Shown here in pieces: positions 1 to 64,000 of a DNA stretch of 64,000 nucleotides. Within the stretch, counting starts at the first letter, position 1. Each line of letters opens with the position of its first letter. Made by a program: the position numbers and the translations under genes. This DNA comes from Planctomycetaceae bacterium (GTDB taxonomy: Bacteria > Planctomycetota > Planctomycetia > Planctomycetales > Planctomycetaceae), in the NCBI GenBank assembly GCA_024742875.1, contig JANSXP010000012.1, forward strand, positions 1 through 64,000. Reading direction: 5' to 3'. The notes beneath the pieces were generated by a model. The model was not told where the DNA came from. It worked only from the letters and a program-made list of their open reading frames with translations, and did not search any database.

Positions 1-354
1 CATCTCGGAAATGTTCTGCAGCTTGTCCCACTCGATGGGCTCCAGAGCGCCCATCAGCGTCTCCTGGAACGCCATCATCTGCTCCAGGTCACCTTCCGAC
101 ATATTGGACTGCACGATTTTCAGCAGTCGGTTGATGATGTCGCTGCGTTCGACTTCATTCCAGACTTCGGCGTAATAGGCCTTCTGGTAGTCCCGCTCGG
201 GGTTGCTCATGCCGTGAACGGCGATGAAGACATCCGACGGAATGCCTTCTTTCAGGTCTTGCCCCTGAACGCTGGGCGTGAGTTGAGGCCCGGCGGCGGC
301 GACCACCAGGGCCGCCATAAGGGCAGAACGCCCCCAGCTTCTCAAAGACTTCAT
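1..354 (-). CDS. Secreted protein of unknown function, C-terminus cut by window edge
   Basis: Open frame of 118 codons that runs off the left edge, so only the N-terminal part is seen. It starts at the ATG complementary to 352-354. Residues 1 to about 30 form a clear signal peptide (basic MKSLRSWGR, then an Ala/Val-rich core, then a Gln/Asp boundary), so the product is probably exported. The mature part is acidic and looks helical (EVWNEVERSDIINRLLKIV), with no motif I recognise. The style resembles the other signal-peptide unknown at 24828-26546, but I could not align the two. It diverges from the nqr operon across a 0.8-kb gap. Function unknown. Confidence 0.7.
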   Translation of the reverse strand, partial: MKSLRSWGRSALMAALVVAAAGPQLTPSVQGQDLKEGIPSDVFIAVHGMSNPERDYQKAYYAEVWNEVERSDIINRLLKIVQSNMSEGDLEQMMAFQETLMGALEPIEWDKLQNISEM

Positions 355-1147
355 AAGCTTGCTCTTTCGATTGGTAGACAGGATGTTGACACCAGTGATG
401 AATCGTGAACGCTTGACGACTGCATTGGGATGGACCAAATGTCGTATTTGCCCCACGGCTCTGGGAATTCGCGGGAAAACCCGTTTTCCTGGCCGGTTAC
501 TGCAGAAGAGGGCAGATTTAAGTTTCCCCCACCAGGCGGCCGTCCCGAGGACGTGAATCCTGCCCGATTAAGGGGCCCGATTCAAACGTGCCAGGGGCAT
601 CATTCCGCTGGGTTTCCGTGTTCTGTCAACTGCCGCTATGTTTGACATACTGCGAAGGACTGGGCGATCTGACGCTGTGGTCCGCAGGGGGCCATCACCG
701 GGCCTTCGAGCAGCAAATCCCCGGTTGTTTCACACGGCCGTCAAACAGCCGTCGGGCGCCCGGCCGGCGGACACGTGACGCCAACCTCCGTCATTCAGAC
801 ACCTCTGCCGCGACACTATGCGCGAGAAACGAGCTTCCTGACAGCGAGAACGGCCGACCGCTTTTCACTCGGTATTCCTAAGCCATCCAAAAGACTTCCA
901 AAACCTCGAACGCTGACTAAGATACCGCCGAAAACACTCGGAGGAAGGTCGCGGAAAGCGGCTGCAGAGCACGTTTCTGCAGCACTGAAGAAATCGGAAA
1001 ATTGGCAGGATCTGCCATTTGGAAGATTGCCGGAAGCCGACAAAATGCCTCCCGAACGACCCGGACAGGAAACGCCGGGCGGCGTCCTGCCACTGCCGAA
1101 TTGTCTGATCTGTTCTGGCTTTTTAACGTCAAGATTGAACCGGGCGC
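355..1147. other. Long non-coding gap upstream of nqrA
   Basis: About 790 bases between the divergent partial gene and nqrA. Frames present here lack recognisable protein character. It must hold the promoters of both flanking units. Several inverted repeats are visible: 474-489 (7-bp arms GGAAAAC/GTTTTCC), 961-983, 1004-1016 (GGCAG/CTGCC) and 1072-1085 (ACGCCG/CGGCGT). The last three lie within 190 nt of the nqrA start, so the nqr mRNA may have a structured leader. I recognise no known riboswitch. Confidence 0.5.
961..983 (+). promoter_or_regulatory. Perfect 8-bp hairpin in the nqr leader
   Basis: Arms GCTGCAGA (961-968) and TCTGCAGC (976-983) with a 7-nt loop, about 165 nt before the nqrA start. 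Either an RNA hairpin or a DNA operator would fit. There is no T-run after it, so it is not a standard terminator. Confidence 0.3.
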
Positions 1148-2491
1148 ATGCACCGAATCACCAAAGGGCTCGATATCCCGATTACCGGCGAGCCGGACCA
1201 AACCGTCGTCGCAGGACCAGCCATTACAAAAGTCGGCGTCATTGGACCCGATTATGTGGGAATGAAACCCACAATGAACGTGGCTGTCGGCGACACCGTT
1301 AAGCTGGGGCAGCCGCTGTTCAGCGACAAGAAGACCCCGGGCGTTGTCTTCACGGCACCGGCCGCCGGCAAAGTGATCGAAATCAACCGTGGCGAACGTC
1401 GCGCGTTTCAGTCCCTGGTGATTGAAGTCGACGGTGATGAGGCAGTCGATTTTGACGCCCCCGGGCAGGACGATTTCGAGTCCGTGACGCGGGAAGCCGT
1501 GCAGGACCTGCTGGTGGAAAGCGGGCTCTGGCCGTCACTGCGGACACGACCGTTCAGCAAAACACCCGCGATTGACTCCACGCCGGCCGCCATCTTTGTG
1601 CAGGCCATGGACACGAATCCACTGGCGGCCAGTGTGGCTCCCCTGATTCGCGCCCGAGAGCAGGATTTCCGCTTTGGCGTGCTGGCTCTGGCCAAACTGA
1701 CAGACGGTAAGGTCCACGTTTGTCGCAAGCCGGCCGAGCCATTCCCGGCAGAAGAACACGAGCAGGTTCACGCGGCCGAGTTTGAAGGCCCGCACCCTGC
1801 CGGTCTGCCTGGCACCCATATTCACAGTATTGAGCCTGTCAGCCTGAACAAAACGGTCTGGACCATCAACTATCAGGATGTGATGGCGATCGGCCACCTG
1901 ATGATTACCGGCCAGCTGTGCACCGAGCGCATTGTGTCGGTGGCAGGCCCGGCCATCTCGACACCCCAAATTGTCCGCACACGACTGGGTGCCAGCATTT
2001 CGGAACTCACCGCCGGACTGTTGGCTTCCGAAAACAGCCGAGTGATCTCCGGCAGCGTGCTCAGTGGCCGGGCCGTGGATGGCCCCATGGATTACCTGGG
2101 ACGCTACCACCTGCAGGTTTCGGCACTGGTCGAAGGCAACGAACGCGAGTTTCTCGGCTGGGTGTCTCCCGGTGGTGACAAGTTTTCCGTTCGCCGCGTC
2201 TTCGCCTCGGCTCTGGACAAAGCCAAACGATTCGCTTTCACGACGACCACGGGCGGCAGCAAACGCGCCATGGTGCCAATCGGCATGTATGAACAGGTCA
2301 TGCCGCTGGACATCATCCCCACGTTTCTGCTGCGTTCTCTGATTGTTGGCGATACAGAGCAGGCTCAGGCCCTGGGCTGCCTGGAACTGGACGAAGAAGA
2401 CCTGGCACTGTGCACGTTTGTGTGTCCCGGCAAGTACGAATTCGGACCAATTCTCCGCGAACGGTTAACGCAGATCGAACTCGAAGGTTGA
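1148..2491 (+). CDS. nqrA: Na+-translocating NADH:quinone reductase subunit A
   Basis: 447 residues, the usual length for NqrA, the peripheral cytoplasmic subunit of the Na+-pumping NQR complex, which oxidises NADH, reduces ubiquinone and exports sodium. The opening ([13 protein letters not shown]), the lipoyl-like/barrel-sandwich segment around residues 40-90 ([27 protein letters not shown]) and the C-terminal [10 protein letters not shown] are family hallmarks. It is the first of six collinear nqr genes; nqrB follows after 97 nt. The ATG at 1148 is the only start that begins exactly at the family N-terminus. No convincing Shine-Dalgarno sequence precedes it. Confidence 0.97.
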
Positions 2492-2588
2492 TACGTCGGG
2501 ACGACGCCAACCGTCTTGTGACCGTCGGCAACTGAAACAAATCCGTGTGATCTGAGCATTCGGCTCACCCGCCTCCAAGAGGGCATGC

Positions 2589-3866
2589 ATGAGATTCCTA
2601 AGAGAAAAACTGGATCAGGTGGAACCGATGTTCCACAAGGGTGGAAAGCTCGAGCGGCTGTACCCTATCTATGAAGCTTTGGACACTTTTCTGTATACAC
2701 CCGGAGAAGTGACGAAGGGCGCGTCGCACGTTCGCGACGGCATGGACCTGAAGCGCATGATGATCTTTGTCGTCATCGCTTTGACGCCCTGCATCTTCAT
2801 GGCCTGCTACAACACGGGCGCTCAGACACACGCGGTTGCCAAAGCGGCCGTGGAAAGCGGCGTGTCGGCAGAAGACGTTGTCAGCCAACTGGGCTGGCGG
2901 GGCGCGATTGTCAACGCGTTTGGCTGGGACCCGGCCGGCGGTGGCGGGCTGATCACCAACCTGTTGCACGGTTTGCTGTATTTCGGCCCCGTGTTCCTCG
3001 TCACGCAGATCGTTGGTGGATCGTGGGAAGTCCTGTTCTGCTGTATTCGCAAACACGACATCAACGAGGGCTTCCTCGTAACCGGCATGCTGTTTCCACT
3101 GACGCTGCCGGCCACCATCCCGCTCTGGCAGGTGGCCCTGGGTATCAGCTTTGGTGTAGTGATTGGCAAAGAAGTATTCGGGGGCACTGGGAAAAACTTC
3201 CTGAACCCCGCACTGACCGCACGAGCGTTTCTGTACTTCGCGTATCCCATTCAAATCACAGGCTCAACCGTCTGGGCGGGCACTGTGGATGGCGTCAGCT
3301 GCCCCACACTGCTGACCACAATGGGAAATGTGCAGAAAGCACTGCCCGGCGGCGAATCCTTCAAACAGGTCATCAGCGATCAGTTGGGCGGGATGTCATT
3401 GTCGCAGGCGTTCTTTGGAGCCATACCGGGTTCAATGGGTGAAACATCCACGTTCGCGTGCCTGCTGGGAGCCCTGTTCCTGGTGGCCACCGGCGTTGGT
3501 TCCTGGCGAATCATGGTGGGTGTTCTCATCGGCTCTATGGGCCTGGCGACCGTTCTGAACGGCGTCGAAAGCACGTCCAACGCCATGTATCAAATTCCGC
3601 CAGTGTGGCATCTGTGCACTGGTGGGCTCGCCTTTGGCCTCGTCTTTATGGCCACCGATCCGGTTTCCGCTGCAATGACGGACAAGGGCCGATGGATCTA
3701 CGGCGTGCTGATCGGAATGATGGCCATCACGGTCCGCGTGCTGAATCCGGCCTTCCCGGAAGGCATCATGCTGGCGATTCTGCTGGGCAATGTGTTCGCT
3801 CCGGTGATCGACTTCACGGTCGTTCAACAGAACATCAAGAGGAGGCTGATTCGCAATGAAGCCTGA
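2589..3866 (+). CDS. nqrB: Na+-translocating NADH:quinone reductase subunit B
   Basis: 425-residue integral membrane subunit that carries a covalent FMN and lies on the Na+ path. Conserved blocks include FYTPG-like [17 protein letters not shown] (residues 34-50), [25 protein letters not shown] (194-209) and MATDPVSA. The expected flavinylated Thr lies in a changed context: where the Vibrio protein has DGYSGAT, this one reads DGVSCPT (residues 234-240), with Thr240 in the right place but Gly-Ala replaced by Cys-Pro. The gene overlaps nqrC by 11 bp, which suggests translational coupling. Identity is certain; only the flavinylation motif is odd. Confidence 0.97.
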
Positions 3867-4722
3867 AGTACAAAAGACGTTTAAAGTCGCCGTGACTTTG
3901 TGCCTGGTGTGCTCCGTCGTGGTCTCCGCACTGGCGGTTGGCCTGAAGGGCATTCAGGAAGAACAGAAAGAACGTTTCCGACAGCAGAGCATTCTGGAAG
4001 CCGCCGGTCTCTGGGAGGACGGGGAGGATCCGAGTGAGCTGTACGCGGCTTTGATCAACCCGGTCGTCGTGGACCTGCAGACCAAGTCCGCCACCCAGCG
4101 TTACGAGGCTGGTGACAAGAAGCTGGAACTGGAGTCGCTGCTGCGTAACCCGGAAATGTTCGACGAAATGACGCAGGAGCAGGACGTCGCCGGCATCGCC
4201 AAACGCGAGGCCTACACAACGATTTATGAAGTTCGTGAAGGCAACAAGAAAACGGGCACGCTGAAGACCGTTGTTCTACCGATTCGTGGTCGTGGCCTGT
4301 GGTCCACGCTGTACGGATTTATCGCACTGGATATGACGGCAGCCACCGATGGTTCGGCCGGTCTGAAAGTGGCTGGACTGACCTACTACAAGCACGGCGA
4401 AACGCCGGGACTCGGTGGTGAAGTCGACAATCAGCTGTGGAAAGACAAATGGCCGGGCAAACTGATCTTTGACGACTCCTGGAATGTGAAAGTCGAAGTC
4501 GCCAAGAACGCGAATTCTGACTATCAGGTGGACGCCCTGTCCGGCGCCACACTGACATCCAACGGAGTCAGCAACATGTTGAAATTCTGGCTGGGAGAAG
4601 ACGGATTCGGCCCGTATCTGGAAAGCGTGGTGGCGGACGGCCCCACACCAGGTCCGGATGCGGACAGTCCTGCTGCACCGGAATCCGCTGGCGAACCCGC
4701 AGAATCTTCCACAGACGCATAA
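3856..4722 (+). CDS. nqrC: Na+-translocating NADH:quinone reductase subunit C
   Basis: 288-residue subunit with one N-terminal membrane helix (about residues 10-30) and a periplasmic domain holding the second covalent FMN. The flavinylation motif SGATLTS is canonical, with Thr232 as the phosphoester-linked residue; it is the target of the ApbE domain encoded at 7420-8715. [13 protein letters not shown] and [10 protein letters not shown] are family signatures. The last 30 or so residues form an acidic, Pro/Ala-rich tail not needed in the family, perhaps lineage-specific. The start overlaps the end of nqrB by 11 bp. Confidence 0.97.
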
Positions 4723-4752
4723 CTCCACTGGTCATCCGATCAGGAGACAAAA

Positions 4753-5379
4753 ATGGCTGAACCCACACCCAAACAGGTCCTCACCGACCCACTGGTCAAC
4801 AACAACCCCATTGCGCTGCAGATCCTGGGGTTGTGCAGCGCCCTGGCAGTCACAGTGAAGCTGGAAACCTCACTGGTGATGGCCATCGCCGTGACACTGG
4901 TGACCGGCTGTTCCAGCGCGGCCATCTCGCTGATTCGCACCGAGATTCCCAGCAGCATCCGCATTATCTGCCAGATGACGATCATCGCCTCACTGGTGAT
5001 CATGGTGGACCAGATTCTGCAGGCCTTCGCACCGGGACTGAGTCGTCAGCTGTCCGTCTTCGTGGGACTGATTATTACTAACTGCATCGTGATGGGGCGT
5101 GCGGAAGCCTTCGCCATGAAAAACGGGCCGGCCATGAGCTTCTTGGACGGCATCGGCAATGGACTGGGCTACGGTCTGATTTTGCTGCTGGTCGGCTTCT
5201 TCCGTGAGCTATTCGGTTCCGGCAAGCTGTTTGGCATCAACGTACTCACGCCAGCCACCGAAGGCGGTTTTTATCCCCAGAACGGGCTGATGCTGATCGC
5301 CCCGAGTGCGTTCTTTCTGATCGGCCTGATCATCTGGGTCATTCGTACAATCAAGCCGGAACAGGTTGAAGCCGAGTAA
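4753..5379 (+). CDS. nqrD: Na+-translocating NADH:quinone reductase subunit D
   Basis: 208-residue, six-helix membrane subunit. NqrD and NqrE form an inverted pair that binds a [2Fe-2S] cluster between them in the membrane; the Cys in [10 protein letters not shown] and in [13 protein letters not shown] match the conserved cluster ligands. [23 protein letters not shown] is a typical NqrD opening. An AGGAGA ribosome-binding sequence at 4742-4747 supports the ATG at 4753. It lies 30 nt from both nqrC and nqrE. Confidence 0.97.
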
Positions 5380-5409
5380 CGCTCGCCCTTTCGAATACAG
5401 GTTCAAATC

Positions 5410-6027
5410 ATGGAACGCTACGCCAATATTTTTGTCGACGCCGTCTTTCCGGGGAATCTGGCTCTGGCCCTGTTCCTGGGGATGTGCACGTTTCTGGCGG
5501 TCTCCAAAAACGTGAAAACGGCATTTGGTTTGGGGATCGCCGTGACCGTCATTCAGACGATCACCGTGCCTGTCAACAATCTCATCTATCAGTACCTGCT
5601 GCAGCCAGGAGCGCTAAGCTGGACGGGCTCTGAGGCACTCAGCGAACAGAATCTGCTGTTTGTGGGACTAATCTGCTACATCGGCGTGATCGCCGCGATG
5701 GTGCAGATCCTGGAAATGACGCTCGATAAGTTCTTCCCGGCCCTCTATCAGGCTCTCGGCATCTTCCTGCCACTGATTACCGTGAACTGCGCGATCCTCG
5801 GTGGCTCACTGCTTATGGTCGAAAAGGGCCTGACGCTCGATGAGAGCGTGGTCTACGGGTTCAGCTCCGGCTTTGGCTGGGCGCTGGCGATCGTTTGCCT
5901 GGCGGGCATCCGCGAAAAAATGAAATACAGCGATGTTCCTGCCGGACTGCGAGGTTTGGGCATCACGTTCATCACGGTTGGTCTCATGGCACTCGCGTTT
6001 CAGACCTTCTCCGTGATCAAGTTCTAG
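5410..6027 (+). CDS. nqrE: Na+-translocating NADH:quinone reductase subunit E
   Basis: 205-residue, six-helix membrane subunit, partner of NqrD. The opening [25 protein letters not shown] contains the first conserved Cys, and [12 protein letters not shown] the second; these are the ligands contributed to the intramembrane [2Fe-2S] cluster. The length matches the family. It sits 30 nt after nqrD; nqrF follows after 76 nt. Confidence 0.97.
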
Positions 6028-6103
6028 CTGGTCCTCCCGGCAGCCGCCTTCCCGGACGTTCCACCGCATTCTGATTCAAGACTTTGAAGCCTCGGTAAAT
6101 CTC

Positions 6104-7324
6104 ATGGGCACAGTCATACTCGGCGTTTTCATGTTCACCGGCGTCATCGCCGTTCTGGTCGCTCTGATTGTTTCAGCGCGGGCCCGACTGGTGTCAACAG
6201 GTGATGTTGACATCGTGATCAATGAACAAAAGACCATTTCCATCCCGGCCGGCGGCAAGCTCCTCAACGCGCTGGCCGACGAGGGAATCTTCATCTCGTC
6301 CGCCTGTGGTGGCGGTGGCACCTGTGCTCAGTGCAAAGTCAACGTGCTGGAAGGTGGCGGCGACATCCTGCCCACGGAAAAATCGCACATCAACAAGAAG
6401 GCGGAACGCGAAGGCTGCCGACTCTCCTGCCAGGTGGCCGTTAAGCAGGACATGAAGATTGAGGTTCCACCGGAAGTCTTTGAAACCAAAAAGTGGCAGT
6501 GCAAGGTTCGCTCGAACCGCAATGTGGCCACGTTCATCAAAGAACTGGTGCTGGAACTGCCCGAAGGAGAGGACGTTGGATTCAAAGCGGGCGGCTACAT
6601 TCAGATCGAAGCCCCACCGCACACCGTCAACTACCGTGACTTCGCCATTGAAGCCGAATACCACGAGGACTGGGACAAGTTCAACGTCTGGGACAATGTA
6701 TCCGTCGTGGACGAGCCTGTGATTCGGGCCTACTCCATGGCCAACTACCCGGGCGAGAAAGGCATCATCATGCTGAACGTCCGCGTCGCCAGTCCTCCAC
6801 CGCGTGCTCCCAAAGGCACACCTCCCGGCAAGATGTCATCGTTCATCTTTAACCTGAAGCCGGGCGACGAAGTCACCATTTCCGGCCCTTACGGAGAGTT
6901 CTTCATCAAGGAGACTCCGGCGGAGAAGATCTACATTGGTGGTGGTGCCGGAATGGCTCCGCTGCGGTCCCACATTTTTGAGCTGTTCAAAAACATGGAC
7001 ACCGACTGTAAAGTGTCCTACTGGTACGGCGGCCGCAGCGTGCGTGAACTGTTCTACCTGGACGATTTTGAAGAGCTGGAAAAGAACGATAACTTCAAGA
7101 TGCACATCGCGCTGTCGGACCCGCTGCCGGAAGACAACTGGACGGGCCTGACGGGCTTCATCCACCAGGTCCTGCACGATGAGTATCTGGCCAAACACCC
7201 GGCTCCGGAAGACTGCGAGTACTACATCTGTGGTCCCCCGATCATGCTCAAATGTGTTCAGGACATGCTGTCAGACCTGGGTGTGGAGCCGGAGAATATT
7301 GCATTCGACGACTTTGGCGGTTGA
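6104..7324 (+). CDS. nqrF: Na+-translocating NADH:quinone reductase subunit F (NADH dehydrogenase)
   Basis: 406-residue electron-input subunit: one N-terminal helix (about 3-25), a plant-type [2Fe-2S] ferredoxin domain with ligands Cys68, Cys74, Cys77 and Cys109 ([11 protein letters not shown] and CRLSC), then a ferredoxin-reductase FAD/NADH module with RAYSMANYP (FAD), [12 protein letters not shown] and CGPPIML (NADH). It oxidises NADH and passes electrons through FAD and the cluster to the NqrB/C flavins. It is the last nqr gene; a strong terminator lies 37 nt after its stop codon. Confidence 0.97.
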
Positions 7325-7361
7325 TCGGCAATTGTTCCTGGACAGCCATGATTCAGCGAAT

Positions 7362-7396
7362 GACCCCGATACAATTGTATCGGGGTCTCTTTTTTG
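7362..7396 (+). terminator. Rho-independent terminator of the nqr operon
   Basis: A perfect 26-bp palindrome at 7362-7387 (GACCCCGATAC, AATT, GTATCGGGGTC; 11-bp stem, 4-nt loop) followed by TCTTTTTTG. It lies between nqrF and the apbE-nqrM fusion, so the fusion probably has its own promoter or depends on read-through. Confidence 0.9.
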
Positions 7397-7419
7397 CCCG
7401 TTTGCCGGCCGGATTTACC

Positions 7420-8715
7420 ATGAGTTACGTCCGCTGTCTGTTTGTGACAACCACTTTGCTGCTGTGTGCCCCCTGCGCCACCGCGGAGTCGATCGAGATC
7501 TCCGGGCCAACCATGGGAACCTACTTCAAAGTGGTGATTGAGAATCCCCCGGCTGATTTTGACGCCGAGGCAATGCAGCAGCAGATCAGCGAACTGCTGG
7601 AGGAAATCAACGCGCAGATGTCCACGTGGGACAGGCAGTCTGAGTTGTCACGCTTCAACGCTCAGCAGACCACAGACTGGTTTGCCGTCTCGCCCGAACT
7701 CGTATTTGTGGTGGCCGAAGCACAGCGCATTCATAAACTCACCAATGGCGCGTTTGACCCGTCGGTGGAACCACTGATTCGTCTGTGGGGATTCGGAGAC
7801 GGCCGCAAAAAAAGCGTGCCTTCCGCTGACGAAATCACGGCCGCGAAAAAGCAGTGTGGTCTGGAGAGCCTCGAATCCCGCACCGAGCCACCCGCTCTAC
7901 GAAAACTGGTGCCGCAGTTGCAGGTCAATCTGTCGGCCATCGCCAAGGGTTATGCGGTCGATGCGCTGTCTGAATTGCTCACAACGAGCGGATTGAAAGC
8001 TCATGTCGTGGATATTGGCGGAGAAAATCGCGTGGGGACCGCCAAGTCCACCGGAGCAAAATGGAAACTGGGGGTCGAATCTCCTCTGGGCGGCCTCCAC
8101 AAAGTGGTCCCGCTGACAAGTAGTGCCATCGCCACCTCGGGTGATTATCGCAACTACTTTCAGATGGACGGTGAGACGTACTCTCACGCAATTGATCCAC
8201 AAACGGGCTGGCCAGTGAAAAATCCGCCGGCCTCCGTCTCGGTGATTGCCGACAGCTGCATGACGGCGGACGCCTGGGCCACCGCGCTGATGGTGCAGGG
8301 GGTGGAAGCTGGGGCGGCCACCGCGAAAGCCAACGGGCTTTCAGTCATGTTTCAGCAGGTCAGCGATGGCGAAGTTGTGGAAACCGCATTCGGACAATTT
8401 ACTGAGGAAACCGCGGCGGCAGGCCAGGACAAACCCAAAGCCGCCGCTATGCCGTGGTTTCCGTTTGTTGCCGCCGCCGTGTTGTTCGTGCTGGCCATTG
8501 GCGGCATGGCGATCGGCACCATGATTCAGAACAAGTCCATTAAAGGCAGCTGTGGCGGACTGGCCTCCATGCCGGGCAGTGAGGGCAAGTCCATCTGCGA
8601 GCTGTGCTCGATTCCCAAAGACGAGTGCACCAATGCCGAGCTGCGTGAGCAGATGCAGGCGGCTGCCGCCGCCCAGGCCGTGGAGGGTGCGCCGCAGAAC
8701 GAACCCGTCACCTGA
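7420..8715 (+). CDS. apbE: FMN transferase ApbE fused to NQR maturation factor NqrM
   Basis: 431 residues. After a signal peptide (about 1-22) comes a full ApbE/flavin transferase domain (about 25-328): GPTMGTYFKV, FDPSVEPLIRLWGFG, NLSAIAKGYAVD, VDIGGENRVG, SHAIDPQTGWPV and TADAWATALM, the last with the Mg-binding Asp. ApbE links FMN from FAD to Thr of NqrB and NqrC. Residues 344-405 then give a membrane helix (346-368) and KSIKGSCGGL with Cys378, 393, 396 and 403, which match NqrM (DUF539), a separate small protein in Vibrio needed to mature the NQR Fe site. Joining both NQR maturation factors in one chain is unusual. The same frame is open back to 7252, but the terminator and the signal peptide favour 7420. 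Confidence 0.93.
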   Translation: MSYVRCLFVTTTLLLCAPCATAESIEISGPTMGTYFKVVIENPPADFDAEAMQQQISELLEEINAQMSTWDRQSELSRFNAQQTTDWFAVSPELVFVVAEAQRIHKLTNGAFDPSVEPLIRLWGFGDGRKKSVPSADEITAAKKQCGLESLESRTEPPALRKLVPQLQVNLSAIAKGYAVDALSELLTTSGLKAHVVDIGGENRVGTAKSTGAKWKLGVESPLGGLHKVVPLTSSAIATSGDYRNYFQMDGETYSHAIDPQTGWPVKNPPASVSVIADSCMTADAWATALMVQGVEAGAATAKANGLSVMFQQVSDGEVVETAFGQFTEETAAAGQDKPKAAAMPWFPFVAAAVLFVLAIGGMAIGTMIQNKSIKGSCGGLASMPGSEGKSICELCSIPKDECTNAELREQMQAAAAAQAVEGAPQNEPVT

Positions 8716-8745
8716 GCGATAGGCGTACGCCCTGGAGACTGCACA

Positions 8746-8765
8746 GATCGGCAGGCTGACCGATC
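8746..8765. terminator. Hairpin between convergent genes, possible terminator
   Basis: GATCGG (8746-8751) and CCGATC (8760-8765) can pair around an 8-nt loop, in the 61-nt gap between the ends of apbE-nqrM and the oxidoreductase on the other strand. There is no T-run on either strand, so this is a weak call. Confidence 0.3.
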
Positions 8766-8776
8766 ACCTGCTCGAC

Positions 8777-9943
8777 TTACCAGCTCTGCCAGCGGGAGTC
8801 TGCCTCCGCGCTGTCGAGGCAGCGGCTCATGAATCGTACGCCCGCCCGTCCTTCGTAAACACTTGGGTAAACGGACGCTCGGCGATCGAGCGTCCCGCCC
8901 GCATTGACTGTTCGCATGTCTTCGTACGCGTTGCGATAGACGTTGGCGAAGGCTTCCAGAAAAGCCTCGGGATGTCCGCCGGGAATCCGACAGACATCTG
9001 TCGCCGCCGCGGACAGGTAAGCCGCCCCCGGGTCACGCTCATAGACCCGTGTGGGCTGCCCCAGTGCTTTCACACAAAGCTGATTGGGCTCCTCCTGTCG
9101 CCACGTCAGTGCCGCCTTTGTGCCATCGACTTCAATCGACAGGTCGTTTAACCGACCGTGCGTCACCTGACTCCATGTAATGCAGCCGGTAGCCCCCTGG
9201 GAAAACTGAATCATCGCGTGGCCATAGTCATCCAGCTCATGATGGCCGGAATACGACGACATCTGGCTCATCAGCTTTTCCGGCTCCAGCCCAGTGATGT
9301 AGCTGGCCAGATGAAAGGCGTGTGTGCCCACATCCCCCAGTGAACCAGCACGACCGTTTTTGTCCGGATCGGACTTCCACGCTCCGCGATCCTGCTGCTG
9401 ATCGGGCTCCATACCGTGCATCCAGCCCTGCACATAGGTAGCACGCACGGCAATGATGTCGCCCAGTTCACCGGCAGCGATCATGGCTTTGGCCTGCCGC
9501 ATAAGTGGATAGCCGGAGTAATTGTGCGTTAGCGCAAATACGCGGCCCGTATGCTCGGCTGTTTCCACCATGCGATCCGCGTCGTCCAGGCTGATGGTCA
9601 TCGGCTTGTCACACACCACGTGGAAACCGGCTTTCATCGCCTCGCAGGCGATCTCGCAGTGGGTGAAGTTGGGCGTTGCCACAGACACGAAGTGAACACG
9701 TTCGTCTTCCGGCAGCCGACTTTCCACGTCCAGCAGTTCGCGCCAGGAACCATAGGCTCGCGACGGATCCACGCGAAACAGGTCAGCTGACGCTTTGGAT
9801 TTCTCCGGGCGGGACGAAAATGCGCCCGCAACCAGCACGGCATCATTGTCCATGGTGGCTGCTGTCGCGTGAACCTTGCCAATAAATCCAGCGCCTCCCC
9901 CTCCCACGAGCGCCATTCGCATTTGCTGTCCGGATTGCGTCAT
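8777..9943 (-). CDS. Gfo/Idh/MocA family NAD(P)-dependent oxidoreductase
   Basis: 388 residues. The N-terminal Rossmann fold has VGGGGAGFIGKVH, then VSVATPNFTHCEIACEAMKAGFHVVCDKPMT, in which CDKP is the family Lys-Pro motif. The C-terminal domain has GSLGDVGTHAFHL, with the usual catalytic-site Asp and His. Family members oxidise or reduce sugars, inositols and other polyols with NAD(P)+; the substrate here is unknown. I start it at the ATG complementary to 9941-9943, just before the Rossmann strand; an upstream in-frame start at 9988 would add 15 residues unlike the family. It is divergent from the PLP enzyme at 10092. Confidence 0.9.
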   Translation of the reverse strand: MTQSGQQMRMALVGGGGAGFIGKVHATAATMDNDAVLVAGAFSSRPEKSKASADLFRVDPSRAYGSWRELLDVESRLPEDERVHFVSVATPNFTHCEIACEAMKAGFHVVCDKPMTISLDDADRMVETAEHTGRVFALTHNYSGYPLMRQAKAMIAAGELGDIIAVRATYVQGWMHGMEPDQQQDRGAWKSDPDKNGRAGSLGDVGTHAFHLASYITGLEPEKLMSQMSSYSGHHELDDYGHAMIQFSQGATGCITWSQVTHGRLNDLSIEVDGTKAALTWRQEEPNQLCVKALGQPTRVYERDPGAAYLSAAATDVCRIPGGHPEAFLEAFANVYRNAYEDMRTVNAGGTLDRRASVYPSVYEGRAGVRFMSRCLDSAEADSRWQSW

Positions 9944-10091
9944 AATCTGTATTCTGTGCTGCCTGTTTGCGAAGAAAATGAGGGGCAAAGTGTATCGACC
10001 TCAACCCCGAATGGGATCCATCCAGCGCACAATACGGTTGACTGGTTCCAATATTCTGCCTGACGACATTCCGCTGCCCCAATCAACAGAC

Positions 10092-11132
10092 ATGCCCGAA
10101 CTGCGTCTTGATCTCGACATTGTGGAGTCCAACGCCCGCTCCATGGCCAGGGCGATTGCCGATCTGGGCAAACAGTGGCGCCCCCATGTCAAAGCACACA
10201 GCGACCCGCGTCTGGCGAGCTGGCTGATCGAGCTGGGGGCCATCGGCGTGACGGCCGCCCGCGTGGCAGAGGTCAGCAGCATGGCCGCAGCCGGCATTCC
10301 CTCTGTTTTACTGGCTCATATCTGCGTGTCCGATTCTGAACGACGACAGCTGGCCGCCGCCGCAAGAAAGACGAACGTCATTTTGTGTGCCGATCACTTC
10401 GTTCAGCTGGAATTGTACTCGCAGACCGCCGCCGCGCACGGCGCACACTTTGACATTCTCATCGACGTCAATGTGGGCATGAATCGCACGGGCTGTCGCC
10501 CGCGCACAGACGCCACACAGCTGGCACTGGCCGCCGAGCGGTTGCCCGGTCTGACAGTCGCGGGGTTGTTTGGCTACGAGGGGCACCTGCTGAATATTGA
10601 CTCCGAAACGGAAAAGCAGGGCAGAATCTTTGACGCCATGAACACGCTGCAGCAAACGAGTCAGTCGCTGCAGCAGGCGGGTGTCGCCTGCCCCATCATC
10701 AGCGCCGGAGCCAGTGGCTCACTGCACATCACGGGCCAGCATCCCGTCGTGACGGAGCTGCAGGCTGGTGGCGGCATCTTCGGAGACCCGTACTACATCC
10801 GCTGCGGGCTGACGGGCGTGCAGCCGGCTCTGAGCGTAGTGGCCGATGTGGTGTCCCGACCGGCGCTCGATCGGGCCGTGCTGAACGCTGGCCGCAAAGC
10901 CATCAATCCGTACGTGGAGCCAGCAAGTGTTATCGGTCACCCGGAAGCCGAGGTTCTGCAGATGAACGCCGAGCACACCGTGCTGAAACTGTCTGGTACC
11001 GCTCGCGATCTGAAAATCGGTGACCAGGTCAGCCTGACCGTCGGATATTCGGATCATTCGCTGTTGATGCACCGCACTGTTCACATCATGCGCGGCGGCC
11101 AGCATACGGACACCTGGGATATTTGTCGGTAG
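10092..11132 (+). CDS. D-threonine-aldolase-like PLP enzyme (alanine racemase N-terminal fold)
   Basis: 346 residues. The opening MPELRLDLDIVESNARSMA and WRPHVKAHSD, with the PLP Lys in PHxK, place it in the fold III D-threonine aldolase/DSD1 group. Phosphate and glycine loops (ISAGASGS, LQAGGGIFGD) and the C-terminal GYSDHSLLMHR fit the metal-dependent D-threonine aldolase domain, which usually binds a divalent metal through His and Asp near the C-terminus. The likely reaction is retro-aldol cleavage or dehydration of a D-beta-hydroxy amino acid. Start uncertain: the ATG at 10011 would add 27 residues, and neither start has a clear ribosome-binding site. Confidence 0.85.
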   Translation: MPELRLDLDIVESNARSMARAIADLGKQWRPHVKAHSDPRLASWLIELGAIGVTAARVAEVSSMAAAGIPSVLLAHICVSDSERRQLAAAARKTNVILCADHFVQLELYSQTAAAHGAHFDILIDVNVGMNRTGCRPRTDATQLALAAERLPGLTVAGLFGYEGHLLNIDSETEKQGRIFDAMNTLQQTSQSLQQAGVACPIISAGASGSLHITGQHPVVTELQAGGGIFGDPYYIRCGLTGVQPALSVVADVVSRPALDRAVLNAGRKAINPYVEPASVIGHPEAEVLQMNAEHTVLKLSGTARDLKIGDQVSLTVGYSDHSLLMHRTVHIMRGGQHTDTWDICR

Positions 11133-11217
11133 TGCCCGACGGCAGCAGCGGACCACCATACTTCGCCTGGGCAGTGCCTCACAGCACTGACGACGCCCGG
11201 GAACCGACGGGCGCGAC

Positions 11218-12492
11218 TTAAGCCACACTGAATTCGCTGAGCGCTGCTTCAGTGAACTGCACGCTGTAGCCGCTGTCAGTCGGCAGCAGATAGCGGCCGT
11301 CTTTCATAGTGACCGGATGCACCACATGTTCGTGCAGGTGGTCGGAGTATTCCGTGACGCGGCCTTCCAGACTGCCGGAAATGCAAAGGTAATCGATGGA
11401 ACTAAGGTGCTGTACATATTCGCACAGCCCCACACCGCCAGCATGCGGACACACGGGAATCTCAAACTTTGCCGCCAGCAGCAGCACGGCCAGCACTTCG
11501 TTCACGCCGCCCAGGCGACAGCTGTCGATCTGACACACCTGCATGCCACCGGCCTGCATGAACTGTTTGAACATCACCCGGTTCTGACACATTTCTCCGG
11601 TCGCGATTCGCACAGGAGAAACGGCTTTGGCAATCTGAGCGTGTCCCAGGACGTCATCGGGACTGGTGGGCTCTTCCACGAACCACGGAGAAAACTGGCG
11701 GAGTTCTTCAATCCACGCAATCGCTTCGGGAACATCCCAGACTTGATTGGCGTCCACCATCATGAATGCCTCGTCGCCCATTTCCTGTCGCAGCACGCGA
11801 CAGCGACGCAGGTCATCTTCCAGATCGCGTCCGACTTTGATCTTAAAGTGATTCCAGCCCCGCTGTTTCAGCTGACCACACTTCTCCCGCAGCACCTGGT
11901 CCGAGTACCCCAGCCAGCCTGCAGATGTGGTATAGCTGGGGTATCCCTGTTCCTGCAGGGTTTCCCGTCGGGCCGACTGGCCAGGCGATACGGCCTCCAG
12001 CAGTTCTTTGGCCTCGGCAGGGGTCAGGGCATCTGTCAGATAGCGGAAATCAACACAAGACACGATCTGCTCGGGCGACATATCGGCCACCAGTTGCCAC
12101 ACGGGTTTGTTTTCGATGCGGCCCCACAGATCCCACACCGCATTGATCAGCGCGGCGGCCGCCAGATGCACGACCCCTTTTTCCGGCCCGACCCAGCGAA
12201 ACTGACTGTCTCCCGTCAGCCGCCGATACAGCTGCACAGGTTCGGCCATCAACTGTTCGACCGACTGGCCGACCAGCAGCGTGGCCAGCGACTGTATGGC
12301 GGTGACACACATTTCGTTGCCGCGACCAATGGTGAACGTCATGCCGCAGCCGGACCGCTCCGCCGAGTCGGTTGTCAGCACAACATACGCCGCCGAGTAG
12401 TCAGGATCGGGATTCATCGCATCCGAGCCATCCAGCTGCTGTGATGTGGGGAAGCGAAGATCGAACGTTTGGAAGCCGGTGATCGTAGTCAT
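11218..12492 (-). CDS. L-fuconate dehydratase (enolase superfamily)
   Basis: 424 residues matching the FucD/ENOSF1 group closely: YTTSAGWLGYSD, FKIKVGRDLEDDLRRCR (the KxK base), VDANQVWDV and VEEPTSPDDVLGH (metal ligands), ATGEMCQNRVMFKQ, CRLGGVNEVLAVLLLAAKF, PVCPHAGGVGLCE (catalytic His) and EYSDHLHEHV. It would convert L-fuconate to 2-keto-3-deoxy-L-fuconate with Mg2+, in the non-phosphorylative fucose pathway. That suits a marine-type planctomycete that feeds on algal fucans, but no other fucose gene is here apart from the uncharacterised oxidoreductase at 8777. Start at the ATG complementary to 12490-12492, 40 nt after the end of the large surface protein gene on the same strand. Confidence 0.93.
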   Translation of the reverse strand: MTTITGFQTFDLRFPTSQQLDGSDAMNPDPDYSAAYVVLTTDSAERSGCGMTFTIGRGNEMCVTAIQSLATLLVGQSVEQLMAEPVQLYRRLTGDSQFRWVGPEKGVVHLAAAALINAVWDLWGRIENKPVWQLVADMSPEQIVSCVDFRYLTDALTPAEAKELLEAVSPGQSARRETLQEQGYPSYTTSAGWLGYSDQVLREKCGQLKQRGWNHFKIKVGRDLEDDLRRCRVLRQEMGDEAFMMVDANQVWDVPEAIAWIEELRQFSPWFVEEPTSPDDVLGHAQIAKAVSPVRIATGEMCQNRVMFKQFMQAGGMQVCQIDSCRLGGVNEVLAVLLLAAKFEIPVCPHAGGVGLCEYVQHLSSIDYLCISGSLEGRVTEYSDHLHEHVVHPVTMKDGRYLLPTDSGYSVQFTEAALSEFSVA

Positions 12493-12532
12493 GGACGCTT
12501 GTTCTGAATAAGTCCGCAGGGAAGGGCAGACT

Positions 12533-15500
12533 CTAAGGAATCGCTGCGCCATTGACCAGAATGCTGCCTTCAATTGTGGCCCCATCCAGTTCGGCCGCCA
12601 CAAACGGGTTACGCAGCACGGTGACCTGGTTGTTGGCGGCTCCCGACAGCCGAATGCCACCAAAATTGGCCACCTGTCCGACACCGAAACCACGAGCGGT
12701 CAACAGAATGCCGTCTGAGTTGACTCCCGTCAGATTAATGACGTTGCCGCTGATGGTGGCCAGCATCTCAGGATTGGACTGCGTGTTGACCAGTCGAAAG
12801 CCGGTCTGGTCCGCTCCGGCCCCCAGTATTGTATTGCCGCTAAACACATTGGGATCGCTGAAGTGAGCCCCGTTGCCCCACGTCACGTCGATTCCCGTCC
12901 AGTTGGCAGACGTCCCGCCGCTGAGCGTCAGTCGATCAAGCATCAGATTCTCAGGCTGACTGGCCCCACTGGCCTGCGACACCACCCCGGCCACGCTGGA
13001 ACGGATATCAAGCAGCCGCAGACTGACGTCTTCGGCCCCGTCAATCAGAACACCCTGCTGTACGTTGCTGATGGTCCCCCCGCTGCCGGCCGTCAGGCCG
13101 TCTCCTGTGATGGCAAACTGCGTGTGAAAAGCGTTAACCTGGCCGATCTGATTGAGGCTGATCCCCACAGCCGTGTTGGCGGCGGAAACAGAAGTCAGGC
13201 GAATGTCTGTGGAAAGCCGAGTCAAAGAGACGGCCGTTCCGTTGACGGAGGAGATGACACCGTCAGAGATCACCAGCTTGCTTACCGTGGCGCCCAGATC
13301 CTGAGCAAACAGGGCGATGCCGTTTGTTGCGTCGATATCCAGACGAGAAAACGTGATGTCATTCAGGCCGGTGGCATTCTCTGACAGAAACACGGTCGGC
13401 GCGCCGATCGCCGTGCGTGCCGTATCTGTAATCGCCACACTGCCAAACGTAAACGATCCTGAAGAGTTGATGATCTGCAGCGACGACGACAAAGAACCGT
13501 TCGCATTGTTCAGATTCAGCGGGTCCGTCACCGTCAAAGAGCCGGAGGAACCATCGATGGCCACTCCACTGCGTCCCCAGTTTGTCACGACCAGCGACTG
13601 CAGTTCAATGTTGGAATTGTCAGAGTCGATTTGTACGCCATCCAAAGTCGGATTCGTCACAGACAGGCCAGCGGGAAAGGTAATATCCGGCGATGTGTTG
13701 GCTCCCGTGGTGTTCAGATTCGAAACCACCAGGCCACTGCCACCCGCGTTTTCGACGGTGACCGCTCCACTGAACGCTGCCTTCGTGTTGTCACCGCTGT
13801 CGTCAAAGAAAATTCCGTTGCCGGCTGCGTCCGTCACACGCACCGCCTGAGCGAACGTCGTTGAGCTGTCGTCCTGCATTTGACGGAAATGAATGCCGTG
13901 GCTGCCGGTTGTGGTAATTGCCAGATCACCGGCAAAGTCCACAGTTGAGGCGGGCGTCCCACGATCCAGCAGCAGTCCCACGCCAGTGGTATTGGCTATG
14001 GAGACGCCATCGAATGTGTAGCTGCCGGCGAATTGCGTCAGTTCAATCCCTGTGACCGCTCCATCAATAACGGTGTTCAGCACGCGTGAATCGGTCGTGG
14101 CGCCGGTTCCCAGAATGCCTGTCGCCGCCGCATTCTCAACGCGAAAGCCGTTCACTTCCGTCGTATTCGCCAGCGTGATGGCAGGCCCGGTGCCGGGCGC
14201 GTTGCGGATAATCGGCAGGGCTGTGCCCGCTGTGATGCGGGGCAGGGTGATGTCGCCCAGTTGCGTGGCGGCCGTGGTGATCGTGTGATCGATGCCTTCG
14301 CCCAGAAAACGCGTGTTGTCGGGCAGGACAATGGCCTGTCCGTCAAACAGGCTGTCGGCATGCGCGAAAATCACAGACCCTGGGGTGGCGGCGGCATCCG
14401 CAGCCGCTGACGCCAGCAGTGCGTGCGGACTTTCGGCTGTTCCCGCCCCACCACCAGTGCTGCTCACGTGAATAAAATTCAGCACATTGCCCCCGGCATC
14501 TTCCGCCAGGACAGGATCGTAAATATTGGTGCCTCGCGTCACCATGTGGTGGTTGCGACGGACAGATTCTCCCAGACGATGCCGGATGGTGGACGCTCTG
14601 TCCCGTGGTCCGTGGTAGAAGTCGTAGGAGCAGGTGAACAGAAAGCCGGGGTCATCGGCCTCTTCATCCACTGTCACCTGAAAGCCCACCGTCAGTCGTG
14701 GTACGGGTTCGACTGTAATCGTGGAGCTCCAGCCTTTGACCGGGTCAGCATTTTCGGCTTCAAAATTGTAGTAGCCCACAAACCAGCGACTCGTGGAGTC
14801 ATCGAAGGGCAGAATCATGCCGAATTCCAGGTCGAAACCTTTGAATGCCTGCTCTTCCAGCCGAAAACGCTCCAGCGCCAGAGCGTTTCCCTGGAACGCC
14901 GTGTTGCCCGTCAGTCCGGAAAAACGGGAGACCAGCTCATCGGTGCCGACCGGCAGATAATAGTGACCGCGAAACAGGAGAGATTCATTCTGGATCTGCC
15001 CGCCACCAGTGACCTGATGGAAGGTCCGGTCACTCGTCCGGTCAAAGTCGTACCAGAGATTCAGGTCCACGATCGAGTTGGTGCGTTCCGAATACACACG
15101 CTGCCCAAACCCAAAGTTGCCAATGTAACCACCGCCGTCCGTGCTGATTCCCAAGCGCCCATCGAAGTACTGAATCTGCTCACTGCCATCCGAATACAAC
15201 TGACTGCGGAGCGGTCGCAGCATCTCCAGCGACAGGAACGAGTTGGGCTCGACATAACTGTCTCCACCAAAAAACTGGACGCGCACGGGCGTGGAATAGC
15301 CAAAACGCTGAAATCGCGGGGCGGCCAGCAACTGCGGCGGGGCGGACTGCCGTGCTGCGGGCGACGGAACGGCTGACGCCTGCACCGGTTGCCTCGCTGT
15401 GTCTTCGGGGACTTCGACAAACTGACCTGTGGCCGCCGCGTCCGGATGATCGGCCGTCACCGAGGTGGGTTCTGATGTGATCGGCCCAGTGGGCCACTCT

Positions 15501-15706
15501 TCCGCCGGCGGGGGCAGGTTCGGACTGCGATCGACGCGCAGTGTGGGGTCTGGGGCGACAACCGGCCCTTCCGCAAATTCCTCCAGCGGCAGCGCATACA
15601 GATCGACGTCGTCTGGAATCGGGGGTGTCAGAACCTGAGCGACGACAGCACCGGACAACAGGGACAGCAGACACACATAACGAACGATGATCCGATAGCC
15701 GTTCAT
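12533..15706 (-). CDS. Inverse-autotransporter-like outer-membrane barrel with beta-helix passenger
   Basis: 1057 residues. Signal peptide at 1 to about 24 (MNGYRIIVRYVCLLSLLSGAV). A Pro/Asp-rich stretch follows, then from about 130 to 400 a region of alternating aromatic strands: GRLGISTDGGGYIGNFGFGQR, NSIVDLNLWYDFD, and GFDLEFGMILPF followed by WFVGYYNFEAENAD. This is the pattern of the intimin/invasin-type inverse autotransporter barrel. From about 415 the chain is Thr/Asn/Ser-rich with many short beta-turn repeats (LPDNTRFLGEGIDHTI and repeated VTNxxGxGV-like units), typical of a right-handed parallel beta-helix. The likely role is a surface-exposed adhesin or glycan-binding protein; the ligand is unknown. 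Start at 15706 because the signal peptide begins there. Confidence 0.8.
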   Translation of the reverse strand: MNGYRIIVRYVCLLSLLSGAVVAQVLTPPIPDDVDLYALPLEEFAEGPVVAPDPTLRVDRSPNLPPPAEEWPTGPITSEPTSVTADHPDAAATGQFVEVPEDTARQPVQASAVPSPAARQSAPPQLLAAPRFQRFGYSTPVRVQFFGGDSYVEPNSFLSLEMLRPLRSQLYSDGSEQIQYFDGRLGISTDGGGYIGNFGFGQRVYSERTNSIVDLNLWYDFDRTSDRTFHQVTGGGQIQNESLLFRGHYYLPVGTDELVSRFSGLTGNTAFQGNALALERFRLEEQAFKGFDLEFGMILPFDDSTSRWFVGYYNFEAENADPVKGWSSTITVEPVPRLTVGFQVTVDEEADDPGFLFTCSYDFYHGPRDRASTIRHRLGESVRRNHHMVTRGTNIYDPVLAEDAGGNVLNFIHVSSTGGGAGTAESPHALLASAAADAAATPGSVIFAHADSLFDGQAIVLPDNTRFLGEGIDHTITTAATQLGDITLPRITAGTALPIIRNAPGTGPAITLANTTEVNGFRVENAAATGILGTGATTDSRVLNTVIDGAVTGIELTQFAGSYTFDGVSIANTTGVGLLLDRGTPASTVDFAGDLAITTTGSHGIHFRQMQDDSSTTFAQAVRVTDAAGNGIFFDDSGDNTKAAFSGAVTVENAGGSGLVVSNLNTTGANTSPDITFPAGLSVTNPTLDGVQIDSDNSNIELQSLVVTNWGRSGVAIDGSSGSLTVTDPLNLNNANGSLSSSLQIINSSGSFTFGSVAITDTARTAIGAPTVFLSENATGLNDITFSRLDIDATNGIALFAQDLGATVSKLVISDGVISSVNGTAVSLTRLSTDIRLTSVSAANTAVGISLNQIGQVNAFHTQFAITGDGLTAGSGGTISNVQQGVLIDGAEDVSLRLLDIRSSVAGVVSQASGASQPENLMLDRLTLSGGTSANWTGIDVTWGNGAHFSDPNVFSGNTILGAGADQTGFRLVNTQSNPEMLATISGNVINLTGVNSDGILLTARGFGVGQVANFGGIRLSGAANNQVTVLRNPFVAAELDGATIEGSILVNGAAIP

Positions 15707-16056
15707 CAACAATCCGCCCCGACAACAGAACTGTGGGCCAGCCAACCAGCGGCTCGCGCGTCTGTCGTATCGTCACAGCAGGGAGAGTCACCATTCTGAT
15801 TTCATTCAGAATAACCCCCACAAACACTCCCTCCCCCTTACACGTCACAAACCGCGCCCAGGTTACCTCACCGGACCTTCAGCCACACGATCGCAGCTGG
15901 GCAGCGGCAGGATCTGCCGCCGCGAGAAGTTGGAGGATTCGCAGGTCACCAGCGACCATGCGTGGGGTGGCGCACAGAAAAACGATGGAGGAGCGGCGGC
16001 CGCATCGCCGCGCGTTCCCCATCGGAGTCGTCCTGCAGAGCCGATTCACAGTCGGA
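15707..16056. other. Non-coding gap upstream of the surface-protein gene
   Basis: 350 bases. It holds the presumed promoter of the minus-strand barrel gene. The plus-strand frame that crosses it has a composition and motif content unlike a real protein and runs antisense into the next gene. No repeat or RNA recognised. Confidence 0.4.
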
Positions 16057-16488
16057 TCATCGTCCCTGGGTCACGTATTCGAAAATCCGCTGCACCAAAG
16101 TCAGGTCCGCCTGCGGCCACAGTCCCAGCTGGTCCAGAACACGCATAATGAATGCCATGTCCAAAAGACCAAAAGAGTATGGCAGGCGCATCTCGCTGAA
16201 GGACCGTACTTTGCCTTCAGCAGATTTGCGACGATTCAGCCGACGCGTCGCTTCCACCCAGCGATCACGCGCCAGTTCGCGCTGTTCGTACGCCTTGAGC
16301 AGCTTCAGCTGCCGCGCGTAGTCCAGCGGTCGTCCCAGCATCACTTCGTCCGCTTTGCACACAGCTTCCAGATCCTGGAAGGTACGCTCTGCGCTTTCAT
16401 ACGCAGACTGAGTGCGAGTGTGGTGCCACTGCGCGGCTCGACGGATCAACGCCGAGATGCCGCGCAGAACTGCATACAGCAACATCAT
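16057..16488 (-). CDS. Conserved-looking hypothetical protein with basic helical segments
   Basis: 143 residues, unrecognised. The start is well supported: tandem ATGATG at 16488-16483 preceded on the minus strand by AAAGGAG with good spacing. The sequence begins with a short hydrophobic helix (MMLLYAVLRGISALIRRA), then a charged helical region with many Arg, Glu and Gln (RTFQDLEAVCKADEVML, RQLKLLKAYEQRELARDRWVEATRRLNRRK) likely to form helices or a coiled coil, and a hydrophobic C-terminal part. It may sit at the membrane surface. A longer frame upstream is unlikely to be translated given the strong internal ribosome-binding site. Confidence 0.65.
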   Translation of the reverse strand: MMLLYAVLRGISALIRRAAQWHHTRTQSAYESAERTFQDLEAVCKADEVMLGRPLDYARQLKLLKAYEQRELARDRWVEATRRLNRRKSAEGKVRSFSEMRLPYSFGLLDMAFIMRVLDQLGLWPQADLTLVQRIFEYVTQGR

Positions 16489-16894
16489 GGGTCGTCTCCT
16501 TTCCAGAGAGCAACAGAAGGTCTCAGCGCAACGCCGCGCTGAACAGAAGCGTGAAACAGACGGCCACGAATGGGCCGGCATTTGAGGTGGGTGATCGCCG
16601 GCAAACCCATCGTGCCGGGACAGCTTCACCTGAGGTTGAGGGAATTCGTTTTGAACGAGTGGCGTCGTCGAGCAACGACGCAGCATTCACCCGCACACAG
16701 GTGCGGGGCTCGTGAGCGTCGTGCTCGCAGTCAATCGTGATTTGTGGTCGGACATGATCGTCTGCCAAAACAAAATTCGGGAACGCCTCTAAGAGTCCCT
16801 GCGCGGCGGGAGGTTCGGTCCGAAAACATCACTTCTGCGAAAGTCATCGTATTGGCCTGGCACCTGAGTGCGGTCCATCTCAGTGTGGGCCACC
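16489..16894. other. Gap containing 15-bp tandem repeats
   Basis: About 400 bases between two minus-strand genes. Apart from the tandem repeat at 16864-16908 I see only short open frames without protein character. The promoter of the 143-residue hypothetical gene should lie just right of 16489. Confidence 0.4.
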
Positions 16895-16908
16895 TCAGTG
16901 CTGGCCAC
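16864..16908. repeat. Three imperfect 15-bp tandem repeats over the end of the GNAT gene
   Basis: Units ctgagtgcggtccat, ctcagtgtgggccac and ctcagtgctggccac lie end to end. The third covers the stop codon of the acetyltransferase gene, so the repeat tract may have formed or changed its C-terminus. A second 15-bp repeat tract, of different sequence, is at 17750-17779. Confidence 0.75.
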
Positions 16909-17470
16909 CAAATCGGCGACGATACAAAACGTGAGGACACACCGGATGCCCTGGCGGAACGAGGGGATGATCAAAGTCGTCCGCCGGATCACGCTCCATG
17001 TCGAGCTTCTCCATGACCCGCCGCGATCGGACGTTGATCGTTGCCGTCATTGCCACAATTTCCTTTGCACGAAGGCAGCGTTCAGCAAACTGCATCGCGG
17101 CCTCTGCGCCCTCTGTCGCCAGCCCCTGCCCCCAGTGATCGGACGCCAGTCGCCAGCCAATTTCCAGACAGGGTGTGAAGTGCGTTTCGTAGTGCGGCAC
17201 CGACAAGCCAACAAAGCCGATAAACGTGTGGCTGGATCGCACTTCGACCGCCCACAATCCAAAGCCGTACGCATCAAACGTCTGCTGAATGCGATCACAC
17301 GTTTGATCACTTTCTGCGCTGGACAGCACATCCGGAAAAAATTCCATCACGGCGGGATCCGCGTTGATGGCGGCAAACCCCGCACGATCCGCGGCTCGCC
17401 AGCGGCGCAGCAGCAGGCGATCGGTCGTCAGTTCCTCAGGCAGCGGTGAAACGGGCTGGATGCTCAACAT
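16895..17470 (-). CDS. GNAT family N-acetyltransferase (RimJ/RimL-like)
   Basis: 191 residues. Typical opening ELTTDRLLLRRWRAADRAGFAAINADPAVMEFFP; a middle block with GLWAVEVRSSHTFIGFVGL and EIGWRLASDHWGQGLATEGAEAAMQFA, where the WGQGLATEGA stretch is the acetyl-CoA pyrophosphate-binding motif A; then NVRSRRVMEKLDM. It transfers acetyl from acetyl-CoA to an amine, perhaps a protein N-terminus or a small molecule; the substrate cannot be read. The start at 17470 is 5 nt from the end of the rhodanese gene, so the two are almost certainly cotranscribed. The 3' end lies inside a tandem repeat. Confidence 0.9.
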   Translation of the reverse strand: MLSIQPVSPLPEELTTDRLLLRRWRAADRAGFAAINADPAVMEFFPDVLSSAESDQTCDRIQQTFDAYGFGLWAVEVRSSHTFIGFVGLSVPHYETHFTPCLEIGWRLASDHWGQGLATEGAEAAMQFAERCLRAKEIVAMTATINVRSRRVMEKLDMERDPADDFDHPLVPPGHPVCPHVLYRRRFGGQH

Positions 17471-17475
17471 GTTGC

Positions 17476-17997
17476 TTACCAGACCCCTTCGTAGGGATTT
17501 GAAACAAGGTTCCACATTCTGGAATACACGTGGACCCGATGCGTGGGCTGACCGTCAGCGGTTGTGAGCGGCTGCTGCTGATCGCACCAGGACAGCAAAC
17601 CGCCGCGGAGGTTGACTACCGGCTGCCCCCGCTTGTTTTGCTCCCGTGCGAACACACCACTGCGATAGCCGGCCGTGCAGTAGGCCACAATCATCTGTCC
17701 CTCTTGTTTTATGGGTCCATCATCGGCATGGTCTGCATCGACCCCGGCCGGGTGGCCGGCGGACGGGTGGCCGGCGGACGGGGGGCCAACCTGCTGCCGT
17801 CGGGCAAATTCTTCCGCCGTCACGGCACCTGGAATCATGGACACGTCGCGTTCGGCGGGCGGACGCACGTCGACAAACACGAACTGATCAACGCCTTTGG
17901 CCAGAATCTCTTCCACACTGACCTCCGCCACATCCCGCAGTTGATTGGAGATGTCGCAGGCAATCTGCACCAGGCGGCCCCGCAGTGAATCGGCCAT
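17476..17997 (-). CDS. Rhodanese-like sulfurtransferase domain protein
   Basis: 173 residues, a single rhodanese domain: EVSVEEILAKGVDQFVFVDVRPPAERDVSMIPGAV at the N-terminal half, and the active loop with the persulfide Cys in VAYCTAGYRSG. A 30-nt direct repeat (17750-17779) inserts the peptide PSAGHPSAGH in the middle of the fold, between strand and helix, where the family is variable. Single-domain rhodaneses carry sulfur as a Cys persulfide for thiosulfate, cyanide or tRNA-modification pathways; the partner here is unknown. It is the upstream gene of a two-gene unit with the GNAT gene. Confidence 0.9.
   Translation of the reverse strand: MADSLRGRLVQIACDISNQLRDVAEVSVEEILAKGVDQFVFVDVRPPAERDVSMIPGAVTAEEFARRQQVGPPSAGHPSAGHPAGVDADHADDGPIKQEGQMIVAYCTAGYRSGVFAREQNKRGQPVVNLRGGLLSWCDQQQPLTTADGQPTHRVHVYSRMWNLVSNPYEGVW
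17750..17779. repeat. Two perfect 15-bp tandem repeats inside the rhodanese gene
   Basis: The unit GGGTGGCCGGCGGAC occurs at 17750-17764 and 17765-17779, with a partial third unit after it. It is in frame, giving a 5-residue repeat, so copy-number change would keep the reading frame. Confidence 0.85.
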
Positions 17998-18234
17998 GTT
18001 GATCCCTTCAAAACTCGACAGTTTCTGCCCGTGTCAATCAGTTTCCACCACGCAGCGCTTTTCAGAGCCGCTCTCCCGGCAGATCCTGCCCGGCAGCGCG
18101 TCGAATTCCACCGGACGTGCCAGAGAACCGGCAGATAGTGCGCAAGAGCAGCCATGGGGCAGCGAATCCCTCTGGGAACGCTATTGTTGCATCTGGCAGC
18201 CCCCGTCATTCTAGCGGTCGACGAACTGAAGAAC

Positions 18235-18675
18235 ATGAAACGCGAGGAGTTCCAACCCGAAACCGGTCCTGCAAAGAGCGTCCGCATCCTGCTGGCGATC
18301 TTTGCCGTCGGTCTGACGGCCGGATTCGCGCTGGCGGCCTCTCTGAATCCCGATCCTCGGGGGTTTGGCACCCATCAGCAACTGGGACTTCCCGCGTGTC
18401 AGTTTCGACAGTACGTCGGGCTGTCGTGTCCGCACTGCGGCATGACGACCGGGTTCTCGCACATTGTGCGTGGTCAGTTTGGCGCCGCGTGGGACAGCAA
18501 TCCTGCCGCACTGCCGCTGGCCGTGCTGTGTGCCGCCTTCATTCCGTGGTTTGGCCTGATGGCAGCCCGCGGAAAATGGCTGCTGACGGACGAACCATTT
18601 CGGTGGATCCTGAACGCCGCCATTGGCTACGTGTCGTTTGCCGTTCTCATCTGGGTGCTGCGAATCGCGTTCTAA
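18235..18675 (+). CDS. DUF2752 family membrane protein
   Basis: 146 residues with about three membrane helices (LLAIFAVGLTAGFALAA, a central one in LPLAVLCAAFIPWFGLMAA, and a C-terminal one in AAIGYVSFAVLIWVL). Between helices 1 and 2 is the diagnostic CPHCGMTTGFSH with an upstream Cys in LPACQFRQYVG, the Cys-rich signature of DUF2752. The family has no proven function; the Cys pair suggests metal binding or redox. I prefer the ATG at 18235, which puts a short charged tail before the first helix; an ATG at 18154 is also open. The lipoprotein gene follows after 20 nt. Confidence 0.85.
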   Translation: MKREEFQPETGPAKSVRILLAIFAVGLTAGFALAASLNPDPRGFGTHQQLGLPACQFRQYVGLSCPHCGMTTGFSHIVRGQFGAAWDSNPAALPLAVLCAAFIPWFGLMAARGKWLLTDEPFRWILNAAIGYVSFAVLIWVLRIAF

Positions 18676-18695
18676 ACATCTCTGGACAGATTGTC

Positions 18696-19409
18696 ATGAC
18701 CCCGTTTTTCTCAAATCCATCGCGACGAAACCTGCTGCTGCTAACGGCCGCCGCTCTGGTTGTCCTGCCCGGGTGCTCACTGATGGTGATGGCGGGCAAA
18801 GTGTTTATGGGAGACCCCAAAGTCAAATCCCCGTTTTCCTCAGCCACCGGTCAGGACCTGACGGAAATCGAAACGCCTGTCGCCATCATCTGTGAAGCGC
18901 CTCATCGGCTCGTGAGTCGGGTGCCCTCGCTGCAGATCGATATTCTTGATCGCGTGGCTCGCCATTTGGAAACAGAAGGCGTCCGTGTGGTCGACCCGGG
19001 CGATCTGGCGAGTTGGTATGACGACCATGGTGAATGGGGCGATTTCTCAGAAATGGCCGCACACTTTGACGCGGGCCACGTCCTGAAAATTGAGTTGCGG
19101 GAGTTCAGCTATCAGGTACCCGAAAGTGAAAACCTGCTGCAGGGCAGGGCCGAGGGCCACTTGACAGTGGTCGAAGTCCACACTCCCCCCAAAAGTCTGC
19201 TGACGGCCGAGTCTTCGGCAAAGGCTGACAACTGGCTGCCGACGACCACCGTGTTTGATCGCGACTTCTCGCTGAAGTTCCCCACGTCATATCCGATTGC
19301 CCGTGAGACGCAGTCCGAAGATATCTTTGCCCAGACATTTATCGATCGTGTGGCCGTGCATATCAGCCAGCATCTATACGACTACAAAACCAGTGAGTCG
19401 GTCAACTAA
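18696..19409 (+). CDS. Lipoprotein, CsgG/LpoB-like candidate (paralogue 1)
   Basis: 237 residues. Lipoprotein signal with lipobox LPGC (RNLLLLTAAALVVLPGCS). The mature domain follows the order seen in the next gene: a VAIICEAP strand, a helix with IDILDRVARHLE, VRVVDPGDLASWYDDH, then HFDAGHVLKIELREFSYQVPES. Shared spacing with 19544-20239 (VAVVC, helix, IDIVNPDRV, LDVNYVVYVDIADFSLYERDS) shows the two are diverged tandem paralogues. The pattern resembles the small lipoproteins with a CsgG/LpoB-type fold that act on envelope assembly; that link is inference. Probably anchored to the outer membrane. Confidence 0.75.
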   Translation: MTPFFSNPSRRNLLLLTAAALVVLPGCSLMVMAGKVFMGDPKVKSPFSSATGQDLTEIETPVAIICEAPHRLVSRVPSLQIDILDRVARHLETEGVRVVDPGDLASWYDDHGEWGDFSEMAAHFDAGHVLKIELREFSYQVPESENLLQGRAEGHLTVVEVHTPPKSLLTAESSAKADNWLPTTTVFDRDFSLKFPTSYPIARETQSEDIFAQTFIDRVAVHISQHLYDYKTSESVN

Positions 19410-19543
19410 ACGAACGGGGCCTGACCGCTCCGGTGTTCCGCTCCCACGTTCTCACAAAACTCCTCTCTCAGAACCCTCCTCTCTGCATTTCCATCCCGGA
19501 TCACACCTGCAGGATGCAGGTCTAATTGAAAACAGGTGACAGG

Positions 19544-20239
19544 ATGTCTGCCAGCTCTCCTTCCTCGACAACTCGCTGGGCCTCACGACCAGTGATCGCC
19601 AGACTGCTGCTGCTCGGCTGCATTCTGGTGGCCATCCCCGGCTGCAACTACTTCATCCTGCTCGGCTACCTGATCGGTGGTCCGCCACAGCTGGAACCAC
19701 TGTTTGAAGCAGAAACCAACAAGTCCTTCACGGATCGCAATATTCGCGTGGCGGTCGTTTGCTACGCTTCCGATGACCTGACCAAGTTTCACGACAACAT
19801 CGACAAGATGCTGATCTCACGAATCTCGGCCATGCTGTACAGTAACAGCATCGACATCGTGAACCCCGATCGGGTGAAAGCCGAAATGGCCAACAATCCG
19901 GAGTGGGACAGCCCCGTGGAAATTGGCGCAGAACTGGACGTCAACTACGTGGTGTATGTCGACATCGCCGACTTTTCGCTCTACGAACGCGACAGCACGA
20001 GCCTGTTTCGCGGCCGCTGTGAGGCCATCTGCAGCGTTTACGAAATGCAGACCAATGGCGACGGACGCCGCATTTTCACGACGGAAATCAACTCCACGTA
20101 TCCGACGCAGGTGCCGCGTTCGGCGTCTGACATCAGCTATGAGAGCTTTCGCAACGAGTACTTCTTCCGCCTGGCCAATGAGATCGGCCGACTGTTTTAT
20201 CCGTATGGAACGGGTGACGACATCTCCAGTGCGACGTAA
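19544..20239 (+). CDS. Lipoprotein, CsgG/LpoB-like candidate (paralogue 2)
   Basis: 231 residues with a lipobox IPGC after a long basic N-terminus. The domain begins NIRVAVVCYASDD and continues with a helix, then SIDIVNPDRVKAEMANNPEWDSP and VNYVVYVDIADFSLYERDSTSLFRGRCEA, followed by a DxRRIFTTEI strand. Tandem duplication with the preceding gene is clear from shared motif order and length, although identity is low. ATG at 19544; the TTG at 19526 is less likely. The rRNA methyltransferase gene starts 9 nt downstream, so they may share a transcript. Confidence 0.75.
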   Translation: MSASSPSSTTRWASRPVIARLLLLGCILVAIPGCNYFILLGYLIGGPPQLEPLFEAETNKSFTDRNIRVAVVCYASDDLTKFHDNIDKMLISRISAMLYSNSIDIVNPDRVKAEMANNPEWDSPVEIGAELDVNYVVYVDIADFSLYERDSTSLFRGRCEAICSVYEMQTNGDGRRIFTTEINSTYPTQVPRSASDISYESFRNEYFFRLANEIGRLFYPYGTGDDISSAT

Positions 20240-20248
20240 GCTGCCCGA

Positions 20249-21061
20249 ATGTCACGTTCGTCAGGCCATCGCAAAAGTCGTCGTCGTCAGTTTGCCGTCA
20301 GCCACCAGAAGAACTGGATGATTGGCCGCTACGCCGTTGTGGAAACGCTGCGGGCTGGTCGCTGGCCGATGGACGAGTTGTATCTGGATGCAGAACTTCC
20401 AGATACTGACGAGGTTGTGCGGCTCGCCAGTCAGATGGGTGTGGCCGCCAGTCGGGTGCCGGCCGCCAGACTGACAGACCTGTGCCACGCCAGCCATCAC
20501 CAGGGAATGGCCGCCCGCATGGGCGCCTTTCCGTATCGTGATACGGACTGGCTACTCGATGCGGTCAAAGCGGCGTCTTCCGGCCCGCCCCCACTGGTCG
20601 TGATCTGCGATCGCATTCAGGACACCCACAACTTTGGCGCCATCCTGAGAACGTGTGATGCTGTCGCCGCCATGGCGGTGGTCATCGGACATCACGAGCA
20701 GGCGCCCGTTTCCCCCCAGGTGTCGCGTTCCTCAGCGGGCGCCGTGAACCACGTCCCGGTGGTTGCCTCAGAGAATCTGGCGGAAACCGTAGAGCAGCTT
20801 CAGACAGCGGGCCTGCGCATCGCGGCGGCCTCAGAAAAAGCAAACGGCGAACACTGGTCAGCAGCACTGACCGGGCCGGTCGGCCTGATCGTGGGCAGCG
20901 AAGCGTCGGGCGTGAGTGAAGCACTGCTGCAGCGGGTCGACTGCGGACTGCGTATCCCTATGATGGGACAGGTGGGATCGCTGAATGCCGCCGTGGCGGC
21001 CAGCGTGGTGCTGTATGAGATTCGTCGCCAGCAGACAACGGGCGCCGCAAAGAGCGACTAG
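20249..21061 (+). CDS. rlmB: RlmB-type SpoU rRNA 2'-O-methyltransferase
   Basis: 270 residues. N-terminal substrate-binding domain with IGRYAVVETLRAG, then the SPOUT knot with its three motifs: DRIQDTHNFGAILRTCDA (motif 1, catalytic Asn and Arg), GLIVGSEASGVS (motif 2) and IPMMGQVGSLNAAVAASVVLYE (motif 3). RlmB methylates G2251 of 23S rRNA using S-adenosylmethionine; planctomycete members could instead act on tRNA, so the exact base is inferred. The N-terminus starts with an Arg/Ser/Lys-rich stretch. The gene begins 9 nt after the upstream lipoprotein gene. Confidence 0.88.
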   Translation: MSRSSGHRKSRRRQFAVSHQKNWMIGRYAVVETLRAGRWPMDELYLDAELPDTDEVVRLASQMGVAASRVPAARLTDLCHASHHQGMAARMGAFPYRDTDWLLDAVKAASSGPPPLVVICDRIQDTHNFGAILRTCDAVAAMAVVIGHHEQAPVSPQVSRSSAGAVNHVPVVASENLAETVEQLQTAGLRIAAASEKANGEHWSAALTGPVGLIVGSEASGVSEALLQRVDCGLRIPMMGQVGSLNAAVAASVVLYEIRRQQTTGAAKSD

Positions 21062-21135
21062 AAGCGGGCATGGGATGCAGTCGTTAGAAGCGGGCATTTC
21101 ATTAGATGCGGGCATTAACTGCGGGCGCGGGACGT
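21058..21135. repeat. Short degenerate direct repeats after rlmB
   Basis: The motif GAAGCGGGCAT occurs at 21061-21071 and 21086-21096, then GATGCGGGCAT at 21104-21114 and a weaker CTGCGGGCG at 21118-21126. Spacing is 25, 18 and about 14 nt. It overlaps the end of rlmB and fills the gap to the convergent DUF3634-like gene; no dyad with a T-run is present. Confidence 0.55.
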
Positions 21136-21171
21136 ACCCACAAAGCACAGCGGCCGCCATCCATTCCGGAC

Positions 21172-21483
21172 TTACAGCTCGCTGGCAATGTAGTTGCGAA
21201 TCTGCTGTCGCGTCTCATCGGAGACGGCCCCGTAAAACTGCAGAATCAATCGCCCATGTTCGTCACAACGCCCGCAGATTTTGACACGCCCTTCCGGGAA
21301 TCGTGTGCGCTGCAGCAGGTCGAGCAGACGCTGCTGCTGTCCTGTGGTGATGCCACGATGTGAACGGACGCCGCTTTCGTCCACCACAATCTGAAACGCC
21401 CATCGCGGCGACAAAATGCGCCAGGCCGCCCAGGCGATGGCCGCGACAACCGCCACACGCAGCAACAGCAGAAGGAAGACCAA
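21172..21483 (-). CDS. Small membrane-anchored DUF3634-like protein
   Basis: 103 residues. One N-terminal hydrophobic helix (VFLLLLLRVAVVAAIAWAAWRIL) followed by a small soluble part with FQIVVDESGVRSHRGIT, VKICGRCDEHGRLILQFYGAV and ETRQQIRNYI. The helix plus the IVVDxxGV and GRLxLxFxG pattern suggest DUF3634, of unknown function. The start is TTG at 21483-21481, preceded by GGAG on the minus strand at about 11 nt; there is no ATG. It lies downstream of the aminotransferase gene (45-nt gap) and may be cotranscribed with it. Confidence 0.65.
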   Translation of the reverse strand: MVFLLLLLRVAVVAAIAWAAWRILSPRWAFQIVVDESGVRSHRGITTGQQQRLLDLLQRTRFPEGRVKICGRCDEHGRLILQFYGAVSDETRQQIRNYIASEL

Positions 21484-21528
21484 TGCGAATGACTCCGAAA
21501 TGGGGGCGAATAACCGGCTGGCGAGCTG

Positions 21529-22716
21529 TCAGCCGAGGAATTTCTCCAGGGCGTTCAGGCCGGCTTCAATGACTTCCATGCTGGTGGCAAAGGACAATCG
21601 CACATAGCCTGGGGCGCCAAAAGCATCGCCCGTCACCAGTGCCACGTGTGCGTTCTCAAGCAAAGCGGTGCAGAATTCGGTGCTGTTACTGACCGTCACG
21701 CCACCTGACAGCGTTTTGCCAAAATAGTGGCTGACATTAAAGAAGGCATAGAAGGCACCGCCAGGGTCTGCAAACGTCAGACCGGGAATTTTCCGCAGAC
21801 GCCCCAGCACGTAGTCGCGCCGACTTTGGAACTGTACGAGCATGTCTGCGATGCAGTCCTGCGGGCCGTTCAGCGCTTCCACGGCGGCATACTGACTGAT
21901 GCTGCAGGGATTGGACGTCTGCTGACTCTGCAGCCGCGTGATGGCGGCACTCACATTTTCCGGAGCGATCGTCCAGCCGATGCGCCAGCCGGTCATCGCA
22001 TAAGCTTTACTCACGCCATTCACGATGATCGTGTTATTCTTAACGTCTTCGCCAAAAGAGGCGAACGAACGAAAGGAGTAGCCGTCGTAAATGAGCTTGT
22101 CATAGATTTCATCCGACAGCACCGTGATGTTCTTTTCCACGGCCACTTTGGCCAGCGTTTCCAGCGCTTCCACCGGATAGACGGCGCCGGTGGGATTGCT
22201 GGGGCTGTTGAGCATCATCAGCCGCGTCTTGTCGGTGATCGCGCTGCGAAACTGCTCTTCGGTCATGCAGAAGCCTGATTCCTCGGTCGTCTCCACGAGC
22301 ACCGGCACGGCGCCGACCAGTTCCACCAGAGCGCTGTAGCTGACCCAGTAGGGCGTGGGGATGATGACTTCATCACCCGGTTCGCAGCAGGCCGTCAGCA
22401 CGTTGTGAATCGCGTGCTTCGCTCCGTTGCTGACCGTGACTTCAGTGGGCTTGTAGGCCACGCCGTAGTCTCGCTCGAATGCCGCGCAAACGGCCTCTTT
22501 CAATACTGGCAGGCCGGTGGCTGGCGTGTAGTGGGTGTGCCCATCTGCCATCGCTTTGCGGGCCGCTTCACAGATGTGCTCTGGCGTCGTAAAGTCGGGT
22601 TCCCCCAGCGTGAACTCAAGCACGTTCACACCCTGAGCCCGCAGTTCGCGGGCTTTGCCGGCGGCGGCGATCGTGGCGGAAGGCTTCAGCTGATTGACGA
22701 GATGCGACGTATACAT
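21529..22716 (-). CDS. Class I/II pyridoxal-phosphate aminotransferase (aspartate aminotransferase-like)
   Basis: 395 residues, subgroup I-gamma style: LKPSATIAAAGKARELRAQGVNVLEFTLGEPDFTTP, VSNGAKHAIHNVL, LNSPSNPTGAVY (substrate-side Asn), VLSDEIYDKLIYDG (PLP Asp and Tyr), VSKAYAMTGWRIGW (Schiff-base Lys) and a C-terminal VRLSFATS with the substrate-carboxylate Arg. It probably transfers the amino group between aspartate and 2-oxoglutarate, but this subgroup also covers prephenate and other substrates. Start at the ATG complementary to 22714-22716, because the conserved N-terminus begins there. Confidence 0.92.
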   Translation of the reverse strand: MYTSHLVNQLKPSATIAAAGKARELRAQGVNVLEFTLGEPDFTTPEHICEAARKAMADGHTHYTPATGLPVLKEAVCAAFERDYGVAYKPTEVTVSNGAKHAIHNVLTACCEPGDEVIIPTPYWVSYSALVELVGAVPVLVETTEESGFCMTEEQFRSAITDKTRLMMLNSPSNPTGAVYPVEALETLAKVAVEKNITVLSDEIYDKLIYDGYSFRSFASFGEDVKNNTIIVNGVSKAYAMTGWRIGWTIAPENVSAAITRLQSQQTSNPCSISQYAAVEALNGPQDCIADMLVQFQSRRDYVLGRLRKIPGLTFADPGGAFYAFFNVSHYFGKTLSGGVTVSNSTEFCTALLENAHVALVTGDAFGAPGYVRLSFATSMEVIEAGLNALEKFLG

Positions 22717-23065
22717 TGGCTTGCGGGATCCGTGAGCGTTTCGGGCGGGAATGTGGCGGTTCGGTTCGCACACGCAGAGCGTCCAGAGAGGAACCAAAGG
22801 CCCGGCGCGATTCTGAAGAGCAGAAATCACACGGTCAAGCTAGACACTGGTTTACAGTGGGAAGTTCCACGCTTCCTGGGATGAGGTGGGAATTCTCGAT
22901 GTCGTTCCTGCAGGTGGATCAATTTTCGGCCGGAAAATCGGGATTGCTGTCCGTTTCCAGCCGGCGGTAAACTGCCGCGGATAAGCCGCAGGTACGCTCA
23001 TTTCCCGCCGACAGGACGTCGGGCCGCGTGCAGAATCTTTCCCGCTGGAATGGACCAGAACAGAA
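22717..23065. promoter_or_regulatory. Divergent promoter region with an operator-like palindrome
   Basis: About 350 bases between divergent genes. At 22922-22938 a 6-bp inverted repeat (ATTTTC, five-base spacer, GAAAAT) is placed to control either direction. No coding frame supported. Confidence 0.35.
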
Positions 23066-24328
23066 ATGACAGGGATACGTCAGCTGCCAGGATCGGGACA
23101 GATCTCCACGACCATTGTTGGCACCGTGCTGTGCTGGCTGGCCGGTCTGAGTGTGTGTGGATTTTCCATCGCAATCGCTCCTGGAGGCAGCCTGATGACG
23201 CGGCTGTGCGCCCTGCTGGGGCTGCTGCTGGGCGCGTCGGTCTGTGGCTGGGCTCGAGTAGCATCTGCTCGCTGGAAACTTCGGCTGGTCGCCGTCCTGA
23301 TTCTGGGCGGCGTGGCACTATTCGCTGTCGAAGGTGGACTGCGTCTGGCCGGAGAGTACCCGCGTCGCTCCATCAGCCGGCTGCTGCCTGACGCCGCTGT
23401 GGGCTTCACGCTGGATCCCGCGCGGGCAGACGTCGATCGTCATGGATTTCGAAATCCGGAACCGGCCTCTTCCCGGACGGCACAGGTGGTGGCCATCGGC
23501 GACGGACTCACCGAAGGCGTCAACGTGGCGGCTGCCGACTCCTGGCCCGCCTGCCTGCAACGGCTGCTGAACGTGCCCGTTTACAACATGGGAGTCAGTT
23601 GCTTTGGCCCGCGGGAATATGTCCGCGCGATGCGGCGGGCCCTCGATAAGCGACCACAGCACATTGTGATCTGCCTCAATCTGGCTGATGACTTTGGGAA
23701 GTGCGTGGAACGTGGCACGACTGCTCCCCCTGTCCCTTCGCTGCGACAGTTCATTAAATGTCAGACGGCCATTGGCAGTTACGCACATCAAACGTGGCGT
23801 GAACTGTCCGCTCGAGCGACGGCAGACACTGGTGCCGCTGTCAATAACGCAGCCATCCGGGGCACGCGCACACAGCAACTGCAGCAGTGCCTTCGCAACA
23901 TGGATCCTGCCAGCGAGCAGGTTACCGCCCGCGTCCAGCAGACAATTCGGGCGTTATCCACAGGGGCTCGGCAGTGCGCCGAGCAAAACGTACAGCTAAG
24001 CGTGCTGTTGGTTCCCATCCCGGAAAGCGTCTACGAACACAGCACAGACGGCGAAGTCGGAAGGGCCGAAAACGTCCCTGGGACAGCAGACAGCCTGGTG
24101 GGAATGATCTGCCAGCAGCAGCAGGATCTTGTAAACCGACTCACACAATCACTGGCCGAACGTGGCGTCACTGTGGTGAACGCTTTGCCATTGCTGCAAT
24201 CATCTCTGGATGCCGGACAACAACCGTTTGAACAGGAGGAACACGGATACCCGTCGCCGGCAGGATACGCTGTCTGTGCCTCGGCTGTGGCCCAGATCGT
24301 GAATGCGGCCACTGCTGTGACCAATTAG
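23066..24328 (+). CDS. Membrane SGNH/GDSL-hydrolase-like protein lacking the catalytic Ser
   Basis: 420 residues. N-terminal membrane segments (VGTVLCWLAGLSVCGFSIAIA; LCALLGLLLGASVCGW; LRLVAVLILGGVALFAV) lead into a SGNH-type fold: VVAIGDGLTEGVNV aligns with block I (usually GDS), then VYNMGVSCFGPREYVRAMRRAL with block II-like Gly and HIVICLNLADDFG with the block III Asn. The nucleophile is Gly147 (codon GGA at 23504-23506), and the usual C-terminal DxxH is not kept (EEHGYPSPAGYAV). Relatives attach or remove acyl groups from cell-surface glycans. As written this one is probably inactive as an esterase, perhaps a binding or scaffold protein. Confidence 0.7.
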   Translation: MTGIRQLPGSGQISTTIVGTVLCWLAGLSVCGFSIAIAPGGSLMTRLCALLGLLLGASVCGWARVASARWKLRLVAVLILGGVALFAVEGGLRLAGEYPRRSISRLLPDAAVGFTLDPARADVDRHGFRNPEPASSRTAQVVAIGDGLTEGVNVAAADSWPACLQRLLNVPVYNMGVSCFGPREYVRAMRRALDKRPQHIVICLNLADDFGKCVERGTTAPPVPSLRQFIKCQTAIGSYAHQTWRELSARATADTGAAVNNAAIRGTRTQQLQQCLRNMDPASEQVTARVQQTIRALSTGARQCAEQNVQLSVLLVPIPESVYEHSTDGEVGRAENVPGTADSLVGMICQQQQDLVNRLTQSLAERGVTVVNALPLLQSSLDAGQQPFEQEEHGYPSPAGYAVCASAVAQIVNAATAVTN

Positions 24329-24827
24329 CAGATACGGGCCGGCGCCTTATTCAGAGCACGACCGCCTGTGGGGCAATTGAGTTCAGGCAGAAGTTCTCAA
24401 AGGGTTCCTGGCCGGCTCTTTGCCCGTTCTTCGACTGCCCTTCAGAAGCATCCGCAGCACAGAGCCAACTGGCGGATTTCGCCGATCGACGGTTGCCTGC
24501 GGCAAGAGAAATCCTCTTGCCGGCCATCCACCCAAATTGTCAACGATGTCTGCCATGGAACCACCGCGGCGAATCCGCAAACCGCCAGCTCCCGGCTGAT
24601 GTCGCTGGATCTCAATTCCTGATCAGCCGAAATGATGGATAACCATGCGTGAAGGAACCCTTTACGACTTTTGGCGTATTGTCATAGAATAGGCAAGGTG
24701 ACTTATCCTGGTCCGGCTCTCGCTGGATCGCGAACTGATTGCCTGAAATTAACAGCACTTCGTTTTCAGACCGCCGCTCCCCTGTCGTTCTCGTGCGGTG
24801 TTTGAACCTATCTAAGATCAAACTGAC
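24329..24827. other. Non-coding gap with a nested inverted-repeat element
   Basis: About 500 bases between two plus-strand genes. Short frames here have no protein character. The notable content is the dyad at 24469-24588. The promoter of the 24828 gene must lie to its right. Confidence 0.45.
24469..24588. ncRNA. Candidate structured RNA or palindromic element
   Basis: Outer arms CTGGCGG (24469-24475) and CCGCCAG (24582-24588) can pair; inside them TTCGCCG (24478-24484) pairs with CGGCGAA (24567-24573); in the middle a perfect 9-bp hairpin CGGCAAGAG/CTCTTGCCG (24500-24522) has a five-base loop. The nesting is what a folded RNA or a mobile palindrome would show. It matches no RNA family I know. 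Confidence 0.35.
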
Positions 24828-26546
24828 ATGGTGCAATCAATAAAAACGCTGGTCCTTTCCACCGTTCTGACCATAGTGCTCTCCACGAGCGCATCCGCGC
24901 AGCAGGAGCATCATCCCAAGATCACGATTGGCCACGCGGGCATTGGCACGCTCAAGGAAGACCTGACGTATCTGCTCAGTCTGACAACTCCCGCTGAACA
25001 GAAGCAGCTGGTCAACCTCATTGACTTCATCGATCTGCTCATGTTCGGTGTGGATCCTGACAGACCCATTCGTGTCGACATTCTGTCCGGCACCAGTCCT
25101 CCCACCTACGTGATTTGGGGGCCCTATCAGGTGCTTGCCAACCTGAGGGACGACAACCTGTCGGCCCAGTTTCAGATGCGCCGTGACAGCAAGGACCTGC
25201 ACCGGCTGCTGGGGCAGGATCCCGGCTGGTTTCGTGTGCTGCCCAGGCTGAAGTACGGCATTCTGATTTTGGCGCAGAATGAAGGCGACATGAATCTGCT
25301 GAAGCAGATCATTCTTAAGCTGGTCGACCCCGCACCGGAAATCACCCCCCTGCTGATCAACAGCGCCAATCTGGGAATGTCCATTGTCAACGACGCCATC
25401 GGGGCGGATGACATGGACAAACGCCGCAATTCCTTCGGAGAGTTTCGTTCCAACAAACAGGACGCCCTGCAAAAGCGTCCCACCGAGTCGGCCACGGAAT
25501 TTGCCCTGCGAAAAGCGCTGGTCGCCAATCAGATTGATGAACTGGAACGTTTGCTGGTGGAAGCCAAAGAGGCGTCCATGAAGACGTTTCTGGACAGGAA
25601 GACGGGCTCGGCGCGTATCATGTTTTCTGCTGAAGCCATTGCAGAAACATCGCTGGCCGGCAGCATCGCTCTGTTTGGTCAGAAGCCTGATGCATTCGAC
25701 TCCGTCAAACCACTGGCCGACACCGTCCTGTCGCTGCGCGGCAATCACCCCATTGACGAACTGCGTCAAAAGCACGCGCTCACATTTATCGACCTGATGC
25801 AAAAAGATGCGGCCGCCCGCATTGCGGCCGACAGCAAGCTCACGCCTGATCAAAAGACGGCCTCTCAGGGTGTCTTTGATGGCATCATGGAGGTCGCCGC
25901 AGACGGCATCAAAAGCGGCAACGTCAATGGCTTTCTGGAGTCTATCGTCAATGGCGACGGCGAGTTTGTCTCCATTGCCGCTGTGTCCGTAGTGGGCGGC
26001 AAACGACTGGATGCCGCTCTGGAGATGATCGCCGGCACGGGCAACGGCAACAAGATCAGCATGAAGACTTCCAAGGTCGGTGACGTTGATATTCACGAAC
26101 TGCAGCTGGCGGAAGGCTTCTTCCCACTGTTTGACGACCTGTTCGGTGCCGGCAAAACGTTGTATGTGGGCACCACGGACAGCATCGTCTGGATTGGCAC
26201 GGGCGAAGAATCGCTGCCCCTGCTGACAGCGGCCATCGAAGGACTGGGCGCTCCCCAAAACAATGACACGGTGCTGACCATCAAGGGACGCGTGCTGCCG
26301 TGGGCGGAACGCACACTGAAGCTCGTCAAAGATCTCAAACTGACCGACCAGGCCCAGGAGCAGAAACGCCGCGACCGTCAGCGTTCTCTGGAACTGGCCG
26401 TCAGCTCGCTTCAGGAAAAAGATGACGCCAGCTTTACCATGAAAGTGGCGGACGGCGTCAGCACGGGGGAAATCTTCGTCAACACGGGGATCCTGAAGTA
26501 CCTGGGCCGAGAGATTTCTCTGTACTCCAAGAACAACCTGCAATAG
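24828..26546 (+). CDS. Secreted protein of unknown function
   Basis: 572 residues. Signal peptide at about 1-24 (MVQSIKTLVLSTVLTIVLSTSASA, then QQEHH). The mature chain is a mix of helices and strands (YLLSLTTPAEQKQLVNLIDFIDLLMFGVDPDRPIRVD, then VIWGPYQVLANLRD), with no catalytic or binding motif I recognise. The fragment FDGIMEVAADGIKSGNVNGFLE and the C-terminal charged helix QAQEQKRRDRQRSLEL are further marks. The layout of alternating strand/helix blocks recalls large secreted planctomycete proteins, but I cannot name a family. ScpB follows on the same strand after 42 nt. A long antisense frame over it is a shadow. Confidence 0.75.
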   Translation: MVQSIKTLVLSTVLTIVLSTSASAQQEHHPKITIGHAGIGTLKEDLTYLLSLTTPAEQKQLVNLIDFIDLLMFGVDPDRPIRVDILSGTSPPTYVIWGPYQVLANLRDDNLSAQFQMRRDSKDLHRLLGQDPGWFRVLPRLKYGILILAQNEGDMNLLKQIILKLVDPAPEITPLLINSANLGMSIVNDAIGADDMDKRRNSFGEFRSNKQDALQKRPTESATEFALRKALVANQIDELERLLVEAKEASMKTFLDRKTGSARIMFSAEAIAETSLAGSIALFGQKPDAFDSVKPLADTVLSLRGNHPIDELRQKHALTFIDLMQKDAAARIAADSKLTPDQKTASQGVFDGIMEVAADGIKSGNVNGFLESIVNGDGEFVSIAAVSVVGGKRLDAALEMIAGTGNGNKISMKTSKVGDVDIHELQLAEGFFPLFDDLFGAGKTLYVGTTDSIVWIGTGEESLPLLTAAIEGLGAPQNNDTVLTIKGRVLPWAERTLKLVKDLKLTDQAQEQKRRDRQRSLELAVSSLQEKDDASFTMKVADGVSTGEIFVNTGILKYLGREISLYSKNNLQ

Positions 26547-26588
26547 TTCGCCACCTGGCGGCGCCCCAGACTCACTGCACGGACTCGC

Positions 26589-27359
26589 ATGTCTGACGAT
26601 CTGCAAAACACGGAAGAATCCTTCGACGACATTGAGCTCGCTTACCGCGAGGCGATGAAGTCACTGGATGAGGCCGAGCAGCAGGTTGGCTCAGCCCTCA
26701 TGGAGCTTGCCGACTCCTCTGACGAGGAGCCAGAGAACGATCTGCCATTCACGTCGATCGGCGAAGAACTGGCGGAGGACCTTCAGGCCCCGCTGGAGTC
26801 CCCTGAGCCCGAGTCTGTCGCGGATGGCGAAGTTCGTGTCTCTCCCCGGGCCGTCATTGAAGCGGCTCTGTTTGTGGGGGGAGAGGTGGCCCTCACAGCT
26901 CGCGCCCTGGCCTCACTGATTGGCAAAGACACCTCCTCGAAGGTGGCCGTGCGGATCATTGATGAGCTGAATGAGTCGTATGCCGAGGAGAATCGGCCTT
27001 ACGAAATCCGTTTAAAAGAAGGCGGCTTTCAGATCGAACTGCTGGATCGATTCGCCGACGTGCAGGCCCGTGTTTTTGGACTGGGGCCTCGAGAAGTGCG
27101 GCTCTCTCCCGAAATCCTCGAAGTCCTTGCTTTTGTCGCCTACAACCAGCCGGTCAGCAAAGCCGACATGGAAACCGTCGAGCAGGCCAAAGCGCTCACC
27201 CATCTGCGACGACTCATCCGCCTGAGACTGGTGGAAGTCGAACGCAACGGCAAAAAACGCACCGACATCATCTATCGCACGAGCAATCGATTCCTCGAAC
27301 TGTTTGGACTCAGTTCCATTGAAGAACTGCCACAGGCAGACATCTTCAACTTCAAATAG
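26589..27359 (+). CDS. scpB: Segregation and condensation protein B
   Basis: 256 residues. An acidic N-terminal extension of about 85 residues precedes the two winged-helix domains: SPRAVIEAALFVGGEVALTARALASLIG, then SYAEENRPYEIRLKEGGFQIELLDRFAD, LSPEILEVLAFVAYNQPVSKADMETV and RRLIRLRLVEVERNGKKRTDIIYRTSNRFLELFGLSSIEELP. ScpB binds ScpA and SMC for chromosome condensation and segregation. scpA is not next to it here. The acidic extension is longer than in many homologues. Confidence 0.93.
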   Translation: MSDDLQNTEESFDDIELAYREAMKSLDEAEQQVGSALMELADSSDEEPENDLPFTSIGEELAEDLQAPLESPEPESVADGEVRVSPRAVIEAALFVGGEVALTARALASLIGKDTSSKVAVRIIDELNESYAEENRPYEIRLKEGGFQIELLDRFADVQARVFGLGPREVRLSPEILEVLAFVAYNQPVSKADMETVEQAKALTHLRRLIRLRLVEVERNGKKRTDIIYRTSNRFLELFGLSSIEELPQADIFNFK

Positions 27360-27388
27360 CGGTACCCGTTTGCGCCGCATGGCGGACA

Positions 27389-27413
27389 CATGGGCCCCCG
27401 CCCGGGCCACATG
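27389..27413. terminator. Hairpin between convergent scpB and phosphohexomutase genes
   Basis: CATGGGCCC (27389-27397) can pair with GGGCC-A-CATG (27404-27413) with one bulged base and a 6-nt loop. It lies 30 nt after the scpB stop. There is no T-run, so termination is only possible. Confidence 0.35.
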
Positions 27414-27512
27414 CGTCAGCCTCGGCAAGTGTGCCCCTGGACAGCCAGCCCAAACAGCCAGCAACAAACGCAAACAACGCCTGCCGGCAGCAGGTGGCTG
27501 ACCCGCCGAACG

Positions 27513-29339
27513 CTATTCGGCCAGTTGCTCGTCTGCCCACGCACCCAGCGCGTCCTGCACTTCCTGCATCACGCTGATCGCCGCCCCTTTGGCCTGGTTC
27601 AGATCCACGCCGTCGGACAGATCCGACTGGCAGAAAAAGTAGAACTTGATCTTGGGTTCGGTTCCGGATGGACGACCGGCAATCTGAATGCGGACCGGCT
27701 GGTCGTCGTCAGACTTATAGAACAGCAGGTCGCCTTTAGGATCGGCGATCGTGCCTGTTTGCTCGCCGCCCGGAATGGCACAGCGTGTGCCGCTGGAATA
27801 GTCGGAAACCTCCACCAGCCGAATCGGACCAAACTGCGCTGGTGGACTGGTTCGCAGTGTCTGCATCAGACCATCGATTTTGGCTTTTCCGGTTGGACCG
27901 GTGCAGTAGATGGACTTCTGTGACTCCAGGTGAAATCCGTGCTCCGCATAGATTTCGTCCAGGCGATCAAGCAGCGTCATTCCGTCGGCTTTCAGTTCCG
28001 CCGCCAGTTCCAGTATGAACAGCGCGCCAATTGCTCCATCCTTGTCGCGGCAGTAGTTTCCGGCCAGAAAACCGATCGACTCTTCACAGCCAAACACAAA
28101 TTTCTCCGGGCCGTTCTCTTCGATGGTTTTGGCGATCCATTTGAAACCGACCAGCAGTTCGTGGAACGTGCGGGCTCCGTGACCGTCAACAACCGCCTTG
28201 ACCAGAGGCGTGGTCACCAGAGTTTCAATGACATAATGCTCGGGCGTCAGTTCACCGCGGTCTTTGAGCTTACGGATCAGATAATCGGCGATCAACACGC
28301 CCGTCTGGTTGCCTGTGATGGCCTCAAACTCGCCTCCGGCTTTGCGCACCATCACACCGAGGCGGTCGGCGTCAGGATCCGAAGCCAGAATCAGGTCGGC
28401 CGGGTTGTCCGTTTCCGCGATCCACTCCAGCACCGGGTCAAAGACTTCCAGCAGTTCCGGGTTGGGCAGATGTTGGGGAACATTGGGAAAATCCCCGTTG
28501 GGCTCGCGGTGTGGTTCAAAAATCTCCACGCCGTCGAATCCGGCCTGCTGCACAATCCGATAGATGGACGTCTCACCGACACCGTGCAGTGGTGTGAAGA
28601 CAGCATTGATGCCACGTGCCTGGGTCTGACTGAGGGCCACCACTTCGCCGATGTATTGTTCGTCAAGCTCAGCACCAATGACTTCGATCGCTCCGGAAGC
28701 CACCGCGTCGTCATAGTCCATCGCGGGAATGTCTTCCGCCGATTCCACATGCCCAATGATGCCGCGGTCGTGCGGGGCAATCACCTGAGCGCCCGTATTC
28801 CAGTAGGCCTTAAAGCCGTTGTCGGCGGGCGGATTGTGAGAGGCGGAGATCATCACGCCGATCTCACTGTTGAGATTGCGAACGGCAAACGACAGCTCCG
28901 GCGTCGCCCGATGGGCGTCAAACAGGTAGACCTTGATCCCGTGCGCGGCGAACGTCGTTGCCGTCAGACGGGCAAAATGCATCGAATTGTTCCGCGTGTC
29001 GCAGGTGACGACGGCTGACCCACCGCTCGTGACGCCGGACTCCCGCAGATAGCTGGCCAGTCCATGCGCCGACTCGGCAATCGTGCGATCGTTAATGGTG
29101 GCGGGCCCCAGTTCTCCCATTGGGCCACGACGTCCTCCAGTGCCGAACGGAATCGACGTCCAGAACATTTCGTCCAGCGACTTCCAGTCCTCGGCCGCCA
29201 CCAGTTCCAGAATGCGATCGTGGTACGCCGCCACGCACGGCTTGGAGAGCCAGTCCTGAACGTTGGCGGGCGTTTCGGCCGTCAAATGGCCGTCGGTCAA
29301 AGCGGTCTGGAGTTTGGCAACAGCTTCAGCAACTGTCAT
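27513..29339 (-). CDS. Phosphoglucomutase/phosphomannomutase-type phosphohexomutase
   Basis: 608 residues, the long form of the alpha-D-phosphohexomutase family. Motifs in order: WTSIPFGTGGRRG (phosphate loop), GVMISASHNPPADNG (catalytic phosphoserine in SASHNP), SDPDADRLGVMV (Mg-binding DPDADR), FVFGCEESIGFL (sugar-binding GCEES) and GRPSGTEPKIKFYF (phosphate-binding RPSGTEP). It interconverts glucose-1-phosphate and glucose-6-phosphate or the mannose analogues. A second, shorter member of the same family is at 59997. The ATG at 29339 gives the full N-terminal helix. Confidence 0.93.
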   Translation of the reverse strand: MTVAEAVAKLQTALTDGHLTAETPANVQDWLSKPCVAAYHDRILELVAAEDWKSLDEMFWTSIPFGTGGRRGPMGELGPATINDRTIAESAHGLASYLRESGVTSGGSAVVTCDTRNNSMHFARLTATTFAAHGIKVYLFDAHRATPELSFAVRNLNSEIGVMISASHNPPADNGFKAYWNTGAQVIAPHDRGIIGHVESAEDIPAMDYDDAVASGAIEVIGAELDEQYIGEVVALSQTQARGINAVFTPLHGVGETSIYRIVQQAGFDGVEIFEPHREPNGDFPNVPQHLPNPELLEVFDPVLEWIAETDNPADLILASDPDADRLGVMVRKAGGEFEAITGNQTGVLIADYLIRKLKDRGELTPEHYVIETLVTTPLVKAVVDGHGARTFHELLVGFKWIAKTIEENGPEKFVFGCEESIGFLAGNYCRDKDGAIGALFILELAAELKADGMTLLDRLDEIYAEHGFHLESQKSIYCTGPTGKAKIDGLMQTLRTSPPAQFGPIRLVEVSDYSSGTRCAIPGGEQTGTIADPKGDLLFYKSDDDQPVRIQIAGRPSGTEPKIKFYFFCQSDLSDGVDLNQAKGAAISVMQEVQDALGAWADEQLAE

Positions 29340-29589
29340 GTTCAGAAAACCTTCTTATCAGCGTTTCGGAGGAACGAACCGTTCTCAGGCGACAATGTGG
29401 CCTGGGGAGAATATGACATTTGGCACAGTGACAGCAGTCACTGCGACAGGCTCCAGAGTGCGGCATTGCCCGCGGCCCGCAAATGAGAATGATCACTTGG
29501 GGGATCCCTGAAATACGCACGAATGAGCGTTTCGCCGAAGTCTACCGTTTGACTTCTCGACTGTCACCGCAACATAATTTAGGGAGTCT

Positions 29590-30381
29590 TTGGCCGGTCC
29601 CCTGATTCCAGGCACCGGCCAGACCACCTTTCACAAAGTCCATTCCCGTCCCACACCCGTGGGAACCCAACATACTCACGACTTCACACACTCTCCGCTT
29701 CTCCCACCTTTTGCTTCAGGAAACCACCTGAGTTCCGGTCTGCCTCAATCATCATCGCCACCCCGACCGCCTGTGGTGGGCATTCTTGGTGGCGTTGGTT
29801 CCGGTAAATCGTCGGTCGTTCGTCATGTCACGGATCTGCAGTTGCAGATTGTGGATGCCGACCGGATCGGCCACGAGATCCTGCTTCGCGACGACATCAA
29901 ATCCAAGTTGCGGGCGGCTTTCGGTGACACGATTTTTACTGACAATGAAGTGAACCGCTCTCACCTGGCAAAGCTTGTGTTCGGCGATTCGGAAGAACAC
30001 ACATCCAACAGAACAACACTCAACGACATCGTTCATCCGGCCATTCGCCGGGAAATCCATCATCAAATTGACTCGGCCTCCATGGACCTGGATGCCGTCA
30101 TTCTGGATGCAGCCTTGTTGCTGGAGGGCAACTGGGACGCTCATTGCGATTGGCTCATCTTCGTCGACACCCCCAGAGAAACCAGAATCCAACGCGTGAT
30201 TGAACATCGCGGCTGGACGGCCGACGAACTTAAGCGTCGGGAATCGTCTCAAACGAGCATCGCCGTCAAACGTGATCGGGCCGATTTCGTGGTGGATAAC
30301 TCCGGCTCTCTGTCAGACTCCGCCCAGCAGATGAAACGTGTCCTGCAGACCATCGTTCGTGGTGGCAGCCCGCAGCAGTAA
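29590..30381 (+). CDS. coaE: Dephospho-CoA kinase
   Basis: P-loop kinase that makes coenzyme A: VGILGGVGSGKSS (Walker A) preceded by VV, DADRIGHEIL (adenine/CoA contact), VHPAIRREI, AALLLEGNWD and FVDTPRETRIQRVIEHRGW. The core starts near 29773. The frame contains no ATG before the P-loop, so the start must be a TTG at 29590, a GTG at 29659, or GTG at 29773/29776; an N-terminal extension of up to 63 residues is low-complexity, Pro/Ser/His-rich and probably not conserved. An AGGGAG sequence at 29581-29586 is close to the TTG. I give the longest form; the family norm (about 200 residues) favours a later start. Confidence 0.85.
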   Translation: MAGPLIPGTGQTTFHKVHSRPTPVGTQHTHDFTHSPLLPPFASGNHLSSGLPQSSSPPRPPVVGILGGVGSGKSSVVRHVTDLQLQIVDADRIGHEILLRDDIKSKLRAAFGDTIFTDNEVNRSHLAKLVFGDSEEHTSNRTTLNDIVHPAIRREIHHQIDSASMDLDAVILDAALLLEGNWDAHCDWLIFVDTPRETRIQRVIEHRGWTADELKRRESSQTSIAVKRDRADFVVDNSGSLSDSAQQMKRVLQTIVRGGSPQQ

Positions 30382-30617
30382 TGTGACACATTTGTCTGAA
30401 GGCGGCGTTCTGAACCCAGTGTTGTGAAGGCGCTGTCTTTGACATCTGAAACCTCGCACCTCCACCTCACATTCGCCGCAAAAAACCAATCAGCATATCC
30501 CTTTCCCCGGCACGCCTGCTCCCAGGACAAAATTGCCTCAAGCCCCCAATCACCCTTCAGCATTCTTCGTCCTTCGTTCATCCCCCATCGGACCTCCCTT
30601 CGGAAACTTCCTCTGTC

Positions 30618-31973
30618 ATGACTTCCAGGAACTCAAACGGCGATCGCCCGGATCCACCAGAAGACAGCCGCAAATCGGCGGCGGAATCCTTTGCCCCCTC
30701 CAAAGTGGCGGAATTCAACATCGCCGACCTGCAGCGGATGTCAATGACAGAACTGCTGGAGATCGCGGCGCAGGAACAGCTCACCGAGTTCAACGGCCTG
30801 AAGAAGCAGGATCTGATCTTCAAGATTCTGAAAGAACGCACCCGCATGAGCGGGCTGATGTTTGGAGAGGGCACGCTCGAAATTCTGCCCGACGGATTCG
30901 GTTTTCTCCGCAGCCCCGACTACCACTACCTGCCATGCCCGGATGACATCTACGTCAGCCCCAGCCAGATCCGGCGTTTCGGGCTGCGAACCGGAGCCAC
31001 GGTCGCCGGACAGATTCGCCCGCCCAAGGAAAACGAACGCTATTTCGCCCTGCTGCGCGTGGAAGCCATCAATGGCGAAGATCCCAATCTGCTCACCGCC
31101 AAGGTGTTCTTTGACGACCTGACGCCTCTGCACCCCGAACATCGGCTGCTGCTGGCAGACAAATCGCCGCACCTGAGCACACGCATTGTGGATCTGATTG
31201 CCCCCATTGGACTGGGGCAGCGGGGGTTGATTGTGTCTCCGCCGCGTGCGGGAAAAACGGTTCTGCTGCAGCAGATGGCCGATGCCGTCCAGCAGAACCA
31301 CCCGGATGCCTACGTCATTGTCCTGCTCATTGACGAACGCCCCGAAGAAGTCACCGACATGGAGCGCAAGCTCAAAAGTGCCAACTGCGAGGTCGTCAGC
31401 AGCACATTTGATGAACCCACGTCGCGACACATTCAGGTGTCGGAAATGGTCATCGAAAAGGCCAAACGGATGGTTGAGTACGGCCACGACGTGATCATTT
31501 TTCTGGATTCCATCACAAGGCTCGCCCGCGCCTGGAATACCGAGGTCCCCAACTCCGGAAAAATCCTCTCCGGTGGTGTGGACGCGAATGCCCTGCAGAA
31601 TCCCAAGCGGTTTTTTGGAGCGGCCCGGTGCGTGGAAGAAGGTGGCAGCCTGACCATCATCGCGACAGCACTGGTGGACACCGGCAGCCGCATGGATGAA
31701 GTGATCTTTGAGGAATTTAAAGGGACGGGCAACACCGAGCTGCACCTGGACCGCCGTATGGTCGAAAAACGTGTCTGGCCGGCAATCGACGTGAACCGTT
31801 CCGGCACCCGCCGGGAAGAGCTGCTGATGAATGAGGACGAGCTGCAGCTGGTCTGGGCCGTGCGTCGCGTCCTCAATGACATGAATCCGGTGGAGGCCAT
31901 GGAGCTGCTGGTCAATCGGATGAAGAAGACTAAGACCAACGAAGAATTTCTGATGACACTCAACCTCGACTGA
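30618..31973 (+). CDS. rho: Transcription termination factor Rho
   Basis: 451 residues. A short Arg/Asp/Pro-rich N-terminus, the Rho_N helix bundle ([36 protein letters not shown]), an RNA-binding cold-shock-like domain ([42 protein letters not shown]), then the RecA-like ATPase with PPRAGKT (Walker A), [37 protein letters not shown] and [12 protein letters not shown]. The hexameric helicase ends transcripts that are not translated. ribH and nusB follow on the same strand. Confidence 0.97.
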
Positions 31974-32040
31974 TCGGGCCACTGCCTGACTACGCGTGTC
32001 TTCACACTCTCACCTCAAGCCATTTCCCATTCCTGTCGCC

Positions 32041-32508
32041 ATGACCAACACCATTCAGGGACAACTCGTGTGTCCCAACGAACCTGTCGCCATCGTCGTC
32101 TCCCGTTTTAACGATCTGATCACCGGTCGGCTGGTGGATGGTGCTGTGGGTACCATCGAACGACACGGCGGTAACCGCGAGAAAGTGGACGTGGTGCATG
32201 TCCCCGGATCTTTCGAAATTCCACTGGCAGCCAAAGCGCTGGCGGAATCCGGACGCTACAAAGCCGTCATCTGCGTCGGTGCCGTAATTCAGGGATCCAC
32301 AACCCACCACGAATACATCAACAGCCAGGTGGCCGCCGGCATTATGTCCATCACCCAGAATACGGGCGTGCCGGTCACATTTGGCGTGATTACCTGCGAG
32401 TCCATGGAGCAGGCGCTCGATCGTGCTGGCGGAAAGGTGGGCAACAAGGGAGAAGAGGCGACGCTCGCCGCCATTGAAATGATGAACCTGCTGCCACGCA
32501 TTCGGTAG
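32041..32508 (+). CDS. ribH: 6,7-dimethyl-8-ribityllumazine synthase
   Basis: 155 residues. Family motifs: AIVVSRFNDLITGRLVDGA (substrate pyrimidine site), VDVVHVPGSFEIPLAAKAL, VICVGAVIQGSTTHHEYINSQVAAGIM (catalytic His region) and VPVTFGVITCESMEQALDRAG. It condenses 3,4-dihydroxybutanone-4-phosphate with 5-amino-6-ribitylaminouracil in riboflavin synthesis, probably as an icosahedral or pentameric shell. An in-frame ATG-like start at 31996 would add 15 residues; the ATG at 32041 fits the family. nusB begins about 100 nt later, a common neighbour of ribH. Confidence 0.96.
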   Translation: MTNTIQGQLVCPNEPVAIVVSRFNDLITGRLVDGAVGTIERHGGNREKVDVVHVPGSFEIPLAAKALAESGRYKAVICVGAVIQGSTTHHEYINSQVAAGIMSITQNTGVPVTFGVITCESMEQALDRAGGKVGNKGEEATLAAIEMMNLLPRIR

Positions 32509-32609
32509 CGCGACCGCTGCTATAAAGTGGTCACTTCCCGCTGCCGTGTATGCGTCAGCAAACCAACATTGCCGCACATTGCCCTGAAGTCTGTTTGCCA
32601 GAGAAACCT

Positions 32610-33047
32610 ATGGCCGGTCGAAATGATGCACGCCGCTGCGTGCTGCAAATGCTCTATCTTGTGGATCAAAATCCCGATGCGGACATCCACTGGATTCGCT
32701 CGTCGATGGAAACGGAACTGGGCGAGGACGATGTCTTTGGCTTTGGCTGGTCGCTGTTTACCGGTATTCGTGAGCAGCAGGACGAGCTAAACGGCCGTAT
32801 TTCGGCGGCCGCCAGCAACTGGCGGGTTGATCGCATGGCTCCGACGGACCGCAATGTCCTGAGACTTGGCCTGTTCGAGATGGAGCATGTCGGCACACCG
32901 GCCGCGGTGGTGCTGAATGAATGCATTGAACTGGCACGCGAGTTTGGCACGGAAAACTCGCCCTCTTTTGTCAATGGCATCCTGGACAAACTGGCCCCCG
33001 CGCAAAATGACGAGACATCCCCGGGGAATCAGTCAGTCGTCGGATAG
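32610..33047 (+). CDS. nusB: Transcription antitermination factor NusB
   Basis: 145 residues, all-helical. RNDARRCVLQMLYLVDQNP opens the family; then VFGFGWSLFTGIREQQDELN, NWRVDRMAPTDRNVLRLGLFEM and VGTPAAVVLNECIELAREFGTENSPSFVNGILDKLA, which hold the signature residues. NusB binds NusE and boxA RNA in rRNA antitermination. I prefer the ATG at 32610 over an earlier one at 32550 because the first helix begins there. Confidence 0.95.
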   Translation: MAGRNDARRCVLQMLYLVDQNPDADIHWIRSSMETELGEDDVFGFGWSLFTGIREQQDELNGRISAAASNWRVDRMAPTDRNVLRLGLFEMEHVGTPAAVVLNECIELAREFGTENSPSFVNGILDKLAPAQNDETSPGNQSVVG

Positions 33048-33141
33048 GAGTCACGGTGGGCGGCAAATAAGATTGATCCACTCAGACGTTTGGTGCGTTG
33101 AGCGTAATGTCACAACCAGATTCCCTCAGGACAGGAACAAG

Positions 33142-33444
33142 ATGCTGTTCACCATCGTGCCCATCTTCATCGTTATCATCTCCTGCCTCGTGTTCGCCGG
33201 ATTCCTCTTCAACTTTGTGACGATTTTTCGCGGGCATCGGCAGGTGCGGCAGTTCACGTCAGAAATGCTCGATGCAGCTCGCAGAGAACAGTCACAGCCC
33301 GAGTCACCCCGACGTTCCGTCGATTCTGATGGTGGCTATGCGTGCGTCAACTGCGGGGCTTCGCTCGGGGTCAACACGGAAGTTTCGCCCAGTGGCGATT
33401 TTAAGTGTCAGTACTGCAACAGCTGGTCCAACGTGAATCAGTAA
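33142..33444 (+). CDS. Small membrane protein with C-terminal zinc ribbon
   Basis: 100 residues. One N-terminal membrane helix (MLFTIVPIFIVIISCLVFAGFLFNFV), a basic linker, then YACVNCGASLGVNTEVSPSGDFKCQYCNSW, with a CxxC pair at each end and the spacing of a zinc ribbon. Unknown function; such proteins often handle nucleic acid or protein contacts at the membrane. A longer upstream frame overlaps nusB, but the helix begins at 33142. Convergent with the Rieske gene, 53 nt away. Confidence 0.75.
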   Translation: MLFTIVPIFIVIISCLVFAGFLFNFVTIFRGHRQVRQFTSEMLDAARREQSQPESPRRSVDSDGGYACVNCGASLGVNTEVSPSGDFKCQYCNSWSNVNQ

Positions 33445-33497
33445 CAGGCCTTCCACGGCAGCGTTCAACGGCTCGAACCGCCATCCACGACCGCACA

Positions 33498-34034
33498 TCA
33501 GCCGGCGGGGGGCGTGCGAATGCCGGTCGCCACCAGTCGGCCGTTCCGCTGTTCCATCACGACCTCGGACAGCCCGGTTCGCGGCGGCCCGGCAAGCGGC
33601 ATGCCATCGCTGAGGGAAAAAGCGCCCTTGTGACACGGGCAGTTCAGCGTCCCCTTTTCCACATCCGGCACCACCGGGCATGCCAGGTGGGTGCACTTCT
33701 GCGTATACGCGACGATTCCCTCCGCTGTGCGAATCAACAGACAGGGCGTGTGTTCATCGGGAAAATGAAACAACAGCGCATCGCCGGGACCCAGGTCGTC
33801 GGCCGCCGCCACATCGAGTGGCCCGTATTCCGTCAACTGCCCCGCGGTCGCAGCTGGAGCCACCAGCTGCAGGCCGAGCTGTCCACAGGCCATAGCGCCA
33901 CCGGCGACTGCGGCGCCCGCCACAAACTGCCGCCGCGTCTGCTTTGCCTCTTCTGCCGTATCAATCGGGAACTGCCGCTGCCAGGCAGACGTGGAGGGAC
34001 GGCCATCCGGATTTTTGGATTCAGGGCCCTTCAT
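33498..34034 (-). CDS. Rieske [2Fe-2S] protein with Tat signal, nitrate reductase partner
   Basis: 178 residues. Near residue 33 is [15 protein letters not shown], a twin-arginine signal followed by a hydrophobic stretch. The C-terminal Rieske fold has CTHLAC (Cys114, His116) and CPCHKG (Cys132, His135), plus Cys119 and Cys134 at the places that form the disulfide in bc1-type, higher-potential Rieske proteins. Electrons could pass between the NarI-like subunit and the other clusters. The start overlaps the stop of the ferredoxin-subunit gene (ATGA), so they are translationally coupled. The Tat signal implies a periplasmic site, at odds with a cytoplasmic catalytic subunit; see findings. Confidence 0.92.
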
Positions 34035-34666
34035 GCCATGGCCTCCTCAAACAGACCGTCCATCATCAGGTCTTCGACAGGATCCGTCTCCAAATGATCG
34101 GTCACCAGCAACGGTTCGCCGGAGTCATGCCTGGGAACCAGCATGTTGACTTTGGTGCGAATCCCCTGAGCGCCAAACTGGAATTCGTTGACTGGCTGAG
34201 AATTGGGCCGCAGTCGGGCAATTTCTTCGCGTGTACCGAAGAACAGACACTGACTGGGGCAGACGGACGCACACATCGGCTTTTTGCCTTCGGACGTGCG
34301 GTCGTAGCACATGTCACACTTCATCATCAGCTCTATGCCCGTCACCTCCACTTTGGGCACACCAAACGGGCAGGCCAGGCCACAGTTATTGCAGCCGATG
34401 CAGCGTTCTTTGCGGGCCGACTGAACCACACCATCGGGCGTCTTTTTGATGGCGTCGGCCGGACACACTTCCGCACAGGTCGGTGAATCACAATGCATAC
34501 AGATCACCGGCGCAGTCTGCGGACTGCTGGGCCGATCTGTGTACTCCAGGTGAATCATGGCCGTGCCCTTGTGCGTGTCGCATTCTGAACACGCCTGCAC
34601 ACACGCTTCACACCCAATGCAGCGATTGGGATCCATGAAAAACTCGAGCTCTGCGGGAACCGCCAT
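34031..34666 (-). CDS. Four-cluster [4Fe-4S] ferredoxin subunit of the nitrate reductase
   Basis: 211 residues. Four Cys blocks: [40 protein letters not shown] and CDMC with CASVCP, the DmsB/NarH-like pattern for four cubane clusters in a chain. It has no signal peptide. It sits between the catalytic gene (43 nt upstream) and the Rieske gene (4-bp overlap) and most likely wires the Mo active site to the Rieske and membrane partners. The ATG at 34666 leads directly into the first Cys block; the longer open frame upstream overlaps nasA. Confidence 0.92.
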
Positions 34667-34709
34667 GGCAATTTCTGAAACGAAACAAACGGAGAAACGT
34701 TGATAGCAA

Positions 34710-37001
34710 CTAAGTGGAGATGATGTTGAGCGCGGGGACCGGATGCTGACGCGGTTCGACCTCGTCCTCGTAGTGAGGCGGGCAATCGGCGGCAAACACC
34801 CGACAGGCACACACTTTGAATTCCGGGATTTTGGAGATGGGGTCCTGAGCAGAGATGGTGCAGCGATTGGCGCTGCGTTTGCCCGGCCAGTGATACGGCA
34901 CAAACACGGTGTCCGGCCGAATGGTCCGCACGACCTGAGCTTTGAGCGTCACCGAACTGCGGCGTGTCTCCACGGTCGTCCAGCCACCGTCCGTAACACC
35001 CAGTTTCTCGGCCAGCTGCGGATGAATTTCGATGAGCGGTTCCGGGTACTGATCCATCAGCGGGCCGATACGACGTGTTTGTGTTCCCGACAGAAACTGC
35101 GACACCACGCGACCAGTTGTGAGGATCACCGGAAAGTTCTCATCCGTGACTTCCGCCGGAGGTCGATGTTCGCTGATCAGAAAGCGAGCCCGGCCGTCCG
35201 GGAAATAGAACGGACCAGCGCCTTTGGCCACGGGATTGACAGACCCCGGCTCAAACATGCGGGGCGTACCCGGGTGATCGTCTTCCGGACACGGCCAGAA
35301 GACGCCTCCCTGCGCGTCAATTTTTTCGTACGTGATCCCTGAGTAGTCAGCCGTGCCGCCGCGTGATGCCCGCCGCAGTTCGTTGAAGATCTGCCGCGGC
35401 GACTCAAACTGAAATCCGGTCGGGCGGTCCAGCGCTCGGGCCAGATCCTGTACGATCTTCCAGTCCTGTTGCGCGTCACCGGGAGGCTCCACTGCCTTGT
35501 TAATGCGGATCACGCGGCCTTCAATCTGCGTCACCACTCCTTCGTCTTCTTCCTGCAGTGAGCCTGGCAATACGACATCCGCGTGCCGGGCCGTCTCACT
35601 CATAAAGAAGTCGATGCTCGCCATAAACTCCAGCTTGTCTAAAGCAGCACCAACAAACTCGTTATCCGGCAGACTGACTTTCGGGTTGAAGCACAGCGTG
35701 AGCAGCAGCTTGATTTCTCCGGCATGGATCTTCCGCATCATCTCATAGCAGTCGACCCCCGGGCCGGGCAGTTCCCGTTCCTCCACTCCCCAGATTTTGG
35801 AAATGTGGGCCCGATGCTCCGGGTTGCTGATGTCCCGCGCGCCGGGCAGTTGATCACACTTCTGCCCGTGTTCCCGCCCGCCCTGTCCGTTGGCCTGTCC
35901 CGTGATGGTGGCATAGCCGCAGTTTTTGCGACCAATCCGACCAGAGGCCAGCACGATATTGATGGCCCCCAGGCAGTTCTCTACGCCATTGCTGTGATGC
36001 TCAATGCCTCGTGCGTGCAGCAGGAAGCTTTTGGAGGCCTGCCCCCAAAGTTCGGCCGCCTGCATCAGTTTCTTCTGAGAGACGCCACACTCTTTCGCCG
36101 TGCGATCGAGCGTCCACTGATCCACATGTTCAGCCAGTTTGTCGAAGCCCGTGGTATGCTGCTCGATGAAGTTATGGTCGATCCAGTCCCGCTCAATCAT
36201 GATTCGCAGCACGCCGTTGAACAGCGCCGCGTCACGACCAGGACGAATCGGCAAAAACACATCGGCCGTCCGGGCAATGGGGGTGATGCGGGGATCAACC
36301 ACAATCACTTTGGCGCCCATCTCGCGCGCCTGCCAGACGTAGTTGGTTGTGATGGGCGCACACTCAGCAATGTTGGCCCCCGAGATCCAGACCACGTCAG
36401 TGCCCACGATGTCGTCCCAGGCATTGGCCGCCCGGTCGACACCAAACGCTTTCTTATTGGCCGCTGCGGCACTCACCATGCACAGTCGCCCGTTGTAATC
36501 GATATAAGGTGTCTGCAGGCACACGCGTGCAAACTTGCCCATCAGGTACGCTTTTTCGGTCGTCAGGCTGGCTCCGCTGAGCACACCCACCGCCTCAGGA
36601 CCGTAGGCCTGCTGCACTCGTCGAATCTCAGCCGCCACACGATCGATGGCCTGCTGATAATCCAGCGGACGAAAACCTCCGCTGGCTGTGGCATCCCGCT
36701 GCAGCGCGGTTTCCAGCCGGTCCCGGTGCCCCCCCTGCAGATAGCGCTTCACCCCCTTGGGACACAGCATGCCTTCATTGAATGGGAAATCGTATCGTGG
36801 TTCGAAACCGATGACGCGATTGTCCTTGACCTTCAGCGTGATGCCGCACTGCTGACCGCAAAAGCAGCAGTGAGTGTCGACGTGCTTATCCGGCACATCG
36901 ATCGCGTCCTGAGACGGCGCCTCGTTGAAGGCCAGGTGCGGGCCAAACTGATCGATCGTCCCCAGCAGATTTTCAGGTTCTTGCGCCACGTCAGGATCCA
37001 C
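34710..37001 (-). CDS. nasA: Assimilatory nitrate reductase catalytic subunit (molybdopterin)
   Basis: 763 residues, Mo-bis-MGD family of the NasA/NarB type. [4Fe-4S] ligands Cys45, Cys48, Cys52 and Cys80 ([14 protein letters not shown]); the Mo ligand is probably Cys174 in [18 protein letters not shown]. Other family blocks are [52 protein letters not shown] and [21 protein letters not shown]. No Tat signal, so cytoplasmic. It should reduce nitrate to nitrite. The start is GTG at 37001, which overlaps the stop of the membrane-subunit gene by 11 bp; a later GTG at 36989 is possible. Confidence 0.93.
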
Positions 37002-38061
37002 TCACGTTTGCATTTTGTGACCAGCGAGACGTCTGGCACAGGACCAGAGCCGCTCGTCGACACTGAGGACAGATGAATTGGTAGTGCTGTTGGTCGGTTG
37101 TCCGGGAGGATTGCTCCGCCATCTCATAACGGTACCCGAGCGTTTGCTGCACGTGCATCAGATCGTCAATCTGTCGCCGATCGGCGAACTCCTGGCCACA
37201 CCTGTGACACGTAACGGCCCCGGAAACAGGATATTCATACTCACAGATCATGTGGGCCAGTTTCAGGCTTCGCTGGGGAATGTGCAGCAGCTTGCTGTAG
37301 GGGAGCCACAGCAGCGTTAGACAGACTACCACCATATGAAAGCCAGCGATCACACTGTGAAATCGCCCGCCCAGAAACGCATAACTGACCGTCAGAAGCA
37401 GCCCGGAAACCGCAATCGACAGTAGAGCGAGTAGTGGCAGAATGTCGTACACGAACGTCTGCACGGCCGCGTCGCCCCGATCCCGCCAGCGGCGCACGAC
37501 GGCGACCGTACATCCCGTCAGTACCGGGATGGCGGCCCACACAAGTGCATGAAACGCGACGAACGCAATCACTCCGTTGACCGGAATGGTGGCGACATGG
37601 ATCCCAAAATTCATCACACGATACGACGACAGGTCCTCAGGCGGAGTTTCAAACCAGACCCAGCCGAACACCAGCGGTACAACGGTCGCCAGGGCCATGA
37701 GACAGCCAACCATGACAGGCCAGTGCGCAGCCCAGCGGTTCCAGCCACGCCGGGCCACAAATCGATTGGCAGCAAAATAGTCCAGACAGCGACGCAGCAG
37801 ATGAGCACACATCCGAAAACGCTGGCGTGACTGCCACACGGCTCGCCCCGCCTGACGATACACCTTCGCCGTGGCCGGACGATGCATCCACACGACCATG
37901 CGATAAACAGTGAGGGCAAGCGACAGAACCAGCGCCTGGGCATAGACGAAAAGCGCGCGGTCAAACTCCAGCAGCACCCAGCCTGTCAGCACCACAGCTC
38001 CCGCCAGCACCGCCGTGGCGACACCAGCCAGTGACGCACGTTGAAAACTGGGATCAGACAT
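36991..38061 (-). CDS. NarI-like membrane subunit, probable quinol-oxidising anchor
   Basis: 356 residues with about six membrane helices ([123 protein letters not shown]). His in [17 protein letters not shown] and LLHIP match the pattern of a di-haem NarI-type cytochrome b. The tail has CHRCG and CPQC, a zinc-ribbon-like pair not found in NarI. It would feed quinol electrons to the nitrate reductase. Start ATG at 38061 follows 98 nt after nirBD on the same strand; the end overlaps the nasA start. Confidence 0.82.
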
Positions 38062-38159
38062 AGGCAGGCGGGGGTTAACGTTGGGTTCGTCGGACAAACG
38101 ATGTGGCCTCAAAAGGGCAATGGATTCGCTGCATGAGCGATTCTGGTTCGTCCAGCACG

Positions 38160-41100
38160 TCAGACTTCCAGAGCTTCTGTTGCAGCCGTTACATCCGTGG
38201 AACAACTGGTCGCCAGTTTACAGCCAATTTCCGTGGCCAGCAGCCGATCGAGCACGTCGGTCGCCGGCAGGTCCAGATACACGCTGCCCTCTTCCACCTT
38301 CACGGGAAACGTACGGATGCTGTAGTCTTCTCCCTGCAGAGACTTGCCGTCTTCGAGACTGAACGTCTTTTTGTGCAGGGGGCACGCGACTTTCGGTGTG
38401 CCAGCCGCATCGCCAATCATACCACGCGACATGACAAACGCTTTGCGGTGCGGACACATATTCTGGGTTGCGTACCACTGCCCCTTCGAAGTGAAGTTGT
38501 AGACGGCAATCTGCACCTTGCCGTACTTGATCGTGCTGCCGCCATCGACAGGAAAGTCATCAACGGTTCCCACCTGCACCCAGCGGGTTTCATCCAGATC
38601 ACTCTTATGATCTGCTTCGATTCGCTCACGCCGGTCTTCCAGGGCGTGGTACTGCCCCAGCGAAACGAACTCACCCGGCCAGTCACCCGGACGATGCTGT
38701 CCCCGCTCGGACACGATTTCAATCGTTGGTTCGGTGTCGTCGGTATTCACGAACTGTCGGAACCACTTGCGACGTTCCGGATCTTCCACCGTGGTCTTCC
38801 ACTCACACTGGTAGGTATCGACCAGGTGCTGCATCATAGCTTCCAGCTCTGTGGCGATGCCCAGCTTGTCTTCGACGACCACCTCTCGAATGTGATCAAT
38901 TCCGCCTTCCAGCTTCTCACACCAGACCGATGTGCGAGTGAGCTTCTCTGCCGACATCAGATAATAAGAGAAAAAGCGATCGATGTAGCGAACCGCCAGA
39001 TCAGCATCGACGTCAGCCACCAGCAGATCGGCGTGTCGGGGTGAGGCCCCCCCGTTACCGCACACATAAACGTTGTAGCCGTTCTCTGTGGCGATCAGAC
39101 CAACATCCTTGCCCTGGGCCTCCGCACATTCCCGCGTGCAGCCGGAGACCGCCATCTTGACCTTGTGCGGCGCCCGAATTCCCTTGTAGCGGTGCTCCAG
39201 GCGAATCGCAAAACCGACCGCATCCTGTACTCCGTATCGACACCAGGTGGTGCCCACGCAGCTTTTGACGGTTCGCAGTGCTTTGCCATAAGCGTGTCCG
39301 CTCTCAAAGCCGGCCGCAATCAGTTCTTCCCAAATCGCTGGCAGATCCTGAACCTGCGCGCCGAACAGATCGACTCGCTGCCCGCCGGTGACCTTTGTGT
39401 AAAGGTCATATTTTTTGGCCACATCGCCCAGAGCAATCAGCTGATCGGGCGTGATTTCGCCACCGGGAACGCGGGGGATGACAGAATAGGTGCCGTTACG
39501 CTGCGTGTTGGCCAGGAAGCGGTCGTTGCTGTCCTGCAGAGTTTGATGCTCAGGCTCCAGAATGTAATCGTTCCACAGTCCCGCCAGAATGGAAGCCACA
39601 GCCGGCTTGCAGACCTCGCAGCCGGTGCCCGTGCCGCATTCTTCCAGCACAGCCGCAAAGCTCTCCAGTTTTTTAGCCTTCACAATGGCGAACAGCTCCG
39701 TGCGGCTGAATGGGAAGTGCTCACACAGGTGATTATTGACTTCCCGCCCCAACGACTTCATCTGAGCGTTGAACAGATCAGTCACCATCGGCGTACAGCC
39801 GCCACAGCCGCTGCCGGCCCTGGTGCACTGTTTGACGGCCGCCGGAGAATCCAGCTCCTGCTCGGTGATGGCCTCGCAGATCTGGCCTTTGGTCACATTG
39901 TTGCATGAGCACACCTGAGCAGAGTCAGGCATTGCCTCGATGCCGCCCAGCGCAGCGGCCGCTCCACCAGACGCCCCGACGATCAACTCATGGGGCGCAC
40001 AGGGCAGGTCATCGCCGGAACGAGCCATAATGCTCAGCGTGCTGTAGTCACCTGCATCTCCCACCATGATCCCGCCCAGCAGCTTCTTTCCGTCCAGGCT
40101 GAACAGCAGCCTCTTATAGACGCCGGCAAACGGATCTTCGAACGTCAGGCTGTTGGCCTCGTCCGGGCCCAGCTCATACTCACCAAAGCTGGCGACATCA
40201 ACGCCCATCAGCTTCAGCTTGGTCGACAGGTCGGTGCCGTGGAAGGTGCGATCGTCACCACAGAAATTGGCCGCCACGATTTCGGCCATGTCCCAGCCGG
40301 GAGCGATCAGACCGTAAACCATGCCACCATGCAGCGCACATTCGCCGATGGCAAAGATATTGGGATCGCTCGTCTGCAGCCGATCGTTGACGAGGATGCC
40401 GCCACGCTCTCCCAGATCCAGACCGGCCTCTTTGGCCAGATCGTCACGCGGGCGAATGCCGGCCGAGACGATGATCATGTCGCAGTCCAGCGACGAACCG
40501 TCGTTGAACTCCATCTGTTCCACTTTGTTTTCGCCGTGGACTTCTTTTGTGGTCTTGTTCAGGTGGACCTGCACCCCCAGATCCTCGATCTTGCTCACGA
40601 GGATCCCCGATCCACTGTCGTCGATCTGCCGGGGCATCAGCCGAGGGGCGAACTCCACGACGTGGGTTTCCAGGTCGAGGTCGTAGGCGGCTTTGGCCGC
40701 TTCCAGTCCCAGCAGACCACCGCCAATCACGGCACAGGTTTTCGACCGTTTGGAGTAATCAATAATGTGCTGCAGGTCTTCGATCGTGCGGTAAACGAAG
40801 ACGCCCCGCTTATTGATGCCCGGGATGGGGGGCACAAACGGGTAAGAGCCGGTGGCCATGATGACTTTGTCATACGCCACCTCAACGCCCTTGCTGGAAG
40901 TGACCACCTGCCTGTCGCGATCGATCTTCGCCGCTCGGTCGCCGACGTGAATCTCAATGCCGACCTGCTCGTACCACTCCATGCGGGCCAGCATCAGCTT
41001 TTCGGCGTCACGGTGTGCGAAAAAGCTGGTCAGCCCGACTCGGTCATAGGCCGCACGAGGCTCCTCACAGAAGGTGACGATCCGATACTGCCGGGTCTCG

Positions 41101-41189
41101 TCGAACGCAACGAGGTTTTCGCAGAAGCGAAGCCCCACCATGCCGTTGCCGATAACCACAATGGTGCGTTTGTCTGTCGAGCTAATCAT
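38160..41189 (-). CDS. nirB: NAD(P)H nitrite reductase, NirB-NirD fusion
   Basis: 1009 residues. FAD/NAD(P)H domains with VVIGNGMVGLRF, CAVIGGGLLGLEAAKAAY and NIFAIGECALHGG; [2Fe-2S] BFD-type clusters in VCSCNNVTKGQICEAI and SGCGGCTPMV, and a second CGTGTGCEVCKP; sirohaem/[4Fe-4S] ligands Cys644, Cys650, Cys684 and Cys688 (SCVGTTWC, SGCTRECAEA). From about 870 a Rieske-type NirD domain with CPHRKAF (Cys912, His914) and CPLHKKTF (Cys936, His939). It reduces nitrite to ammonium in the cytoplasm. NirD is normally a separate small subunit; here it is fused. First gene of the nitrate-reduction operon after the gap at 41190-41716. Confidence 0.95.
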   Translation of the reverse strand: MISSTDKRTIVVIGNGMVGLRFCENLVAFDETRQYRIVTFCEEPRAAYDRVGLTSFFAHRDAEKLMLARMEWYEQVGIEIHVGDRAAKIDRDRQVVTSSKGVEVAYDKVIMATGSYPFVPPIPGINKRGVFVYRTIEDLQHIIDYSKRSKTCAVIGGGLLGLEAAKAAYDLDLETHVVEFAPRLMPRQIDDSGSGILVSKIEDLGVQVHLNKTTKEVHGENKVEQMEFNDGSSLDCDMIIVSAGIRPRDDLAKEAGLDLGERGGILVNDRLQTSDPNIFAIGECALHGGMVYGLIAPGWDMAEIVAANFCGDDRTFHGTDLSTKLKLMGVDVASFGEYELGPDEANSLTFEDPFAGVYKRLLFSLDGKKLLGGIMVGDAGDYSTLSIMARSGDDLPCAPHELIVGASGGAAAALGGIEAMPDSAQVCSCNNVTKGQICEAITEQELDSPAAVKQCTRAGSGCGGCTPMVTDLFNAQMKSLGREVNNHLCEHFPFSRTELFAIVKAKKLESFAAVLEECGTGTGCEVCKPAVASILAGLWNDYILEPEHQTLQDSNDRFLANTQRNGTYSVIPRVPGGEITPDQLIALGDVAKKYDLYTKVTGGQRVDLFGAQVQDLPAIWEELIAAGFESGHAYGKALRTVKSCVGTTWCRYGVQDAVGFAIRLEHRYKGIRAPHKVKMAVSGCTRECAEAQGKDVGLIATENGYNVYVCGNGGASPRHADLLVADVDADLAVRYIDRFFSYYLMSAEKLTRTSVWCEKLEGGIDHIREVVVEDKLGIATELEAMMQHLVDTYQCEWKTTVEDPERRKWFRQFVNTDDTEPTIEIVSERGQHRPGDWPGEFVSLGQYHALEDRRERIEADHKSDLDETRWVQVGTVDDFPVDGGSTIKYGKVQIAVYNFTSKGQWYATQNMCPHRKAFVMSRGMIGDAAGTPKVACPLHKKTFSLEDGKSLQGEDYSIRTFPVKVEEGSVYLDLPATDVLDRLLATEIGCKLATSCSTDVTAATEALEV

Positions 41190-41716
41190 TGTCCTGCCAC
41201 CGATGATGCTGCTATCGCGCTGCTGAAAACTGATGGGCTGCGAATTTGGTGAATCGCAGACCCACGGATTCCCTCCCTGCTGCCCCCGTGCCCCCGGAGC
41301 TTAAGCCGGGTACGGGCCATCAGGTGTGCCATCCACCCGCCCCGCCACAGGCGTGCCGGCACGTCAGAGGCAGAAACGCAAGTGCTGTACCAATTGGGCA
41401 GAGGACACCAACAAGCCTCTGTTTCCCGGCGTCAATCGAGGGAGATACCAGGACGCGGCGACAAGGCACGTGGAAAACAACGGTGCAGAACCCCATTTGG
41501 CTGCGCAGATGCGCAAGAACGCGGCAGTTCTGTCATTTTGATTGCATATCCTGTGCGCACACGGTGCCTGGCCCCATTCCATCGCTCGGCTTTTCGGCAG
41601 AGGCCGGATTTCGGCCGCGCGCACGAAAAAAGGCAGCCCCGCGATTGCGGAGCTGCCAGGTTTCTTCCATCGAATGGCGGTCTGATTTGACCGGAGCATT
41701 CGTGAGCGTGGTTTTC
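41190..41716. promoter_or_regulatory. Gap between the porin and nirBD genes, with a terminator and palindromes
   Basis: About 530 bases. The porin terminator is at 41626-41657. Left of it must be the nirBD promoter (minus strand). A perfect palindrome CGTGCCGGCACG at 41352-41363 is a possible operator; no protein frame is supported. Confidence 0.4.
41626..41657 (-). terminator. Rho-independent terminator of the porin gene
   Basis: Read on the minus strand, an 11-bp stem with one G-T pair (GGCAGCTCCGC/GCGGGGCTGCC) and an AATC loop, followed by a run of six T. It lies 59 nt after the porin stop codon. Confidence 0.85.
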
Positions 41717-43186
41717 TTAGAACTTCCAGGTGGTCTGCAGATAGAACTGGCGAGCGTCATTCGGGCGAGCCGCCAGAGCGTCACCGTAGAAGAACCAGAA
41801 GTATCCAGCCTGCACGTTGAAGTTTTTGGTCACCGGGATGGTGGCGACGATATCGATCTCGTCACCGATGTCGCCGGAACCGTTGGGAGCACCGATGGGA
41901 GCACCCACAATGTTGTAGATGTTGTCCGCGTCGTCCGCTTTTTCAAAGTGGTGATAAGAAAGAGCAACGGTCAACTTCTTGTGAGGCTTGATGCTTCCGG
42001 TCAGACCGATGTCATGCATGTTCTGGCCGCTGAAGTTATCGATCAGGCCCCAGTAAGCGTGGCCCAGTGGATACAGCGTGAAGAACGTATTGATGTCACC
42101 GTTGTTCGGATCACCACCGGAACTCCAGTAGTAGAAGCCTTTGATGCCTGGGCTCCATGGCAGCTGGTTGAACGTGTACCCCAGTGTGGCGTTGGTCATG
42201 CCGGCACTGACGTCCCGTGTGGTACCACCAAAGTTGTCACGCCCGAACTGATAAGCACCTTCCAGGTCCCAGGCCCAGGTTCCGACAACTTTGTCACATT
42301 CCTTCACAGCTTTGGAGCCGGCCAGTCGCATACCCAGCGTGTGACGTGAGCCGTCGTGGCGAGCCACAGACGCGTTGTCCTCGTCAAAGTAGAGCCAGTA
42401 CAGGTCCAGAGCCGAGTTTTCCAGACCCTTGTAAGTCGAGTACACACCAGAGATGCGTCTATCGTTGTCTGGAGAGTTCAGCTTGTTGGTGTTGAATCCG
42501 GAACCACCGGCCGCACCATTCACGCTGGCCATGTGAAAGCCGTCAATATTCCAGTCGGTACCGGAATACAGAACCTTGTGGCCTTCGAAGTTGCGGTAGG
42601 TGTTGGACCAGGCCAGAGGCGACAGCAAACGCTGACCACCGTATTTCAGGAACTGGCGACCGTAGCGATACTTCAGTGAGTAGTCTTTTTCGCTCAGCAG
42701 CGTCAGTTCACCGTAGTATCGCAGGAAATCCCAGCGATCCACGTCGATGGGCACGCGAGCATACGGAGCGTCGCCTTCCTGCCAGGCCGAGGCATCAATG
42801 CCTTCCACATAGGCACGCACACGATCATTGACCTTCAGGTCCAGAAACGTCGTCATACGCCACAGGGAGTATTCCGCGTTTCCGCCGGGCGGCCGAAGAC
42901 GGTTGTCTTCGTTCATAAATCGGTGACGGATTTCTCCACCGATCGTGTAAGTCATACCACCGAGCTGCTGGCCTTTCAGACCAGAAAAGATGGTGTCGTC
43001 GCCCGCGAGGTTGTTGAACAGCACGTGCGGATCGAAGCTGAGGCAGCTGTCATTTGAATCACAGCCTTCCCCACAGGTGGGGACACAATCCTGGGCCTGC
43101 ACGGCAGGCGAAAGTCCACTGGTTAGCACTGCGGTCAGGGACAGTCCCGCAAGAACCTTCCACAACGGTAAGCGGTTCATTTTCAT
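41717..43186 (-). CDS. Outer-membrane porin-like barrel (alginate-export family type)
   Basis: 489 residues. Signal peptide at about 1-32 (MKMNRLPLWKVLAGLSLTAVLTSGLSPAVQA) and then a Cys-containing linker (CVPTCGEGCDSNDSC) before the barrel. Strands alternate with aromatic girdle residues: YTIGGEIRHRFMNEDN, LWRMTTFLDLKVNDRVRAYVEG, LKYRYGRQFLKYGGQRLL, WDLEGAYQFGRDNF, and a C-terminal FYLQTTWKF ending in Phe, as usual for barrels. It resembles the alginate-export/AlgE-like barrel family. Its position between nirBD and the nitrate genes suggests a role in nitrate or nitrite passage, but it could equally carry an organic acid. Confidence 0.85.
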   Translation of the reverse strand: MKMNRLPLWKVLAGLSLTAVLTSGLSPAVQAQDCVPTCGEGCDSNDSCLSFDPHVLFNNLAGDDTIFSGLKGQQLGGMTYTIGGEIRHRFMNEDNRLRPPGGNAEYSLWRMTTFLDLKVNDRVRAYVEGIDASAWQEGDAPYARVPIDVDRWDFLRYYGELTLLSEKDYSLKYRYGRQFLKYGGQRLLSPLAWSNTYRNFEGHKVLYSGTDWNIDGFHMASVNGAAGGSGFNTNKLNSPDNDRRISGVYSTYKGLENSALDLYWLYFDEDNASVARHDGSRHTLGMRLAGSKAVKECDKVVGTWAWDLEGAYQFGRDNFGGTTRDVSAGMTNATLGYTFNQLPWSPGIKGFYYWSSGGDPNNGDINTFFTLYPLGHAYWGLIDNFSGQNMHDIGLTGSIKPHKKLTVALSYHHFEKADDADNIYNIVGAPIGAPNGSGDIGDEIDIVATIPVTKNFNVQAGYFWFFYGDALAARPNDARQFYLQTTWKF

Positions 43187-43789
43187 TTCCTTCCTTGAGA
43201 CACTTCCTGTGTTTGCAGCGGAAAGCCGTCGCTCGTACTTCGTGCACGAGTAGCGAGACCTGCAACTTCATCCAAAGTTGCCGCTGCCGATAAACAGCCC
43301 TGTTCCCTGAGGCTGTCTGTGGATTCGTCCGGAAGTGGTGCGGCAATTAACAGAGGACGCGAGGAGGCGCATACCAGCGGCGAAGCAAAATTCGATGTCT
43401 GCACAACCGGCAAGGCTTGCCCAGCCTGCCTGTGGGTTTCACCGTCTCTGGACCTGCGCGGGTCGAAATTTCCCCAGGCATCCGACGAAATGGACGTTTT
43501 GGACGGACATAAGTTGTCGGCCCCCGCTGACAGCACGACCACTGGCGACTCACTGCTGCGAACGGTCTGACGGCAGTCTGCCTCGACAATGGGCAACCGC
43601 TTATGAGCACGACGACGGTTTACCACATCGAACCACACAGCGACGCGTGGTTAACCAAACACCGGATCCGCTTCTGATGACGGATTCCCTCATAATCAAA
43701 ACAAGACAAAGACATCCGAATAGAACGGCACGGTGAATGCTTCTTCCGTCAGCCACCAGTGACAGCCCGTCGCTGGATACTGCTGGAGA
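43187..43789. promoter_or_regulatory. Divergent promoter region between the porin and redox-fusion genes
   Basis: About 600 bases with no coding frame supported. Palindromic sequences include GGCAAG-G-CTTGCC (43409-43421) and CAACTT/AAGTTG (43261-43278). The position makes it the likely control point for both transcription units. Confidence 0.45.
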
Positions 43790-45814
43790 ATGTTCTCGTT
43801 GAGCGTCTTTGCACAACAACCACACGCAGAAACCGGTGACGCCACAAGTGACAGCACGGCGTCCGATGCCCCCTGTGAGTCCATAGTGGTGGTGGGCAAC
43901 GGGCCGGTCGGCTTTCGCTTTCTTCGTGACATGGTGGACCGCCAGCCTCGAACGCGACGAGAGATCACGGTTTTTGGTGAGGAGCCACTGCCAGCCTATG
44001 ACCGCGTCAATCTGACAAAATACCTGGACTCGCAGAGTGCGGATGCGCTGCAGTACGAGCCACGCAGCTGGTACGAGTCCCATGGCGTCGCGCTGCACAC
44101 CAACGACCCGGTGATCAACATTGATCGAACAACGCAGCAGGTCACGGCAGCCTCAGGTCGCGTGGTTCGCTACGACCGTCTGGTGCTGGCGACGGGCAGC
44201 CGAGCCTTCATTCCCCCCATTCCGGGAACCGATCTGGACGGGGTCTTCGCCTATCGCACGATCGACGACCTGGAGCGGATCCGGGACGCCGCCAGGGGTG
44301 GCCGGCGTGCGGTGGTTTTAGGAGGTGGGCTGCTCGGACTGGAAGCAGCCGACGCACTGAAGCGACTGGGGCTGCAGGTGTTCGTGGTGGAAATGGCGCC
44401 GGTGCTGATGCCGCGACAGCTGGACAACGAAGGGGCTGACCTGCTGCGGCGGATGGTTGAAACCCAGCAGATTCGCATCCTCACACAGCGACAGACCCAG
44501 AAGATCACACAGATTGAAGAAGGCCTCCACGTTCAGTTTTCCAATGGCGAGTCGGTGGTGGCCGACCTGGTCGTGGTGGCAGCCGGCATTCGGCCGAGGG
44601 ATGAGCTGGCCCGCGACTGCGAACTGGAACTGGGAGAGCGCGGCGGAATTGTTGTCGATGACGGCCTGAAGACGTCCGACTCATGTATCTACGCTGTGGG
44701 AGAATGTGCGGTTCATAACGGCACGATTTACGGACTTGCGGCCCCCGGATTCCGCATGGCCACGACACTTGTCGATCGCCTGCGCGGCATAGAAGCCGCG
44801 TTTTCCGGCAGCAACGAAGCCACTCGACTCAAACTCATCGGCACCAACGTCGTCTTCAGTGGTGACTATCTGGACCTGACACGGGCCACCACGCTGGCTC
44901 ACGAAACGGCGGACGCCTACACCAAGCTGATCATCCGTCGCGGGCGACTGGTCGGCATGATTGGGGTGGGCCAGGTCCAGCAGCAGGATCGACTGCAGGA
45001 GGCCATCGACCAGAAACGGCGGGTGTTCCTCTGGCAAACACGACGGTTTCAGAAAAGTGGGCGACTGTGGTCGTCTGATGCAGGGATCGGCGTCGCCGCA
45101 TGGCCCGCTCAGACGATGATCTGCAGTTGCAACAACATTACCCGCGGTGATCTGACGGTGGCCACGGAACGAGGGTGCCTGACCGTGGAATCTCTGGCCG
45201 CCAGTACGGGCGCCACCACGTCCTGCGGCTCCTGCCTGCCACTGGTCCAGCAGTTTTGCGGACAGACTCGCGTCACCTCGAAAAGTTCCCGCGCGGACAC
45301 GCTGGTCGCTGCGATTTCTGGCGTCGCTTTCGTGCTGCTGGGATTCTTAATTTTTGCCCAGCCGGTGGTGCTGCCCACCACGGTCCAGACCGCCGTCACA
45401 CTTTGGCAGACACTGCTGCAGGATTTTTTCTGGAAACAGGTCACCGGGTACTCGCTCACCGCGCTGACTCTCACCTCGTTATTGATCACGGTGCGGAAAC
45501 GCACCCGCATGTTCAGAAACGTCCGCTACGCCTCCATGCGAGTTGTGCATGTGGCCATGGCGACTGCCGCACTGGCTGTTCTGATCGCGCACACCGGATT
45601 TCATCGCGGCAGCAATCTGAATCTGGCGCTTTTCTCTGTGTTCATTGCCGCCTCACTCAGTGGCTCCGTCGTTGGCCTGCTGGCAGGCCTGGAACAGCGG
45701 CTGCCCGTACGGCTGCGCGGGCTCCGGCGGCCGATGACGCTGTGGCACATCCTGCTGCTGTGGCCGCTGCCGCTGCTGATCATTTTTCACGTTGTCTCCG
45801 TTTATTACCTCTAG
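43790..45814 (+). CDS. NirB-like FAD/[2Fe-2S] flavoprotein fused to a membrane cytochrome b domain
   Basis: 674 residues. Residues 31-400 are the FAD and NAD(P)H domains of NirB (VVVGNGPVGFRFL, AVVLGGGLLGLEAADAL, CIYAVGECAVHNG); residues 445-482 hold a BFD-type [2Fe-2S] site with CSCNN and SCGSC. The sirohaem half of NirB is absent; instead residues 505-674 form five membrane helices with His587 (VVHVA), His601/605 (AHTGFH), His653 (LWHIL) and His667 (FHVVS), enough for two b haems. Unlike NirB it therefore could pass electrons from NAD(P)H across the membrane rather than to nitrite. Start uncertain (ATG 43790, TTG 43799). First gene of a four-gene unit. Confidence 0.88.
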   Translation: MFSLSVFAQQPHAETGDATSDSTASDAPCESIVVVGNGPVGFRFLRDMVDRQPRTRREITVFGEEPLPAYDRVNLTKYLDSQSADALQYEPRSWYESHGVALHTNDPVINIDRTTQQVTAASGRVVRYDRLVLATGSRAFIPPIPGTDLDGVFAYRTIDDLERIRDAARGGRRAVVLGGGLLGLEAADALKRLGLQVFVVEMAPVLMPRQLDNEGADLLRRMVETQQIRILTQRQTQKITQIEEGLHVQFSNGESVVADLVVVAAGIRPRDELARDCELELGERGGIVVDDGLKTSDSCIYAVGECAVHNGTIYGLAAPGFRMATTLVDRLRGIEAAFSGSNEATRLKLIGTNVVFSGDYLDLTRATTLAHETADAYTKLIIRRGRLVGMIGVGQVQQQDRLQEAIDQKRRVFLWQTRRFQKSGRLWSSDAGIGVAAWPAQTMICSCNNITRGDLTVATERGCLTVESLAASTGATTSCGSCLPLVQQFCGQTRVTSKSSRADTLVAAISGVAFVLLGFLIFAQPVVLPTTVQTAVTLWQTLLQDFFWKQVTGYSLTALTLTSLLITVRKRTRMFRNVRYASMRVVHVAMATAALAVLIAHTGFHRGSNLNLALFSVFIAASLSGSVVGLLAGLEQRLPVRLRGLRRPMTLWHILLLWPLPLLIIFHVVSVYYL

Positions 45815-45850
45815 CTGAAATGTGGCCCGTGCGGCCACAGGCTCAACACT

Positions 45851-47185
45851 GTGACTCGGCTTCTCTGGATTTCCTGGTTTGTTCTGACGATCGCTGGCGC
45901 GACCACGCTGTTTATTGCGCTGCCGGGAGACTCCACCGCCAGCAGCCTGTCGACCGTCTTTCTGCCGGGACAGACAACACACGGACACCATCAAATTGAA
46001 ATGAAGTGTGCGGCCTGCCACCTGCCTGACGGCGGCGTGACGGATCAATCCTGCATTGACTGTCATGGGGGCGAACTGAAGCTGTCCCGTGACACGCATC
46101 CCGCGTCCAAATTCCACGACCCAACCAAAGCACCGCTGCTATTGAAAATTGACGCACAGAACTGCCTGAGCTGTCACGTGGAACACGAAGAGGAACTGAC
46201 CCACCCCATGGGAGTGACGGTTCCGGAAGACTACTGTTATCACTGCCATGAGGATGTCGCCAAAGACCGCCCCAGCCACGCAGGCCTGGCTTTCAATTCG
46301 TGCGCCAACGCCGGCTGCCACAATTATCATGACAACCGCGCGCTGTACGAGAACTTTCTCCGCAAGCACGCGGGTGAAGCCAACGTGCTGGATGAACCAC
46401 GCAATCCACTTCGCCGCGTGCAGCAGTGGCTGGCTTCTGCCCCGGCCTCGTCCCGCTCACCTCTGACCGCGGAACAGTCGAACGCTCCGGCCGAACACAC
46501 AACTGCCGAACTGACGGCAGCCTGGGCAGACAGTGCTCACGCCGCTGCCGCCGTCAACTGCAGCGGCTGCCACAACGCAGACAAAAATTCTTCAGCAGGC
46601 GACTCATGGGTTGCGGTGCCCGACCATCAAAGCTGTGCGGGCTGTCACGACGGTCAGGTGGACAGTTTCCTGGTGGGTCGACATGGCATGCGACTGGCCG
46701 CCGGTCTTTCGCCGATGACTCCCGAACTGGCGCGGCTGCCGATGCACGGCGATGCGGCACACCGCCAGCTCGATTGCTCGGCGTGCCACGACCCCCATCA
46801 GCCTGACATGGCCCTGGCGGCGTTTGACGCATGCATTTCCTGTCACGACGACTCACACAGTCGCAGTTATGCAGATTCCAGCCACCACACCCTCTGGCAG
46901 CAGGAGCTAAGCGGGCAGGGGGCCCCTGGCAGCGGCGTGTCGTGCGCGACGTGCCACATGCCGCGTGACGAAGACGGACACGTTCAGCACAACCAGAACG
47001 ACAATCTGCGACCAGCGGAAAAAATGGCCCGCACCGTGTGCATGAATTGCCACGGGCTGCAGTTCACACTGGATGCGCTCGCCGATCCACAGCTGAAAGA
47101 CAACTGTTACTCAGGCCCTGCCACCATGAAAGTGAGAAGTCTGGACATGGTGAAGGACTGGTTCGAATCCAGAAAACGAAGGTGA
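45851..47185 (+). CDS. Eleven-haem cytochrome c, membrane-anchored
   Basis: 444 residues. One N-terminal helix (about 4-24, LLWISWFVLTIAGATTLFIAL) with no clear cleavage site, so probably an anchor. Ten CxxCH motifs and one CxxxxCH (CANAGCH, residues 151-157) predict up to eleven c haems: CAACH, CIDCH, CLSCH, CYHCH, CANAGCH, CSGCH, CAGCH, CSACH, CISCH, CATCH and CMNCH. Extra His and Met are available as sixth ligands. The first third is like cytochrome c3/NapC-type units; the rest has a freer spacing. The GTG at 45851 follows the fusion gene by 36 nt, so the two are an operon: the membrane cytochrome b could hand electrons to this protein. Confidence 0.9.
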   Translation: MTRLLWISWFVLTIAGATTLFIALPGDSTASSLSTVFLPGQTTHGHHQIEMKCAACHLPDGGVTDQSCIDCHGGELKLSRDTHPASKFHDPTKAPLLLKIDAQNCLSCHVEHEEELTHPMGVTVPEDYCYHCHEDVAKDRPSHAGLAFNSCANAGCHNYHDNRALYENFLRKHAGEANVLDEPRNPLRRVQQWLASAPASSRSPLTAEQSNAPAEHTTAELTAAWADSAHAAAAVNCSGCHNADKNSSAGDSWVAVPDHQSCAGCHDGQVDSFLVGRHGMRLAAGLSPMTPELARLPMHGDAAHRQLDCSACHDPHQPDMALAAFDACISCHDDSHSRSYADSSHHTLWQQELSGQGAPGSGVSCATCHMPRDEDGHVQHNQNDNLRPAEKMARTVCMNCHGLQFTLDALADPQLKDNCYSGPATMKVRSLDMVKDWFESRKRR

Positions 47186-47314
47186 CCCGCATGTGCGCTT
47201 CGCTCTCAATTGATCTGTTCCCGGAAGGCGTGGCGGCTCTGATCTTCGGACCACCCGCCACGTCTTCCTCCTGAAATTTCCCATTTCCCGTCTTATCTGA
47301 TCCCGGAGAATCCC

Positions 47315-47926
47315 ATGAAACGGCTCAACACAAACATGGCCATGGTCGCACTCGCTGCAATGGTCCTGTCCACATTCAGCGGCTGCAGTCGCAGCGAAGC
47401 AGAAGCCCCTGCGGCCACGTCAAGCGGCGGTATCTCACCGCAGAAGTTTGCGGATGCGGTCCACGCTGTGATGATGGCAGACCGCACGGTCTACGCCAAA
47501 CAGGTCGTCACCCGCCTGAAAAAGCAGGATGCTCCCGTCAGCCCCAGCGAATACTGGCAGGACGAAGATCACACCATCCCGCTGCCCGCGCAGATGTTCC
47601 GCATGGGCGCCGAAATCGTCAACGAGGACCCCACAGCCGGCTTCACCTACTCCCTCACGTCACAGTGGCCCCTGAATCCACAGCATCAGGCCAAGGGTGT
47701 GGAAGTCGAAGGACTCAAGTTCCTCGCCGAAAACCCGGGCGAAAACTTCTACTCGGAAGAAGAAATCGCCGGCAAGAAATACTTCACCGCGCTGTATGCG
47801 GACAAGGCTGTCGCGGAAGCCTGCTGGACGTGTCACAACGAACATGCAAATCGCGGTGCGGACTACCCGGAATTTAAGGAAGGCGACGTCATGGGCGGCG
47901 TCGTTGTCCGACTGCCAATCGACTAA
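47315..47926 (+). CDS. Single-haem c-type lipoprotein (Tll0287/DUF3365-like)
   Basis: 203 residues. Lipoprotein signal with Cys24 (LSTFSGC). After a low-complexity linker the folded part begins about ISPQKFADAVHAVMMADRTVYAKQVV and contains YSEEEIAGKKYFTALYADKAVAEACWTCHNEH with one CxxCH haem site (Cys170). The layout suits the Tll0287-like/DUF3365 domain, which binds haem c and is seen as a possible redox or gas sensor. Its gene is 129 nt after the multihaem gene and 96 nt before the globin, and it is probably part of the same unit. Confidence 0.8.
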   Translation: MKRLNTNMAMVALAAMVLSTFSGCSRSEAEAPAATSSGGISPQKFADAVHAVMMADRTVYAKQVVTRLKKQDAPVSPSEYWQDEDHTIPLPAQMFRMGAEIVNEDPTAGFTYSLTSQWPLNPQHQAKGVEVEGLKFLAENPGENFYSEEEIAGKKYFTALYADKAVAEACWTCHNEHANRGADYPEFKEGDVMGGVVVRLPID

Positions 47927-48022
47927 CGAGCGTGCCGGATCTGCATGCCGACTCGCCAATCAGCTCCCCGGGGCGACAGCAGACTGACGTCCCTTTCTTT
48001 TTCCCACCTGGAATCTTTCGAC

Positions 48023-48442
48023 ATGGTTACACCTGAAGATGTTTCACTGGTCCAGTCCTCCTGGGCTAAAGTTGCCCCCATCAGCGATACGGCCGCCGAC
48101 CTGTTTTACGGCAAACTGTTTGAACTGGATCCGTCACTGCAGGAACTGTTTCCTGAAGACATGACCGAACAGAAGAAGAAGCTCATGCAGACACTGGCGG
48201 TCTGCGTCAATGGCCTCTCTGATCTGGGAGAGATCGTGCCGGCCGTCAAGGCCCTGGGGCAGCGTCACGTCGGTTACAAAGTGAAGGACGAACACTATGA
48301 GACCGTCGGTACAGCGTTGCTGTGGACACTGGGCCAGGGACTGGGGGATGAGTTCACTGCAGAAACGGAAAAAGCCTGGACGGGCGTATACACCGTTCTG
48401 GCGACAACGATGAAAGAAGCGGCCGCTGAAGTCCCCGTATAG
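48023..48442 (+). CDS. Single-domain globin (Vitreoscilla-haemoglobin type)
   Basis: 139 residues, a classic 3/3 globin: TPEDVSLVQSSWAKVAPISDTAADLFYGKLFELDPSLQELFP, with Phe43 as CD1, and VKALGQRHVGYKV with His82 as the proximal haem ligand. It has no reductase domain, unlike flavohaemoglobin. Such globins bind oxygen and can act in NO dioxygenation with a partner reductase; the adjacent NAD(P)H flavoprotein could in principle supply electrons. ATG at 48023 chosen because the A helix starts there; a longer open frame from 47945 has no homology. Confidence 0.93.
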   Translation: MVTPEDVSLVQSSWAKVAPISDTAADLFYGKLFELDPSLQELFPEDMTEQKKKLMQTLAVCVNGLSDLGEIVPAVKALGQRHVGYKVKDEHYETVGTALLWTLGQGLGDEFTAETEKAWTGVYTVLATTMKEAAAEVPV

Positions 48443-48946
48443 TGCGGTGACGTCTGACGGACCGGGGCAACTGCCCGCCCCGGTCTCCGTCGGCCAGGCT
48501 GTCTCGGACGGCAGTGCGAATCGTCTTTGCCTCAGGCAGACCCGTTCCCACGGCACTCCACACCGCACACGACCGCGAAAACCTGAACGTCAGTGGGACC
48601 TGTGCGACGTAGAAGGCGGGCAACCGCCACACCGTTATCCCTGCTGGGCTCATGACCCATTGTTGGCCGACATGCGGCCGTTTGGGAGGCCACAACAGAT
48701 TTGCAGCCCCGTTTGGTCATCGCCAGGTCCGTTGCTGACGGCCCATCTCGCGTGCCGCACGCTCCGCCAGCCTCCCACTGCGGGACCAACGCCCAGGTCA
48801 CAGTCTCTGTTGCGTTGAATCTCACTGGTTTGCCACTCGATTGACGCGGCAACGGCATCTCTCAAAACGCGTCAGGCCGTTCACCCCGTTGCGCAGGGCA
48901 CTCAGAAACGAGCGTGCCACTCGAGAACTCGAGGAGATCTGTCGCG
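48443..48946. other. Gap between the convergent globin and regulator genes
   Basis: About 500 bases; apart from the hairpin at 48460-48485 I see no coding frame, repeat or RNA gene. Short frames on both strands have no protein character. Confidence 0.4.
48460..48485 (+). terminator. Hairpin after the globin gene
   Basis: A perfect 9-bp stem GACCGGGGC/GCCCCGGTC with an 8-nt loop, 17 nt downstream of the globin stop codon. No T-run follows, so it may act as an end-stabilising or Rho-linked structure. Confidence 0.5.
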
Positions 48947-50578
48947 TTAATTGGCCAGCACAGACACAGCCACCACTTTGCCACTGACAACTGTCGGGAT
49001 GGCAATTCCAAAACTGGGCGGTGCAGTGCTGGGGCTGTGCACGATCCGGTGTGCGGTGCCATTGTCGGCCACAATGGGCAGTCCGGTCATCAGACACTCG
49101 TATGCAATGCTGTCCGCAGCCGGCATGGCCTTGCTCATCTGCGCCGTCAGCGACGGCACACCATCCACGTTCTCCGCCGCCAGTTGCAGCCCGGAAGGAG
49201 TCACTTTCCACAATTGCAGCATAGAGAAAACGGGATTGGCCTCTGAATTGAACAGCTGAAAGACGTCGCTGGTGACGCTGCCGGAATCGGTCAGTGGGAG
49301 ACTCACACCGGACAGCAGCTGCTCTGACGCCAGTGCCAGCCCGCGAACGGCATTGCCATCGTCCGCAAAACGCGAGCCAACGTAGGGCCGCGCCTGCTCG
49401 GCCGCCACACCAGCCAGTCCCTGCCCGACGGGCAGATGGACAAACTCACTGAGCCGACGCAGTTTCTCGCAGTTGATGTACGTGCCGTTGACCAGTCGCA
49501 ATGCGTCCGTCGCAGGATCGACCCGCCACGACTCGAAAGCCGCCTTCATTTGATGCCGACTGTCGAGCAGAATCAGAATCACGGCCTGCACGCGTTCTTT
49601 GCTGAACACAGGAAAGCCGACAGCGGTTGTCATCCCGACCGCGCCTGCTGCCCCGCTGCGCACGAAATCACTGGTGATAATCTCATCCAGAAACGCGGGT
49701 GCGCGGCGTTCCCAAACCGCCCCCGGCAAACCTTCGCCGCGCCGAAACGTCACGCCTTTGGTGGCTTCCTGAAAGGCGGCCGCATCGCGATAGCAGCTTT
49801 GTGACAGCTGCAGCACCGACTCATCCTCAGCCGGCGTCCAGACTTCAATCCCCTTCACGCACTGCCGGGCTTCTGAAAGATTAGAGTTCCGCAGGTTGCC
49901 CGCCGTGAACCCCTGATCGTAATACCGGGCCGTCACAGCCAGTGCGACCAGTTCGGCCACCGATTCCACGCCCACTTTCTTCATCAGGCGAAATCGTCGA
50001 TCCTCAACCGCACGCACGGTGATTCCCAGAATGCCGGCAATCTCTTTGTTCTTTTTGCCCTCCATGATCAGCACGAGGACTTCCAGTTCCTTTTCGGTCG
50101 CCTCTGCCATTCGCAGCGAAGCTTCCCGGCAGGAGTCGATTGTGGCCTGGTTGCTTACGCTCGATTCGACAGCGTTGGTCATTGTACTGACCAGCTTCTG
50201 ATGCTCAAACGGGCGGGTAAGCACAGAAAACACGCCCTGCCGCATCAGGTCGACCGCATTTTCTGCGGAGTTGGACTCCATCAGCACAATGACGGGCAGC
50301 GTGTAGAAGTGAGACTGAATACGACTGATGGACGCCAGGCTGTGGCCCTCTCCCTCCGCCACCAGCAGGACACATCCCTGAGACGACGGAGCCGCACTCT
50401 CCAGCAAACTGTCCACCGTGGGGTATTGACGGAATCCGAAGCCCGAAACCTCAGCAGCATCCAGCACCGGGATGGTTGATTCTGGCGGCAGAGAGACTGC
50501 GTGAATGGTCGCGGTCGACGGGATATCTGACTCTGGCTGGAAATTCATAAGACGTAATGTCGTGTTTGATTTCATCAT
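48947..50578 (-). CDS. Pseudo-receiver/LuxR regulator with two GAF domains
   Basis: 543 residues. Residues 24-137 resemble a response-regulator receiver, but the phosphoacceptor site reads CVLLVAEGEGHS instead of an Asp-containing loop, and the usual acidic pocket is missing; the C-terminal TRPF has Arg in place of Lys. Residues 160-215 are a LuxR/FixJ-type helix-turn-helix (TEKELEVLVLIMEGKKNKEIAGILGITVRAVEDRRFRLMKK). Two GAF-like domains follow (about 240-390 and 400-540), with RRGEGLPGAVWER and VGQGLAGVAAEQ, the Gly-rich loop found in phosphotransferase-type GAF sets. It is likely to sense a small molecule and control the nrt genes directly. Start ATG at 50578 or 50575. Confidence 0.82.
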   Translation of the reverse strand: MMKSNTTLRLMNFQPESDIPSTATIHAVSLPPESTIPVLDAAEVSGFGFRQYPTVDSLLESAAPSSQGCVLLVAEGEGHSLASISRIQSHFYTLPVIVLMESNSAENAVDLMRQGVFSVLTRPFEHQKLVSTMTNAVESSVSNQATIDSCREASLRMAEATEKELEVLVLIMEGKKNKEIAGILGITVRAVEDRRFRLMKKVGVESVAELVALAVTARYYDQGFTAGNLRNSNLSEARQCVKGIEVWTPAEDESVLQLSQSCYRDAAAFQEATKGVTFRRGEGLPGAVWERRAPAFLDEIITSDFVRSGAAGAVGMTTAVGFPVFSKERVQAVILILLDSRHQMKAAFESWRVDPATDALRLVNGTYINCEKLRRLSEFVHLPVGQGLAGVAAEQARPYVGSRFADDGNAVRGLALASEQLLSGVSLPLTDSGSVTSDVFQLFNSEANPVFSMLQLWKVTPSGLQLAAENVDGVPSLTAQMSKAMPAADSIAYECLMTGLPIVADNGTAHRIVHSPSTAPPSFGIAIPTVVSGKVVAVSVLAN

Positions 50579-50771
50579 GGGCTGTTGAATGTTTCGCAAC
50601 ACAGAACGAAGTGATCCGGTCGTCTTCAACAAGTCTGTTCCCTGTTTTGAACGACAACGAGGCCAGGACCCTCGGTGGGCCCGTCATTGAGGTTAGTCAG
50701 CCCCGTCGGTTCATGACTCAACGCGGCGTAATGCCCGCACTCCCTGAGGCAGGCGCTGGGCAGTTCGATTT

Positions 50772-51719
50772 CTAAAACATCATGTTCAGCACGTTACAAA
50801 GTTCGTTTTGCCGATAGATGGGCAGCGACAGACTGAATGTGGCGCCCGCTGGCAGCGACAGACTGTCGGCCCCCAGCAGCAGCGGCTGACCATGGCTGTT
50901 CACACGACTGAGAATTTCGCGCTGCCAGCCGGCGAGTGTTGTCGTCATGGATCCTCCCACTGTGTCCACGCTGTCCACCGCCGCCGTCATGCTCCCCTCG
51001 TCATCCCGCGTGCTGGAGCAGGACCAGAGTTCGGTCAGTCCGGCCAGCGGAATATCCTGAGCAGAAAGCAGCAGCAGCACCGAAGCCGGGAAGCCCCGCT
51101 GACTGGCGACTGGCAGTCCGAGGGCCGAAGTGATGACCGCAGGATCCTTACCAAACGATCGAATGAAGCCGGAGCTGGTGTCGAGGTTTTGCGCCAGCTG
51201 TGCCACTCCCAGCTTCCAGACCATGCCGGGCAGACCGGCCCCTTTGGGAAAGCGAGTGTAGCGTGTAATGAACTCAAACGATGGCAGGCCCTGGTAATGT
51301 CCGCTGGTCACCGCCAGTTCGTCCCGGTCGTCGCGGCTCCAGACTTCAATCGCCCCAAACGCGTCGCTCAGCCCCAGCACCACGACGCCCCGCATTTCCT
51401 GCTGACAGAAAAGTGGAATGGCCACAAAGGCGCTCAGATCTCCAGCCGGAGCTGCGGCCGCCGCGTTCAGAGAGGCCATCAGATCTGACGGCGTTTCCTG
51501 AAGAATGGTGGCCGTCTTCTGCTTCCACGCTGCACCAGCCAGCCCTTCACCGCTGCTGACCGAACGTCCGTCGGCCCCACGCACCCCCGCGCCCACCGAG
51601 GCGCTCGCCCGACATTCCAGTGAAGACTCATCTTCGGAGAGCAGCCACAGTTCGACGTACTGCACCAGCGAGCCGACAGTCGGCTGAAAGGTTTCCGCGG
51701 AAGACTCTGTTGACGACAT
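50772..51719 (-). CDS. GAF-domain protein, partner of the nrt regulator
   Basis: 315 residues with two GAF-like domains: GEGLAGAAWKQKTATILQETPSDL in the first and KGAGLPGMVWKLGVAQLAQNLDTSSGF in the second, with the same Gly-x-Gly-Leu-Pro/Ala-Gly loop as in the neighbouring regulator, and no helix-turn-helix, kinase or output domain. It probably works with the regulator 193 nt downstream, perhaps by heterodimer formation or as a ligand sink. Start ATG at 51719 follows nrtD by 65 nt. The ligand is unknown; nitrate, nitrite or nitrogen-status metabolites are reasonable guesses from context. Confidence 0.78.
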   Translation of the reverse strand: MSSTESSAETFQPTVGSLVQYVELWLLSEDESSLECRASASVGAGVRGADGRSVSSGEGLAGAAWKQKTATILQETPSDLMASLNAAAAAPAGDLSAFVAIPLFCQQEMRGVVVLGLSDAFGAIEVWSRDDRDELAVTSGHYQGLPSFEFITRYTRFPKGAGLPGMVWKLGVAQLAQNLDTSSGFIRSFGKDPAVITSALGLPVASQRGFPASVLLLLSAQDIPLAGLTELWSCSSTRDDEGSMTAAVDSVDTVGGSMTTTLAGWQREILSRVNSHGQPLLLGADSLSLPAGATFSLSLPIYRQNELCNVLNMMF

Positions 51720-51784
51720 GATCACCTTGTTTTCCTTTGAACGGGGTCCGCTGTTGAGGGCGGACAGGCGTGCTGCGGCCGACC

Positions 51785-52675
51785 TCAGACCGACGCCGGC
51801 TCGGTTTCCAGCTGGCGGTCGGACGCGGATGTCTGCAGTTCACGTTCCTGCCGCTGCCGCTCTTCGAACGCTTCCACATGAGAGCTCTTGTTATGTTCCT
51901 GCTTCTCCAGGAAGGACAGCAGACACGCGCGAAAATCGTAGTAGTTGGGATGGTCGAGCACGTCCGCCCGAATTCGAGGCCGTTCGAACGGAATCTCCAG
52001 CACCTGGCCCACACTCGCTTCCGGGCCGTTGGTCATCATGCAGACGCGGTCCGCCATGTAGATGGCTTCATCCACGTCATGTGTGATCACAACGGTCGTG
52101 ATCTTTTCGCGATCCAGAATCTCCAGAATGACATCCTGAAGATCCATGCGGGTCAGCGAGTCCAGCCGGCCAAATGGCTCATCGAGCAGCAGCATGCGTG
52201 GTCGCAGGGCAATGGCGCGGGCGATGCCCACTCGCTGCTGCATTCCGCCTGACATTTCCCTGGGATACTTCCGCATGGAATCGGCCAGTCCCACGATGCT
52301 CAGATAGTATTCGCAGATCTGACGTCGCTCCGCCGGCGTGCCGTGCGGATAAACCTGCTTGACTCCCAGCATGACATTCTCAAACGTGGTCATCCATGGC
52401 AGCAGGCACGGTGCCTGAAACACGACCGCTCGGTCAGGCCCCGGGCCGGCAACTTCCCGCCCGTCAACCACCAGCGAGCCGGATGAAATGGGATTCAAAC
52501 CGGCCAGCATCGTCAGCACGGTGGACTTGCCGCAGCCGGAATGGCCGATCACGGACACCACTTCCCCCTTGCGGAGGATCAGATTGAAGTCTTTGACGAC
52601 CGCCACGTCCTGACCAAAAGGGTTGGGGTACGCCTTGGTCAAATTGGCAATTTCAACGTATCGATTGTCACTCAT
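51785..52675 (-). CDS. nrtD: Nitrate ABC transporter ATPase NrtD
   Basis: 296 residues. ABC ATPase with [13 protein letters not shown] (Walker A), [19 protein letters not shown] (signature), [16 protein letters not shown] (Walker B and D loop) and [11 protein letters not shown] (H loop). After the ATPase core the C-terminus has a long charged tail (residues about 250-296). With the other ATPase, NrtC, it powers nitrate import. The ATG at 52675 agrees with the family start; the open frame extends only to a GTG 9 nt upstream. Confidence 0.93.
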
Positions 52676-52740
52676 GATTGTCACTCATCTTCGGCAGCCG
52701 GAGTCCATTCCGTCGCACTGTGCGTCTGTCAGGGCGCGAA

Positions 52741-53592
52741 TCAGACGGCGGTAAAGTCGTAGGGAGTTAGTTCGGGCAATGACACGTCAACCGCCTTGCG
52801 GAGCATCTTGGCTTCCTGATTGATGTCCACCATGTAGCGTGTCACTTTGTTTCGCAGCTCTTTGAACTGGGGATTGAAGTTCAGCGTGGTGCGATCGCGG
52901 GGGCGGTCAAGGGTGACGGGGAACGACTCCCCCAGCGTGGCTTCCGGACCGGGCGTCAGCGCGACGATGCGATCCGCCATCAACACGGCTTCATCCACAT
53001 CGTTGGTGATCATCACGACCGTCCGCTTGTCTTCTTCCCAGATGCGAATGATCTCGTCCTGCAGGTTGGCGCGGGTCAGCGCATCCAGGGCGCTGAGTGG
53101 TTCATCCAGCAGCAGCACTTCCGGACGCATGGAAAGCGTTCGCGCGAGCGAAAGCCGCTGCCGCATGCCGCCCGACAGTTCGCCCGGGCGTTTCCATTCC
53201 GAGCCGGACAGCGAAACCATATCAATGTATCGCTGCACATGGGCACGACGATCGGCTTTGGTCATTTCCGGAAAGACCTGCCGGACAGCCAGTTCCACAT
53301 TGCCAAAGACGCTCAGCCAGGGCAACAGCGAGTAGTTTTGAAACAGAATGCCACGTTCCGGCCCGGGCTCGGTGACCACCTGGCCGTTCATGCGGACCTC
53401 ACCGCAGTCCGCCGGCTGCAGACCGGCCAGCAGGTTCATCAGCGTGGATTTTCCACTGCCGGAAAAGCCTATGATGGCCACAAATTCATTGGCTTCGACC
53501 TTGAGCCGCACGTCCTTCAGGACTTCCGTGCGAGAACCTTCCGGTCCAAATCCCACATCAACTTTGTCAATTTCCAGTGCTGGCAATGCCAT
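52741..53592 (-). CDS. nrtC: Nitrate ABC transporter ATPase NrtC
   Basis: 283 residues. [17 protein letters not shown] (Walker A), [19 protein letters not shown] (signature), [16 protein letters not shown] (Walker B) and [14 protein letters not shown] (the usual His of ITHDVDEA is Asn here). Unlike cyanobacterial NrtC it has no C-terminal NrtA-like regulatory domain, so nitrate control must come from elsewhere, possibly the GAF proteins. Start ATG at 53592, with GGGGAG upstream on the minus strand; the longer open frame lacks family similarity. Confidence 0.92.
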
Positions 53593-53682
53593 TTTTGTTT
53601 CTCCCCTGCCTCTGGCGAATCGCGATCCTGTGTCTTGTGGCCGTCCGCCGGGACGCAGGCTGCTGACAACTTCCAAGATCCG

Positions 53683-55311
<1,629 letters not shown>

Positions 55312-55439
55312 GCTTCTGTCGCTTTTCTGCACTTAGCCGAGAAAACGACGAGATGAGTCGCCCAGGCAACCCATCCCGTCGTCACACGGAAACGATTCAG
55401 ACGATCAGCGCTCCGGCCTGATCGCCGGCCATCGGCCAA

Positions 55440-56939
55440 CTAGTCTTTGTTGCCAATCTTGTGGCTGTTGAGATACTCAATGGGCTTGCGAGCATCGAAT
55501 TCCAGACCGTCGATAAAATCGGTCGTGGCCTCTTTGTAGCCGTCGGTATCCCAGGGAATGTCCGACTTTTCGATGTGCCCGTCCGCTTCCAGACGTTTGG
55601 CGGCTTCGAGATAAATCTCTGGCTTGTAAACTTCCTTCGCGGTTTCGTGATACCACTCGGCGGGTTTCGCTTCGGTGATCTGGCCCCAGCGGCGCATCTG
55701 CGTCAGGAACCAGATACCATCGCTGTACCACGGGTAAGAGCAGTAGTACTTGAAGAACACGTTGAAATCGGGCATCTCACGCTTGTCAGACTTCTGGAAG
55801 AAGAAGTAGCCCGTCATGGAGTTTTTAATCACGTCAAAGTCCGCCCCGACGTAGTTGGGCTGCGACAGCAGTCGACAGGCTTCCTCACGATTGACGAGGT
55901 TGCCATCGGAGTCTGTTTCGTCCAGCCACTTACCGGCACGGATCAGCGCCTTCACGACGGCGATATGTGTGTTGGGATTCTCATCAGCCCACTCTTTGGT
56001 CACACCAAACACCTTTTCCGGATTGTTCTTCCAGATGTCGTAGTTGGTGGTCACAGGCACGCCGATGCCTTTGGCAACCGCCTGCTGATTCCAGGGTTCG
56101 CCGACGCAGTAGCCGGAGATGTTGCCCGATTCCAGAGTGGCAGGCATCTGTGGGGGAGGCGTCACGGACAGTTCCACCTGAGCGTCTGTGAAACCTTTGA
56201 TGTCTTCCGACGTGTACATGCCGGGATGAATTCCGGCAGCCGCCAGCCAATAACGAATTTCGTAGTTGTGCGTGGACACGGGGAAGACCATTCCCATCTG
56301 CAGCTTCTCACCGGCATCCAGCTTCTCCTGGACAACAGGCTTCAGCGAGTCTGCTGGAATCGGATGCTTGGGTGTGGGCGTATCCAAAGCAGGATCATTT
56401 TCGACCATCTTCGCCCAGACATCGTTGGAAACGGTGATGCCGTTGCCGTTCAGGTCCAGCGTGTAGGCGGTGATGATGTGAGCCTTGGTGCCGAAGCCAA
56501 TCGTTGCGGCGATGGGCTGGCCACTCAGCATGTGAGCACCGTCCAGCTCGCCCGTGATCACGTTATCCAGCAACTGCTTCCAGTTTGGCTGGGCGATGAC
56601 CTCGACCTGCAGGCCTTCGTCTTCGAAGAAGCCCTTTTCCTTGGCGATCACAATGGGGGCACAGTCGGTCAGCTTGATGAAACCGAATTTCAGCTCGTCT
56701 TTTTCCAGATCAAGTGGAGCCATTTCCTCGCCTGGCTCGGCCGGCTCTTCACCCGGTTCCGCGGGTGGCGGGTCGACAGGCGGCTCAGCAACAGCCACCT
56801 CGGGGGCTTCTGAGGCCGATGGGTCAGCAGCAGTTTCGGTGGGCGCTTCTTCGCCGCAACCAGACAAACTGCCAATCAGCAGGACGAGAACAGAAAGGGA
56901 CAGGGCCCGACGGAAGTCGAGAATTGAGATGCTGGGCAC
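55440..56939 (-). CDS. nrtA: Nitrate ABC transporter substrate-binding lipoprotein NrtA
   Basis: 499 residues. Lipoprotein signal with lipobox LSGC (Cys28), an acidic, Pro-rich spacer, then the NrtA/CmpA fold from about residue 80: [65 protein letters not shown] and later [17 protein letters not shown] and [22 protein letters not shown]. It binds nitrate (or nitrite/bicarbonate in relatives) in the periplasm. Start is GTG at 56939: GGAG lies six bases before it, and the signal peptide begins there; earlier starts would place 44 unlikely residues in front. Confidence 0.95.
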
Positions 56940-57237
56940 CGCAAACTCCAGTAGAAAGGGGTTGATCGAGATCAGGCTCGCCTGAATGCTCAGCACAGAC
57001 TTTGGCAAAACGCGTGCCGTTCGATCTGTTTTGCCCGTTTCAACTGACCAGGCCCGCTTCTCCCGAAGCACTCGCCACTCTGCTGTGGCAAACCACGCCG
57101 GAAATGCAAATACTGTTGCTTACCCCACGTGCAATTCGCGCAGTGTTGTTGCAGGCATGCCTGCAAAGTGAGCGGATTCACGCCTCAGGCACATGTATGG
57201 CTGAAATCCGAGGCCGCGATTGGAACTCAGGACGTTG
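56940..57237. promoter_or_regulatory. Upstream region of nrtA
   Basis: About 300 bases between nrtA and the 3' end of the dehydrogenase gene on the same strand. It contains the perfect 18-bp palindrome at 57149-57166 and should carry the nrt promoter. No coding frame supported. Confidence 0.5.
57149..57166. promoter_or_regulatory. Perfect 18-bp palindrome, candidate nrt operator
   Basis: TTGCAGGCATGCCTGCAA is its own reverse complement. It lies about 210 nt before the nrtA start in a non-coding gap. A dimeric regulator such as the LuxR-type protein at 48947 would be expected to bind such a site, but this is not shown by the sequence. Confidence 0.45.
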
Positions 57238-58173
57238 TTAGGGGATGACCGGGTAGGGGAGAGCTATCCCCTTAATGCCCGCGGAGAGATTGTCAACCGC
57301 CCGCTTCATCATGCGATGCCGCGTCTGGACGGTGGCGCTGCCCAGGTGAGGTGTGAGCACCACATTCTCCAGTGAGAGCAATCGGTGATCGCGGGGCAGT
57401 GGCTCGGGTTCGGTCACGTCCAGACCGGCAGCACGAATCTCTCCGGCGGCAAGTGCATCACACAGCTCGTCGGTGATCACCACGCCCCCCCGCGCCATGT
57501 TGATCAGAATGGCGGATGACTTCATCTGCTGCAGTTGCGTCCGTCCGATCAACCCGGTCGTGGCGTCGGTCAGCGGACAATTGAGAACCACAAAGTCGCT
57601 GTCCGACAGCAACGGATCGAATGCAACCCAGGTGGCTCCCAGAGCCCGCTCCACCTCAGGGCGAGGCGACCTGTTGTGATACAGGATCCGCATGCCAAAC
57701 GCGGCCGCCCGACGGGCGACTTCCGTTCCGATGCGCCCCATCCCCACAATTCCAATGGTCTGCCCGGAGACTTCGGTGCCCAGCAGGATGCCGGGATCAT
57801 AGTTCTGAAAACCGGGGCCTCGCGCAAAGCGATCGCCGGAGACAACATTGCGGGCGGTGGCCAGCAGCAGCGCCATGGTGTGATCGGCCGTGGCTTCATC
57901 CAGACAGCCGGGCGTATTGCCAACCGGCACACCACGATCTGCGGCCGCCTGAACGTCAATGTGATCAACGCCCACGCCATGATTGCTGATCACCTTCAGC
58001 TGGGGATACGCGTCCATGAGCCGACCATCAATGGCGAAGTGACCGTAGGAAAACAGTCCCAACACCTGCGCAGGGTCGTCCGGCAAAGTGCCAATCGGCC
58101 GTACATCAAACCGATCAGCGGTCAGCTGAGCAAACAGTGGTGGCAGGGGGTCGGACAGGATCAGTGGCTTCAT
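57238..58173 (-). CDS. D-isomer-specific 2-hydroxyacid dehydrogenase
   Basis: 311 residues. HGVGVDHIDVQAAADRGVPVGNTPGC and ADHTMALLLATARNV, then the NAD(P) Rossmann loop GIVGMGRIGTEVARRAAAFGMRILYHNRS, with the active Arg in NMARGGVVI, a Glu in LDVTEPEPLP and the catalytic His in LTPHLGSAT. Members interconvert 2-oxo acids and D-2-hydroxy acids, such as glyoxylate/glycolate or hydroxypyruvate/glycerate. The dinucleotide motif followed by NRS suggests NADP(H) use. It is upstream of nrtA on the same strand, with no evident link to nitrate. Confidence 0.92.
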   Translation of the reverse strand: MKPLILSDPLPPLFAQLTADRFDVRPIGTLPDDPAQVLGLFSYGHFAIDGRLMDAYPQLKVISNHGVGVDHIDVQAAADRGVPVGNTPGCLDEATADHTMALLLATARNVVSGDRFARGPGFQNYDPGILLGTEVSGQTIGIVGMGRIGTEVARRAAAFGMRILYHNRSPRPEVERALGATWVAFDPLLSDSDFVVLNCPLTDATTGLIGRTQLQQMKSSAILINMARGGVVITDELCDALAAGEIRAAGLDVTEPEPLPRDHRLLSLENVVLTPHLGSATVQTRHRMMKRAVDNLSAGIKGIALPYPVIP

Positions 58174-58543
58174 CGTGAAATTCGCGGGTGTTGGTGCACA
58201 GCCGGAAAGACGCCCGAAAAGTTTGCGCTGGCGGCGGGCAAATGATCATTCCGGGGTGGCGCCGTACAACGGACCAAAGTCAACCGGCAATCGGAGACAA
58301 TTGCGGGAATCATAATCTCCCCAGCGGGCTGACAAACTGGCCCCGCAGAAAATTGTGTTCATTGATACAGTGCCGTTGGGAAACAAACTCACGGAAGCTG
58401 GCTTCGTTTTCCCGTTTCTGACTGATGGTCACGCGATGTCACCGGCAACTGTCAGCCGTCGGCACACAGCTGATGCAGAAATGAATCACTTCGAGGATGC
58501 CGTTCGGCGAGTCAGGTCGTTCTGACCTGAAGAAAGGGCCCCA
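58174..58543. other. Divergent gap with a hairpin before the TPR gene
   Basis: About 370 bases; the only notable sequence is the hairpin at 58512-58530 just before the TPR ribosome-binding site. No coding frame is supported. Confidence 0.4.
58512..58530 (+). promoter_or_regulatory. Hairpin abutting the TPR-gene ribosome-binding site
   Basis: Arms TCAGGTC and GACCTGA with a five-base loop end immediately before AGAAAGGG, the probable ribosome-binding sequence of the gene at 58544. It could affect translation or bind a protein. Confidence 0.35.
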
Positions 58544-59905
58544 ATGAATTCGACGAAGCAACGCAATCTGGTGCGCGGCGCAGAACACTGGTTCGACAAA
58601 GGCGTGGAAGCCATGGACTGCCGCAACTGGGACTATGCGCTGGAATGCCTCGGGCAGGCCGTGCGGCTGGAACCAAGCCACCTGGAGTCACGAAAACAAA
58701 AGCATCGCAGCAGTCGGCGTCGGTTTGGCCGACGCGGCGCGGTGCCAAAGGTGGCGGCCGTCCGACTGGCCGCCATCCGCAGTCGCATCCGCACGGCGCT
58801 GATCCGGGACGACTGGCTGAACGTGGACAAACTGGCCGAAGACGGCAACGCCATCAATCCGTGGGACGCCGAGTTTTACGCCCTGATTGCACGGGCGGCC
58901 TCACGATTCGGCAATCTGAAGATCGCCCGGTACGCGTGGACCAGCGCCGTAAAACTGGAGCCGGACAACGCTCGCTTTTACCGCGAGTTCGGCGGCGTCC
59001 TGCAGCGACTGGGTGATTACGAACTGGCGCGGGAGTGCTATCTGCGGATTGACGCCATCGATCCAACCGGTCAGGTTTCCGCCGAACTGGTGGCAGCCGT
59101 CGACATCGCCGCCGTAATTCACGATGGCGGTTATTCGGCCGCCGAATCCACGCGGGACGTCGCCATGGATGATCCCCACGACCCCGCATGCGACGGTATT
59201 GAAGTGGAGGAAGAACGGCTCGATATCGAACACGACATCCGCGAGGAACTGCGGCAGATGGTGACGGCCGGAGAAACGCACGTTCAGGCAGGAAGACTGT
59301 GTTCTGCGCTGGAGTGTTTTCAGTCCGCTCGTGATCTGGCGCCTCATAACCGCAGCATCCGGCGCCGCCACGAAGACGTGGAACTGGCGTGGCTGCGACA
59401 GCAGGCCGTGACCGCGCAGGACGAAGCACGGTTTCATGCCACCCTGGATGAGCCTCAGCAGACGGCAGCGGCCCGCGCGAAGGATCTGATGAGTCGCGAA
59501 CTGCAGATTCGCGAAGCGCGGGTGGCCGAATCCGCAGACGACTGCCTGGCCGCCTTCCAGCTGGCCGACCTGTACCGTCGGGGCAGCCGTTTTACCGACG
59601 CGGTACCGCTGTTTGAACGGGCGGCCGGTGATGAAGATCTGAAGGCCGAGTCACTGATCGGGCTGGGAGAGTGTCTGATCCACAGTCACAAAGCGACGCT
59701 CGGACACCGTTATCTGCTGACCGCGCTGAACATGATTGAAGCGGGCCGAAAACCCAACGCATTCAAGCTGGCTCACTACTGGCTGGGACGGCTGTACGAG
59801 GCTCAGAATTATCCGGACCAGGCTGAGCTGCACTTCCTGACGATTGCCCGGCTGGACCCCGGTTTTCGTGACATTGAACACCGTCTGTCACGCGATCGCT
59901 CCTGA
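58544..59905 (+). CDS. Tetratricopeptide-repeat protein
   Basis: 453 residues with at least four to five TPR-like helix pairs: WFDKGVEAMDCRNWDYALECLGQAVRLEPSH; AEFYALIARAASRFGNLKIARYAWTSAVKLEPDN; FYREFGGVLQRLGDYELARECYLRIDAIDP; AGRLCSALECFQSARDLAPHN; and a C-terminal pair with AHYWLGRLYEAQNYPDQAELHFLTIARLDP. The second region carries a basic stretch, KQKHRSSRRRFGRRG, after the first repeat. No signal peptide, so cytoplasmic; it probably scaffolds protein contacts. The ATG has an AGAAAGGG sequence at a good distance upstream. Confidence 0.88.
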   Translation: MNSTKQRNLVRGAEHWFDKGVEAMDCRNWDYALECLGQAVRLEPSHLESRKQKHRSSRRRFGRRGAVPKVAAVRLAAIRSRIRTALIRDDWLNVDKLAEDGNAINPWDAEFYALIARAASRFGNLKIARYAWTSAVKLEPDNARFYREFGGVLQRLGDYELARECYLRIDAIDPTGQVSAELVAAVDIAAVIHDGGYSAAESTRDVAMDDPHDPACDGIEVEEERLDIEHDIREELRQMVTAGETHVQAGRLCSALECFQSARDLAPHNRSIRRRHEDVELAWLRQQAVTAQDEARFHATLDEPQQTAAARAKDLMSRELQIREARVAESADDCLAAFQLADLYRRGSRFTDAVPLFERAAGDEDLKAESLIGLGECLIHSHKATLGHRYLLTALNMIEAGRKPNAFKLAHYWLGRLYEAQNYPDQAELHFLTIARLDPGFRDIEHRLSRDRS

Positions 59906-59996
59906 TGCTCCACCGGAATCTGATGTAGTCATAAATCGCCACTTCCCACTACACTCCCTGGCAGTCGGGCCTGACGTGTCAATATGGGAGACTTAA

Positions 59997-61349
59997 GTGG
60001 CGACTCGAATCCTGAGCATTTCCGGATTGCGCGGTGTAATCGGCGACGGGCTGGACCCCATTTATGTCACCGAATTTGCCGCCTCACTGGGAACGATGTT
60101 CAACGGCGGAAAGGTGGTTATCAGCAACGATGGACGCTGCACGGCCCCCATTCTGTACCATGCAGCTGTGGCCGGACTGATCGCAACCGGCTGCGAAGTG
60201 CTGGACGCAGGAGTCGCCACCACCCCCACCTGCGGCGTGCTGGTCAAGCATCTGGGTGCCGCCGGCGGACTGCAGATCACAGCCAGTCACAACCCCATCG
60301 AATGGAACGGTCTGAAGCCCTTTGCACCAGATGGCTCGGTCTTCAATCGCGAACTCGGACAGCAGCTGCTGGCCATCTTCCAGGAAGGTGAGATTGCGTG
60401 GAAAGACTGGACGCAAACGGGCCGCGTCACGCCCATCGAGTCGCCCGCCCAGCCTCACATCGATCGCGTGCTGGAGCTGGTTAACACAGACACTATCCGC
60501 AAAAAACGATTCAAGGTGGTCCTGGACTGCAATCATGGCAGCGGGGGCACCTGCGGACCGCGGCTGCTGGAGGAACTCGGCTGCGAAGTGATCACGCTTG
60601 GCGGCACGCCGGATGGCCGCTTCGAACACATTCCGGAACCGGTCGAAAAAAACCTCACCCAGCTGTGCGATGTGGTAGTTAAAGAAGGAGCGGACGCCGG
60701 ATTCGCTCAGGACCCCGATGCTGATCGCCTGGCGATTGTGGACAACACGGGGCGCTATATCGGCGAAGAGCTAACGCTCGCTCTGGCGGCCGACCATGTT
60801 CTGGCGCATCGCAAAGGGCCGTTTGTTGTGAACGGCTCGACCAGCCGCATCACCGAAGACATTGCCACGAAACACGGCTGTCAGTTCCACCGATCGTTTG
60901 TCGGTGAAGCGCACGTGTGTGCCAAAATGCGGGCCGTCCGCGCAGAACTGGGCGGAGAAGGCAACGGCGGCGTCATCGAACCGAAAGTCGGCTACGTGCG
61001 TGACAGCCTGGTCTCCATGGCATACGTTCTGGACGGGCTGGCCGACCGGGGCAGCACACTGGAAGCGTGGGCCGATGAGCTGCCGTTTTACACGATTGTC
61101 AAGGACAAACTCACCTGTCCGCGGGAGGCCGTCGACGCGGCATGCGACGCCCTGCGCGACGCATTCGCTGATGCCAGGCCGATTGAAGGCGATGGCCTGC
61201 GTCTGGACTGGAACGATCGCTGGGTGCAGGTGCGTGCCAGCAACACCGAACCCATTCTGCGGGTGATCGCCGAAGCGCCCGATACGGACGACGCGAAGGC
61301 TCTGTGCCGCTCGGCTATGGACATTGTGCGAAACACCGTAGCAACCTAA
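59997..61349 (+). CDS. glmM: Phosphoglucosamine mutase-like phosphohexomutase
   Basis: 450 residues, the short GlmM/phosphomannomutase type. ISGLRGVIGDGL and FGTSG-like opening are adapted as RILSISGLRGVIGD; then ITASHNPIEWNGLK (phosphoserine loop), AQDPDADRLAIVDN (Mg site), EGNGGVIEPKVGYVRDSL and VRASNTEPILRVIAEAP (phosphate loop). It would convert glucosamine-6-phosphate to glucosamine-1-phosphate for cell-wall or LPS precursors, though mannose substrates are possible. Start GTG at 59997, with GGGAG at 59986-59990. The window also has a longer homologue at 27513. Confidence 0.88.
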   Translation: MATRILSISGLRGVIGDGLDPIYVTEFAASLGTMFNGGKVVISNDGRCTAPILYHAAVAGLIATGCEVLDAGVATTPTCGVLVKHLGAAGGLQITASHNPIEWNGLKPFAPDGSVFNRELGQQLLAIFQEGEIAWKDWTQTGRVTPIESPAQPHIDRVLELVNTDTIRKKRFKVVLDCNHGSGGTCGPRLLEELGCEVITLGGTPDGRFEHIPEPVEKNLTQLCDVVVKEGADAGFAQDPDADRLAIVDNTGRYIGEELTLALAADHVLAHRKGPFVVNGSTSRITEDIATKHGCQFHRSFVGEAHVCAKMRAVRAELGGEGNGGVIEPKVGYVRDSLVSMAYVLDGLADRGSTLEAWADELPFYTIVKDKLTCPREAVDAACDALRDAFADARPIEGDGLRLDWNDRWVQVRASNTEPILRVIAEAPDTDDAKALCRSAMDIVRNTVAT

Positions 61350-61390
61350 TCTGGATCCCCTTGCGGCTGCACGAGGCAGCAGGAGTCACC

Positions 61391-61822
61391 ATGGACGGTC
61401 TGTCACTTTTCCTCTCTCTCCCCTCCCGGCGGCTGATCCTGGCCGGTGCAGTGATCCTTTTCACCTGCGGGTGTCTGACCACACCGGAACGTCTGGCGGA
61501 CTCCGATGCGACGATGTCCCGGACTCCCCAGCCGGTCGACCGCGCCGGCGACAACTATGAGTGGATCAAACGTCTGCGGGCCACAGAACCTGTGGAAGTC
61601 AAACAGCAGATTGCCGCACCAGGCAGTCAGGTCGTCTTTCCGGTTCCCGTCCCTTACACGGCTGCCGGACAGTACCAGCTGGTCATCAACCAGGTGATGA
61701 GACTGGCGTGGCTCCAGACCAATGAAGGCACCCTGGGCCCGTGGTCGATGGAGCATCCTGACGTGCGTCATTTGGTGGAATCTGTCGCAATTCCACCAAC
61801 GAATCCGCAGCCCGCGCAGTAG
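61391..61822 (+). CDS. Small lipoprotein of unknown function
   Basis: 143 residues. The ATG at 61391 has AGGAG six bases before it. Lipobox-type CGC ending the signal (LILAGAVILFTCGC) marks a lipoprotein. The mature part is short, with TEPVEVKQQIAAPGSQVVFPVPVPYT as its most regular segment; no family recognised. It lies 42 nt after the mutase gene and 85 nt before the asparagine-synthetase-like gene and may share their transcript. Confidence 0.8.
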   Translation: MDGLSLFLSLPSRRLILAGAVILFTCGCLTTPERLADSDATMSRTPQPVDRAGDNYEWIKRLRATEPVEVKQQIAAPGSQVVFPVPVPYTAAGQYQLVINQVMRLAWLQTNEGTLGPWSMEHPDVRHLVESVAIPPTNPQPAQ

Positions 61823-61907
61823 AAAATCTCAGTCGCTGGTTCGAACCTGTTCGCAGCAGTAAACTCGGCGACGCCGAGGGAATTCCGGTCTGCAATGGGG
61901 GCGAACT

Positions 61908-63263
61908 ATGACTCAACACGCTTACGTCGAACGCTTTGTCAACCTGCTGGATCCCAGTGGGAATGTGCTGCTGAACTGCTCCGTCGAAGACGCTGTGGAA
62001 CGTCTGGGCTCCGGAGAGGCCACCGCGCTCAAAGATGTCGAAGGCCAGTTTGCCCTCGTGCATCGCAACGGTCATATCATCCGCATGGCGCGGTCCATTG
62101 GTCGCCCCATGAGATACTTTCTGGCCAAGCAGATTGACGGTCCCTGCCTGGTGGTCGCCGAGCGGATGGACGAAATCCTCGCATGGCTGAAGCAGGAAGG
62201 GCTGGACGACCAGTTTCATCCCACCTACACCCGCATGGTGCCTGCGCACTATGTGCTGGAGCTGGCCCTGGTGGGCTGCCCCGATCCCAATCCCGATTAT
62301 CAGCGGTTTTTCACACCGGATCGCAACTCGCTGTCGACAGACCTCGACGACATCGGCTACCGCTACATTGCCGCCCTGCAGACGGCCGTCGCCAGCTGGC
62401 TGGATCATATCCCTGCGGACGAGCCGATCGGAGTGCTGTTCAGTGGTGGCATCGACAGCGGTGCGGTGTTCTGCGCCGCCTATGACTGCCTGCTGAAACG
62501 CGGTGAATCTCCCGCCCGGCTGAAGGCCTTCACACTGTCGGTGGAAGACGACGGACAGGACGCCGCTCAGGCCCATCAGTTCCTGTCGGATCTGGACCTG
62601 GGCATGTTTCTGGAAGTCATTGACGTGCCCGCAGAGGCGATTGATTACCGCGAAGCCGTGCGACTGATTGAAGACTACAAACCGCTCGATGTGCAGTCCG
62701 CCACGATGGCACTGGCACTGTGCCGCGCCATCCGCGAACGCTATCCGGAATGGATCTATCTGCTGGATGGCGACGGAGGCGATGAAAACCTCAAAGACTA
62801 CCCCATTGAAGAAAACAGCGAGCTGACCATCCGCAGCGTGCTGAACAATCTGATGCTGTACCACGAAGGCTGGGGGGTCGATGCCGTCAAGCACTCGCTG
62901 ACCTACAGTGGCGGACAGAGTCGAGGCCACGTGCGGTCCTCTGCGCCCGTACGGCACTTTGGCTTCCGGGGACTGAGCCCCTTTGCTCTGCCGCAGGTCA
63001 TCGCCGTCTCGGAAGCCATTCCGTTCATTGAACTGACGGACTGGCAGAACGAAAAGCTGTACGCGCTGAAAGGTGAAATCGTGCGTCGCGGAGTCGAGCA
63101 GGTCACCGGACTGACGATGCCGGTCTTTGAAAAACGGCGTTTCCAGCGGGGCGCGACGGTTGATTCCCGATTTGACAGTCTGTTCCCCGCCGATGAGGAG
63201 TCCTACCGGGCCGCTTTTCGCAGTGCGGTGGTCGCCATGAAGAGCGGCGATTCGACCGTCTGA
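61908..63263 (+). CDS. Asparagine-synthetase-like ATP-pyrophosphatase without glutaminase Cys
   Basis: 451 residues. The C-terminal part has the PP-loop VLFSGGIDSGAVFCAAYD, and RLKAFTLSVEDDGQDAAQA and YLLDGDGGDENLKDYP as in asparagine synthetase synthetase domains. The N-terminal 130 or so residues look like a degenerate class II glutamine-amidotransferase fold (EGQFALVHRNGHIIRMARSIGRPMRYFL), but the protein begins MTQHAY, so the Cys2 nucleophile that must follow Met is missing. It cannot use glutamine by the normal route; ammonia or another amine would have to be the donor. Relatives include beta-lactam and other small-molecule synthetases. Substrate unknown. Confidence 0.85.
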   Translation: MTQHAYVERFVNLLDPSGNVLLNCSVEDAVERLGSGEATALKDVEGQFALVHRNGHIIRMARSIGRPMRYFLAKQIDGPCLVVAERMDEILAWLKQEGLDDQFHPTYTRMVPAHYVLELALVGCPDPNPDYQRFFTPDRNSLSTDLDDIGYRYIAALQTAVASWLDHIPADEPIGVLFSGGIDSGAVFCAAYDCLLKRGESPARLKAFTLSVEDDGQDAAQAHQFLSDLDLGMFLEVIDVPAEAIDYREAVRLIEDYKPLDVQSATMALALCRAIRERYPEWIYLLDGDGGDENLKDYPIEENSELTIRSVLNNLMLYHEGWGVDAVKHSLTYSGGQSRGHVRSSAPVRHFGFRGLSPFALPQVIAVSEAIPFIELTDWQNEKLYALKGEIVRRGVEQVTGLTMPVFEKRRFQRGATVDSRFDSLFPADEESYRAAFRSAVVAMKSGDSTV

Positions 63264-63353
63264 GCAATCATCGGATGTCTGGTTGGCGCTGGCACATCGC
63301 GAACGACGCCTGCTGAATTTATCCGCATGCCAAACCACAGGTGCAAGCGCGAC

Positions 63354-63384
63354 GAAAAACGGGTGCCCCTTTCGGGTCACCCGT
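63354..63384 (-). terminator. Rho-independent terminator of the barrel gene at the right edge
   Basis: On the minus strand a stem of seven plus three pairs around a GAAA tetraloop (ACGGGTG...CACCCGT with one A-G mismatch) followed by five T. It lies about 100 nt after the stop of the minus-strand gene at 63482. The plus strand has no T-run, so it does not serve the upstream plus-strand gene. Confidence 0.8.
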
Positions 63385-63481
63385 TCTCAATTGGTCGTTT
63401 GCGTGAGACGTCCTGTTCTGGCCGTTTTGCCTGAACCGCTTTTCCCTATTCAGCACGCTCAGCACACGCAGTGAGCGTCTG

Positions 63482-64000
63482 TTAATAGCGGAAGACACCA
63501 CCAATGCTGAAGCCTCGCGTATAGAAGCTCTCCAGGTCCGACGCATGTTCGATGGACGGAGTGAAGGCTCCGGCAGCACCGGGCAGGCTGTTGTAGACGA
63601 CGTTGTCGTGTGGTCGTGTCAGGCGATAGATCCACATGAAATCGTAACCGCCAAACACAGAGAAGTTGGGAGACAGGTGCAGTTCCCCCGTGAAGCTGAT
63701 CTGCACGATGGGAGTGAAGTCGATGTCCCCGTCACTCAGACGTGTGGGCGTGGTGGCAGTGATTGGATTGGCGTAGGTTTCCGCGGAGTAATCATTCAGA
63801 GCGAACGCAACACGTGGCGTGGCGCTCAGGCTGATCCACTCGTTGCCAATTGACGCCCGACCACCAATTTCCGGACCGTAAAGATTGTTGACCGTATTGC
63901 CACCGATGCGGCTGACTTCCGGAGTCGCCAGCGTACCACCGCTGGTGAACACACCTCGATGATTGAACTCCTCTTCATAGGCCAGATAGCGAAACCCACC
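63482..64000 (-). CDS. BBP7-like outer-membrane beta-barrel protein, N-terminus cut by window edge
   Basis: The C-terminal 172 residues of a protein that runs off the right edge. The frame is open to base 64000 and starts GGFRYLAYEEEF. Strand pattern: IGGRASIGNEWISLSATPRVAFALND, IDFTPIVQISFTGELHLSPNFSVFGGYDFMWI, and ends in SIGGVFRY, as expected for the last strand of a barrel that ends in an aromatic residue. The GFRYL opening and LSPNFSVFGGYDFMW are typical of the planctomycete BBP7 family of outer-membrane barrels. Function is unknown; perhaps a structural or pore protein. Confidence 0.8.
   Translation of the reverse strand, partial: GGFRYLAYEEEFNHRGVFTSGGTLATPEVSRIGGNTVNNLYGPEIGGRASIGNEWISLSATPRVAFALNDYSAETYANPITATTPTRLSDGDIDFTPIVQISFTGELHLSPNFSVFGGYDFMWIYRLTRPHDNVVYNSLPGAAGAFTPSIEHASDLESFYTRGFSIGGVFRY

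Follow-up and report, generated by a model that had tools for sequence, protein, structure and literature searches.

Four adjacent genes, here called A, B, C and D, form a cassette on the plus strand of the window (the whole stretch of 64,000 nucleotides that was analysed). Open reading frame (ORF) coordinates place them with intergenic gaps of 36, 129 and 96 nt, just as an earlier sequence-only reading of this DNA had claimed. Domain matches agree with two further claims of that reading, namely that the cassette lies between nitrite/nitrate reductase genes (NirB-NirD and NasA on the left) and nitrate-uptake genes (nrt on the right), and that redox cofactors occur in all four products: flavin and [2Fe-2S] in A, multihaem c in B, PF11845 in C and a globin in D. 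The features are collected in Table 1. Two of the nrt genes are presumed to be nrtB and nrtD from their position. A promoter scan was uninformative (zero found, 0.9 expected), and terminator matches numbered 7, versus 4.6 in shuffled sequence.

Table 1. Features of the cassette and its surroundings in the window
Feature	Position	Strand	Remarks
Context, outside cassette: 4Fe-4S protein, NasA-type nitrate reductase, membrane protein, NirB-NirD fusion, porin	34031..43186	-	domain matches
Gene A, NirB-type FAD/NAD(P)H reductase + BFD [2Fe-2S] + five-helix putative cytochrome b	43790..45814	+	674 aa; domain matches, model
A residues 31-311, FAD/NAD(P)H domain (Pyr_redox_2)	43880..44722	+	E 4.9e-57
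A residues 443-488, BFD-type [2Fe-2S] site, Cys 445/447/479/482	45116..45253	+	four Cys in 69/69
A residues 501-673, five predicted membrane helices	45290..45808	+	helices in model; conserved His; loop charges
Gene B, anchored 11-haem cytochrome c	45851..47185	+	GTG start, 444 aa; 11 haem sites in 81/81
B N-terminal membrane anchor, residues 3-23	45857..45919	+	helix in model; hydrophobic N-terminus in 78/81
Fifth haem site of B, CX4CH	46301..46321	+	four residues between Cys in 80/81, two in one
B six-haem C-terminal domain, residues 225-402, distant resemblance to octahaem nitrite reductase/HAO	46523..47056	+	alignment, model
Gene C, mono-haem sCache_heme (PF11845, Tll0287-like) lipoprotein	47315..47926	+	203 aa; E 1.9e-20
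CXXCH of C	47822-47836	+	motif in 98% of 81
Gene D, cytosolic single-domain globin	48023..48442	+	139 aa; conserved start (ORF extends back to 47945)
Context: LuxR/GAF protein, GAF protein, nrt ABC transporter genes	48947..57071	-	domain matches
NrtA	55440-57071	-	within nrt genes right of cassette

Anatomy of the four proteins

Protein A carries the domains Pyr_redox_2, Rubredoxin_C and Fer2_BFD ahead of its membrane part. Conservation was assessed on the 69 of 81 A proteins that are 600-760 aa long, and structure models were built from 35 A and 40 B sequences. In structure comparisons of the A model (mean pLDDT 88.6), matches to the FAD domain occupied the lists, among them 1xhc with a VIA Z of 38.7 (rmsd 2.4, 345 aligned). 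Histidines 587, 601, 653 and 667 of the membrane part are kept in all 69 proteins; we propose 587/601 and 653/667 as ligands of two b haems. Their spacing is typical of di-haem cytochromes b, and the membrane part is probably such a cytochrome. Its matches to known families are weak: PF01794 (ferric reductase/NADPH oxidase transmembrane) is hit by one of 14 A membrane domains (E 0.41), and the best matches to DUF4405 and cytochrome b561 stand at 0.0054 and 0.013. A sequence profile of the membrane part matched no solved chain at E 5.

Protein B had been read as an 11-haem cytochrome, and the ten CXXCH motifs plus one CX4CH, with all eleven sites in every aligned B protein, agree. Eleven further histidines are conserved in 99-100% of the 81 proteins and a twelfth, His173, in 96%; since the eleven extra histidines match the eleven haems in number, all haems may be six-coordinate.

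Protein C scores 74.2 bits against PF11845 (cut-off 24.1), and its profile matched no solved chain at 0.01. Among 20 aligned relatives, no cysteine outside CXXCH is invariant; thus, Cys/His ligation as in Tll0287 is not universal among the relatives of C, an axial Cys ligand not being a defining feature of the sCache_heme family. The suggestion that C handles NO is weakened by an assayed stand-alone member of this family, which binds NO weakly according to the available text of the report (PMC12889525).

Protein D has no signal-like N-terminus in any of 60 sequences, and the nearest solved chains are 3wfw and 3s1i. The pocket residues Tyr29, Gln50 and His82, which we take to be B10, E7 and F8, are present in 60/60.

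Occurrence of the cassette and its link with nitrate genes

Of 439 related loci, the 80 best, which span six phyla, were compared; the sample thus favours close relatives. It includes near-copies (L123/L125, L113/L115 and L095/L117), and six loci share genomes with the searched set (L065/G468, L082/G591, L086/G220, L087/G421, L126/G494 and L130/G057). The cytochrome b part of A adjoins B in 80/80 loci, and a relative of C is present in all 80 (three cut by the contig end); some of the cassette genes overlap by 1 or 4 nt. D is found in 59 loci; three others end directly after C, and 18 have room for D and lack it. The sequence-only reading had proposed a comparison of gene order in which homologues lying apart would speak against the set. 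The membrane part of A, B and C are together in every recovered locus, and it is only D that is sometimes missing.

Among 392 genomes of the phylum, seven carry the A membrane domain at 189.7 bits (the lowest of their scores) or more, and the same seven carry B; the best of 29 further membrane-domain matches scores 41.5. This coincidence and the adjacency in all 80 loci rule out chance neighbours: all four genes are genuine, and chance does not explain why they stand together. Wholesale recent transfer is unsupported, as the B tree needs 8 changes for 6 groups (minimum 5; shuffled 36.6), and no match to B was found at 1e-20 in the plasmid sequences searched. The A ORF is at least 600 aa long in 71/80 loci; among the nine with shorter ORFs, three start at a contig end (L101, L114 and L142), two are split (L126 and L143) and two are slightly short (L109 and L110). 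Two Dadabacteria loci (L112 and L132) have the membrane half of A only; here the electron donor may be something other than NAD(P)H. Full-length A relatives in genomes G121 and G057 are among the matches listed.

The cassette is accompanied in some species by a small class-I cytochrome c, here called E. The surroundings were further scanned in 107 of 258 flanking ORFs, hand-picked, nearly all from non-planctomycete loci, some possibly false, and with most nitrate genes already seen omitted. Among the families listed (25 of 79 from Pfam, 25 of 148 from NCBIfam), Rrf2/NsrR-like proteins, kinases and Alginate_exp porins are commonest (three each), and NarK occurs in two.

The link to nitrate genes, also part of the sequence-only reading, is supported by NrtA association, NrtA proximity and operon contexts. 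Across 248 genomes of the class, NrtA is present in 12/12 cassette genomes versus 16/236 others (Fisher 3.5e-13, relatedness uncorrected), and 16 of the 28 NrtA genomes are without B. Of 42 NrtA-bearing host genomes, 19 have NrtA no more than 20 kb from A, where 0.31 would be expected. At the thresholds applied, only 24/80 loci show a nitrate gene. Ten NasT-like genes were picked in the vicinity of cassettes, and every one encodes an ANTAR regulator; the gene names NasT and NasS are assumed. One genome (G537, locus L058) has, in same-strand order, the FeS subunit, a molybdenum reductase, NirA, a CysJ-like protein and then A-B-C-E-D. Two others (G450 and G573) keep nrtA, the FeS subunit, the molybdenum reductase, NirA, the CysJ-like protein and D; B is absent and A is not intact. 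Remnants of A and C beside the retained reductase genes and D in G450 mean that A-B was lost there and D kept, and the idea that A-B joined the nas operon late was dropped for this reason; G573 holds no such trace.

Nitrite reductases were surveyed in 46 host genomes (15 from the genome search and 31 represented by loci of the set of 80). NirB is over cut-off in 24, NirA in 22 and at least one of the two in 43, which rules out the cassette as a nitrite-reductase substitute. The exceptions are three Polyangium genomes, which have A-B-C and no NrtA at 1e-70, NirB over cut-off or NirA. PF01077, which marks sulphite reductases too, has a match in 46/46. Replacement of flavohaemoglobin by the cassette is a trend only (1/12 versus 6/16, p 0.18, relatedness uncorrected).

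Proposed function and alternatives

We propose, with about even confidence, that A-B-C is an NAD(P)H-driven exporter accessory to nitrate assimilation, likely in NO protection, with D removing NO. The FAD of A would be reduced by NAD(P)H, and electrons would pass through [2Fe-2S] and two stacked b haems to the 11-haem B, placed in the periplasm by the predicted topology, then onward to C and, in some species, E, and to a presumed acceptor of these. The sequence-only reading had put forward the same order up to the periplasmic multihaem protein, and the anatomy supports it: the ligands of A are kept in 69/69, the loop charges are consistent with it, and the membrane domain of A occurs in the same seven genomes as B. 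Cytosolic D would most likely remove NO by dioxygenation and may be re-reduced by the flavin half of A. The Tyr/Gln/His pocket suggests this NO role, as do NsrR-like Rrf2 genes that flank the cassette in four Verrucomicrobia loci, although all four score below the family cut-off and RirA scores nearly equal NsrR in two of them. The module would then most likely guard against NO and related by-products of nitrate/nitrite reduction. For Sinorhizobium meliloti, the accessible part of one study describes the contribution of assimilatory reductases to NO as only indirect (PMC6616083).

Alternatively, A-B-C could itself reduce NO, nitrite or hydroxylamine in the periplasm, with catalysis in the C-terminal domain of B, a reading that we consider unlikely. 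This domain aligns piecewise and in order with octahaem nitrite reductase (best 8.3e-11), its model resembles the HAO-type structures 4n4j (VIA Z 7.3, rmsd 5.2, 200 aligned) and 4qo5 (VIA Z 6.9, rmsd 4.5, 209 aligned), and there are two invariant methionines outside the haem motifs, Met289 and Met298. However, both Z values are middling for the tool, the best Foldseek E for the B model (mean pLDDT 73.9) is 0.0096, and the extra histidines suggest six-coordinate haems throughout. In addition, residues 328-332 of B are CXXCH (Cys and His in 81/81) where the octahaem enzyme has CXXCK, the motif of the catalytic haem in ONR and most NrfA, and B has a much shorter stretch between this haem and the aligned ones that follow. 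We regard it as rather improbable that A-B-C, as a transmembrane enzyme new to the literature and driven by NAD(P)H, reduces periplasmic NO (or nitrite/hydroxylamine) at the octahaem-reductase-like domain of B together with C, with D clearing cytosolic NO; on this reading, nitrate assimilators in several phyla would be protected on either side of the inner membrane.

A NirB-type NAD(P)H reductase within nas clusters might also serve as donor to the cytoplasmic nitrate reductase or NirA, as Flp does to NasC, leaving B and C secondary; Flp is required for nitrate growth of Bradyrhizobium in the available text of PMC4724949. This role for A is quite improbable, as the planctomycete clusters examined contain other likely donors (the FeS/DmsC-type subunit and the CysJ-like protein), more than half of the NrtA genomes of the class lack B, two genomes keep nas genes without an intact A, and the A membrane domain co-occurs with B. 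The constancy of A-B-C beside a variable D, the retention of D where B was lost, and the Polyangium genomes, with A-B-C and none of the nitrate genes tested, would fit a sink for surplus NAD(P)H or a feed to periplasmic cytochrome c pools (e.g. oxidases), unrelated to NO and with D as a passenger; the association with NrtA genomes in the class and the nas-type (ANTAR) regulators make this, too, a distinctly improbable reading. An extracellular electron conduit to minerals or electrodes is very improbable. A multihaem periplasmic protein and an Alginate_exp-type porin nearby (in the window, in 7/80 loci, and in L058 and L060) would suit one, but no second multihaem protein was found among gene clusters present in at least 4 of 92 loci, and the porin also stands beside an operon that lost B (L157).

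A direct path from NAD(P)H to the periplasm, skipping quinones and leading to an 11-haem protein, would be unusual wiring, here tied to assimilation. The cassette joins protein families otherwise known by domain only in the profile libraries used, and offers a concrete gene set for testing NO control in nitrate-assimilating Planctomycetota, Verrucomicrobiota and Pseudomonadota.

Comparison with known systems

No name or description for the cassette was found in the open-access literature. The best NCBIfam match of A is NirB (TIGR02374; 492.1 bits, below the cut-off of 578.35): residues 32-497 match positions 1-472 of 794, the FAD, NAD(P)H and BFD half, and A is 40% identical to the window's own NirB over residues 26-489. 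Unlike NirB, A lacks the sirohaem/4Fe-4S half (NIR_SIR domain absent) and has the putative cytochrome b instead; it thus illustrates a NirB-type half joined to a membrane cytochrome. The C-terminal domain of B shows a piecewise alignment in order, and a distant likeness in its model, to the octahaem nitrite reductase/HAO/NrfA family, from which B differs by CXXCH for CXXCK, a five-haem N-terminal part with CX4CH, and the membrane anchor. C shares the family match, CXXCH and stand-alone form with sCache_heme/Tll0287-like proteins, as far as the source describes them (PMC12889525), whereas the axial Cys ligand of Tll0287 is not kept throughout the 20 aligned C relatives.

An 11-haem cytochrome is also present in the Uet undecahaem complex of Tenderiales and Gallionella. 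Compared by description with its porin, tri-haem cytochromes and NHL proteins, in the portions of the reports available (PMC10734462, PMC5371394), the cassette has no recurrent second multihaem protein near B; the further multihaem partner typical of Mtr/Uet-type systems is absent among the clusters in at least 4 of 92 loci.

The closest known system is Flp-Bjgb of Bradyrhizobium. There, in the available text of the report, NarK-Bjgb-Flp-NasC forms a nitrate assimilation/NO detoxification system under NasT control (PMC4724949). Both have a single-domain globin and an FAD/NAD(P)H reductase among genes for nitrate uptake and assimilatory reductases, and the ANTAR regulators near several cassettes recall the NasT control. 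Compared by description, Flp is cytoplasmic and A has five predicted membrane helices. Beyond Flp-Bjgb as it is described there (PMC4724949), the cassette has A fused to a probable cytochrome b, together with the 11-haem B and the haem lipoprotein C.

The gene set and its surroundings

Four genes with redox cofactors lie on one strand of the window, separated by gaps of 36, 129 and 96 nt (see table). A is a NirB-type FAD/NAD(P)H and [2Fe-2S] reductase fused to a cytochrome b, B an 11-haem cytochrome c, C a mono-haem lipoprotein and D a globin; we call the set the cassette, together with a small mono-haem cytochrome c (E) present in some loci. The sequence-only reading had described a four-gene candidate electron conduit between the nitrite/nitrate reductase and nitrate-uptake operons, and the ORFs and flanking annotation bear out both the genes and their placement between nir/nas-type and nrt genes. 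Judged by conservation, D starts at 48023, not at 47945. Domain searches find Pyr_redox_2, Rubredoxin_C and Fer2_BFD in A, the PF11845 family in C and a globin in D. A covers positions 1-472 of the 794 in the NirB profile, and this part is followed by five predicted membrane helices. The haem-binding motifs of B, a multihaem cytochrome, number 10 CXXCH and one CX4CH.

The left flank, on the opposite strand, encodes a porin, a NirB-NirD fusion (a single 1009-aa protein), a membrane protein, a NasA-type nitrate reductase and a 4Fe-4S protein; the right flank encodes two GAF-type proteins and the nrt genes. The membrane protein (404 aa, with a Cys-rich tail and without a clear family) may be a membrane partner of the nitrate reductase, because its 36% relative at locus L122 also sits near a NasA relative (60%). 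GAF-domain proteins adjoin nrt genes at several other planctomycete loci (L056, L057, L059, L157 and L158) and may be a nitrate-linked regulator.

Coordinates of cassette genes and other features
Feature	Sequence	Positions	Strand
A	window	43790-45814	+
B	window	45851-47185	+
C	window	47315-47926	+
D	window	48023-48442	+
404-aa membrane protein, between NasA and NirB-NirD	window	36991-38205	-
NirB-NirD fusion	window	38160-41189	-
GAF-domain proteins	window	48947-51725	
Second globin of genome G057	L037	1343-1753	
A split over two ORFs	L061	10735-12863	
A split over two ORFs	L143	824-2889	
A, membrane half beside B (Dadabacteria)	L112	2182-2790	
A, membrane half beside B (Dadabacteria)	L132	8448-8981	
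A, C and E remnants, between CysJ-like and D genes of the nas operon	L157	13945-15961	

The check named in the sequence-only reading, co-occurrence across genomes, was run at several scales. Among the listed matches in 199 phylum genomes, full-length relatives of A besides the one in the window are found in two, G121 and G057; in both, B adjoins A and then C and D follow, and G057 has a small cytochrome placed after C and before D. About 6 kb from its D, the latter genome also encodes another globin, which is more distant (26% to D). A profile search with B at 1e-25 recovers 7 of 392 genomes in the phylum and 12 of 248 in the class. The membrane domain of A, searched as a profile at 1e-5, is found in 36 of the 392; seven score at least 189.7 bits and the next 41.5 bits, and these are the same seven that carry B. 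A adjoins B in all 14 neighbourhoods outside the window that these searches gave, as two overlapping ORFs in genome G494.

Searching the GTDB species collection for B relatives gave 439 stretches that encode one, and locus counts below use the best 80 of these, which, judged by their titles, belong to Planctomycetota, Pseudomonadota, Verrucomicrobiota, Myxococcota, Poribacteria and Dadabacteria. The cytochrome b part of A lies beside B in all 80, each of which also has a C relative, and D is found in 59; of the 21 loci lacking D, three end directly after C and 18 continue for at least 3.8 kb. The order is A-B-C in 74 loci, with C upstream in six, and D precedes A in seven. E is present by similarity in 20 loci, and overlaps of 1 or 4 nt occur between some cassette genes. 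The A ORF is shorter than 600 aa in nine loci (three truncated at a contig end, two divided into separate ORFs, two comprising just the membrane half and two slightly short). The divided ORFs are at L126 and L143, and A is split at L061 as well, by mutation or sequencing error; the two loci with just the membrane half, both from Dadabacteria, have no adjoining flavin half. In Polyangium (L108, L111 and L119) the A ORF reaches 1252-1297 aa; at L108 the [2Fe-2S] and membrane parts are separated by several hundred residues rich in Ser and Pro.

Features of the encoded proteins

Among 69 A proteins, BFD cysteines 445, 447, 479 and 482 and membrane histidines 587, 601, 653 and 667 are invariant. 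The histidine pairs, each 14 residues apart, fall on predicted helices 580-602 and 646-673. Such spacing is typical of two stacked b haems in di-haem cytochromes b, and the pairs in A match the pattern one would expect for these. On average, the loops joining helices 2 to 3 and 4 to 5 carry positive charge and the 1-2 loop does not, which would place the flavin half in the cytosol. A strict pattern finds a lipobox-like motif in 50 of 81 C proteins, and most of ten other N-termini inspected resemble near-lipoboxes or plain signal starts. D retains Tyr29, Gln50 and His82 in 60 of 60 proteins, in which a signal-like start is absent; the solved chains closest to it are two haemoglobin-like proteins, 3wfw and 3s1i.

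Each of 81 B proteins has the full 11 haem sites, the fifth being CX4CH in 80, and the N-terminus is hydrophobic in 78. Eleven further histidines (46, 83, 112, 143, 160, 230, 278, 316, 336, 345 and 380) are invariant in 15 proteins and 99-100% conserved in the 81, and a twelfth, His173, is conserved in 96%. The simplest reading of these sequences would be two His ligands per haem, as in a conduit. A profile of 40 B proteins matches octahaem nitrite reductases at 8.3e-11 through several short pieces in order, one of which aligns CXXCH 328-332 with the CXXCK of those enzymes. With a B model whose N-terminal half is poor, the best Foldseek match is 4qo5 (E 0.0096), and HAO-type proteins reach at most Z 7.3 over about 200 residues in a structural alignment, values that the aligner flags as common. 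Based on the profile alignment and structural matches, the C-terminal domain probably belongs, as a distant and remodelled relative, to the octahaem nitrite reductase/HAO superfamily, and catalysis by it is possible.

The link with nitrate assimilation

Among the 248 class genomes, NrtA is found at ≤1e-120 in 28, and the 12 cassette genomes all lie inside those 28; NrtA occurs in 16 of the 236 others (Fisher 3.5e-13, relatedness ignored). At ≤1e-70, 42 of 46 cassette genomes have NrtA, and in 19 of the 42 it lies <20 kb from A, against 0.31 expected with relatedness ignored. NrtA-linked cassettes occur in both Planctomycetota and Pseudomonadota. Cultured hosts of nitrate-linked cassettes include Alcanivorax nanhaiticus, Roseiconus nitratireducens and a Rhodopirellula strain. 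Under local thresholds, relatives of nrtA, nrtC, nirB or nasA are seen at 24 of the 80 loci, and others carry NirA, CysJ-like, NasT-like or NasS-like genes; of the NasT-like genes near cassettes, ten were selected and every one is an ANTAR regulator. Locus L106 has the order ANTAR gene, nrtA, an ORF at the expected nrtB place, nrtC and A-B-C-E-D. No second multihaem protein appears among gene clusters seen in at least four of 92 loci. That the cassette serves as its hosts' nitrite reductase is ruled out, since 43 of the 46 host genomes encode NirB (24 of 46) or NirA (22 of 46).

The most telling comparison involves three genomes of the family f106. In G537 (locus L058) the order is FeS subunit, molybdenum reductase (presumed to be the nitrate reductase, with scores under the NCBIfam cut-offs), NirA, CysJ-like, A, B, C, E, D and porin. 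G450 (L157) has nrtA and genes for the FeS subunit, molybdenum reductase, NirA and a CysJ-like protein. Next come a 117-aa ORF that aligns with roughly the N-terminal 100 residues of A (up to 47% identity), a fragment of C covering its C-terminal half, parts of E, and then D, which is intact, and the porin; there is no trace of B in the locus. The remnants are the footprint of cassette loss, and thus A-B was lost and D kept there. In G573 (L158) these reductase genes recur with D after them, and at 1e-4 nothing there matches A, B or C. Because the nitrate and nitrite reductase genes of G450 have other likely donors, the electrons of A are not needed for them.

Possible role and relation to known systems

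In the proposed mechanism, electrons from NAD(P)H would leave the cytosol via A to B and C, and D would act as an NO dioxygenase. Judging from the gene neighbours, the most consistent role would be protection during nitrate assimilation, with D in that capacity. NsrR-like regulators adjoining the cassette in four Verrucomicrobia loci (122.6-141.9 bits vs a cut-off of 182, with RirA close behind in two of the four) point the same way, as does a precedent in Bradyrhizobium, where Flp and the globin Bjgb of a nitrate cluster detoxify NO formed by NasC (PMC4724949). Several observations speak against a strict NO role. D is variable across loci; three Polyangium genomes have A-B-C but no NrtA, NirB over cut-off or NirA; and two Dadabacteria loci retain only the membrane half of A. 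A stand-alone relative of C has been assayed and shows weak NO binding, with a redox role proposed (PMC12889525), and assimilatory reductases of Sinorhizobium contribute to NO only indirectly (PMC6616083). Flavohaemoglobin is also not significantly depleted in cassette genomes among class genomes with NrtA.

The component domains are already known, and searches of open-access papers yielded no name for the fusion in A or for the A-B-C(-E)-D set. We file the cassette as a variant of transmembrane electron-transfer systems rather than as a separate kind.
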